Shown: positions 1 to 36,402, counted from the first letter of the stretch. The stretch: DNA of 36,402 bases from an uncultured Spirochaetaceae bacterium (GCA_944389075.1 CALXLA010000053.1:1-36402), one strand, 5' to 3'. The notes: generated from the letters alone by a model not told the origin. Program-made: numbers and translations.

Positions 1-90
1 TCCGTCTGGAAGATAAACACGGAAATACCAGATCGGTTTGCCTTTGACAGCCTTGTCTGAATACAAAGTGTACTGTCTTCTGAATCTCAT
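1..90 (-). CDS. Partial host gene, N-terminus of a putative tyrosine integrase
   Basis: The reverse strand reads ATG at 88-90 and stays open to the window edge, giving 30 residues that start MRFRRQYTLYSDKAVKG and continue with WYFRVYLPDG. A GGAGTG ribosome site lies just upstream (about 94-100). Basic residues followed by a WYxRVY strand are typical of the first beta strand of the arm-binding domain in phage-type tyrosine integrases, but 30 residues cannot prove it. The gene is outside the prophage; the prophage left end is 38 bp upstream of its start codon, so insertion separated it from its distal upstream region. It could be another host protein with a similar N-terminus. Confidence 0.5.
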   Translation of the reverse strand, partial: MRFRRQYTLYSDKAVKGKPIWYFRVYLPDG

Positions 91-122
91 CTCACACTCC
101 TATAATTGTAATAGCGTTGTAG

Positions 123-127
123 ATGGA
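123..127. repeat. Target site duplication, left copy (ATGGA)
   Basis: The five bases directly before the prophage left end are ATGGA, identical to the five bases directly after the right end (36225..36229). Mu-family transposition duplicates exactly 5 bp of target, so this pins the left junction between 127 and 128. Confidence 0.9.
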
Positions 128-195
128 TGTACAATCCCAAAATTTTTGACAATAAAATCCCATACTTTGACAAGAAATCCCACTCATTTTGACAA
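128..195 (+). repeat. Left-end transposase-binding repeats L1-L3
   Basis: Three direct copies of AATCCCA-N-TGACAA occur at 133..152 (7-base gap), 156..173 (5-base gap) and 176..195 (7-base gap), spaced about two helical turns apart. The first lies five bases inside the TG terminus. The same motif occurs in inverted orientation at the right end. By analogy with Mu attL these are the likely MuA binding sites; that role is inferred from position and symmetry. Confidence 0.8.
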
Positions 196-372
196 TTTTT
201 CGTGGTTTTCCGTGGTTTAAACTGGGATTTCGTGGCTTTCAACACCCTATTCAGCATGATTTTCAACTCGTCAGGAAATCGCTTCGCCATTGCGTTCAAC
301 CCCTTGAAAACGGCCTTTTCTGCGGTTTAAAACCTATGGTCCGGTAAACAGTGTTAAACATGTTTATTAAAC
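196..372. other. Left subterminal gene-free stretch
   Basis: No convincing gene. It contains three CGTGG repeats near 200-235, a sequence complementary to the terminal AATCCCA motif (TGGGATT at 223..229), and several GTTTAA-type motifs (213-219, about 325, 345-372). The string GTTTATTAAACTCAG near 362-376 reappears inverted near 35968-35983 at the other end. It may contain accessory transposase sites or the 3' end of the early transcript. I see no strong terminator hairpin. Confidence 0.5.
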
Positions 373-1077
373 TCAGAAAAGCGTAAGCTGACTGCCATCA
401 TCCAGTTCTGCAGGAGGCCTTGAGAAGTCGAGCACAACTGGTATCGGATAGTTCACAAGCTCACAGTCGACAAGCAGGTCAAAGAGCTCTGGATAGGATA
501 CTCTGTCGCTGATCCGGCACTTCCTTCCGCAGTAATCCCCAAGCTTCCATGCAAGCCAGTCAGCCTTCGTACCAAGGATCCCTGCGTAGGCAGAGACTGT
601 CTCTTCCATCGGCAGCTCAAGCTCATCAAGTGCATACCAGTCCTGCCTGTCTGGCTCCTCCCCTGGAAGATCATCGTAGCGGTATCTATGGTCTTTTGCC
701 AGCAATAGCGGTATCGCTTCCAGTGGTATATGGAGATCCTCCAGAGAACGTACTACATGGCCTGTATTGCCATTGAAATTCAAATCATAGACACCCTCTA
801 TATCCACTGCCTTATGGGCGTTGAGGTATTCGATAGATGTCTCAAGCCATCCGCTCCCGGCAAAGTCAAGGAGCGCCGTATATGGGATCCTGTACTCTCC
901 CGCAAGAAACAGAGCATCAAGCCTGTAGGTATCTATCGCATACCTCACCTGGCACTCAGTGATGCCAAGCAGCTTCCTTGACTGCATCACTGAATAAAAG
1001 AGGATGCCCTCTTCCGCTTTCCTGCGGAGAGTGGCATCCAGAGCATCATCTTCCATCTCAAAAAGAAGGCTTTCCAT
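373..1077 (-). CDS. Excisionase-like helix-turn-helix early protein
   Basis: A 234-residue protein, last gene of the leftward early operon. Residues about 27-75 (FYSVMQSRKLLGITECQVRY then a wing-like YRIPYTALLDF) resemble the helix-turn-helix of the excisionase/MerR superfamily, with residue pattern S-x-LLGI-x-x-x-x-VRYAID. The rest is acidic and shows no domain I can name. Its start codon overlaps the stop codon of the upstream DUF3164 gene by one base, so it is probably translationally coupled. It may be a DNA-binding regulator or an accessory transposition protein. Function is not established. Confidence 0.7.
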   Translation of the reverse strand: MESLLFEMEDDALDATLRRKAEEGILFYSVMQSRKLLGITECQVRYAIDTYRLDALFLAGEYRIPYTALLDFAGSGWLETSIEYLNAHKAVDIEGVYDLNFNGNTGHVVRSLEDLHIPLEAIPLLLAKDHRYRYDDLPGEEPDRQDWYALDELELPMEETVSAYAGILGTKADWLAWKLGDYCGRKCRISDRVSYPELFDLLVDCELVNYPIPVVLDFSRPPAELDDGSQLTLF

Positions 1078-1691
1078 CAGGCTATCACCGAGAAGTCGAG
1101 AGGGATATATTCCATTGCGCCTGCGGCATTCTTCCTATAGAGCCTGAGATATGAATCAGAGCTCTGTATGACGATGGAATCGGCAATTATGTCCATAGCC
1201 TTCCGCCACCTCTCATCCTCTATATTCAGCTGCCTGAGCCTGAGGATGGATCTGGCATCCAGAGAACCCTGCTTGACCCTGAATGCAGATGTGACAAGCT
1301 GCTTGATATCAGCGCTGGATCCCTTGATGGCATCCTCAAGATACTGGTCTATCAGCTCCTTGGCCGCTATGACGTTCTCATTGAGGCTGATTCTCTCGTT
1401 TATGCTTATCAGGATCTTAGTCCTGCCGTCGAATGATACAAGCTGGATATTGCCCTTCTGACCGCCAAGCTTCACCCCGTACTTCTCTCCGATCAGGTCG
1501 ATATAGGCCCTGATGGAGTCAAGGATCTCCTTCTTCACCTTGCGCATATCTTCTTCGAGGGAAATGATCTTCGCAGCCGATTCCTCAACAAGATCATCCT
1601 TCAGGATATCCTGCGGCTTGATTGATGTCTCGGGCACAAGAGCCCCTCTCGCATCTTCTCTGAAGACCATTCCGTCAATCTCTTTTCTCAT
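1077..1691 (-). CDS. DUF3164 family Mu-like early protein
   Basis: A 204-residue protein matching DUF3164, a family common in early regions of Mu-like phages, as judged from the N-terminal pattern ARGALVPETSIKPQDILKDD followed by a helical segment and an F-DGR-K--ISI-ER--LNE block. No enzymatic motif is visible. GAAGGAG precedes the ATG, and the start overlaps the stop of gemA as ATGA. In Mu-like genomes this gene sits among transposition and replication accessory genes. Its exact role is unknown. Confidence 0.8.
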   Translation of the reverse strand: MRKEIDGMVFREDARGALVPETSIKPQDILKDDLVEESAAKIISLEEDMRKVKKEILDSIRAYIDLIGEKYGVKLGGQKGNIQLVSFDGRTKILISINERISLNENVIAAKELIDQYLEDAIKGSSADIKQLVTSAFRVKQGSLDARSILRLRQLNIEDERWRKAMDIIADSIVIQSSDSYLRLYRKNAAGAMEYIPLDFSVIA

Positions 1692-2170
1692 TGTCTTTCT
1701 CCTTCTCTCTTCCTGAGATATTTCCTATAGCGCCTGATCCAGCCAATAGCCTTCCTCAGTTCCTTATCATCGCATTCCCACAGGTTCTGCTTTCCTATGG
1801 TTTTCCTGATGAACCCGGTAAGCCTCTTCTCCCACATCTCATCACCGAAAAGCTTTCTCGCCTCCGAGATGACTACAGCCCTCGACCTGCCCAGCCCATA
1901 TGCATATGCCTTCCCGGGGTCTGTCCTGGGAACGAAGCCAGCCTGGATAAAGAACCTGTAGACCTTTTCAAGATCCTGATCTTCCATGAAACGGCAGGAC
2001 GAGGCACCGAAGCTTTCAAGGACCTTGCGATATCGCTGATTGTCCATCTTCTGCGTGGGAATGCCGCAGTCCGGGCATTCCTTCCGGTAGATAACCTTGC
2101 TGCAGCCAGGACAGACCCTGGCACTGCTTTTTGCTATGTGTATCAGAGCAATGAGCCTATCTCTTTCCAT
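1688..2170 (-). CDS. gemA: GemA-like protein (DUF1018) with inserted zinc ribbon
   Basis: A 160-residue protein. The start RLIALIHIAKSSARV and the C-terminal W-R-LTGFIRKTIGK pattern fit the GemA/DUF1018 family (Mu gp16), early proteins reported to modulate host gene expression and DNA topology. Residues about 20-35 carry two CxxC knuckles (CPGC and CPDC) that most GemA proteins lack, suggesting a bound zinc. A GAGGGTG ribosome site is eight bases before the ATG. The stop codon overlaps the start of the DUF3164 gene. The family call is by motif recall only. Confidence 0.75.
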   Translation of the reverse strand: MERDRLIALIHIAKSSARVCPGCSKVIYRKECPDCGIPTQKMDNQRYRKVLESFGASSCRFMEDQDLEKVYRFFIQAGFVPRTDPGKAYAYGLGRSRAVVISEARKLFGDEMWEKRLTGFIRKTIGKQNLWECDDKELRKAIGWIRRYRKYLRKREGERQ

Positions 2171-2182
2171 GTATTCACCCTC

Positions 2183-2878
2183 TCAATAAACCTTTGGCGG
2201 TTCGGCCGGTGCATCTTCCGTCACCTTGAAGATCTTCATATGGCCATCAGGCATTACGCCTGATACGCAGATATATCCTGACTTCCGGAACAGCTGCACA
2301 AGATCCTTTGCATACCTTCTGCTTATCCCCTTGTAGCCAGCAATATCCATCACAGTAAAAGAACCGAGTTTCCTCATATGATTCCATGCAGCCTTCACCT
2401 TGCTTTTATGCGGCCGTGCCCGCTTGGCAGAAGGCCTTATAGCAGTATCTCTGGCAAGCATATAGATGCTCTCCTGACCGCCTTTTCTGTATAGGGTCTC
2501 CACAGCCCCGAAAGACTGGAATTCCCTGATGGCATTCCGTACCTGGGGGACAGAGAAGCCTGTCAGTTCCGCAATGCGCCTTGCGGTGAAACGCTTTTCG
2601 ATGCGTATGGCCTTCCAGCATCTGTCAAGAATCACTCCCCTGATGCGGACCTTGGCAGGATCGATGACAACATCATCTCCTTCAATTGAGATTATCCCTT
2701 TTCCAGACAGGGAGATTATCGCGGTTGTGAAGGCAGCCTTCGAAAGGTCCGCAAAGGCCTTTCTTATGGCCTTGCCATCAATCCTCCCGCCAGGACACTT
2801 AATGAGATAAAGCTGCATCTGATAAGTTACGACTGATGTCCCGAACAGATTCTCCCTGTCAGCTGCACTTAATGCCAT
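2183..2878 (-). CDS. Winged-helix/HTH early protein downstream of MuB
   Basis: I place the start at the ATG ending at 2878 (MALSAADRENLFG) because AAGGAGG lies six bases upstream of it; a longer frame starting at 2896 lacks this. The 231-residue product overlaps the end of the MuB gene by 20 bp. Residues about 100-130 (KRFTARRIAELTGFSVPQVRNAIREF) form a clear helix-turn-helix. A second HTH-like stretch, GSFTVMDIAGYKGISRRYAK, lies around 185-205. Two DNA-binding modules suggest a replication or transcription regulator of the early operon. No named family is recognised. Confidence 0.75.
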   Translation of the reverse strand: MALSAADRENLFGTSVVTYQMQLYLIKCPGGRIDGKAIRKAFADLSKAAFTTAIISLSGKGIISIEGDDVVIDPAKVRIRGVILDRCWKAIRIEKRFTARRIAELTGFSVPQVRNAIREFQSFGAVETLYRKGGQESIYMLARDTAIRPSAKRARPHKSKVKAAWNHMRKLGSFTVMDIAGYKGISRRYAKDLVQLFRKSGYICVSGVMPDGHMKIFKVTEDAPAEPPKVY

Positions 2879-3776
2879 CAAGGACCTCCTTGTCAATTCT
2901 GGCGATGCCGTTCATATTCATGATCGAAACGATATGCTGCATATCATTGACGCATACCCTGAAGTCACGGCGGCACATCGATACGAGCTTCTTTGCGATA
3001 TCTATCTCGATATCAAGCCCGCAGGCCTTCTTGTAAAGGGCAATAACAGTGGCCGTATCGATCGGCTTGAATGTGACAACCGGCTTCCGGATCCTCGACT
3101 CGATCCTGTCTGCTTTCTTCACAAGTGATGAGAGGCTTTCCTCACCGACAAGCAGGAGAGGGACCCCTGCGCTCTCATTGAGCGTTCTCAGGTCTTCCAG
3201 GATCGAAAGCGGCATGCGGTCAGCCTCATCGATTATGATCAGCTTGCGGCATACGGAAGCCGCTTCCTCTATGATCTCGATGTTCTTGTAATAAGTCCCC
3301 GATGAACGGCCTACAAGCTCTTCTGCTATCCGTCTGAAGGCAGCAGTACGCGAAAAGCCCATATAGAGGATGTAAACAGCATCCTGATGCTCTACAGCAT
3401 AACGCTTCACGGCTGTTGTCTTGCCATATCCTGCCTTGCCAAGAACCATTCCGATTGACGCATTGAGAAGCGATTCCGGGGCAAGGAGCCCATCTGCGAG
3501 ACCGAAGACCGAGTTGTAGTTATCAGTCCTGATGATTGTCTCCGTATCGATCTCTATCTTCGGCCCTGCAGCCTTTTCTTCCAGGCATTCCTCCGGAAGA
3601 TACCCATTGGCCACAAGATACCTGACAGCCTCCGCTACCTTCTCCTCCCAGTTCGGATAGTCCTTTGATGCTATCCGCGATACCTGAGCCTTAGACCAAC
3701 CCATCTTAGCGCTGATGTCAGACTGCGAAAGCCTTGTCGCTTCCATCAGCTGCGAAAGATCCCTTATTCCATTCAT
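2859..3776 (-). CDS. MuB-type AAA+ ATPase, transposition target-DNA activator
   Basis: A 305-residue protein next to the transposase, in the same order as Mu A-B. It binds target DNA using ATP and delivers it to the transposase, which it also stimulates. Residues 6-40 form an XRE-like helix-turn-helix (LSQSDISAKMGWSKAQVSRI) as in MuB. Walker A GKAGYGKTT is at 113-121 and Walker B LIIIDEAD at 179-186, followed by an arginine-rich sensor region (RIESRIRKP). Length is close to MuB (312). Its ATG overlaps the transposase stop codon (ATGA), implying coupled translation. Confidence 0.92.
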   Translation of the reverse strand: MNGIRDLSQLMEATRLSQSDISAKMGWSKAQVSRIASKDYPNWEEKVAEAVRYLVANGYLPEECLEEKAAGPKIEIDTETIIRTDNYNSVFGLADGLLAPESLLNASIGMVLGKAGYGKTTAVKRYAVEHQDAVYILYMGFSRTAAFRRIAEELVGRSSGTYYKNIEIIEEAASVCRKLIIIDEADRMPLSILEDLRTLNESAGVPLLLVGEESLSSLVKKADRIESRIRKPVVTFKPIDTATVIALYKKACGLDIEIDIAKKLVSMCRRDFRVCVNDMQHIVSIMNMNGIARIDKEVLDGIKCS

Positions 3777-5893
3777 GCTTCACCTCCTGCCTTCATATAG
3801 GCATCCCAATAGTCAGAATTCTCCTTGTATTCCTCTCCCATCCTGTATCGGATGCAGAAATCCTTATCGTTCTCATCCAGCTCGAAATTGCCGATTATCA
3901 TGTCGCAGCACCACTTGAAGCGTGCATAGTCAGACGAGAAGAACGGCCTGTATGGCCTTATCCTCGGAGCAGGCTCAGCCTCCGGAGAGGCAAGCTGCAG
4001 GATCCTCTCATCCTCATCGTGCCTCTCATCCGCCTGGAGAGCCTTGTCAGCATCGATGATTTCCTTTGAAAGCCTTGTCTCCTTCTCTTCAGCCGTTCCT
4101 GGCGAGGCAAGGAGCCTGAAGGCTTCGCGCACTGTCTTCATGCAGCGTCTCTTCCACGCGATGGCATTGGAAAGCTTCTCCTGATCCAGCATTTCGACCG
4201 AGCAGACCGCCCGGAGCGCCCTTACCCTTTTCCCCTTTCCGAGTTCAGGGAAGATAGCATATGCATGGCTCATATCAAGAGGGCTGTACCTGACTTCCAC
4301 GGATTCGCCCTCGTGCAGAGAAAGCCCCACATCGAGAAGATTCCCATCGCGGCTGCGGAGATCCTCACCGATGAAATCGACTCCCTCTACAGTGACACGG
4401 CCCTTCCTGATCTTCGCCTTCTTCCTGGAAAGGAATATGAAGTCAAGATCTGCCCTGTTCTGCGGATACACAGGCTTCCAGCCCCTCTCAAGCCATTCCC
4501 TGACCTTCTCAAGAGGCGACATCCCAAGAGATGAATGCCGAGTGCCCTCATACTCCGCAATGGTCTCGATCATCACCCTGACAAACTCATCCAGCGTCAG
4601 GATCTCGCCATTCCTCTTCTGCCTTTCAAGGACAGCAGATTCCTTCTCTTCCTGGTCTGCGGGACACCCCGGTGTGACTACATGCCCAGGAACGCCCTTT
4701 TCCGCAAGCTTCATCTCGAGAGTGCTGAAGAGCCTCTCTATAGGCTTTGCCTTCGCATTCTTCACCTGGGCATATATCCTCCGGTTCTTGTTTCTCCATG
4801 CCTTCTCATCTGATGCGATATCAACGATATTCCTGTCAGGATCCTCGACAGCATATCTTCCATCGAACATCCTGCTGAGCTCCGAGATATCGAGCATGCT
4901 GCTCTTCCCTCCGGAAACCGCTATGATCTCATCGATCACGGATACCGCAGCATTGGAGCACTCGGACGTTCCGTTATCGTTATATGTCGCCTTGAAGAAC
5001 CCAAAGCGGCAGATAGCCATATAAAGCGCATTGAGGACTGTCTCCGAGCTGTAATCCTCATCGACTGCAATCCCTGCAACGCATCTTGTGGCCGCATCCT
5101 GCCAGACATAGAACGTAGGCCTGAAATAGCGCGGCTTCTCCTTGCTGCTGTCATCGACAACCCAGAAATCCGCGATATGCTGGTCCCCGATAAGAATCGC
5201 GGCAGGCTCGATGGATGACCAGTCCCTCTTGATGTAGAAGAAGTTGTCCAGTGCCCTGTTCCCGCCGGTTGCGTACTGCCGGATCAGCACAGGGATATCC
5301 TTGAGGATGCGGAATGCGGATGACCTTGAGCCTATCTTCCAGTTCCGCCTCTGCGCCTCGCTCTGAAGGGCCTTCCATGCAGCTTCCTTGCTGTCTATGT
5401 TCCTGTCCTTCGCAAGCTGGAGATAATATGAGCGGAGATAGCTGACCGCCTCATCATCCCAGGCCCTGTAGCCGGAAGGCTTCCTGTCGCCAGAGACAAC
5501 GCCATATTCAGAAACTTCCTTTATCGCACGCCTTACCGTCGACTCGGAAAGGCCGAAATACCCCGCCGTCATAGCGACCTTCCTTGATTCAGGGACGTTG
5601 CCGAGGCTATCGGCATACCGCGCGATATTCACCTTCCTGGATTCCCTGCCGGTAAGCTTCCGGCCAAGGATCCCCTCTGCATAGGCAGAAAGCGGGGATG
5701 CTTCTCTTACAGATGGGACCGAAGGCACTGCCGCGACAAGTGCCTTCCATTCAGGAGGAAGCGAATCGGTATCGACCTCGATGCTCCTTCCGTCCTTCTT
5801 CCTTGCCGCGATCTCGCCATTCCTGGCCTTGAGCTGTATTGCCCTCTGGCTCTTACCGACGATCGCAGAAAGCGCCTTCGTATCAATCCACAT
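3773..5893 (-). CDS. MuA-type DDE transposase
   Basis: The start is placed at the ATG ending at 5893 (MWIDTKALSAIVGKS), seven bases after AGGAGG; an upstream in-frame ATG at 5932 lacks a ribosome site. The product is 706 residues (MuA 663). An N-terminal Mu-type winged helix (1-60) precedes helical end-binding domains with HTH character (LSESTVRRAIKEV, about 115-130). The catalytic core has D237 in LIGDQH, D306 in TYNDNGT and E386 in PIERLF, spacing like the MuA DDE triad. The C-terminus has the beta-barrel and basic tail region expected for MuB contact. It cuts and joins prophage ends during integration and replicative transposition. Confidence 0.95.
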   Translation of the reverse strand: MWIDTKALSAIVGKSQRAIQLKARNGEIAARKKDGRSIEVDTDSLPPEWKALVAAVPSVPSVREASPLSAYAEGILGRKLTGRESRKVNIARYADSLGNVPESRKVAMTAGYFGLSESTVRRAIKEVSEYGVVSGDRKPSGYRAWDDEAVSYLRSYYLQLAKDRNIDSKEAAWKALQSEAQRRNWKIGSRSSAFRILKDIPVLIRQYATGGNRALDNFFYIKRDWSSIEPAAILIGDQHIADFWVVDDSSKEKPRYFRPTFYVWQDAATRCVAGIAVDEDYSSETVLNALYMAICRFGFFKATYNDNGTSECSNAAVSVIDEIIAVSGGKSSMLDISELSRMFDGRYAVEDPDRNIVDIASDEKAWRNKNRRIYAQVKNAKAKPIERLFSTLEMKLAEKGVPGHVVTPGCPADQEEKESAVLERQKRNGEILTLDEFVRVMIETIAEYEGTRHSSLGMSPLEKVREWLERGWKPVYPQNRADLDFIFLSRKKAKIRKGRVTVEGVDFIGEDLRSRDGNLLDVGLSLHEGESVEVRYSPLDMSHAYAIFPELGKGKRVRALRAVCSVEMLDQEKLSNAIAWKRRCMKTVREAFRLLASPGTAEEKETRLSKEIIDADKALQADERHDEDERILQLASPEAEPAPRIRPYRPFFSSDYARFKWCCDMIIGNFELDENDKDFCIRYRMGEEYKENSDYWDAYMKAGGEA

Positions 5894-6155
5894 ACAACCG
5901 CCTCCTGCTGAGAAGAGAGAGCTTCCCGTCATCCTCGCAGAGCGGATAGCTGTTCTCTATGGTCCTGATCAGTGCAGTGAGTTCCTTGATCGATATGCCG
6001 GCCTTCCTTGCCAGTTCGCTCTTCCCGATTTCCTTCGGGTAGACAGGTATCTTCGAGGCAAGCCATCTGGCTCTAGGAGATGGGTTCGTGTGGCATCTTC
6101 CGCTGCGTCCCCTATGCTCCCGGAAAGCAAAATCCCTTGTGCATCCTATCTGCAT
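5883..6155 (-). CDS. Small helix-turn-helix early protein
   Basis: A 90-residue protein starting MQIGCTRDFAFREH, chosen because AAGGAGG precedes this ATG by six bases; longer frames upstream overlap the neighbouring gene. The C-terminal half (EIGKSELARKAGISIKELTA) is a helix-turn-helix, and the first half is basic and Cys-containing. The end overlaps the transposase start by 11 bp, so the two are probably coupled. It is not assigned to a family. A role in regulating or assisting transposase is plausible from position only. Confidence 0.65.
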   Translation of the reverse strand: MQIGCTRDFAFREHRGRSGRCHTNPSPRARWLASKIPVYPKEIGKSELARKAGISIKELTALIRTIENSYPLCEDDGKLSLLSRRRLYVD

Positions 6156-6156
6156 A

Positions 6157-6405
6157 TCAGGCCTCCTTCTTCGAAGAAGAGAGGACAGCCTCCTGGAATC
6201 TTGCCGATGCGACAAGAACCTCGAGCCATGAGCTGCAGCCCAATGCCCTCGCAACGGTCTCCTGCACCCTTTCAGACCTCTTCCTGCCCATGATCACCTG
6301 GTTTACAAGCGATGGCGTCACACCTGCGGCAACCGCGATCGCATACTGCGATATCCTCCTCTGCCCAAGCTGGAAAACTATATATGTATGAAGTGCCTTA
6401 TCCAT
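6157..6405 (-). CDS. Small XRE-type HTH regulator (Ner-like position)
   Basis: An 82-residue protein starting MDKALHTYIVFQLGQ; TAGGAGG lies seven bases before this ATG, so I reject a longer frame from 6462. Residues about 18-45 (ISQYAIAVAAGVTPSLVNQVIMG) are a canonical lambda-repressor-like helix-turn-helix. Position just upstream of the transposase is where Mu-like phages keep Ner, a negative regulator of early transcription. Sequence similarity to Ner itself is not evident by eye. Its stop is one base from the next start. Confidence 0.7.
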   Translation of the reverse strand: MDKALHTYIVFQLGQRRISQYAIAVAAGVTPSLVNQVIMGRKRSERVQETVARALGCSSWLEVLVASARFQEAVLSSSKKEA

Positions 6406-6416
6406 ATCAGAACCTC

Positions 6417-6518
6417 CTAAGCCCATGCCCTGACAGCAAGCACCGCCGCCAGGGAAAAGCACACCGCCATGCAGGCGATGAATATGACAGCATCAGCGTG
6501 CATCCCTTTCTTCCTCAT
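6417..6518 (-). CDS. 33-residue single-span membrane peptide
   Basis: Reverse-strand ATG at 6516-6518 follows AGGGAGG with a five-base gap and runs 33 codons to TAG. The peptide is MRKKGMHADA followed by one hydrophobic helix rich in Val, Ala, Ile and Leu, then ends RAWA. Positive N-terminus and one span suggest a small inner-membrane peptide. It overlaps the end of the HAD gene by 26 bp and finishes 11 bp before the Ner-like gene. Function unknown. Confidence 0.5.
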   Translation of the reverse strand: MRKKGMHADAVIFIACMAVCFSLAAVLAVRAWA

Positions 6519-6906
6519 CCTGTCCTCCCTCTGTCCATGATCTGAAGTTCATGATCTTCCAGAACATCTCCTGCGGATCTCCCCTGAACTGGAGAGCCCT
6601 GTCGTCCACATAGCACCTGGCGACAGGCTTCGTATAAACCACGCCCTCGACATACTCGATGAGCTTCCATCTGGTAAGCCAGGAGACAATCGCCCTATAG
6701 CCCTCGAGCTTCGAAGCCCGGCAGGAAAAGATGACGATCGTCATTCCCGCATTCCTCAGCTTCTGGAAAAGCTCCCTTATGCCAGGAACCGGAGGATCAG
6801 GGATATTCCCGGAGCCTTTCCATCCGGATGCAAAGCTGGATACAGTCCCGTCGAAATCGAATGCGATGACCTTCTCCATGCCGAATCCGTCATATCCATC
6901 CATCAT
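6493..6906 (-). CDS. HAD-superfamily phosphatase
   Basis: A 137-residue protein with the HAD signature: motif I AFDFDGTV (nucleophile and acid Asp) near residue 15, motif II IFSCRAS near 60, and motif IV-like CYVDDRAL near 100. It lacks a cap domain, so it should act on a phosphoprotein, polynucleotide 3'-phosphate or small phosphorylated substrate. Similar stand-alone HAD proteins occur in many phage early regions. The tandem ATGATG start overlaps the preceding stop codon, and GGAGG lies just upstream. Confidence 0.8.
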   Translation of the reverse strand: MMDGYDGFGMEKVIAFDFDGTVSSFASGWKGSGNIPDPPVPGIRELFQKLRNAGMTIVIFSCRASKLEGYRAIVSWLTRWKLIEYVEGVVYTKPVARCYVDDRALQFRGDPQEMFWKIMNFRSWTEGGQDEEERDAR

Positions 6907-7127
6907 CTGACCTCCGTAATCGCCGAGGACATGCTGAGAGGCGCAATGAGCTTCGCATCATCAAGATCCACGAAGCCGCAGCATCCTTCCCCTATCCACC
7001 TGCGTCCTCTGGCGTCATAATGGGGACGCTCATCCCTCCAGAGCTTCACGCTGTACATGTCGGCAGTCAGCCAGCGGAACCTGACGCACTTCCTGAGCAC
7101 AGCGGCCATATCATCAAGACTGAACAC
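6903..7127 (-). CDS. Hypothetical small early protein (GTG start)
   Basis: A 74-residue protein starting at GTG after GGGAGG with five bases between. It contains WRDERPHYDARGRRWIGEG and CCGFVDLDDAKLI, and no motif that I recognise. It overlaps the HAD gene by four bases, so it belongs to the same transcript. Function unknown. Confidence 0.55.
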   Translation of the reverse strand: MFSLDDMAAVLRKCVRFRWLTADMYSVKLWRDERPHYDARGRRWIGEGCCGFVDLDDAKLIAPLSMSSAITEVR

Positions 7128-7137
7128 TGCAACCTCC

Positions 7138-7293
7138 CTACATCGACAGCCTGAGAGATGCGATCGATTCCTCAGGCAGGATCACGATATCGGTATAGGA
7201 AGCAATCATGATGCCTCCCTCCGTTTCCTCTATGGATGTCACGCCGATGTACATCTTCGCCGTGCCGTCAGTACGCTCTACAAGCAATGTCAT
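7138..7293 (-). CDS. Hypothetical 51-residue early protein
   Basis: The ATG at 7291-7293 follows GGAGGGCGAG and runs 51 codons to TAG. The peptide begins MTLLVERTDGTAKMYIGVT and ends ASLRLSM; it looks like a small beta-rich protein with alternating hydrophobic residues. Its start overlaps the stop of the upstream early gene as ATGA, which supports it as a real coupled gene. No family recognised. Confidence 0.55.
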   Translation of the reverse strand: MTLLVERTDGTAKMYIGVTSIEETEGGIMIASYTDIVILPEESIASLRLSM

Positions 7294-8111
7294 ACCTCGC
7301 CCTCCACGTAATCCCTGAGGATGTTCGCAACGAGGATGGTCGCGTCACGCCTTGCCTCTGCAGGAAGCTGGGCAATAGCGCCCTTGACCAGCACAGGGAT
7401 ACGAAGTACGGCATTGGGCTCCACTCCCTTCGGCACGCGTCCCTTGTATCTCTGGCACATGTCATAGAAGCGCTCTGCCCCATTGCCGCTTGTCTCCTCA
7501 AGGCAGTAATGGCCGATGGTATCTATGAACTCGAAAGTGAATGGGCCAATCAGCGGATATGAATCAGATGGAAGGGATATATTCCCGAGATACTCAGGCC
7601 TGATAGGATCGGCTTTCCTGTAGCCTTTCTGTATAAGCCACTGCTCATAGCGGAACTCAAGCGAGTCGTTCCACTTCTCCGGCTTCCAGGAAGGCTCTCC
7701 ATGCGCTCTGTGATAGCGGATATCCTCGCAGAGGGATTCCCAGGCCTCCTCAGCCATCGCCCTGATCTCTTCCTTTGTATAAAGGCGGTCCTCTTCTGCG
7801 TTGTATATAGAGAGCCAGTTATATCCAGTCTTTTTAGAAATACCAATTTCTTTGCAAAAATCAGTAAATGTATGAATCTCACTTCGTGTACTTTTACACG
7901 AAGTTGAGTCAGCATCAGCAATGAGATCACTCCTATACCCCTGACTGGAAAGCTCTTTATTAGCTCTATAACAGAGCCTTGCAAGCTCCAGCTGATTGCG
8001 CTCAATACGACCGATAAGTATCCTTCCGTAATCAACGAAGTTCCTGTATGAGAATTCCATGGTCAGTACAGTATTGGGATTCTTATTCTGCAATTCCCTG
8101 CTCTTTTCCAT
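7290..8111 (-). CDS. First gene of leftward early operon, unknown function
   Basis: A 273-residue protein, first gene after the divergent control region, with AGGAGG ten bases before the ATG. Residues about 85-105 (FCKEIGISKKTGYNWLSIYN) look like a helix-turn-helix, so it may bind DNA. The first ~110 codons are AT-rich and the remainder has the GC-rich codon use of the phage backbone, suggesting a mosaic junction near 7790. An exact 10-bp inverted repeat lies inside the AT-rich part (7881..7904). No named family recognised; a regulator of early or late transcription is possible. Confidence 0.65.
   Translation of the reverse strand: MEKSRELQNKNPNTVLTMEFSYRNFVDYGRILIGRIERNQLELARLCYRANKELSSQGYRSDLIADADSTSCKSTRSEIHTFTDFCKEIGISKKTGYNWLSIYNAEEDRLYTKEEIRAMAEEAWESLCEDIRYHRAHGEPSWKPEKWNDSLEFRYEQWLIQKGYRKADPIRPEYLGNISLPSDSYPLIGPFTFEFIDTIGHYCLEETSGNGAERFYDMCQRYKGRVPKGVEPNAVLRIPVLVKGAIAQLPAEARRDATILVANILRDYVEGEV
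7881..7904. repeat. Perfect 10-bp inverted repeat inside early gene
   Basis: ACTTCGTGTA at 7881..7890 and its exact complement at 7895..7904 are separated by four bases. It lies within the coding sequence about 210 bases from the early gene start. As RNA it would form a tight tetraloop hairpin; as DNA it could be an operator. Role unknown. Confidence 0.6.
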
Positions 8112-8228
8112 ATTCTTTTGACCTCCTGCGGCAACTGCTGTAATCTGTAGTCGGTTAATTTATTAACCAAGATTAGGCTAATCAGTTTTAGATTGATAGT
8201 CAAGTAAAAATTGGGGTTAAAAGCTATT
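8112..8228. promoter_or_regulatory. Divergent control region with repressor operators
   Basis: An AT-rich intergenic region between the leftward early operon and the rightward repressor. It contains GGTTAATTTATTAACC (8153..8168, 6-bp arms) and GATTAGGCTAATC (8171..8183, 6-bp arms). The first is nearly identical to a perfect palindrome at 9983..9998, so these are the best candidates for CI-like repressor operators. A leftward TTGACT -35-like hexamer sits at 8196..8201 on the reverse strand, but I cannot fix a -10 with confidence. Confidence 0.7.
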
Positions 8229-8975
8229 ATGAACGAAATTTCTACTAATATAAGCCAGCGACTAAAAATGATTAGATCTGATTTAGGTTTATCTCAAGTA
8301 AAAATGGCGGCATTGTTTAATATGCCGCAAACAACTTATTCAAAATACGAATTAGGTGGTTCAATTCCTGAGAAAATCTTACAGGGATTACATGACAAAG
8401 GATACAATATCGTCTGGCTCATCACTGGTGAAGGAAATATGTACCTCGACAATGCCTCAGGGGATAATGATGAAACAGATATCCTCAGAGCCCCATCAGA
8501 AGATGAAGAAAGAATATATCGCGAGACACTTGAAAAAGGTCAAAAATATAAAATCGAAATCGAAACAAATACCGTCCTCATCCCTATGACGAACATGAAG
8601 CTGTCTGCAGGAAAGGGCTGGGACTGGGAATCAGAGGAGATATACACAGGAGAGCTGCTTCCTGTTCCGATGAAGATCGCCAGGCGATTTGACGAGAAGA
8701 GCCTGATAGCCGCAACAGTCAAGGGTGACAGCATGGAGCCGACACTCCATGACGGAGAGCCGGTTGCCTATGTGAAGGAGTTCGAGAACGGGGATGGCAT
8801 ATATGCTCTGGCGATACTCGATGAGGTGTATATAAAGAGGCTGTCCATAGACAAGCTAAAGAAGGAGATCACGATAATCAGCGACAACCCGAAATACCCA
8901 GCCAAGACCTACCCTATGGACCAGGAAGGACTTCAGGTCCTTGGTAAGGTTGTGTTCTGGATACATGTGGAGTGA
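8229..8975 (+). CDS. CI/LexA-like prophage repressor (XRE HTH plus S24 peptidase)
   Basis: I start at the ATG at 8229 (MNEISTNISQ); an in-frame TTG at 8211 is possible. The 248-residue protein has an N-terminal XRE helix-turn-helix (8-48, LSQVKMAALFNMPQTTYSKY) and a C-terminal S24 domain with Ser168 in KGDSMEPT and Lys203 in YIKRL. A127-G128 in KLSAGKG is the likely self-cleavage site, pointing to RecA-dependent induction. It would keep the early operon silent in the lysogen. The HTH half is AT-rich and the peptidase half GC-rich, with a change near 8580, suggesting a swapped immunity domain. Confidence 0.92.
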   Translation: MNEISTNISQRLKMIRSDLGLSQVKMAALFNMPQTTYSKYELGGSIPEKILQGLHDKGYNIVWLITGEGNMYLDNASGDNDETDILRAPSEDEERIYRETLEKGQKYKIEIETNTVLIPMTNMKLSAGKGWDWESEEIYTGELLPVPMKIARRFDEKSLIAATVKGDSMEPTLHDGEPVAYVKEFENGDGIYALAILDEVYIKRLSIDKLKKEITIISDNPKYPAKTYPMDQEGLQVLGKVVFWIHVE

Positions 8976-8982
8976 AGAAAAG

Positions 8983-9888
8983 ATGGATGCGTCAAAACTT
9001 ATTAAAAATATTTATGACAAACCGGAAAAGCTTCTTTATTACCAATATATACTGTATGAATCTGGATATAATGAAAGGCTTCCCTTTCATTGTCCGATTT
9101 GTAATACAGCAACAATGATAAATAGGTATGATATAAATTTCGACCACTCATATAATCCAACAGATCATATTCTCTATTTGACAGCCTACATAATCTGTCC
9201 TTCACCAAATTGTGGTCACACAACAATATTGATGGAGGAAATCAAATTCAAGGCGGATTATACATTTATATCATTTGATGAATTACTTAAGGACGGTCTG
9301 CACAAACAAATCGAAGCCTCTAATCTACGTTGCATACATCCTTTACTAGAAAATCCTGAACTTGTTTTTGCGCACACTGATGATAAGGAATTTATCCCTC
9401 CTCAGATTCTTGAGGACTTTTTCGAACTGCAAAGAATATCAAATTTCTCGCAAACAGCTTCTGCAATGTTCGCCAGAAGATTTCTTGAAAGAATAATACT
9501 TTATAAATGGCCAGAGATTATAACTGCTAAAAAATGGAATCGTGGCTTTCCTACACTAGATAATATGATTGACTGGCTTAGAGAAGAGCAGGACGGACAA
9601 AAACGATATGATAATGCAGATGTCATGGATGCAATACGAGGAATAGGAAATAAAACCATTCATATATTTTCTCCAAAAGAGAATATCGAAATATCAGCGA
9701 TTGCTGTAAAAGAAATAATTGCTGAACTTGATTCAATCATTACAGAACTCTATGTTTATCCAGGTCAGCGAAAGCAAAGAAAAGGATGTATCGAAGCTCT
9801 AGCTCAGGACGCCTCAGAAAAAAGCAAAGAACTTAAGAAGGCAACCATTGAGGAATCAAAATATAAGGACGATACAGAAATCGTATAA
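8983..9888 (+). CDS. DUF4145-like zinc-ribbon cargo protein
   Basis: The ATG at 8983 is seven bases after the repressor stop; in-frame starts at 8941 and 8965 would overlap the repressor. The 301-residue protein has CPIC (37-40) and CPSPNC (72-77), forming a likely zinc ribbon. The helical region FSQTASAMFARRFLERIILYKW and the later IRGIGNKTIH resemble DUF4145, a domain often found with restriction or other defence proteins. Base composition is much more AT-rich than the phage backbone. Its place beside the repressor suggests it is expressed in the lysogen as a moron. Defence is an inference. Confidence 0.6.
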   Translation: MDASKLIKNIYDKPEKLLYYQYILYESGYNERLPFHCPICNTATMINRYDINFDHSYNPTDHILYLTAYIICPSPNCGHTTILMEEIKFKADYTFISFDELLKDGLHKQIEASNLRCIHPLLENPELVFAHTDDKEFIPPQILEDFFELQRISNFSQTASAMFARRFLERIILYKWPEIITAKKWNRGFPTLDNMIDWLREEQDGQKRYDNADVMDAIRGIGNKTIHIFSPKENIEISAIAVKEIIAELDSIITELYVYPGQRKQRKGCIEALAQDASEKSKELKKATIEESKYKDDTEIV

Positions 9889-9982
9889 ATATTGGCCACC
9901 TATTATCTTCAAAATGATCTGCAAAAACAAATTGCAAAGCATCTTGTCTCCAAGGACAAACACAGGTATTCTTAGACTACGA

Positions 9983-9998
9983 GGTTAATATATTAACC
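9983..9998. promoter_or_regulatory. Perfect 16-bp palindrome matching the repressor operator
   Basis: GGTTAATATATTAACC is a perfect palindrome 30 bp upstream of the SDH-type protease gene and differs at only one position from the element at 8153..8168. This suggests that the prophage repressor also binds here and controls the protease gene and the small gene after it. Confidence 0.7.
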
Positions 9999-10027
9999 TT
10001 TTAGACTCATGCAAGCGGGGAGGCTGA

Positions 10028-11116
10028 ATGTCTTACCACACAAGAAGGGATATCTATTCACAAATAGAGGCTCTTAGAGGACGGCCATTATTTGTATATG
10101 TAACATCAATTCGTCCTAATATTTCAGCACCTATGCAAGTTGATGTTATCCCTTATATAATAAAACAAATAGAACAAATTGACAAAGAGCATAATGAAAT
10201 AGACTTTCTTATTATCAGCAATGGAGGTGATCCTATTGCTGCACTAAGAATAATCAATATTCTCAAAGAGAGATTTTGTAAAGTAAATGTTCTCGTTCCC
10301 TATGTTGCTTACAGTGCAGCTACTGTTTTGGCGCTTGGTGCAGATTCTATAGTTATGCATCCCTATTCGAATTTGGGCCCCGTGGATCCTCAAGTTACAA
10401 CAATAAACCCAAGAGGTGAACGCCATGCTTTTAGTTCTGAAGATGTTCGAAATTATATCGATTTTCTGAAGGATGATGCAGGGATTACCGATCAAGTAAA
10501 TATATCAAAAGCTCTTGATACATTAACACAAGAAGTGGGTGCTCTCAGTATCGGTTTTTCTAAAAAAAGTCAGCAACTAACACTTTCTCTTGGAAGAAGA
10601 TTATTGGAAATGCATACAACTGACAAAAGCAAAGCTGAAGCTATTGTCAATGCTCTTTGCTCATCTTATTACCATCACGGATATGCTGTAAGCAGAAAAG
10701 AAGCAAAAAGAATCGGTCTGCCTATAGAGGCTCCTCAAAAAGAACTAGAAGATTTGATGTGGAAGATCTGGGAAGATTTCAATGAAGAAATGCATTGCAG
10801 CACCGCATTTGATCCAATAGCAGAAACCATGAATGATCCGGAAGTTCAAAAAGAAATAAATGATGTTAAGGTCGTTACATTTCCACCAGGCCTAGATCAG
10901 GGAATGGTAAAACAGAGAATGGGAGCGATACTCAATGGTATCATACCGCAACCTAGAAAAGCGCATACAATAGAGAATCTTGTCGTATCATGTGAAAGTT
11001 GTTCCAAATGCTATCATATAAAGCAGATAAATGATGTACTTGTTTGGAGAGAACCTAATTTAGCATTAAACGGCAATGTAACAACAAGAAGTAAAGGATG
11101 GGAGGAAGAAAAATGA
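10028..11116 (+). CDS. Serine dehydrogenase-proteinase (SDH) family, ClpP/SppA-fold serine protease
   Basis: A 362-residue protein, ATG four bases after GGGGAGG. Residues 64-69 SNGGDP and the stretch 91-120 containing AYSAATVLALGAD, with Ser96 as probable nucleophile, then SNLGPVDPQ, are the signature of the SDH_sah (PF01972) family of crotonase-fold proteases. No signal peptide is seen, so it is probably cytoplasmic. A short C-terminal Cys cluster (CESCSKC) is unusual. It is AT-rich, follows a repressor-like palindrome, and overlaps a 50-aa gene as ATGA. Such proteases occur in accessory and defence loci; its substrate here is unknown. Confidence 0.8.
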   Translation: MSYHTRRDIYSQIEALRGRPLFVYVTSIRPNISAPMQVDVIPYIIKQIEQIDKEHNEIDFLIISNGGDPIAALRIINILKERFCKVNVLVPYVAYSAATVLALGADSIVMHPYSNLGPVDPQVTTINPRGERHAFSSEDVRNYIDFLKDDAGITDQVNISKALDTLTQEVGALSIGFSKKSQQLTLSLGRRLLEMHTTDKSKAEAIVNALCSSYYHHGYAVSRKEAKRIGLPIEAPQKELEDLMWKIWEDFNEEMHCSTAFDPIAETMNDPEVQKEINDVKVVTFPPGLDQGMVKQRMGAILNGIIPQPRKAHTIENLVVSCESCSKCYHIKQINDVLVWREPNLALNGNVTTRSKGWEEEK

Positions 11117-11265
11117 AAAACTCAAGTATATATTTCTATAGTGCTCCTAGTGGGAATAATGGTACAACAGTTCCTGTAAGTAACAATTATACTATTAAGA
11201 CAAAAAATATAGTTATTGCTGAAAATATTAATAAACAGAAAAAAGAACGAAAAAAAACAAAATAG
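11113..11265 (+). CDS. 50-residue basic peptide coupled to the SDH protease
   Basis: The ATG at 11113 overlaps the protease stop codon (ATGA) and follows GGGAGGAAG, so translation is probably coupled. The peptide begins MKNSSIYFYSAPSGNNG and ends in a Lys/Arg-rich tail KKERKKTK. It ends six bases before a strong terminator, so it is the last gene of the cargo transcript. It could be a partner, substrate or inhibitor of the protease; nothing in the sequence decides this. Confidence 0.55.
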   Translation: MKNSSIYFYSAPSGNNGTTVPVSNNYTIKTKNIVIAENINKQKKERKKTK

Positions 11266-11270
11266 TTCTT

Positions 11271-11295
11271 ATGGTGCCTTGTGGCACCATTTTTC
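11271..11295 (+). terminator. Intrinsic terminator of cargo module
   Basis: ATGGTGCC and GGCACCAT form a perfect 8-bp stem around TTGT, followed by a TTTTT run. It closes the AT-rich cargo block just before the late lysis genes. Confidence 0.9.
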
Positions 11296-11365
11296 ATCTG
11301 TCAACGTCCACACCCTCAGATTCCCCCTTAAACTCTCCTGCTACCCTATAGCAAGGAGTTTAAAC

Positions 11366-11659
11366 ATGACTGAATTCATACGCGAAGGGCTTCTTATAGC
11401 CATACCTTTCCTTATCGCAATCGGCAAGATCGCAAAGAGCAACGGAATGGAATCCAAGTGGATTCCCCTTCTCCTGCTCGGAATCGGCATTGCCATAGCA
11501 ACAGTTTACGGCTTCATGACATCCACTCTCACCGGATGGCGCTATTTCGTGGATGCGATCTTCATCACCGGAGTGCTTCAGGGAGCTGTCGTGGCATTCG
11601 CATCCATGGGCCTCTATGACACCGTGAAGAAGACCGGAGAGACGGCGAAGGCAGAGTGA
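11366..11659 (+). CDS. Holin-like membrane protein
   Basis: Start at ATG 11366, seven bases after AAGGAG; longer upstream frames have no ribosome site. The 97-residue protein has three hydrophobic segments (about 7-22, 33-52, 62-85) and a charged C-terminus KKTGETAKAE, typical of class I holins. It is the first gene of the late rightward region and lies directly before spanin-like frames. It would permeabilise the inner membrane at lysis. No recognisable endolysin gene is adjacent. Confidence 0.7.
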   Translation: MTEFIREGLLIAIPFLIAIGKIAKSNGMESKWIPLLLLGIGIAIATVYGFMTSTLTGWRYFVDAIFITGVLQGAVVAFASMGLYDTVKKTGETAKAE

Positions 11660-12051
11660 TGTGGAGAAGATCATTGCTGCCATTGCTTCTGCTGCTGCTC
11701 TCATTGCAGCCTTTGTTCTCGGAAGGAGAACCGGATCCGGCAGCAATGACAGACAGCGAGATATTCGCAGAGCTTTCGATGATATCGGGAAGACAGCTGA
11801 AGAGGTGGGAGACGCTGGAGACAGAGTTTCCGAAGCTTCAGCTGGAATCGGACGCATTGAAGACAGACTTGGAGACGCTGTCAATATCGCTGAATCAGGC
11901 AGAGCAGACGCTTCAAGACAGGACGAGCTCATTGCAGAGCTCAGTAAACGAGCTTCAGAGCGAAGCCAGGACAGCCAGGATCTGGAATATAGTCCTGCTT
12001 GTGCTGGCCGGAGCCGCCACCGGCCTTGCGATATGGGCAGTGGCGCAATAG
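11659..12051 (+). CDS. Signal-peptide/coiled-coil/TM protein overlapping another frame (spanin candidate)
   Basis: A 130-residue protein starting MWRRSLLPLLLLLLSL, a clear signal or anchor sequence, followed by a long heptad-rich helix (about 45-100) and a C-terminal hydrophobic span (IVLLVLAGAATGLAIWAV). Its ATG overlaps the holin stop codon. It lies in a different frame from the 11661..12077 gene over nearly the whole length. Membrane anchors at both ends of a coiled coil suit a spanin that bridges the envelope during lysis. There is no lipobox Cys. It is possible that only one of the two frames is used. Confidence 0.5.
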   Translation: MWRRSLLPLLLLLLSLQPLFSEGEPDPAAMTDSEIFAELSMISGRQLKRWETLETEFPKLQLESDALKTDLETLSISLNQAEQTLQDRTSSLQSSVNELQSEARTARIWNIVLLVLAGAATGLAIWAVAQ

Positions 12052-12077
12052 CAGAGAACCAGAACCATTCTTCATAA
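11661..12077 (+). CDS. Rz-like membrane-anchored coiled-coil protein in overlapping frame
   Basis: A 138-residue frame with GTG start two bases after the ATG of the overlapping gene. The N-terminus KIIAAIASAAALIAAFVLG is one transmembrane helix, followed by a helical coiled-coil region (RQRDIRRAFDDIGKTAEEVG to ELSKRASERSQ). The last 30 residues look non-conserved. The layout matches inner-membrane spanins (Rz). Together with the other frame it resembles the nested Rz/Rz1 arrangement, though neither has an Rz1-like lipoprotein signal. Which frame is dominant is uncertain. Confidence 0.5.
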   Translation: MEKIIAAIASAAALIAAFVLGRRTGSGSNDRQRDIRRAFDDIGKTAEEVGDAGDRVSEASAGIGRIEDRLGDAVNIAESGRADASRQDELIAELSKRASERSQDSQDLEYSPACAGRSRHRPCDMGSGAIAENQNHSS

Positions 12078-12096
12078 ACCTCCTTTTTGTTCACGT

Positions 12097-12114
12097 CCCG
12101 CCGGAAACGGCGGG
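12097..12114 (+). terminator. GC-rich hairpin after lysis genes
   Basis: CCCGCC and GGCGGG form a 6-bp stem around GGAAAC, 20 bases after the last lysis stop codon. The following CGTCTTC is a poor U-tract, so it may be a weak terminator or an mRNA-stabilising hairpin. Confidence 0.45.
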
Positions 12115-12174
12115 CGTCTTCATCCCTGAGAACCGCAGACCGCCCTGTATGAGACCATCATACAGAGGTGACAG

Positions 12175-12552
12175 ATGGAATACATGTCCACAGCAAAGGA
12201 TCTTGCAGGGCCGTGGGGACAGCTTGTCCTGCTTATATGCGTAGTCGCTATAATGCTCGGCCTGCTCATAAGGATGATGAAGCAGACGGCGGATTCGGTA
12301 TCCGCCCTGAGATCTGACATCAGGGAATTCGAGAAGGAACAGAAGGACCGCGACCTGAAACAGGATGCAGAGATCCATTTCATCAGGGAGAACTATGTCA
12401 GGAAGGAGGACATGTACAGGGAACTCGGAGGATGGAAGACAGAGCTCAATCGCCTCGGGGACAGGATAGACATGAACCAGCAGGAGAATCAGAAGCTGCT
12501 TCTGGAGCTCACGAAGGCAATAAAGGAAGGCAAAGGAGAGGACAAAAAATGA
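12175..12552 (+). CDS. Mu gp25-like protein (DUF2730), membrane-anchored coiled coil
   Basis: A 125-residue protein with one N-terminal transmembrane helix (WGQLVLLICVVAIMLGLLI, about 14-32) and then a long charged helix (SDIREFEKEQKDRDLKQ onward). This and its place directly before the gp26- and gp27-like genes match Mu gp25 (DUF2730). GAGGTGACAG precedes the ATG. Its role is unknown; an inner-membrane lysis or assembly function has been proposed for similar proteins. The stop overlaps the next start as ATGA. Confidence 0.7.
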   Translation: MEYMSTAKDLAGPWGQLVLLICVVAIMLGLLIRMMKQTADSVSALRSDIREFEKEQKDRDLKQDAEIHFIRENYVRKEDMYRELGGWKTELNRLGDRIDMNQQENQKLLLELTKAIKEGKGEDKK

Positions 12553-12848
12553 TCCCAGCACAGGTAAAGAAGGAATTCAGGGGCGAGCTTCTATGCTTCC
12601 TCTATGACATACATCCGCTGTCGATATCTCTGACATCGATATACCAGACATACTTCCAGTACTGGAAGACAGAAGATATAGACAAGATCCTTGAGTATCT
12701 GGTCGAGAAAGGCTATGTCGAGGAAGAGACAGTACAGCCGCCGAACACGATGTTCGAGACAGTCAGGCGCTTCAAGATCACGCCTGCAGGAATAGACCTT
12801 CTGGACGGGACTATCGAGGATCCCGGCGTCCTCATCGTCAGGAGGTGA
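12549..12848 (+). CDS. Mu gp26-like winged-helix protein (VpaChn25_0724 family)
   Basis: A 99-residue protein beginning MIPAQVKKEF. Helices IDKILEYLVEKGYVEEETV followed by FKITPAGIDLLDGTIEDPGV form a winged-helix pattern with the T-x-x-G-x-x-LL-x-G signature seen in the VpaChn25_0724 phage family, which sits between gp25 and gp27 in Mu-like genomes. I start at 12549, where ATG overlaps the previous stop. It possibly assists packaging; its function is not established. Confidence 0.7.
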   Translation: MIPAQVKKEFRGELLCFLYDIHPLSISLTSIYQTYFQYWKTEDIDKILEYLVEKGYVEEETVQPPNTMFETVRRFKITPAGIDLLDGTIEDPGVLIVRR

Positions 12849-12851
12849 TGC

Positions 12852-13373
12852 ATGGGAAGAAGATCCAAGGCAGAGCTTGAGGGTGTCACCGGAGACATCG
12901 TGACCATGCATGACAGGGATATGATGACGCACAGGGAGATTGCCGAAGAGCTTCAGAAGAGAGGCAAGGATCTTTCGGATGAGGCCGTGCGCCGCTCCTA
13001 CAACTCGGCTAGGCGCAAGGCTGAGAAATACCGTCTGGCGGCGGAGTCATCGAAGGCTGTCCTGGAATCGGTCGCTGACGGGACGAACACAGATCTCGTG
13101 GAAGCTGCGAACTCGATCCTCATCAACATGTTCTATGAGAAGATCCTCGACATGGAGGATCTCGAGTTCGAGAAGCCGGCAGACTTCTTCAAGGCGATGG
13201 GTACAATCGCGAAGAACCAGGTCGAGCTTTCAAAGCACAGGCTGAACTTCCAGAACGGGGTCGAGAAGGCAAAGAACGCCGTATATGAGGCGCTGGCGCA
13301 GTCGCTCACGGAACATCCGGATCTGCTCGAGGAACTGAAGAAGACAATCGCAGAGCTGGAGGTAAAGGAATGA
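12852..13373 (+). CDS. Terminase small subunit (Mu gp27-like, DUF3486)
   Basis: A 173-residue protein starting MGRRSKAELEG, which matches the start of DUF3486 proteins (MGRxSKxxxL). An N-terminal HTH-like part (MTHREIAEELQKRGKDLSDEAVRR) is followed by long helices. AGGAGGTGATGC precedes the ATG. In Mu-type phages this subunit recognises the pac site near the left end and loads the large terminase. It lies directly upstream of that gene, in the order gp25-gp26-gp27-gp28. Confidence 0.85.
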   Translation: MGRRSKAELEGVTGDIVTMHDRDMMTHREIAEELQKRGKDLSDEAVRRSYNSARRKAEKYRLAAESSKAVLESVADGTNTDLVEAANSILINMFYEKILDMEDLEFEKPADFFKAMGTIAKNQVELSKHRLNFQNGVEKAKNAVYEALAQSLTEHPDLLEELKKTIAELEVKE

Positions 13374-13397
13374 GCGCTGGCTCTGGAAGGAGTTGAT

Positions 13398-14990
13398 ATG
13401 GCAATCGGCAAAGGGCTTCAGGAGCTTATCGGGCACTCCCCTGACCTTCAGCATGCGGCTGTTGACGTGAGAACAAAGACGGAAAGGAATGAGAGGCTGA
13501 AGCGCGCGGAGAATGACTTCACGTATTTCTGCCAGTACTATCTTCCTGACTATTTCTCCCTTCCTGCCGCGGAGTATCAGAAGATAATCTATGATGTCAT
13601 CCAGGCAAGGGAGCTCACGGAGAAGCAGGCGGAACAGCTCAGGAAGATGGTCCCTGAGGATTTCCAGGATACATTCAGGGCTGAGAAAGGAATCAAGGGA
13701 ATCGTTGACGTGGAGCCGAGAAACCACGGCAAATCCACGAGGATGACATTCGCCTACCCGTTATGGAGAGCTCTTTTCAGGAAGAGCCAGTTCATCATAG
13801 TCATAGGATCCTCTGATGCTGATGCACAGGGGCAGATCGAGAACATCAGGAATGCAATCGAGGACAATGACAGGATCATAGATGACTTCGGCTTCATGGC
13901 CGGCTCACCATGGAATAAGTCCATGCTCAGATTCCGCACAGGCGTCACGGTGATGGCCAGAGGCAAAGGCGGATCGCTGAGAGGCAGAAGGAACAGGCAG
14001 TACAGGCCGGATCTCGTGATACTCGATGACATGCTCAAGGACGAGGAGGCGGATTCCTCGAAGTCCAGGATCAAGCTCGACAAATGGTTCAGGCGGACAG
14101 TGCAGCCTCTTGGAAAGGAGGCGATGATCATCCTTGTGAACACGATCACCAATGAGGAGGACCTTCCTTCAAGGCTTCTTAAAGAAATAAAAAGCGGTGA
14201 CAAGGAAGGCTGGATCGGCCTCAGGTTCTCCGCAGAGATCCCAGCGAAGGATGGCGAGGAGCATGGCACTCCCCTGTGGCCTGAGAGATTCAGCTGGGAA
14301 GAGCTGAAGGCAACCCAGAAGAACATAGGATCGATCGCATATGCGCAGGAATACCTGTCACGGCCGCTTTCGGATGAGGACAGGATCTTCAAGTCTTCCT
14401 GGATTGTCAGAGTCAGGGATACGGAGATTCCTTCAAAGCTTTCAAGATATGAAGGCATAGACCCTGCAACAGGTGCGCATGACCTTTCGGCTGTCGTCGA
14501 CATCGGGCGTGACAAGGCGCATGGGAAGATCTATGTCCTCTCCTCATCAGGCAGGAAAGAATCCACTGATACGTTCATGAGAAGGCTTATCGAGAGGTAT
14601 AAGCTCTTCAGATACCGCCGTGCATTCATGGAGGCTGTGACGTTCCAGGAAGTCTACAGAAAGCAGATTACAGCAGAGGCGGCAAGAAACAACATAGCGC
14701 TTCCGATAAGAGGAGCGAAGACAGGAAGAGCATCGAAAGAGACTAGGATGATGGCTTTATCACCTCTTGTCGAGAATGGCCTCATCGTATTCGGGCCGGG
14801 AAACGAGGATCTGATAGATCAGCTCACAGGATTCCCGGCCGCAGGATATGACGACTTATGCGATGCGCTTTACTACGCAGTGAAGGCATCCGGGATGCTG
14901 AACGGGACAAGGGATTCTGACGATGACGCATTCAGCATGGACAAGGTCAGGAAGGAAGGGCTCAGGCTCAGGAGGGAACTGAGGATATGA
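13398..14990 (+). CDS. Terminase large subunit (Mu gp28-like ATPase/nuclease)
   Basis: A 530-residue DNA-packaging motor protein. The ATPase domain has a Walker A-like EPRNHGKST (106-114) and Walker B LVILDDM (206-212), with a coupling motif VNTITNEEDLPSRL afterwards. The C-terminal RNase H-fold nuclease starts at GIDPATGAHDLSAVVDIG (about 352-370) and ends with the D-x-CDALYYA motif near 490-500. GGAAGGAG precedes the ATG. It cuts headfuls and pumps DNA through the portal encoded next. Confidence 0.93.
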   Translation: MAIGKGLQELIGHSPDLQHAAVDVRTKTERNERLKRAENDFTYFCQYYLPDYFSLPAAEYQKIIYDVIQARELTEKQAEQLRKMVPEDFQDTFRAEKGIKGIVDVEPRNHGKSTRMTFAYPLWRALFRKSQFIIVIGSSDADAQGQIENIRNAIEDNDRIIDDFGFMAGSPWNKSMLRFRTGVTVMARGKGGSLRGRRNRQYRPDLVILDDMLKDEEADSSKSRIKLDKWFRRTVQPLGKEAMIILVNTITNEEDLPSRLLKEIKSGDKEGWIGLRFSAEIPAKDGEEHGTPLWPERFSWEELKATQKNIGSIAYAQEYLSRPLSDEDRIFKSSWIVRVRDTEIPSKLSRYEGIDPATGAHDLSAVVDIGRDKAHGKIYVLSSSGRKESTDTFMRRLIERYKLFRYRRAFMEAVTFQEVYRKQITAEAARNNIALPIRGAKTGRASKETRMMALSPLVENGLIVFGPGNEDLIDQLTGFPAAGYDDLCDALYYAVKASGMLNGTRDSDDDAFSMDKVRKEGLRLRRELRI

Positions 14991-16309
14991 TAGGCATTTA
15001 CAAGGACAGGCTCGGAGAGGATGGCCGCCTTTCCGACAGGCAGATAATGGCAGCGCTTTCATGGAAGGCCCTGCATGGCCCATACATCCAGAGGGCTGAT
15101 GCATACTATTTCGGGAAGAACCCCGCCATAATTCGCTCCGAGCATCAGAACAGGATACCGGTGCCATATGGCAGGAAGCTCATAAAGACCGTGCTTGGCT
15201 TCATGTTCAAGGAAGGATGCATCACCTACTCCTTCCCTGATGACATAAGCGAGGATTTCCGTGCATCCATCGAGGATATATTCCGCTGCAATGACGAGGA
15301 GACAGAGAACATACGCATCGCAGGAGACCAGGCGAAGTACGGGGTCGGCTATGAGGTCCTCTATGTGGACAACGATGACGCGCATCCTCAGTTCTACTCC
15401 GTGCCAGCCCGGCAGGTGACAGTGATCTATGACACATCCACGAAGCCCAGGAAGATCGCAGCACTCAACAGATACAGGTTCAGGAAGACCGAATACCTTG
15501 AGATCTACTACAGCGATGTCATCCAGTACTGTGAGATAAGAGGCAGAAGCATAAACGTCATCTCCGAGATCCCGCATTTCTTCGGAGCTGTCCCTGTGAT
15601 CGAGTTCAGGAACAACCGCGAAGGCATGGGAGACATCGAATCCGTAGAGGCCCTTATAGATGCCCATGACGAGATACTCTCGACAGGCATCGACGAGGAT
15701 GACAAGTATGCCGATGCCCTTCTCCTTCTGCAGAACATATCACTTGACGATGAGACCGTGGAGAAGCTGAAGCAGCTCAGGATCATCGAGATGGATGAGG
15801 ACGGCAAGGCATCATACCTGACAAAGCCTGCGACATACGAGGGACGCGAGGTCCTGAGGAAGGTCATCGATGGCCTCATCTACTCCATGTCGGGAATCCC
15901 GAACCTGGATGACAAGGATGCGATGGCCCAGCAGTCCGGAGAGGCCCTGAAGTATCTCTATGCGGCATTCGAGATGGTGGTCGCAGGAGAGAAGCAGTCA
16001 GGCTTCAATGACGGCCTCATGGAACGCCTCAGGATGCTTGCGAACTTCCAGAACTGGCTGAGGAATGAGCAGAACACGATCGATGGCATCTCCATAAAAT
16101 GGACAAGGAACCTCCCGAACGAATCAACCACTATCCTAGATAACGCCCAGAAGCTCGACGGCATCATCAGCCGCCGTTCGATGCTTGAGCTTGCCGAGAA
16201 GGCAGGATACATAGGATCCGTGGCCGAGGAGGAAGAAAGGCTTCGCGAGGAAGCGTCCGCAGAGCCTGCAATGACAGGCAGCGGGGACATAGGCGCATAT
16301 GGCGGATGA
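14987..16309 (+). CDS. Portal protein, SPP1 gp6 type
   Basis: A 440-residue protein with the SPP1-gp6 portal pattern: Y-G-K-NP near the start (YYFGKNPAII), RIPVPYGRKLIKTVLGF, then YGVGYEVLYVD, PARQVTVIYD, PVIEFRNN-G and the long DAHDEILST helix. It forms the dodecameric ring at the packaging vertex. Mu itself uses a different portal family (DUF935), so the head module is from another lineage. Its start overlaps the terminase stop codon and its end overlaps the next gene by 11 bases. Confidence 0.85.
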   Translation: MIGIYKDRLGEDGRLSDRQIMAALSWKALHGPYIQRADAYYFGKNPAIIRSEHQNRIPVPYGRKLIKTVLGFMFKEGCITYSFPDDISEDFRASIEDIFRCNDEETENIRIAGDQAKYGVGYEVLYVDNDDAHPQFYSVPARQVTVIYDTSTKPRKIAALNRYRFRKTEYLEIYYSDVIQYCEIRGRSINVISEIPHFFGAVPVIEFRNNREGMGDIESVEALIDAHDEILSTGIDEDDKYADALLLLQNISLDDETVEKLKQLRIIEMDEDGKASYLTKPATYEGREVLRKVIDGLIYSMSGIPNLDDKDAMAQQSGEALKYLYAAFEMVVAGEKQSGFNDGLMERLRMLANFQNWLRNEQNTIDGISIKWTRNLPNESTTILDNAQKLDGIISRRSMLELAEKAGYIGSVAEEEERLREEASAEPAMTGSGDIGAYGG

Positions 16310-17684
16310 TATCCTCCAGAAGCTCTACAGGAGCAATCAGGCAGAGCTTACCAGGCTTCAGCAGAGGGGCGAGGAAGAGATTGTCCGGGCATATGCAGAA
16401 GCCCTGGATGAGATACGTGCAGAGCTGAGGGGAATCTACAGGAAATACCAGCAAGACGGCGTTCTCTCAGATGCTGACAAGACGGTTTACAACCGGCTTA
16501 AACAGCTTGAAACCCAGATAAGGGACATTTTAAACCGCAAGAACCTGGAAATCGATGAGCTTATCGAGACGCTTACGGCCGAGCAGTATGAAGAGGCATT
16601 CTACCGCATGGCCTGGTCATTCGATGAGGGAACCGGCATAAGCTGGGACTGGGGCCTTATACCTGAGGAAGCTGTCGAGGAGATAGCAAGATCCCCTCTT
16701 GATAAGCTGTTCCGGTCCGCAGCCGTCCAGAATGCAAGGGATGGCGCATTCAAACGGATAAGAAGAGACCTGGAGCTTGCGCTTATCCGCGGCGACTCAT
16801 TCCAGACGCTTGCCAGGCGCATCGCGAAATCAATAGGCGTAGACAAGACAGGAAACGGATATGCATACGGCCAGAGAGGGCTTGCGGCCAAGGCCATGAC
16901 TATCGCAAGGACCGAAGGTATGAGAGCCCTCAATGCCGGGCATCGGAGGGCATACGATAAAGCCGAGCAGAACGGCATCCCTCTGACGATCTTCTGGGAT
17001 GCGACCCTTGATTCCAGGACACGCCCCTCCCATGGGGCACTTGATGGCCAGAGAAAGGATAATGAGCATGATGGCTGGTACGTCCCGGAGCTTGGCACAT
17101 ATGTGAAGGGGCCCGGGGAGTCCGGGATTGCATCGTTCGACATCAACTGCAGATGCCGCACCCATGCCTCAATAACCGGCAATCTGCCCAGCGGACGATA
17201 TATAAGAGGAAGAAGCACGGATGAGCCATATATCACCTATTTCGACTGGATGAGGGAAAAGGCAAAGCAGGGAGTAAGCGACGACCCTGCGATGGAGGCA
17301 TCAATAAGGGATTTCCAGAAGTACATGATCCAGTATCATCAGGAGAGCTTCGTAGAAATAGATGCCAATGGCAAATTCGAGAATTATGTCCTTAAATCTG
17401 ACAATCCTAAGTCACGGGTGCTGCAATCTGCTTTCAATCTGAAACAGGGAGACGGCGAATATCTGGGAAATCAGATCAGAGAAAACCTTAAACATGCACA
17501 GATAACAGCAAAAGATACAGATATACATGGCAGGCGCTATAGAGCACTTATCCCGATTACGGGGAAGAATGGGCACAGAGAGGAAATAGAGGTTGGATTT
17601 ATAGTCGATTTCCCAGATAATAGATTTGACGGGAATATGGCAAGGCTTATAACAGCTTATCTAGAAGGAAAGAAAAAGAAATGA
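16299..17684 (+). CDS. SPP1 gp7-type minor head protein with C-terminal toxin-like (DUF6883-like) domain
   Basis: A 461-residue protein. Residues 1-290 form the phage head morphogenesis (SPP1 gp7/Mu F) domain, ending with IARTEGMRALNAGH, WDATLDSRTRPSHGALDG and the C-R-C motif FDINCRCRT. Residues about 350-461 form an extra domain: KFENYVLKSDNP, a helix, HGRRYRALIPITGKNG and NMARLITAYLEG. This resembles DUF6883 of polymorphic toxins. The coding sequence becomes AT-richer there. The next gene is immunity-like and overlaps by four bases. The first part aids head assembly; the extra part may be a cargo toxin or inter-phage weapon, which is inferred. Confidence 0.8.
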   Translation: MADDILQKLYRSNQAELTRLQQRGEEEIVRAYAEALDEIRAELRGIYRKYQQDGVLSDADKTVYNRLKQLETQIRDILNRKNLEIDELIETLTAEQYEEAFYRMAWSFDEGTGISWDWGLIPEEAVEEIARSPLDKLFRSAAVQNARDGAFKRIRRDLELALIRGDSFQTLARRIAKSIGVDKTGNGYAYGQRGLAAKAMTIARTEGMRALNAGHRRAYDKAEQNGIPLTIFWDATLDSRTRPSHGALDGQRKDNEHDGWYVPELGTYVKGPGESGIASFDINCRCRTHASITGNLPSGRYIRGRSTDEPYITYFDWMREKAKQGVSDDPAMEASIRDFQKYMIQYHQESFVEIDANGKFENYVLKSDNPKSRVLQSAFNLKQGDGEYLGNQIRENLKHAQITAKDTDIHGRRYRALIPITGKNGHREEIEVGFIVDFPDNRFDGNMARLITAYLEGKKKK

Positions 17685-17950
17685 ACTTCAACCACGAGAG
17701 AAATGATTTTTTTGGAATTTCCGATCTTGTCAGGTTGAAGAAAGATACGGAATGCTATGACTTTGCCAATGATGATGAGAAAATCACTCTAAAAGCCGGA
17801 ACCGAAATGTATGTAGTAGATATCCTTCGTGATGATGTTGTCACCATAGAACTATACGATGGCGAACATAACTACATGGCCGATGTCAGAAACGAGGATA
17901 TAGATCTTGCAAAAAGAGGATGCACCTATTTCCCGGACTTCAAGGAATGA
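17681..17950 (+). CDS. Putative immunity protein (DUF4926-like)
   Basis: An 89-residue acidic protein. SDLVRLKKDTE, then KAGTEMYVVDILRDDVVTIELYDG and the D-R-NEDIDL end, resemble DUF4926, a small SH3-like family commonly encoded beside DUF6883 toxins. The ATG overlaps the stop codon of the toxin-bearing head gene, so the two would be made together. Base composition is AT-rich like the toxin domain. The expected role is to neutralise that domain in the producing cell. Assignment is by pattern only and its conserved glycines are not all present. Confidence 0.55.
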   Translation: MNFNHERNDFFGISDLVRLKKDTECYDFANDDEKITLKAGTEMYVVDILRDDVVTIELYDGEHNYMADVRNEDIDLAKRGCTYFPDFKE

Positions 17951-17960
17951 TAAACTGATG

Positions 17961-17985
17961 CCGCCCCGGCACGGGGTGGTTCTTT
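17961..17985 (+). terminator. Hairpin terminator after immunity-like gene
   Basis: CCGCCCC pairs with GGGGTGG around a short loop, followed by TTCTTTG. It lies 10 bp after the stop codon and would limit read-through into the small toxin locus. Confidence 0.6.
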
Positions 17986-18072
17986 GTTGCCTATCCTATT
18001 CATTATTTTATATACTCAGTCCGGTACTGCCATAACGGTGGACGGCTGGTCTCCTGATATACGGAATCGGAT

Positions 18073-18119
18073 GTCGGGAGCGTTGCTTCCCGACCCTTCG
18101 GTAACGCTGGGAAAGGAGG
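18073..18119 (+). promoter_or_regulatory. Structured leader over the ribosome site of the small peptide gene
   Basis: Two mutually exclusive stems are visible: GTCGGGA (18073..18079) with TCCCGAC (18088..18094), and AGCGTT (18079..18084) with AACGCT (18103..18108). The very strong ribosome site AAAGGAGG follows at about 18112..18119. Alternative folding next to a ribosome site is typical of type I toxin messages. Confidence 0.45.
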
Positions 18120-18127
18120 TGATGTCT

Positions 18128-18199
18128 ATGGACTCTTATCAGATATTGATGGTTGTATTCACAGTCATCGGTCTTTTGATTGCATGTTCAAGGAAATAG
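18128..18199 (+). CDS. 23-residue holin-like (type I toxin-like) membrane peptide
   Basis: The peptide MDSYQILMVVFTVIGLLIACSRK has one hydrophobic helix and a basic end, as in the small putative holin-like toxins of type I systems. I choose the ATG at 18128, eight bases after AAAGGAGG; another ATG at 18122 is too close to that site. A perfect stem-loop begins four bases before its stop codon. Position beside a head gene is odd for a lysis gene. It could instead be a small inner-membrane peptide. Confidence 0.5.
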   Translation: MDSYQILMVVFTVIGLLIACSRK

Positions 18200-18226
18200 C
18201 CGCCCGGGTCTAATCAAGCGGCTATT
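18195..18226. terminator. Bidirectional hairpin overlapping the small peptide stop codon
   Basis: AATAGCCGC (18195..18203) and its exact complement (18218..18226) form a perfect 9-bp stem. It could end transcription of the small peptide gene on the plus strand and of a leftward RNA on the minus strand. Confidence 0.6.
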
Positions 18227-18271
18227 CGATTAGCTTAATGGTGAGGCTAGCCGTCTATCGGCAGTGCCTCT
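18195..18271 (-). ncRNA. Candidate antisense RNA opposing the small toxin-like gene
   Basis: On the reverse strand, TTGACA (plus 18303..18308) is followed 19 bases later by TATTAT (18278..18283), a plausible leftward promoter. The transcript would run about 75 bases into the 3' end of the 23-residue gene and stop at its hairpin. A second leftward TGG-TATAAT lies at 18363..18371. This is the geometry of TxpA/RatA-like type I systems, but no RNA evidence is available. Confidence 0.3.
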
Positions 18272-18554
18272 TCATCTATAATATCCCATCCATGCCGGAA
18301 GGTGTCAACGGGCCCTTTTCAAAAAACGCGTTTTAAGCCCTCCTTCAGGCCCCGGACATGAAATTATACCAGAATCGCCTGACACCCAGTTTAACGAGTT
18401 TAATTTGGTTTAATAAACTGGGTTCCCGATGCGGCTTCACCTGCAGATTGCGGATTTTCATTCCACTAAGGCAGAAAATGCCGTCAAAAGCCCTGAGATT
18501 GTCCCCTCTTCTTCCCTGATACGCTTGAGGCATCAAGACCATTAGGAGGGACTG
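18200..18554. other. Central gene-free region of prophage
   Basis: About 355 bp with no convincing gene, lying over the midpoint side of the prophage (exact centre 18176). It holds the hairpin and leftward promoter candidates at its left, a large inverted repeat at 18384..18423, and the AGGAGG of the scaffold gene at its right edge. A 65-codon reverse frame (18345..18542) lacks a ribosome site and is not accepted. Confidence 0.6.
18384..18423. promoter_or_regulatory. Central GTTTAA palindrome, candidate gyrase-site analogue
   Basis: ACCCAGTTTA and TAAACTGGGT are exact complements 20 bases apart, and the space between holds two more GTTTAA motifs. It lies about 230 bp from the prophage midpoint, between the minor head gene and the scaffold gene. 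In Mu the strong gyrase site lies at the genome centre in the same syntenic interval (G to I). A gyrase role is inferred from position only. Confidence 0.45.
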
Positions 18555-19052
18555 ATGCTGATAAAGAGATTGTTTTATCTCGCGCCTGATACAGGCGATG
18601 GAAACGGCGGCAATGCGGATCCGGATCCAGGCAATGGCATGAACCCGGACAAGGCAGAGGCCATGAGGAAGGAGCTTGACGAGCTCAGGAAGGAAAAGGC
18701 CGAAAGGGATAAGAAAGCCGAAGAGGAACGCCAGGCCAGGATGAGCGAGGAGGAGAAGGCAAAGGCCGCTATCGAGAAGGAGCGCGCAGCCGTCCTGTCG
18801 GAATACCGCGTGCTTCAGCTGCAGGGCTGTGGCCTGGATGAGGAATACTCATCCCTTATAACAGGCTCCACCGCAGATGAGATAAAGGCCTCCGGAGAGC
18901 TTCTCAGGAAGCTGATCGGCAAGGTCAGGGCCGAGACTGAGGCTGAGGTAAAGAAAGGGATCTCCAGGACAAAGGCCCCAGGATCCGGGGACAGCAGGAA
19001 CGCAGCCACTGACGAGGATTACTATAACCAGATCCTCAATGGAGGGAAATGA
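18555..19052 (+). CDS. Capsid scaffold protein (DUF4355-like)
   Basis: A 165-residue protein. A low-complexity GDGNGGNADPDPGNG start is followed by a highly charged coiled coil (about 35-85, KELDELRKEKAERDKKAEEE), a compact middle and an acidic end. This is the organisation of DUF4355 scaffolds that sit directly before the capsid gene. It would fill and shape the prohead and then leave. AGGAGG is five bases before the ATG, and the end overlaps the capsid start as ATGATG. Confidence 0.8.
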   Translation: MLIKRLFYLAPDTGDGNGGNADPDPGNGMNPDKAEAMRKELDELRKEKAERDKKAEEERQARMSEEEKAKAAIEKERAAVLSEYRVLQLQGCGLDEEYSSLITGSTADEIKASGELLRKLIGKVRAETEAEVKKGISRTKAPGSGDSRNAATDEDYYNQILNGGK

Positions 19053-20347
19053 TGTTAGGACAGACACTCAGGGAGATAAGCGCTGAATATGCGCAGAAGC
19101 AGCCTCACCAGATTGATTATCTCCTGGCAGGGACTCCCCTGCTCGACAGGATGCCGTTCGTGCCATCCACGCATGGGCTGCAGCATGTATTCGAAAGGAT
19201 ATCAGAAATCGGCGAAGGCACATTCGTCAAGGTAGACCAGGCACTGCCGGAAGCAGACGTATCCGCAGAGCTCGACAGGATTAACCTCGGCGTATTCGGC
19301 TTCAGGATCGAGGCCGGAATCGACAAGGTCACGCTCATCTCTGGCAAGGGCAACTTCGCAGGATACCTTGCACGCAAGGCGCCGAAGATCATGACCAAGT
19401 CCGGAATGAGGTTCGAGACAGACTACGCGAAGCTTCTCAAGGCATACGCTATAAAGAACGGCAACGTGGTCAATGCCGGCGGCACAGGATCAGACTGCCA
19501 CACGATCTTCGTAGTGCGCTTCATCGATGACGAGGTATGCGGGCTCTATGACGAGAACGGCTTCGGCAACGGGGCTCTCTTCGATACGATCCCGCTTTCC
19601 GGAGGCGACCCATACACGGATAAGAAGGGAGTCACCGTATATGGCGCGGACTTCAAGACATACTGCGGCTTCATGATCGAGAATCCCCATGCAGTGGCCA
19701 TTGTCACGAACATCACCAAGGAGAAGCCTCTTACGCAGGCTATGCTTGATGAGGCATGCCTCATGGCTGATGTTGACGGGCTTGGCACTGCGTATATCGT
19801 AGGAAGCGGCAAGTCGAACCAGTTCATCAATGCGCTCAAGAACCCAAGCTATACACAGTCTGAGTCCTTCAGCACAAGGATCAAGGACTGGAACGGGACA
19901 GAGATCATAAACGACTCCAACTTCCCTAAGGGAGAGGAAGCTGTGGATATCGATACGGAGAAGACAATGGTAGCAGTTCCTGAGAAGCCATCGCTGAGGG
20001 AGGATATCCTCGACAATGCGGATATGCCGAAGAACACATCGCTTGAGTCTGAGGCATTCAGCTTCGGAAAGGGCGGCAACAACAGCTCGGTCATTCTCTA
20101 CCTCAAGGCAGATACAGATCTGACGCTCGCATCGGATGCAACGATAGAGATCCTCCATGCCTCGAAGAAAGCCGGGGAGTATACGAACCTCACGAAGATG
20201 GGCATCCCTACAGGAACAAAGGCAGGATTCTTCCAGGACTTCGTGCTTCCGCCATCCTTCAAGGGCTGGCTCAAGGCAAAGATCACCACAGCCGATGCAT
20301 CGGCTGCCGGGAAGATCTCTGTCTGGGCAGAATACGCGGCAAGGTAG
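19049..20347 (+). CDS. Major capsid protein with C-terminal cement-like extension
   Basis: A 432-residue protein placed after the scaffold. Residues 1 to about 310 look like a HK97-fold major capsid protein of the SPP1-gp7-associated type, with LAGTPLLDRMPF near the start and GLGTAYIVGSGKSNQF later. Residues about 315-432 form a separate beta-rich domain (SVILYLKADTDLTLASDATI, GFFQDFVLPPSFKGWLKAKI, ISVWAEY), resembling stand-alone capsid cement proteins of the Bbp16 type. A terminator-like hairpin follows the stop codon. The fusion reading is an inference from domain appearance. Confidence 0.85.
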   Translation: MMLGQTLREISAEYAQKQPHQIDYLLAGTPLLDRMPFVPSTHGLQHVFERISEIGEGTFVKVDQALPEADVSAELDRINLGVFGFRIEAGIDKVTLISGKGNFAGYLARKAPKIMTKSGMRFETDYAKLLKAYAIKNGNVVNAGGTGSDCHTIFVVRFIDDEVCGLYDENGFGNGALFDTIPLSGGDPYTDKKGVTVYGADFKTYCGFMIENPHAVAIVTNITKEKPLTQAMLDEACLMADVDGLGTAYIVGSGKSNQFINALKNPSYTQSESFSTRIKDWNGTEIINDSNFPKGEEAVDIDTEKTMVAVPEKPSLREDILDNADMPKNTSLESEAFSFGKGGNNSSVILYLKADTDLTLASDATIEILHASKKAGEYTNLTKMGIPTGTKAGFFQDFVLPPSFKGWLKAKITTADASAAGKISVWAEYAAR

Positions 20348-20370
20348 CAGGGGCTTATATCAGTATATGG

Positions 20371-20395
20371 ACGGCGCTCGGAAGGGCGCCGTTTT
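20371..20395 (+). terminator. Intrinsic terminator after capsid gene
   Basis: ACGGCGC and a matching GCGCCGT form a stem around TCGGAAGG, followed by TTTT. Partial termination here would raise capsid message over downstream genes. Confidence 0.75.
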
Positions 20396-20436
20396 CCATG
20401 CCTGAGCAAGCTTGCCTGAGGTATCTCACATTCAGA

Positions 20437-20450
20437 CACGCGGCCGCGTG
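20437..20450. repeat. Perfect 14-bp GC palindrome before connector gene
   Basis: CACGCGGCCGCGTG is self-complementary and lies 13 bp before the connector ATG, which has no strong ribosome site. A 10-bp palindrome GCAAGCTTGC lies nearby (20406..20415). The palindrome may control translation or bind a protein. Confidence 0.4.
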
Positions 20451-20463
20451 ATACAGATAAGTC

Positions 20464-20805
20464 ATGATAATCACGATTGATGAATACAAGGCAATGGCAG
20501 GCCTGAAGGACAGCTCTACAGACAGCCAGATAGAGGCGCTCATCCCTCTTATCGAGGACGACTACCTCGCAATCAGGGGAAAGCCCTGGGACAGATCCGA
20601 GGATGGAAGCATCGCCTACCCTGCCGGCTCAAGGCTGACTGCCGCGGAGATGCTCTCATACCGTCTGGCCACGCTCAGGGGCGCGGTCGGATACGCAGCG
20701 GAATCCATCGGGGATTACTCTATGGGGCTTGATACGCATGACATGCTCCATGGATACCCGAGGCATATAGTCACGAAGATCAGAAGATACGGGAGGGCAA
20801 GATGA
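20464..20805 (+). CDS. Head-tail connector protein (gp6/gp15-like)
   Basis: A 113-residue, mostly helical protein starting MIITIDEYKAMAGLKDSSTDSQ, with the pattern (short start, I-x-x-LIPLIEDDYLAIRGKPW, then helices) usual for phage gp6-like adaptor proteins bound under the portal. Order after the capsid gene supports this. The ATG has only a weak upstream ribosome site (GATAAG). Its end overlaps the next gene as ATGA. Confidence 0.75.
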   Translation: MIITIDEYKAMAGLKDSSTDSQIEALIPLIEDDYLAIRGKPWDRSEDGSIAYPAGSRLTAAEMLSYRLATLRGAVGYAAESIGDYSMGLDTHDMLHGYPRHIVTKIRRYGRAR

Positions 20806-21125
20806 GCATAGCCTCTGCGATGAACAGCATATGCATGTTCCTTGCCCCTGCTGAAGCTCTGGGCGGATGGGACAGCAGCGAAGGCAAATACACACTGCAG
20901 GGCTATGCCCCATGCAGGCTGATGACAGCATCAGGCAGGGACTTCATAGACGGAAGGATCAGGAACGAGGCCACGCACATTCTTTTCGTGATAACGGATC
21001 TTCCGGTAGAGCCTTCATGGATAGCAGAGGTCGATGGGATGAGATTCCAGATCGTCCCTCCTGTAAACGATGCTGGAGGAAGGCTCGGACATCATCTCGA
21101 GCTTCAGCTCAGGGAGTACAGATGA
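20802..21125 (+). CDS. Head closure / stopper protein
   Basis: A 107-residue beta-rich protein of the size and position of SPP1 gp16-like head closure proteins: after the connector and before the HK97 gp10-like gene. Features include GYAPCRLMTASGRDFIDG and SWIAEVDGMRFQIVPPVND. The role is to keep DNA in the filled head until the tail is attached. Family placement rests chiefly on position and size. Confidence 0.65.
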   Translation: MSIASAMNSICMFLAPAEALGGWDSSEGKYTLQGYAPCRLMTASGRDFIDGRIRNEATHILFVITDLPVEPSWIAEVDGMRFQIVPPVNDAGGRLGHHLELQLREYR

Positions 21126-21493
21126 GCGCAAGGTTCGAAGACAGGACAGACAGGGTCATTGACGAGATCGAGGAAAGAAGGAAGCGCGCGCTCACGGCTG
21201 CAGCTATCCAGCTTGAGGGCGAGATTGCCATAAGAACGCCTGTGGACACCGGACACCTCAGGGCATCGATATCGCACATAGCGCCGCTCGGGAGAAGCAG
21301 GAAAGGCGGAGACAGGCTGTCCGGGAAAATCCCTGAGGGGATGGCCGTTGTCGGGACCAATACGGAATACGCGGCATATGTCGAATACGGCACGCGCTAT
21401 CAGAAGGCACAGCCATACATGCGCACAGGATACGCTGCCGCGAAGTCAGATATCGACAGGATAATCACGGAGGGCTTCAGGATAGATGGCTGA
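21122..21493 (+). CDS. HK97 gp10-like tail completion protein
   Basis: A 123-residue protein starting MSARFEDRTDRV, with the ATG overlapping the previous stop. The pattern TPVDTGHLRASISHIAP, then NTEYAAYVEYGTRYQKAQPYM is characteristic of HK97 gp10/phage tail completion proteins. It joins head and tail. Its stop lies after the start of the next gene, an eight-base overlap. Confidence 0.85.
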   Translation: MSARFEDRTDRVIDEIEERRKRALTAAAIQLEGEIAIRTPVDTGHLRASISHIAPLGRSRKGGDRLSGKIPEGMAVVGTNTEYAAYVEYGTRYQKAQPYMRTGYAAAKSDIDRIITEGFRIDG

Positions 21494-21872
21494 CTGGATC
21501 ATAGAGAAGGATATGGCTGATTTCCTTAATGGGAATCTCGGGATGAAGGTGTTCCTGGAACTCGCTCCGGAGAACGCGAAGGAGCCCTTCTGCGTCCTTA
21601 CGGGGATAAGCACAGGAGCCGTCAGATCACTGGAATTCTTCCATCCTGAATTCCAGCTTGATGTATTCGCCAAGACCGCGGCCGATGCGATATCAAGGGC
21701 GGAAGACATAGTCCTTGCGATCAACGGCACAGATGCCAGGCAGGGCTCTACCCTCTTCGATTCGATAAGGGCTGAGCGTGTTAGCCTCATTCATGTAGAG
21801 GATGGAAGCTGGAAGGCTCCCATCGAGATTACGGCAAACTGCATAAGGAGAACGAATAGCGATGCCAAGTGA
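21486..21872 (+). CDS. Tail terminator protein
   Basis: A 128-residue alpha/beta protein (MADWIIEKDMADFLN, FQLDVFAKTAADAISRAEDIV, RAERVSLIHVEDGSW). The motif of a strand-FQLDVFAKT followed by a helix is common to lambda gpU/HK97 gp11-like tail terminators. Its position between the tail completion and tube genes fits. It caps the tube and sets tail length with the tape measure protein. Confidence 0.7.
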   Translation: MADWIIEKDMADFLNGNLGMKVFLELAPENAKEPFCVLTGISTGAVRSLEFFHPEFQLDVFAKTAADAISRAEDIVLAINGTDARQGSTLFDSIRAERVSLIHVEDGSWKAPIEITANCIRRTNSDAK

Positions 21873-22668
21873 ATTAAAGAGCAAATATGCCGGAGTGCAT
21901 ATCCCATGCGGATGCACGATCTCTGTCGGGAATGACGAGAGCAGCCTCGTCGATATCGGAGTCATCCCGGAAGAGACCGACACGACCCTCAGCATCACCT
22001 ATGAGGTGCAGACTGTGATGGGCTCTAAGCGTGAAAAGGTCCTTGAATACATAAGGAATATGGCCGCAGAAGGCACAAGCGCCATATACCAGGTGAATCT
22101 GAAGGTCCTGAATGACCTCTTCGGAGGCATTATGGATATCACAGAATCAAATGGTTCCGAAGTGCCGGCAGCAACATACAAGATAGCCAAGGGATACTCG
22201 AAGGAGACTGTCTATACGCTTCCGGGACAGAATGCGGATGGCACTGCCCAGACGATATCGAAGGTGAATGACGGCACGGAGGATCTCACTGCAGATGTAG
22301 ATTACGTCCAGGCGAAAGGCGCTGACGGAAGATGGGGTATCATGCTTCTATCAGGGGCGACGGCGACAGAGGAGCTTACAGTCACATACGCATACACGCC
22401 CGCATCATATGTTGATGCCTATATGGGAGACAGCGTCCGCCAGATCACATCGAAGATGATACGATTCTCCAAGGAATACGGAGGGAAGAAATTCTGGGTG
22501 GACCTGTTCTCCGCAAAGGCGACGAACGGGCTACAGATAGGATTCCCTGCTTCATCTGCGGACACCCCGATGTCAATCCCTCTCACGATCACAGGAGAGC
22601 TTGATGTCACAAGAGAGGCAGGAAAGCAGCTGCTCAGGATCCATGACGAGATCGGAGTCGAGCTCTGA
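21862..22668 (+). CDS. Major tail tube protein
   Basis: A 268-residue protein directly before the frameshifted tail chaperones, the usual place of the tube protein in long-tailed phages. The pattern ETDTTLSITYEVQTVMGSKREKV near 35-60, and a C-terminal SIPLTITGELDVTREAGKQLLRI, are strand-rich and agree with tube folds. A middle insert (about 95-175) might be an Ig-like surface domain. There is no tail sheath gene nearby, so the tail is non-contractile. Confidence 0.75.
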   Translation: MPSELKSKYAGVHIPCGCTISVGNDESSLVDIGVIPEETDTTLSITYEVQTVMGSKREKVLEYIRNMAAEGTSAIYQVNLKVLNDLFGGIMDITESNGSEVPAATYKIAKGYSKETVYTLPGQNADGTAQTISKVNDGTEDLTADVDYVQAKGADGRWGIMLLSGATATEELTVTYAYTPASYVDAYMGDSVRQITSKMIRFSKEYGGKKFWVDLFSAKATNGLQIGFPASSADTPMSIPLTITGELDVTREAGKQLLRIHDEIGVEL

Positions 22669-23078
22669 TGGAGAGGTATTTCGATATCAGCGGCCGTGAG
22701 AAATGCATCACGGCCGTTCTTGAGATAGGCGGCCAGACATTCAGGATAAGCCGTGTCGTGATAGCTGCCAGGGTCCTCTACTCCAACCATATCAAGGAGA
22801 TGGGAGAACTGCTGAAGAGGCTTTCCGCTGCAGAGGATAAATCCGGAAGCAAGGATACGGAGAAGCTCTCGGAGGAAGCCGAGGAATTCGCAAGGAACAG
22901 GCTTTCCCTGTATGAGAGGATAATCAGGCTGCTTCTCGAGAAGAACGGCTACAGCTATGACAGGGCCTGGTGGGAAGAGAATACGGATGAGCTTGACATG
23001 AGGACTTTCATCGAGAAGTGCCTGATGAAGGATGCTCCGTCCGATGGGAATAAAAAAAAAGAGAAACCGGGAACATAG
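22668..23078 (+). CDS. Tail assembly chaperone, pre-frameshift (gpG-like)
   Basis: A 136-residue protein ending KKKEKPGT. It is mainly helical (ARVLYSNHIKEMGELLKRLS, EEFARNRLSLYERIIRLLLEK) and lies between tube and tape measure genes, as does lambda gpG. The last codons include a run of nine A bases where ribosomes can slip by -1 to make a longer fusion. It binds the tape measure protein during tail assembly. Confidence 0.8.
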   Translation: MERYFDISGREKCITAVLEIGGQTFRISRVVIAARVLYSNHIKEMGELLKRLSAAEDKSGSKDTEKLSEEAEEFARNRLSLYERIIRLLLEKNGYSYDRAWWEENTDELDMRTFIEKCLMKDAPSDGNKKKEKPGT

Positions 23079-23296
23079 ACTACGACAGGCTTCTCTATGC
23101 CTTAGGACGGGTGTTCCCATACATAACCCCGTCCTATTTCTATGAGGAAATGGACATATTCGATCTGAACAAGGCAATTTCCTGCATGGATCCGAAAGCG
23201 TATCTGGAATGCTTCCCTGAGGCACGGAACAGGAAGAACCGGGAAGCGATTGATGAGGCAATCAGCCGCGGCGTCATAAGGAAGGACAGGACATGA
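22668..23296 (+). CDS. Tail assembly chaperone -1 frameshift fusion (gpGT-like)
   Basis: A -1 shift in the A9 run at 23052..23060 moves ribosomes into a frame reading KKRETGNIDYDRLLYALGRV and on through a 61-codon segment ending GVIRKDRT at 23296. That second frame has no ribosome site of its own (a GTG at 23111 is internal), so fusion is the natural reading. The end overlaps the tape measure start by four bases. A gpG/gpGT ratio set by slippage is conserved among long-tailed phages. Confidence 0.75.
23052..23060 (+). promoter_or_regulatory. -1 ribosomal frameshift slippery site (A9)
   Basis: Nine consecutive A bases in the last part of the tail chaperone gene read AAA-AAA-AAA in frame 0. 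A single-base backward slip joins the downstream frame, which is open without a start codon of its own. Confidence 0.75.
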
Positions 23297-26200
23297 GCAA
23301 TCTCCTTGGAAGACTCTATTACATGATTACCGGGGACACCACATCCCTGAACAGGAATCTCGAAGCAAGCAGGAAAGAGATGAAGGCTCTCGGCAATCAG
23401 CTGAGTGCGACAGGAAGAAGCATCATCTCCTTCGCGAAAGGCACGGTGACCGCTGTCCTGATCAGATCCCTCACGGAAGCAGCATCCAGAGCCGAAGAGA
23501 TGCAGAACAGGTTCGATACGGTCTTCAGGGGGATAGAAGCCGAAACCGAGGCATGGGCAGAAGCATATGCAGAGGCCACAAGCCGGGGACGCATCGAGAC
23601 TATGGAATTCCTGTCACACCAGCAGGATGTGAGGACAGGGTTCGGAGACACGGCGGAAGGAGCCGCGGAATTCTCGAAGGCTGTAGTCGGCATAACAAAT
23701 GATCTTGCATCATTCACGAATATCCCGGCTGCTGAGGCAATTGCCGCGGTAAACTCCGGTTTAAACGGTGAATTCGAGGCTCTGAGGCGTCTCGGAATCG
23801 GTTTAAACGTAGCTATCATCAACCAGATGGAGTATGCAGAATCCATCGGCAAGACCTGGGATGAGATGGACAACCTAGAGCGCCAGGAGGCAATCCTCTC
23901 CGGCATCGTCACCCAGTCCGGCAATGCCCTTCACCAGAGCATCACAATGTGGCAGGATTATGACTACACTCTCGGAGATGCCGCAAGGACAGCAGGAAGC
24001 TTCGCGAACCAGATGCAGGGATTCACGCAGACGCTCACTGATTTCAAGGCAGAGATCGGCGATGAGCTCCTCCCTATAGCCACTGAGCTTCTCGGAGGGC
24101 TCACGGGGCTGATGAGAGGATTCAATGAGCTTGATGATTCAATGCAGAGCGCAATCGTATCTGCATCGGCAGCAGGCGCTGCGATGCTTGCGATAGGCGG
24201 CCCCCTTGGCGTCGCTGTCGGAGCTGTCGCAGGCCTTGCCATCGGGATATCGAATATCGAATCGCCGGCAGAAAGGCTTTCCGGAGCGATATCAGACCTT
24301 GCGGAAGCATCTGCGGATTACAGCTCGGCAATGAATAAGCTCTCATCAGAGTCGGAGACCCTGACATCCAGGCAAAGAGCCCTGCTTGAGGTAGAGGCAG
24401 AGCTTGCAAGAACAAGGGCGCAGAACAGCCTGAGCGAGGCAGCTTCCAGCTATGAGGCGGAATCAAGGAAAATAGCAAGCAGCTTCGACACATACATGGA
24501 CTGGAAGGCAAGCTTCGATGCAGTGACCATAGCAATGACAGAATCGGCCGAGGATATGTACACAGAGATTGCGAGGCTTGAGAGAAAAGGCGCTGAGAAT
24601 CTCACGGTATATGAGGAATCTCTCCTTATCAACCTCAGGGAACGACTCGATGACAGCCTCGATCCTGAGCATCTGGAAGATATCCGTAAGGACATAAAAG
24701 ACAAGATGGACGGCTACAAGGAAATATGGCTTGAGGCCGTACAGGGGCAGGAAGAAGCAATCAGGAAGCTTGCTGTCCTGCTGAATCAGGGAACGCTGGA
24801 TCTGTCGGAATACGAGAAAGCCTACCCCAGCCTATGCGCTGAAGTAAGGGCAGCAGCCGAAGAGATCCGTTCTGCAGAAGAGGCAGTCAGCGGCACAGCA
24901 GCAGCCACGGAGAAAGCCGCATCGGCTACCAGGGAATGGCGAGATGCCCTCAGGGAACAGAATGCAGAGCTCCTTGAGGAAGCCGGCGCATACAGGCAAA
25001 GCTATGAGCTGAAGAAGGAGATGCTGCAGAGCGAGCAGGAAACAGCCCTGAGGCAGCTTGCGGTAGATTCACAGATCATAGAAAGCGGAGAGAATGCCGC
25101 GGATATTTCCATTTCGGAGCTAAGGCGCAGGCTCAGCGCGAACAGCGAGACAAATGCAGAGCTTCTTGCGCAGGATATGTATTTCTCGAACGAGTCCGTA
25201 AGGCTCTGGGAGGATTACTGGAAGAAGACACATCCTGAGAGCACGGATGATTCTGCCTCCAATGCCTATGAAGAGATGCTGAGAAGGCAGAGGACAATCG
25301 CTGAGAGTGCTACGGCCACAGAGCTTGAGAGAAACGGCGAATACGAAAAGGCTCTTGAAATACGCAAAGGTCTCATCGAGGAAGAAAGAAGCCTTGCCCT
25401 CTCTGCGGCTGAAGACAGGATAAAGGCAGGGACATCATCAGAGGAAGAGATTGCCGCCATCAATGAATACTACAACAGGGAGATCCTGTCGGCTGAAGAG
25501 GAAGCCGCTTCCAGGGAGATCGAGGCCCAGCAGAGGAAGGCAGATGAGATCAGGATGATAAACCAGCAGATGTTCAGCAGCATCATGGGCTTCGCAAGGG
25601 ATTTCTCATCGGCAATCGGCGATGTGTATTCAGCCATGACCGAGCGAAGGCTCCAGCAGATAGATGACGAGACAGATGCCGCGCTTGAGGCACTCGGGCT
25701 GCAGGAGGATTCGGAGATCGAGAAGCTCCAGAAGGAATACACAGAAGCCGTGAAGAACGGCGATATGGAGCTTGCCCAGGAAAAGGAGCGGGAGATCCAG
25801 CGGAAGCAGATCGAGGAGGAAGCCGAAGAGCGGAAGAAGAAGCTCCAGAGGGAAGAAGCCCAGAGATCAAAGCAGCTTGCGATCTTCCAGGCAACGATAG
25901 ACACCCTTGCATCAGTCATCGGATTCATGTCTGACCCGGGAGGGCTTCCGGGAATCGCTATGTCAGCAATGGCGGCGGCAACAGGAGCTGCGCAGATCGC
26001 GGCCATAGCCGCAGAACCCCTGCCCTCCTATGCCGTCGGAGCCGTTGATATCGACAGGGACCAGATTGCACAGCTTCATCAGGGAGAGCTTGTCGTGCCG
26101 AAGACATTCGCGGAAGGCATAAGGGATGGCGACATCTCGATAGGCGGATCAGAGTCGAAGGTTGAGGTCACGGTAATAAACAATACAGGATCCAGAGCTT

Positions 26201-26343
26201 CTGCAGAGCGATTCGAAGACGGGGATGTCACAAGGCTGAGGATAACGATCGGAGAGGCTGTGGCCTCAGAGATCTCGAAAGGACGGCTGGACTCTGCGAT
26301 GATGCAGAGATTCGCCATAACAAGGAGGAACCAGCGTGGCTGA
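23293..26343 (+). CDS. Tape measure protein
   Basis: A 1016-residue protein, the longest tail-internal gene, right after the chaperones. It has a conserved N-terminal TMP domain (GRLYYMITGDTTSLNRNLEA), long alpha-helical stretches, a glycine/alanine membrane-active segment near 290-320 (AGAAMLAIGGPLGVAVGAVA), coiled coils rich in Glu and Lys, and a hydrophobic Gly-Ala segment near 880-920. It sets tail length and helps DNA enter the cell. At about 0.15 nm per residue, the tail would be roughly 150 nm. Confidence 0.92.
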   Translation: MSNLLGRLYYMITGDTTSLNRNLEASRKEMKALGNQLSATGRSIISFAKGTVTAVLIRSLTEAASRAEEMQNRFDTVFRGIEAETEAWAEAYAEATSRGRIETMEFLSHQQDVRTGFGDTAEGAAEFSKAVVGITNDLASFTNIPAAEAIAAVNSGLNGEFEALRRLGIGLNVAIINQMEYAESIGKTWDEMDNLERQEAILSGIVTQSGNALHQSITMWQDYDYTLGDAARTAGSFANQMQGFTQTLTDFKAEIGDELLPIATELLGGLTGLMRGFNELDDSMQSAIVSASAAGAAMLAIGGPLGVAVGAVAGLAIGISNIESPAERLSGAISDLAEASADYSSAMNKLSSESETLTSRQRALLEVEAELARTRAQNSLSEAASSYEAESRKIASSFDTYMDWKASFDAVTIAMTESAEDMYTEIARLERKGAENLTVYEESLLINLRERLDDSLDPEHLEDIRKDIKDKMDGYKEIWLEAVQGQEEAIRKLAVLLNQGTLDLSEYEKAYPSLCAEVRAAAEEIRSAEEAVSGTAAATEKAASATREWRDALREQNAELLEEAGAYRQSYELKKEMLQSEQETALRQLAVDSQIIESGENAADISISELRRRLSANSETNAELLAQDMYFSNESVRLWEDYWKKTHPESTDDSASNAYEEMLRRQRTIAESATATELERNGEYEKALEIRKGLIEEERSLALSAAEDRIKAGTSSEEEIAAINEYYNREILSAEEEAASREIEAQQRKADEIRMINQQMFSSIMGFARDFSSAIGDVYSAMTERRLQQIDDETDAALEALGLQEDSEIEKLQKEYTEAVKNGDMELAQEKEREIQRKQIEEEAEERKKKLQREEAQRSKQLAIFQATIDTLASVIGFMSDPGGLPGIAMSAMAAATGAAQIAAIAAEPLPSYAVGAVDIDRDQIAQLHQGELVVPKTFAEGIRDGDISIGGSESKVEVTVINNTGSRASAERFEDGDVTRLRITIGEAVASEISKGRLDSAMMQRFAITRRNQRG

Positions 26344-26683
26344 TATAACATGGCCGGACACACTTCCATATCTTCTTGCAGGATGGTCCATGACGCCATC
26401 GGACAACATCCTGAGATCGCAGCCTGAGCGCGGTCCTGCGAAGACAAGAAGGAAGACGACGGCAAAGACGAAGAACTACTCAGGCTCCCTGTATCTGTCA
26501 TCTGCACAGCTGGATACATTCCTTTCATTTGCAGAGGATACGATAAAGGACTGCTCTCTCTCATTCATCTTCCCTGATTACATGAGCAACGAATTCGCCT
26601 CGGCGCGGATCACAAGCTATACGGTCACGCATGATGGCCGGAACGGATATGAGGTAGCCATAGAGCTGGAGGTGCTTCCATGA
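26336..26683 (+). CDS. Minor tail protein, gpM-like
   Basis: A 115-residue protein that starts at GTG 26336 after AAGGAGGAACC. The strand-rich body (YSGSLYLSSAQLDTFLSF, SITSYTV-like, GYEVAIELEVLP end) and the location after the tape measure resemble small distal tail proteins of the lambda gpM type. It helps start the tail tip. Its end overlaps the next gene as ATGA. Confidence 0.6.
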   Translation: MADITWPDTLPYLLAGWSMTPSDNILRSQPERGPAKTRRKTTAKTKNYSGSLYLSSAQLDTFLSFAEDTIKDCSLSFIFPDYMSNEFASARITSYTVTHDGRNGYEVAIELEVLP

Positions 26684-27129
26684 ACGACAGATTGCTTGGG
26701 AATATACAGTCGGAATCCTCCTCCATATGCATCACGGAGGCTGTGACGCTGAAATGGGAAGGCGGGACAATGAGGCTTGTGAACAACAATGAGGCCATAA
26801 GCATAGGCGGAGAGGAATATACGCCATGCGGCCTGTCATTCACCCCGCCATCATCCTCAGGAAGGGATGGAGAGCTCAGGATCGATGACACAGACGGAGG
26901 CCTGACATACATCCTTCAGCAGGCCGAGAAGATGGAGATATCTGTATCTCTGATCGATGCGGAGGATCCTGACGAGCCTCTGGACGGCCCTGCGGATTTC
27001 GACGCGGAATCATTCACATCCTCCTCAGACGGATCATGCACTATAGTCCTCTCCTCAAGATCGAAGCTCTCATACGGCCTCTCGAAGCTCACCTACTCGG
27101 CGAAGATATTCCCAGGGCTCTTCGGATGA
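26680..27129 (+). CDS. Minor tail protein (DUF1833-like, gpL position)
   Basis: A 149-residue beta-rich protein. The pattern YTPCGLSFTPPSSSGRDGELRIDDTDG followed by MEISVSLIDAEDP is typical of DUF1833 tail proteins found in Mu-like and other siphophages. It lies before the NlpC/P60 gene, as lambda gpL precedes gpK. It is part of the tail tip complex. Its stop overlaps the next ATG. Confidence 0.7.
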   Translation: MNDRLLGNIQSESSSICITEAVTLKWEGGTMRLVNNNEAISIGGEEYTPCGLSFTPPSSSGRDGELRIDDTDGGLTYILQQAEKMEISVSLIDAEDPDEPLDGPADFDAESFTSSSDGSCTIVLSSRSKLSYGLSKLTYSAKIFPGLFG

Positions 27130-27479
27130 ACACAGCTGAATACCTGGGAATCCCATACAGGAAGAACGGCAGAGGATGGGATGGCGCGGACTGCTATGGC
27201 TTTGCAAGGCTCATAATGGAAAGGGAAACCGGATTCATCATGCCGCCGCTTGATGGGAAGACTGCCGCATCAGATGAGGATTTCAGCCTGTACGAGAAGA
27301 TAGAAAGGCCGGAAGAGCTATCCCTGGTCTTTCTTCAGGGAGGCCCGTTCGGAGATGCGCATATCGCAATCTATACGGAAGGAGCTCTCCTTCATATGAG
27401 CGAGAATGGCCCATGCTGCCAGGACTGGAGAAGGCTGAGAAGATACATCAGGGCGATATACAGGCCAAGGAACCGCTGA
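27126..27479 (+). CDS. Tail-tip NlpC/P60 peptidase (gpK-like)
   Basis: A 117-residue protein starting MNTAEYLGIPYRKNG. GADCYGFARLIM contains the catalytic Cys, and DAHIAIYTEG the catalytic His of an NlpC/P60 endopeptidase. Position between the L-like and J-like genes matches lambda gpK. It is likely to cut peptidoglycan cross-bridges during entry. It is the only peptidoglycan hydrolase recognisable in the prophage. Confidence 0.85.
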   Translation: MNTAEYLGIPYRKNGRGWDGADCYGFARLIMERETGFIMPPLDGKTAASDEDFSLYEKIERPEELSLVFLQGGPFGDAHIAIYTEGALLHMSENGPCCQDWRRLRRYIRAIYRPRNR

Positions 27480-27518
27480 GAAGGAAGAAGGCATCCAGGC
27501 TGTAGCATTTAAGCAGCT

Positions 27519-30500
27519 ATGATTACGGTCAGGATTACAAGGAATATATTCAGCGGCGACTATGAATGCGTAAGGCTCAATGGGACTGTATCCGCATCGG
27601 ATATCCGGGATATGCTGCATATCCCATCAGCACTGCTTTTCAGGGATGGCAAGCCGCTTCTCGATGACGACACAATAAGCGATGACGACTTCATAATCGC
27701 CCAGGTTGTCCCGAAGGGCGTGACGGCAGCTCTTGCTGTCCTTCTTGCCATCTCGATATTCGGCTCCATAGTCGGCACAGTGCTGACGCTGAGCATGCTG
27801 TCGGAAGTGCCGTCTGCAAAGAAGCTTCAGACCAATCCCTCTCTCAGAGGATCCACGAATTCCGCCAGAAAGAATCAGATGCTGCCGATGCTTCTCGGCA
27901 GACACAGAGTCTATCCTGATGTGGCAGCACTCCCCTTCTCTGTCTACAGAAACAATGACCAGTATCTCAGGCAGCTGTTCTGCTTCGGATACAGGAACGC
28001 GAGTATTGACAGATCCACGATAAAGATCGGAGAGACGCTTCTGTCAAAATACAGGGACTACACGCTTGCAGAGGATCCCGAAGATCTCTATAGCCAGCGA
28101 TGCATAGAAAGCGCGATAAGCCTGAAGCTGTCCAATGACGGGGAGCCGGATCCGATCGAAAGGACAACCGCATCGAACACCTGGAAGATCGGCATAGGCA
28201 TCATAGCGCCATCCGGGATAAGCGGCGAAGGAAGCGCCACTGCGGATGTAGGCATAAGGATCGAATATCGGATCTCAGGAAGCGGAAGCTGGATTACGGC
28301 TGCGGAGGAAACGCTTTCCCTGAATACAGAGAAATTCAGGAAGATGTATGAGATCACTCCGGCATCACCTGGGACATTCGATGTAAGGATCACGAGGACG
28401 AACGCAGAAAGCGAAAGCGCATCCGTGATCGATGCAGTCTATCTTGATGTCATGCAGAGCTGGACGCAGGACTCAGAAGGCTCAAAGGCTCCTGTAGATG
28501 GCCCGGAAAGATTCAGCCTCCTTTCTCTTGAGCTCAGGGCTACAGACCAGCTCAACGGCATAATCGATGAGCTCAATGCAGTATGCACGCTCAGAGCAAG
28601 GATTTATAAGGGCACAGGCACAGGTCCTGATACCTGGGAAGAGGGAGACGCTACGAATCCGGCAGCAGTTCTCCTCTATCTCCTTACCGACCAGTATGCC
28701 AACCCATCGCCACTGTCAGATGATGAGATAGTATGGGACGAGTTCGAGGCATTCTACGAGTTCTGTGATGAGCACGGCTTTGAATGCAACGCATATATCA
28801 CATCCGAAGAGTACAGCATCGAGGACATCTGCAGCTATATCGCACAGTCCAGCCTTGCGCAGATAAGGCACGCAGGACGGAAGGTCGGCATAACCATAGA
28901 TGCCGCCGTAAACCATTACACGCAGCTCTTCACCCCGCGCAACGCATGGGATTTCTCCGTCCAGAGGTCGTTCAGCCAGGATATAAGGTATTTCAGGATA
29001 AAATACGTGGATGAATCCCTGGGATACGAGGAAACGGAAAGGACGGTATCCCTCGATGCCCAGGGGAATATAGTCTTTGATGCGGAGATCCCGGAAGATG
29101 AATCCGGAACGGAAATAAGCCTCGTCGGAGTCACGGATCCGGAGCATGCGGCATATGTCGGACGGCAGAGGCTCCGTGCGATATCGAGGCAAAAGAGGAC
29201 CTTCTCATGGACATCAGATATCGAGGGCATCCTCTGTGTCCCTGGTGATGTCGTGCTTCTTGAGCATAGCCAGTTCTCGATCGGTCTTGGCGAAGGCCGG
29301 ATTAAACGCATTATAAGGAACGAAAACGGCATAATAAACGGAATTGAACTGGACTCCGCGATGCCCTTTGAGAGCAGCAAGGTATATTCAGTCATCATAC
29401 GCTCTGGTTCCGCTATATCGGCATCCATCCCCATCGGATCATACTCTGAAGACGGGAAGGCCATCTTCTTCAGCACTCCTCCGCAGAATACCATCAGCAC
29501 AGGGGATCTCTGTGCCATAGGCGAGCTTTCGAAAGAGACGATACCTGTTCAGATCACAGAAATCGAACGCGATGAGAACAGCAACTGCAGAGTCACTGCA
29601 GTGGACTATGATCCAGCTATATATGAGGAAGGAGAGATCCCGCCATATGATCCGGGGATATCAAGGTATCCTGACGCAGGAGACATAGGGACAGGCGCTC
29701 ATCTTCCGGATGGATATGTACCGCCATCGCTTCCAGGCTCAGACGGAGGCGACCCGATGTCTCTCTTCCAGTATTCAGCATCACCTATCGTGCCTCCTGA
29801 TGAGTCATCGTCCCTGATTGTATGGGGAGGGACAGTCATTGCCTGGGGAAGCTCTGCATTCTCGCTCAATCTCGGGGAATGGACTCCGGAGATCCCTGCA
29901 ACGCCTCCGGAAGGAAAGCCATACCTCTGGGAGAAATACTGGAGCTATACGCTCAACAAGTGGCAGATATTCTGCCGCATGTCTGCGCCAGCCCCTGACT
30001 TCACCGTCTCCTTCGTGCCTCAGACATACAGGATGACATCCAGAGGCATTACCAAGGGAGAGAACACCATAAGGGCCATATGCCGGAAGCGAAACACGAC
30101 AGCTCCTGCTGTATGGACAGCAGCCGAGGCTGTATCTCTCTCGTATCCAGCTGAAGGACAGACAGATACCGTGGATATAACAATACCTGAAGGCATAGAG
30201 CTGGCATCCTTCCAGATATCCTGCTATGTGGAATCCGTTGATACGAAGACTTATGAGATATCAGGTGTGCCGGAAGGAAATAAAGAACCTCTGTATCTTG
30301 GGATCTATGAATCTACAGCCCCGCTTCCTGGCAGTACTGCAGAAGGGGATCTGATAGCCGGAGATCATCTGATGATAGAGAATGAGGATGGATCAAGAGA
30401 TCCTTATTACTGGAATGGGACGGCCTGGGTTATCTCTGATGGGAATATGCCTGTCTCATTCGGTTTCAAAGTCCTTCAGGATTCACTCTGGGATGCTGCA

Positions 30501-31517
30501 AATGCACCAGGATCTTCTACTACACTCTCTGCCTTCAATATCTTTGCTGCGAATATGGGAACGAATCTTCTGTTTTCATACTATGCGAAGATAAGGAACT
30601 TGCTTGTAGGAGATGGCTCGCCTTTCAGTTTCGAGGTTTTTGATTATAAGAATGGAAAGAAGGTCACTCCTGTCATACGGGCAAAATTCAATGGCAAAGT
30701 CATATTCCAGATAGTGCCTACATCAGGCAAGGTGTTCTTCGGAGAGCCGGATACAAATACTGACTCCCCTATTTCCGGATTCGTGTATGACCCAGCAGAT
30801 GCTGATTATGGAGCATGCATCAAAAGCAGAAACAAGAATGTAATCATCACTGAAGATGGAAGGCTTATTGCAGACAATGCATCAATCAGAGGGGCAATAG
30901 ATGCAACAGAAGGTTCCTTTAAAGGCCATATAGAAGCCACAAGCGGACTGTTCAAAGGAGAAATCGAAACTCCTGCATTCAGCTCTGAATACGGCACAAC
31001 CGGAAATGTCGAGATATCGTCCAGTGAAATATCAAAAGAAATGGGATTCGATCTTTACACCAAGCTTCACGATAACGGATTGCCGGAGAATACCTATCTG
31101 AGATGCAAGATAAACAATCTTCCAGAAACATATTATATCCAGTATCAGCTTGAATCTGGAGTAGGTACTGTCGGCTCAGGTAATTCGATATACAGATGGA
31201 TGATAAGGTTCTATAACGCGGATTATGAACAAATCGAGCCTGCATCTATAGCAGATGTAACTGGATCAGTGGAAACATACGGCTATCCTCTTCCGCCATC
31301 GATGCAGGTCATATATTACTGGGAATGGATACCTGTATCGCCGCTTGTCGGAAGTGTAAGAACCGGAGGAATTTACTTCACATCACCAGTTACGCTTGAA
31401 GTGGAAACAGGAGGAGAGGGAGTCGTCCTTTTCAAGGACACGCTTCCTATGAGCGATGTCGGGCTTCAGAAAGGCCAGCTTTACTGTGAGAACGGCTTTC
31501 TGAAGATAGTGCTCTGA
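27519..31517 (+). CDS. Central tail tip protein, fused gpI-gpJ type
   Basis: A 1332-residue protein. Residues 1-65 look like the ubiquitin-like gpI domain (GTVSASDIRDMLHIP), and 69-95 are a hydrophobic Gly/Ala helix that gpI proteins carry. The rest is J-like: RKNQMLPMLLGRHRVYPDVA, then the baseplate-hub-like segment and Fn3-like strand regions. Late repeats IRGAIDATEGSFKGHIEATSG resemble the DUF1983-type helix of host-specificity proteins. The last ~400 codons become AT-richer, as is common in receptor-binding parts. It contacts the cell surface. The start has a weak ribosome site. Confidence 0.85.
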   Translation: MITVRITRNIFSGDYECVRLNGTVSASDIRDMLHIPSALLFRDGKPLLDDDTISDDDFIIAQVVPKGVTAALAVLLAISIFGSIVGTVLTLSMLSEVPSAKKLQTNPSLRGSTNSARKNQMLPMLLGRHRVYPDVAALPFSVYRNNDQYLRQLFCFGYRNASIDRSTIKIGETLLSKYRDYTLAEDPEDLYSQRCIESAISLKLSNDGEPDPIERTTASNTWKIGIGIIAPSGISGEGSATADVGIRIEYRISGSGSWITAAEETLSLNTEKFRKMYEITPASPGTFDVRITRTNAESESASVIDAVYLDVMQSWTQDSEGSKAPVDGPERFSLLSLELRATDQLNGIIDELNAVCTLRARIYKGTGTGPDTWEEGDATNPAAVLLYLLTDQYANPSPLSDDEIVWDEFEAFYEFCDEHGFECNAYITSEEYSIEDICSYIAQSSLAQIRHAGRKVGITIDAAVNHYTQLFTPRNAWDFSVQRSFSQDIRYFRIKYVDESLGYEETERTVSLDAQGNIVFDAEIPEDESGTEISLVGVTDPEHAAYVGRQRLRAISRQKRTFSWTSDIEGILCVPGDVVLLEHSQFSIGLGEGRIKRIIRNENGIINGIELDSAMPFESSKVYSVIIRSGSAISASIPIGSYSEDGKAIFFSTPPQNTISTGDLCAIGELSKETIPVQITEIERDENSNCRVTAVDYDPAIYEEGEIPPYDPGISRYPDAGDIGTGAHLPDGYVPPSLPGSDGGDPMSLFQYSASPIVPPDESSSLIVWGGTVIAWGSSAFSLNLGEWTPEIPATPPEGKPYLWEKYWSYTLNKWQIFCRMSAPAPDFTVSFVPQTYRMTSRGITKGENTIRAICRKRNTTAPAVWTAAEAVSLSYPAEGQTDTVDITIPEGIELASFQISCYVESVDTKTYEISGVPEGNKEPLYLGIYESTAPLPGSTAEGDLIAGDHLMIENEDGSRDPYYWNGTAWVISDGNMPVSFGFKVLQDSLWDAANAPGSSTTLSAFNIFAANMGTNLLFSYYAKIRNLLVGDGSPFSFEVFDYKNGKKVTPVIRAKFNGKVIFQIVPTSGKVFFGEPDTNTDSPISGFVYDPADADYGACIKSRNKNVIITEDGRLIADNASIRGAIDATEGSFKGHIEATSGLFKGEIETPAFSSEYGTTGNVEISSSEISKEMGFDLYTKLHDNGLPENTYLRCKINNLPETYYIQYQLESGVGTVGSGNSIYRWMIRFYNADYEQIEPASIADVTGSVETYGYPLPPSMQVIYYWEWIPVSPLVGSVRTGGIYFTSPVTLEVETGGEGVVLFKDTLPMSDVGLQKGQLYCENGFLKIVL

Positions 31518-31576
31518 TATACAATCCTCCAACTTCTCTCAGAATCCTCTTAGCCATGGCATGATAGAGTCAGGCT

Positions 31577-33232
31577 ATGGCTGATTATATAGAAATTGAC
31601 GGACATAAGCTTGATGACGTAGAAGATGCCAGCAAGACACAAGGCACGCCTACCCTATCCGACATGCTTCTTGCCCTCACAATAGGCGAAGATGGGAAGC
31701 TGTCCAGTTTAAAGCATTACACGATAAACACGCTGATATCCACGCTTGGCAAAGTAGCAACTGATGCCGAGGCAGGTGCTGTGGAAGCAAAGACCGCCAT
31801 CGAACAGATGCAGTCAGCTATCACTGAAGCCATAGAAAACTTCAATTCAAAGATTACAAGCGATAATGAAGCATGGGATTCTAAAGTAGAAGATAATAAC
31901 TCAAGCTGGGAATCTCAGGTGGCAGAAGATCTGCAGAGCCTCCAGACTGCGCTTACTAATGCACTTGCAGCCATCGGCCGGACTGATTCTGAAGGAGCAA
32001 GGAAGGCATCGCTTGATGCAATAGTTTTGGCTCTTCAGGGCGCGATTGAGGATATCTCACAGGCCAGATCCGGAGCTCTGGGAGCAATAGGTGAAACCGA
32101 TTCTGAAGGAGCCAGAGGCGCGGCAATCTCAGCCATAGCAACAGCACTTCAGGAAGCGCTTGAAGCCTGGGAATCACAGGTCAATGCGGATAATCAGACT
32201 TTCGACAATAAGGTTACATCGGCCGAGCAGACCATAGATGAAAAAGTCTCTCAGGCAGGTTCTTCTGCAGATGATGCAGCTGCAGCAAAGAATCTTGCAG
32301 AAAGATATGCCAATGCTCCCAAGGATGAGATAGTCGAGACGATAAACGGCGTCAATAAGTTTTCGTCCAGACATTATATGGAGATAGCAGAACAGATTGC
32401 CAACTCACCTCTCGCATCAGAAACAGCGGCAGGAAGGTCAAGGATAACAAGCAATCCTGACTATTCAAGGCCTGCTGATAATACCGACCCTGTGGCGGTA
32501 TCCATAGAGGCTCTGCAGACTGCGAAAACGGCATTGCAAGGATCTATAGGCGATGAGGCTTCTGCAAGAAAGTCTGGGGATAGCAATCTGGCTAATCAGA
32601 TATCCCAGCTAGGAGTTACTGTCACTAATATCAACAGCAATCTGGGTAATGAAACAGTAAACCGGCAGAATGGGGATTCAAACCTTCAGACACAGATCAA
32701 TACAGAAGTCTCGAACAGGCAGAACGCTGATGCACAGCTACAGACGCAGATTAACGAGAGAAGACTTCCGCCTGGGATGATGCTCTGGTACACAGGCCTT
32801 ATAGCTAATGTCCCAGCGGGCTATCTTGTATGCAATGGCCAGGCAGTGTCTAGGGCGACATATGCGGCACTTTTTGCGGTGCTTGGAACGAAGTACGGAG
32901 CAGGTGACGGAAGCACGACGTTCAATGTCCCGAACCTTACTGATGGCAATGGAAGATTCATCCGTGCAGGCTTCTCTGATGACGTTATCGGTACGAAACA
33001 AGCTGATGCGATAAGGAACATTACCGCAAGACTGCATTATGTGATGAGCGACTTTGACACACCAGAAACATCTCCATTCTATACTGCGTCTGCAAGTTCG
33101 ACTGCTGGAGTGACATTCAATGGGTATAACAGACGAGATAACGTAGGAGCATTTAATCTGTCCAGAGCTGTAAACACTGATAGCGAGAACAGACCGTATT
33201 CCTTTGTGGCGTTGCCATTAATAGCGTACTGA
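31577..33232 (+). CDS. Tail fibre with phage collar domain and switchable C-terminus (cassette A expressed)
   Basis: A 551-residue protein. Residues 1 to about 390 are helical repeats (two AIGxTDSEGAR units near 130 and 170, and DSNLQTQIN-type repeats near 370-390). Residues about 393-478 hold a phage tail collar domain (PPGMMLWYTGLIANVPAGY, YAALFAVLGTKYG-GDG-TTFNVPNL). Residues 480-551 are the variable tip: RNITARLHYV to the end SFVALPLIAY. The switch site (33012..33024) sits exactly at the constant-variable boundary, and six silent cassettes follow. The start has no clear ribosome site. It would determine host range. Confidence 0.9.
   Translation: MADYIEIDGHKLDDVEDASKTQGTPTLSDMLLALTIGEDGKLSSLKHYTINTLISTLGKVATDAEAGAVEAKTAIEQMQSAITEAIENFNSKITSDNEAWDSKVEDNNSSWESQVAEDLQSLQTALTNALAAIGRTDSEGARKASLDAIVLALQGAIEDISQARSGALGAIGETDSEGARGAAISAIATALQEALEAWESQVNADNQTFDNKVTSAEQTIDEKVSQAGSSADDAAAAKNLAERYANAPKDEIVETINGVNKFSSRHYMEIAEQIANSPLASETAAGRSRITSNPDYSRPADNTDPVAVSIEALQTAKTALQGSIGDEASARKSGDSNLANQISQLGVTVTNINSNLGNETVNRQNGDSNLQTQINTEVSNRQNADAQLQTQINERRLPPGMMLWYTGLIANVPAGYLVCNGQAVSRATYAALFAVLGTKYGAGDGSTTFNVPNLTDGNGRFIRAGFSDDVIGTKQADAIRNITARLHYVMSDFDTPETSPFYTASASSTAGVTFNGYNRRDNVGAFNLSRAVNTDSENRPYSFVALPLIAY
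33012..33024 (+). repeat. Shufflon crossover site 1 (inside expressed fibre)
   Basis: TAAGGAACATTAC, containing the core AGGAACATTA shared by all seven sites. The frame is AGG-AAC-ATT-A, encoding RNI[T/S/R]. It lies at codons 479-483 of the fibre. Confidence 0.85.
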
Positions 33233-33244
33233 AAGGAACATTAC
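33232..33244 (+). repeat. Shufflon crossover site 2
   Basis: AAAGGAACATTAC starts at the last base of the fibre stop codon. It leads into silent cassette B in the same frame phase as site 1. Confidence 0.85.
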
Positions 33245-33446
33245 TGGAGGTATCACTAGAGGGTTGTTTGATGTTGCAAGCGGAAGTGGTGCATTTTCTT
33301 CATCATTCAATACCGATGGTTTTGGAGCTGGGACAAATAGTGGAATCAAGAAAAAGGATGTCTCTTTCAATGCTTCGAGAGTTGTCACAACCGCTTCTGA
33401 AGTGAGACCCTATTCTTTTGTCGCTCTTCCATTAATCGCTTACTAA
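33234..33446 (+). other. Silent tail-fibre C-terminal cassette B
   Basis: From the AGG of site 2 the frame encodes 70 residues, RNITGGITRGLFDVASGSG to a SFVALPLIAY end, with a stop. It has no start codon or ribosome site. The first four and last ~20 residues match the expressed tip; the middle differs completely (FSSSFNTDGFGAG). It can be expressed only after recombination. Confidence 0.85.
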
Positions 33447-33447
33447 G

Positions 33448-33460
33448 TAAGGAACATTAC
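33448..33460 (+). repeat. Shufflon crossover site 3
   Basis: TAAGGAACATTAC one base after the stop codon of cassette B. It leads into cassette C. Confidence 0.85.
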
Positions 33461-33680
33461 AGGCTGGTTCTCCATCGACGACTTTGCAACAGGTACTACA
33501 GATACGGATTATAGCGGAGCGTTTTACAGGGAAAGCTCTTCATATGATATAAAAAGTGTAAGAAGCAATGCCGCTAGTGGTGATTATTACAGGATGCGAT
33601 TCGAGGCATCCAGAGTCGTAGAAACAGATAATGAAATTCGACCATATAGCTTCATCGCTCTCCCATTAATAGCTTATTAA
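33450..33680 (+). other. Silent tail-fibre C-terminal cassette C
   Basis: Encodes 76 residues, RNITGWFSIDDFATGTTD to EIRPYSFIALPLIAY and TAA. There is no start codon. Its stop lies within the palindrome-like string TTAATAGCTTATTAA, which it shares with the end of cassette D on the other strand. Confidence 0.85.
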
Positions 33681-33884
33681 TGAAAGTGCTATAAAACTGT
33701 ATGGACGGACTTCGGAAGCCGTCGGAACGACACGAGATGCATTCATGTATACATTGTATTTCTTTATTGCAGCTCCTCCACTGCCGATTTCTCCGTATGT
33801 AGACGAGAGATAGAAAGCTCCTGATGCATATTCTTCATCACCCCAAGCTCCGGAACATGTGTCTATCCGACCGCTAATGTTCCT
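33666..33884 (-). other. Silent tail-fibre C-terminal cassette D (reverse)
   Basis: Reverse-strand frame from the AGG of site 4 encodes 72 residues, RNISGRIDTCSGAWGDEEY to RPYSFIALSLISY and TAA. It overlaps cassette C tail to tail by 15 bases. It would be joined in frame to the fibre by a single inversion between sites 1 and 4. Confidence 0.85.
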
Positions 33885-33886
33885 TA
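33874..33886 (-). repeat. Shufflon crossover site 4 (reverse)
   Basis: Reverse strand TAAGGAACATTAG. Its TAA is the stop codon of cassette E, and its AGG starts cassette D. Inverted relative to site 1. Confidence 0.85.
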
Positions 33887-34102
33887 GTAAGCAATGAGTG
33901 GTAACGCAATGAAAGAATATGGCCTTACCTCCGTCGCTGTTGGAACAGATCTAGAGGCTGAGAATGATGTTCTGTAATCTCTAGTACCTGCATTGCCTCC
34001 AGTCATTCCTCTTGTAGTATTACTTGCTCTGTAAAAAGCTCCGGATATGCCATAGTCTTCATCAGAACCCCAGACCATGGTAGTTGCTCCGCTAATGTTC
34101 CT
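33884..34102 (-). other. Silent tail-fibre C-terminal cassette E (reverse)
   Basis: Reverse-strand frame of 72 residues, RNISGATTMVWGSDEDYG to EVRPYSFIALPLIAY, ending in the TAA of site 4. The middle (AFYRASNTTRGMTGGN) partly resembles cassettes C and D in the SGAFY segment. There is no start of its own. Confidence 0.85.
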
Positions 34103-34104
34103 AA
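34092..34104 (-). repeat. Shufflon crossover site 5 (reverse, one-base variant)
   Basis: Reverse strand TTAGGAACATTAG. It keeps the core AGGAACATTA but has T-T before the core rather than T-A. It is the only silent-cassette site not preceded immediately by a stop codon of a neighbouring reading frame. Confidence 0.8.
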
Positions 34105-34116
34105 GAATCTATAAAC

Positions 34117-34150
34117 TATACCATTGGCTAGTATACTAGTTGCTGGTATA
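34117..34150. promoter_or_regulatory. Imperfect 34-bp inverted repeat before the chaperone gene
   Basis: TATACCA at the left and TGGTATA at the right surround a perfect 12-bp palindrome CTAGTATACTAG (34128..34139). It lies eight bp before the fibre chaperone ATG, which lacks a ribosome site. It contains a -10-like TATACT. It may be a promoter-operator or a second recombination site; the architecture (paired arms around a short centre) fits either. Confidence 0.5.
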
Positions 34151-34158
34151 CTTTTCTC

Positions 34159-34737
34159 ATGAATACAAAGATTTGCTACGGCTACAATAACGACAATGTA
34201 TACAGCGGAACGGAGCTTGCGTTTGAAGACCCAATGGAAGAAGGGAATTATCCTCTTCCGGCTAATGCCACCTTTGTTGAGCCACCAGAGCTTGAAGCCC
34301 CATACGTGAATGTATGGGATGGTGAGAAGTGGGTAGCCACAGAAGACCACAGACAGCACCTTGATTCCACAGGCACGATGGCTGGCGGAACGCCTTACTG
34401 GCTTCCAGCAGAAGGTGATAACTTTTACTCGGAGCCACGCTATATGAAAGAGCTTGGATCTCTGCCAGAAGGAGCTGTAACCACAAGGCCAGCAAAGACT
34501 GCTGAAGAGCTTCAGAAGGAACAGCTGACAGAGGCAATCTACGAGTCACAGGCAACGCTGTCTGAGACAGATTACAGGGTAATCAAGTTCATGGATAAGT
34601 ACATCCAGACTCATCCAGAAGCCCTTGCCGAGTTTGAGGCTGAATACCCTGATACGCTCGAAAAGAGACAGGACGCCAGAGATGCTATCAACGGAGCACA
34701 AGCTCAGGCAGAGACTGCCGGCATTAACCTCTCGTAA
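34159..34737 (+). CDS. Tail fibre assembly chaperone inside the invertible array
   Basis: A 192-residue protein. Residues 1-65 (YNVYSG-type start, PMEEGNYPLPANATFVEPPELEAPYVNVWDGEKW) match the pattern of tail fibre assembly proteins (Mu gpU, lambda Tfa), in which a P-x-N-x-T-PP motif precedes W-D-G-x-W. The C-terminal half is helical and acidic. The stop TAA is the first codon of crossover site 6. No ribosome site is seen at the ATG. Because recombination sites lie on both sides, inversion between sites 1 and 7 would flip it. Confidence 0.8.
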   Translation: MNTKICYGYNNDNVYSGTELAFEDPMEEGNYPLPANATFVEPPELEAPYVNVWDGEKWVATEDHRQHLDSTGTMAGGTPYWLPAEGDNFYSEPRYMKELGSLPEGAVTTRPAKTAEELQKEQLTEAIYESQATLSETDYRVIKFMDKYIQTHPEALAEFEAEYPDTLEKRQDARDAINGAQAQAETAGINLS

Positions 34738-34747
34738 GGAACATTAG
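34735..34747 (+). repeat. Shufflon crossover site 6
   Basis: TAAGGAACATTAG, whose TAA is the stop codon of the chaperone gene. It leads into cassette F on the plus strand. Confidence 0.85.
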
Positions 34748-34955
34748 AGGCGATTTCCCATTTGCAACCAGAGAAACAAACAATGACTGGGGTGCAAGCG
34801 GTGCTATAAAACAATACGGTTCAATGGAAAACACGACTCGCTTCGGTGGTTCTGAGAATGGATATAGATACTATTTTGATGCATCCGGCTACGTTTCCAC
34901 GGCTTCAGAGAATCGCCCTTGCTCCTTTGTTGCACTTCCGCTAATAGCTTATTAA
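34737..34955 (+). other. Silent tail-fibre C-terminal cassette F
   Basis: Encodes 72 residues, RNIRGDFPFATRETNND to ENRPCSFVALPLIAY and TAA. It has an Arg at the fourth position and GYVST where the others have SRVVT-type residues. There is no start codon. It overlaps cassette G tail to tail. Confidence 0.85.
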
Positions 34956-35156
34956 TGGAAGTGCTATGAATGAGTATGGCCTATTCTCGGTGGAAGTAGT
35001 AACGACTCTGGAAGCGTTGAAAGATATGCTTGTCTTTGGATTACCAGAGTTTGTGTTCCCCCAATTATTGCTTGATGCATTTCTGGTAAAAGCCCCAGAT
35101 GCTACGACTTCGTTGGTATTGAGACCAAGATTGCTTAAGCTTGCAGTAATGTTCCT
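34941..35156 (-). other. Silent tail-fibre C-terminal cassette G (reverse)
   Basis: Reverse-strand frame of 71 residues, RNITASLSNLGLNTNEVV to ENRPYSFIALPLISY and TAG. It begins at site 7, directly downstream of the recombinase stop, and shares the inverted TAATAGCTTATTAA junction with cassette F, similar to the C/D junction. Confidence 0.85.
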
Positions 35157-35158
35157 TA
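35146..35158 (-). repeat. Shufflon crossover site 7 (reverse, outermost)
   Basis: Reverse strand TAAGGAACATTAC. Its TAA is the stop codon of the recombinase gene and its AGG starts cassette G. This is the outer boundary of the shufflon. With site 1 it encloses about 2.1 kb. Confidence 0.85.
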
Positions 35159-35929
35159 CCAGTCCACGATCTGGCTAATCCTTCGCCTCATGCCTTTGCT
35201 GCTTTTTCGCAGATACCGCATGGTCGTCTTGATGGATGCATGCCCCAAAAGCTTCTGTAGGAATTGGAGGTCTTTGCACTTCTCATATACTCTCCGTGCA
35301 AAGAAAGCCCTGAAAGCATGCGGGTGCATAGGTTCCTTCGGTAGTCTGTACCTGACAGCAAGCCGATGCAGATATGATCTTATATATCGCTGATCATGTT
35401 TAATAATCCTACCATCCTTGAGAAAGTGCTCGATATCCTTCCTGAGCGATGCAGAGAACCAGACACGACGGACCTTATCGCCTTTGCCGATGATGTCTAT
35501 ATAGCCCTGCCTGATATGCCATGCCTCTATCTGTATGGCTTCGGATATCCTGACTCCGGTACATGCAAGCACCTTGATGATGCAGTACCATTCATGGTTC
35601 TTATCTTCCAGAAGCCCTTCCATAAGCCGCTTATACATGGCAGGCGTGAGTTCGTCATCGACATAATCCGGCACATCCACTTTCAAAGGCTTCAGACGGA
35701 TATCAAGGCCAAGGCATTCTGCATATTTATTGAGCGCATGAATTCTGAGTGAAACAGTACCAGCCGACACTCTTCCAGTCTCAGCTTCCTTCCAAGAACA
35801 GAGGTCTGGGATTGTCATCTTATAGCCCTGTGCCAGATAGTGTCTTACTGATGCAATATAAGAAACAACAGTTGCCTGAGAATAACCTTTGGCCTTGAGC
35901 CATGATTCGAATTTTTCAATCTTTGTCAT
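35156..35929 (-). CDS. Tyrosine recombinase, probable tail-fibre shufflase
   Basis: A 257-residue protein. An N-terminal SAM-like core-binding domain (2-75, WLKAKGYSQATVVSYIASVRHYL) is followed by the catalytic domain with all key residues: Arg127 (CTGVRISEA), Lys149 (GKGDK), His204 and Arg207 (PHAFRAFF), His230 (LLGHASIKTT) and nucleophile Tyr239 (TMRYL). Its stop codon is part of crossover site 7, so gene and array are physically linked. MuA does the integration, so this enzyme is free to act as a shufflase like Rci. The start has only a poor ribosome site, which may keep expression low. Confidence 0.88.
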   Translation of the reverse strand: MTKIEKFESWLKAKGYSQATVVSYIASVRHYLAQGYKMTIPDLCSWKEAETGRVSAGTVSLRIHALNKYAECLGLDIRLKPLKVDVPDYVDDELTPAMYKRLMEGLLEDKNHEWYCIIKVLACTGVRISEAIQIEAWHIRQGYIDIIGKGDKVRRVWFSASLRKDIEHFLKDGRIIKHDQRYIRSYLHRLAVRYRLPKEPMHPHAFRAFFARRVYEKCKDLQFLQKLLGHASIKTTMRYLRKSSKGMRRRISQIVDW

Positions 35930-36175
35930 CCTTGTAGTATGACGTGATTTCCTTGAGTTTAATGGGGTTTACTGAGTTTATTAAACTTTCATGAACTCGA
36001 AGTGATAAAAACAGCGAAATGATGATTTCCAACATCCAGAAACCTTCATTTCGCCTTTTTCGTTATAAATTTCGCCATTCATCGCAAGTGAGTCATTTTA
36101 AACGGCTATTTTGTACTATCAAATAGTATATTAACTGCGTTTAAACTCCTCATTCCACTAGCCCATTTCGCCTTT
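35930..36175. other. Right subterminal gene-free region
   Basis: No gene seen. It is AT-rich and contains clustered GTTTAA motifs (about 35957-35985, 36099, 36139) like those near the left end, including CTGAGTTTATTAAAC in inverted orientation to the left copy. CATTTCGCCTTTTT occurs twice (about 36047 and 36163). The recombinase promoter must lie here, but I cannot fix it. Confidence 0.5.
36014..36060 (+). terminator. Long-loop hairpin near right end
   Basis: GCGAAATGA (36014..36022) and TCATTTCGC (36046..36054) are exact complements, followed by CTTTTT. The 23-base loop makes it a weak terminator candidate. It could prevent read-through into the prophage end or the host. Confidence 0.45.
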
Positions 36176-36224
36176 TTGTCAGGTTTTATGGGATTCATCC
36201 CTTCAGATTCTATGGGATTCAACA
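36176..36224 (-). repeat. Right-end transposase-binding repeats R1-R2
   Basis: Read inward on the reverse strand, AATCCCA-N7-TGAAGG occurs at 36200..36219 (R1) and AATCCCA-N7-TGACAA at 36176..36195 (R2), 24 bp apart. R1 starts five bases inside the terminal TG, as L1 does at the left end. Two clear sites are seen here against three at the left, an asymmetry also known for Mu ends. Confidence 0.8.
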
Positions 36225-36229
36225 ATGGA
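36225..36229. repeat. Target site duplication, right copy (ATGGA)
   Basis: Identical to 123..127. The match stops exactly at the TG/CA prophage termini on both sides. Confidence 0.9.
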
Positions 36230-36402
36230 GTTCAGATAGTCCTTATTTTGAGCAACGACGTTACAATAGTGTGCAACCTGTATTCCCATTTCTAAACTAG
36301 GAACGAGACAGAATAAAACCAAATCTGAGCAGTAATTTCTTGCAAAATCCTAAGATAACTATCTGTTCAGTTATTGTTACTCCATTCGCAATAGTTTATA
36401 CT
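36230..36402. other. Right host flank, gene-free
   Basis: Continues the pre-insertion host sequence upstream of the putative integrase gene. It contains GTTACAATAGTGTGCAAC, an imperfect inverted repeat, but no gene that I can support. Confidence 0.5.

Follow-up and report, generated by a model that had tools for sequence, protein, structure and literature searches.

A probable seven-cassette tail-fibre shufflon beside an XerC-like tyrosine recombinase in a Mu-like spirochaete prophage

The window (the whole stretch of DNA analysed here, 36,402 nucleotides) is an entire 36.4-kb contig that holds one complete Mu-like transposable prophage; a sequence-only reading had already proposed a Mu-like prophage. 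The prophage spans 128-36224 and is bordered by a 5-bp target duplication, ATGGA, at 123-127 and 36225-36229, and both of its ends carry repeated ATCCCA-n-TTGA-like motifs internally. MuA, MuB, repeated end motifs and a 5-bp duplication are together what defines a transposable Mu-like phage. Virion gene matches comprise a J-like tip, a tape measure and an SPP1-type portal, and these similarities suggest a siphovirus-like tail, unlike that of Mu itself.

128..36224, 36,097 nt: complete Mu-like prophage, with inverted termini TGTACAATCCC / TGTTGAATCCC, end motifs and 5-bp duplication
2859..3776, minus strand: MuB-type transposition ATPase (phrog_296, E 1.1e-34)
3773..5932, minus strand: MuA-type transposase (phrog_310, E 8.7e-56; Pfam Mu-transpos_C)
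27519..31517, plus strand: J-like tail tip or central fibre protein (phrog_31, E 9.8e-59)

Downstream of the J-like gene lie a tail-fibre gene, a set of alternative tip cassettes, a fibre-assembly gene and a recombinase gene.

31577..33013, plus strand: constant part of the fibre gene, 479 codons, with a tail collar domain (PF07484 Collar, E 2.4e-19; phrog tail fibre)
33014..33232, plus strand: tip A, joined to the fibre in the present arrangement, starting at site 1 (33014-33023)
33234..33446, plus strand: tip B, starting at site 2 (33234-33243)
33450..33680, plus strand: tip C, starting at site 3 (33450-33459)
33666..33884, minus strand: tip D, tail-to-tail with C, starting at site 4 (33875-33884)
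33884..34102, minus strand: tip E, starting at site 5 (34093-34102), its stop codon overlapping the flank of site 4
34124..34152, plus strand: weak promoter-like sequence, TTGGCT-17-TATACT with TG, within the segment of the assembly gene (the region has no more matches of this kind than chance predicts)
34159..34737, plus strand: tail-fibre assembly (chaperone) gene, in its own segment between the outward-facing sites 5 and 6 (phrog_105, E 1.4e-8)
34737..34955, plus strand: tip F, starting at site 6 (34737-34746)
34941..35156, minus strand: tip G, tail-to-tail with F, starting at site 7 (35147-35156)
35156..35929, minus strand: tyrosine recombinase (invertase), XerC-like, 257 aa (PF00589, E 5e-20; trees)

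The only complete fibre gene encodes 551 residues, has site 1 at codon 480 and uses tip A. The 10-mer AGGAACATTA that starts every tip is present in seven exact copies, at 33014+, 33234+, 33450+, 33875-, 34093-, 34737+ and 35147-, all of them within 33014-35156 and with no others in the window, against a mean expectation of 0.0025 copies in dinucleotide shuffles of the 2.2-kb region; across 100 such shuffles, every 10-mer had two copies or fewer. Tips A to G measure 72, 70, 76, 72, 72, 72 and 71 residues, and all seven are open, begin RNI[T/S/R] and finish with a version of SF[IV]AL[PS]LI[AS]Y, with B to G being 33-41% identical to A. Thus, the cassette number, 10-mers, tip lengths, RNI starts and SFIALPLIAY ends given by the sequence-only reading are all borne out, as is its complete tyrosine recombinase directly against the outer site, since the stop codon of that gene falls inside site 7. 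Short identical sites, at least three in number and in both orientations, each starting an alternative C-terminal cassette, with one cassette joined to a constant gene, are the mark of a shufflon, and the array has this anatomy.

The two ends of the cassettes are conserved in different ways. Over the last 14 codons of the tips, codon positions 1, 2 and 3 differ in 28, 13 and 63% of comparisons, a pattern of protein-level selection as read from the codons, and the ten site bases are identical in all seven copies, a DNA-level constraint by the same kind of evidence. As the tip ends are freely recoded while the site never varies, the ends appear to be kept as protein and the starts as DNA. From their position in the fibre, the tips would bind the receptor. 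A PDB sequence search with the fibre matched a long tail fibre, restricted to the collar region, and an AlphaFold model of the collar and tip from a 36-row alignment reached a pLDDT of 58, too poor for use.

The order of the segments gives the array a simple logic. If the side of a site that carries a cassette start is called R and the opposite side L, the array reads fibre constant part (L), A (R-L), B (R-L), CD (R-R), E (L-R as placed), assembly gene (L-L), FG (R-R) and recombinase (L), so that L ends are found on the constant fibre, on the recombinase, on either side of the assembly segment and at the 3' termini of A, B and E. The recombinase would pair two oppositely oriented 10-12-bp sites and flip the DNA between them, and whichever cassette landed behind site 1 would continue the reading frame of the 479-codon constant part of the fibre. 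Since every inversion joins an L end to an R end, tips are the only segments that can follow the fibre, which keeps the assembly gene and the recombinase out of that position; the assembly gene would stay in the array on its L-L segment, whichever way round it lay. A search restricted to inversions reached 1,920 arrangements from the present state, and these brought all seven tips to the fibre, with D, E and G needing one inversion and B, C and F needing two. The sequence-only reading proposed at least seven receptor-binding states; the seven tips are all reachable by inversion alone in no more than two steps in this computed search, and they presumably differ in receptor. The recombinase presumably acts on the seven sites and presumably avoids deletion between those in direct orientation. 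We consider it highly probable that the array works as a shufflon by inversion alone and so changes the receptor-binding tip on the tail fibre of a temperate phage, and very likely that the shufflon is functional.

The recombinase, the assembly gene and tip E all take their stop codons from the site (TAAGGAACATTA). In the fibre frame, the site reads ATA-AGG-AAC-ATT and is open, and in the frame of these three genes it supplies a TAA stop, so each of them terminates properly whatever gets joined to it. Neither the assembly gene at 34159-34737 nor these site-formed stop codons were part of the sequence-only reading. The promoter-like sequence sits just upstream of the assembly gene. Homologues of this gene are found inside the arrays of the relatives L041, L084, L043 and L044, and beside the recombinase in L087.

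The recombinase has the catalytic residues R127, K149/K152, H204, R207, H230 and Y239, which are invariant among its relatives, and a PDB sequence search with it matched XerC, XerD, XerA, XerH and other tyrosine recombinases. Among plasmid records, the best matches are 32-34% identical over the full length, one of them annotated as PsrA, and hsdS genes lie near the recombinase in all five annotated plasmid loci examined. The PsrA-type match (33% identity over 98-100% of the length) is the nearest named relative, closer than the host Xer, Rin or Rci. In trees, the fibre recombinases form their own clades, with weak support for the deep branch order. L048 and L049, which group with hsdS-linked recombinases in the tree, had no detectable site array. 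IMG/VR gave no close recombinase relative by single-sequence search; searched by alignment, it gave two distant recombinase matches, neither with a comparable array.

Searches at the level of genus and family identified recombinases of about 49-69% identity beside arrays of the same design, with diverged cores (GGGACATT, GAGACATT, GAGGCATT). These arrays comprise 10 cassettes in L041, 8 in L044, 7 in L046/L084, and 21 in L058; L057 has about 12 sites, in an array that transposase-like frames interrupt in L088. As in the window, a dedicated recombinase gene adjoins the array, and it lies at the edge of every array whose edge is seen, with L042 and L060 deviating in that no site lies directly behind the recombinase. 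A second recombinase clade (L050-L054), about 30% identical, ends directly against a fibre-tip cassette of the GYITLPSG type, and its loci also carry repeated sites. The contig of L054 further carries a MuA 71% identical to that of the window and a J protein 65% identical, which indicates that similar transposable phages carry either recombinase module.

The relatives also provide evidence of rearrangement. In the homologous prophages L050 and L051, the flanks are collinear (88.6% and 91.7% identity), and the whole array, from the fibre site to that of the recombinase, is inverted in one with respect to the other, with breakpoints in the two outer sites. Both fall in the second recombinase clade, which is more distant (about 30% identity) and has another site sequence. 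Closer to the window, the orientation of the assembly gene with respect to the recombinase is opposite in the window and in L041, and L044, L084 and L043 agree with L041. In one genome with two prophages (G008, contigs C6/C18 and C31), homologous cassettes occupy different positions.

Several contigs of relatives end at or near the sites. Those of L060 and L062 end 2 nt past a core, those of L058 and L053 exactly 77 nt from one, and that of L041, whose public name carries k127, exactly 127 nt from one. L058 has a second copy of its terminal 77 nt, which start at the site core, in another part of the contig, and the G008 contigs C6 and C18 end in the same 77 nt, which begin two bases before a core. 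The L045 contig, from an IDBA assembly, ends 96 nt from a core and is only compatible with this pattern. Such ends point strongly, although indirectly, to forks in the k-mer graph, where one half of a site is joined to several partners in the sample; these contigs come from metagenome assemblies, and a break at a site could also result from the duplication of cassette halves. Overall, the relatives, and not the window phage, provide strong indirect support for inversion at the sites, the window phage being represented by a single arrangement in one assembly.

That single unbroken arrangement, where several relatives' contigs break at sites, is what would be expected from a true shufflon that is now frozen, its recombinase or sites inactive or switched off in lysogeny and only tip A made, and the interrupted recombinase of the relative G008 C31 gives this reading a precedent. 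However, the recombinase of the window is full length with all catalytic residues, its sites are perfect and its seven tips are open, and we regard a frozen array as unlikely. Another reading takes the recombinase for the integrase of the prophage, the fibre fragments for decayed remnants of duplication and the 10-mer for a mere conserved protein motif. Prophage tyrosine recombinases are usually integrases, and the spare cassettes are not complete genes. Against this, the prophage has MuA and MuB, transposase-type inverted termini and a 5-bp duplication, and therefore has no need of the tyrosine recombinase as an integrase; in addition, the cassettes lack stops and show a strong third-position bias, the site DNA does not vary while an equally conserved protein end is freely recoded, and in plasmids the closest relatives of the enzyme are encoded near hsdS genes. 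Taken together, these observations make integrase and decay very improbable. Finally, some cassettes are mosaic or near duplicates, such as a tandem pair 84% identical in L041 and cassettes with shared halves in L058, as could be produced if homologous recombination between cassettes were the main source of variation and the sites only incidental short homology; but the identity at the sites extends over just 10-14 nt, which is too short for ordinary homologous recombination, the breakpoints fall at the sites and each array whose edge is seen has its recombinase gene there, making this scarcely credible. A diversity-generating retroelement was rejected on the structure of the cassettes, which vary along their whole length and begin at discrete points bounded by sites.

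The inversion-only shufflon favored here can be compared with several known systems. The R64 shufflon is a multiple-inversion system of PilV tip cassettes with the tyrosine recombinase Rci at its edge, and these features, namely multiple inversion, tip cassettes and a tyrosine recombinase at the edge, are shared with the window. However, Rci has 384 aa and serves a plasmid pilus rather than a phage, and the parallel with the R64 shufflon drawn by the sequence-only reading does not extend to the enzymes, which in pairwise BLASTP gave an E of 0.45 and no alignment beyond a 46-residue motif. In the G segment of Mu (Gin), in P1 (Cin), in p15B (Min) and in FRphi, phage fibre C-termini are likewise exchanged by inversion, but by serine recombinases. 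In Mu, assembly genes also lie within the invertible region. The FRphi tail-fibre shufflon has three tips, and related loci have up to six (PMC13418256).

The closest parallel in design is the Rin shufflon, known from prophages of Bifidobacterium (PMC6109161, 2018) and Eggerthella lenta (PMC8778435, 2022), and a phage fibre switch run by a tyrosine recombinase is thus not the novelty that the earlier reading had implied. In both systems, the constant gene for the receptor-binding protein lies at one edge, the C-terminal cassettes are small and occur in both orientations, each behind one short asymmetric repeat (11 bp / 8 bp in Rin), and the far edge carries, against the outer site, a tyrosine recombinase without an arm-binding domain; the phage is temperate in each case. 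The window array thus has the Rin-type layout (PMC6109161), but not close recombinase homology to Rin. For this comparison, we scanned for two copies of the published 11-bp repeat at cassette spacing, which led to L117, a locus with four copies, two per orientation, whose outer copy abuts a tyrosine recombinase gene; it is taken as a Rin locus from its repeat and layout. The L117 recombinase matches that of the window over a 47-residue motif only and falls outside its group in the tree, so the window has the design of Rin with an enzyme of a different lineage. Also different from Rin are the spirochaete host, the transposable phage, the fibre-assembly gene in the array and the 21 cassettes of one relative.

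In terms of the enzyme, the closest parallel is PsrA and the HsdS invertases of the cod locus of Streptococcus pneumoniae (PMC4948785, PMC7096588), where PsrA inverts hsdS DNA in vitro (PMC7096588). Both are tyrosine recombinases of 257-265 aa, 33% identical over their whole length; PsrA acts on short inverted repeats (15 bp) and so fuses alternative gene halves, as the window recombinase presumably does at its sites. However, PsrA shuffles type I restriction specificity genes, not fibre tips, and also uses longer repeats. The new elements are the lineage of the recombinase, the transposable nature of the phage, the phylum of the host, the chaperone segment, the self-terminating site and the sizes that arrays reach in relatives. 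Our search of the literature on spirochaete shufflons, with most subscription journals outside its reach, found only a genome-wide survey.

On balance, we lean slightly toward the view that the fibre shufflons of gut-spirochaete phages have an origin separate from that of Rin, in which relatives of the HsdS invertases were recruited, possibly on two occasions, giving systems with self-terminating sites, a carried chaperone segment and arrays of at least 21 tips. The suggestion of two recruitments comes from the two separate recombinase clades, one replacing the other in otherwise similar transposable phages. If so, the same solution to receptor change, shuffled fibre tips, arose with tyrosine recombinases of different lineages. 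The natural pairs of recombinases and co-diverged sites would also provide material on how a tyrosine invertase keeps from deleting DNA that lies between direct repeats, which the work on Rin did not settle. Such loci also carry a warning for metagenomics, since assemblies break at them.

The largest array lies at L058, a related locus with a homologous recombinase, in which at least 21 tip cassettes stand behind a single recombinase with TGAGGCATT as the core, and the site itself supplies the TGA stop codon for most of these cassettes. To our knowledge, no known shufflon is as large.

L058:6755-11631 (G055:C3, reversed), tip cassettes with one recombinase
L042:1-2000 (G045:C118), recombinase, lipoprotein-like gene and cassettes

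At L042, behind a recombinase with 69% identity to that of the window, lie a small lipoprotein-like gene and cassettes, each about 100 codons long, that carry a different repeat, AATACCGCTTCA. Because the first 130 nt of the contig repeat the end of the lipoprotein-like gene exactly, in inverted orientation, this locus may represent a further array, one with no collar fibre in the visible sequence. The recombinases of two phage records, L092 (MT836828.1) and L066 (IMG/VR), also belong to the broad group of the window enzyme, and no clear site array was found in the surroundings of either.

In the L084 prophage, the shufflon recombinase is split into two overlapping frames (L084:7155-7917; G008:C31), and this break suggests that the array may be frozen. 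The array of the L088 prophage contains transposase-like frames (L088:16097-18430; G056:C1), apparently an insertion element. Within the window, the coding ends of cassettes C and D (33666-33680) and of F and G (34941-34955) overlap antisense, tail-to-tail, by exactly 15 nt in each pair.
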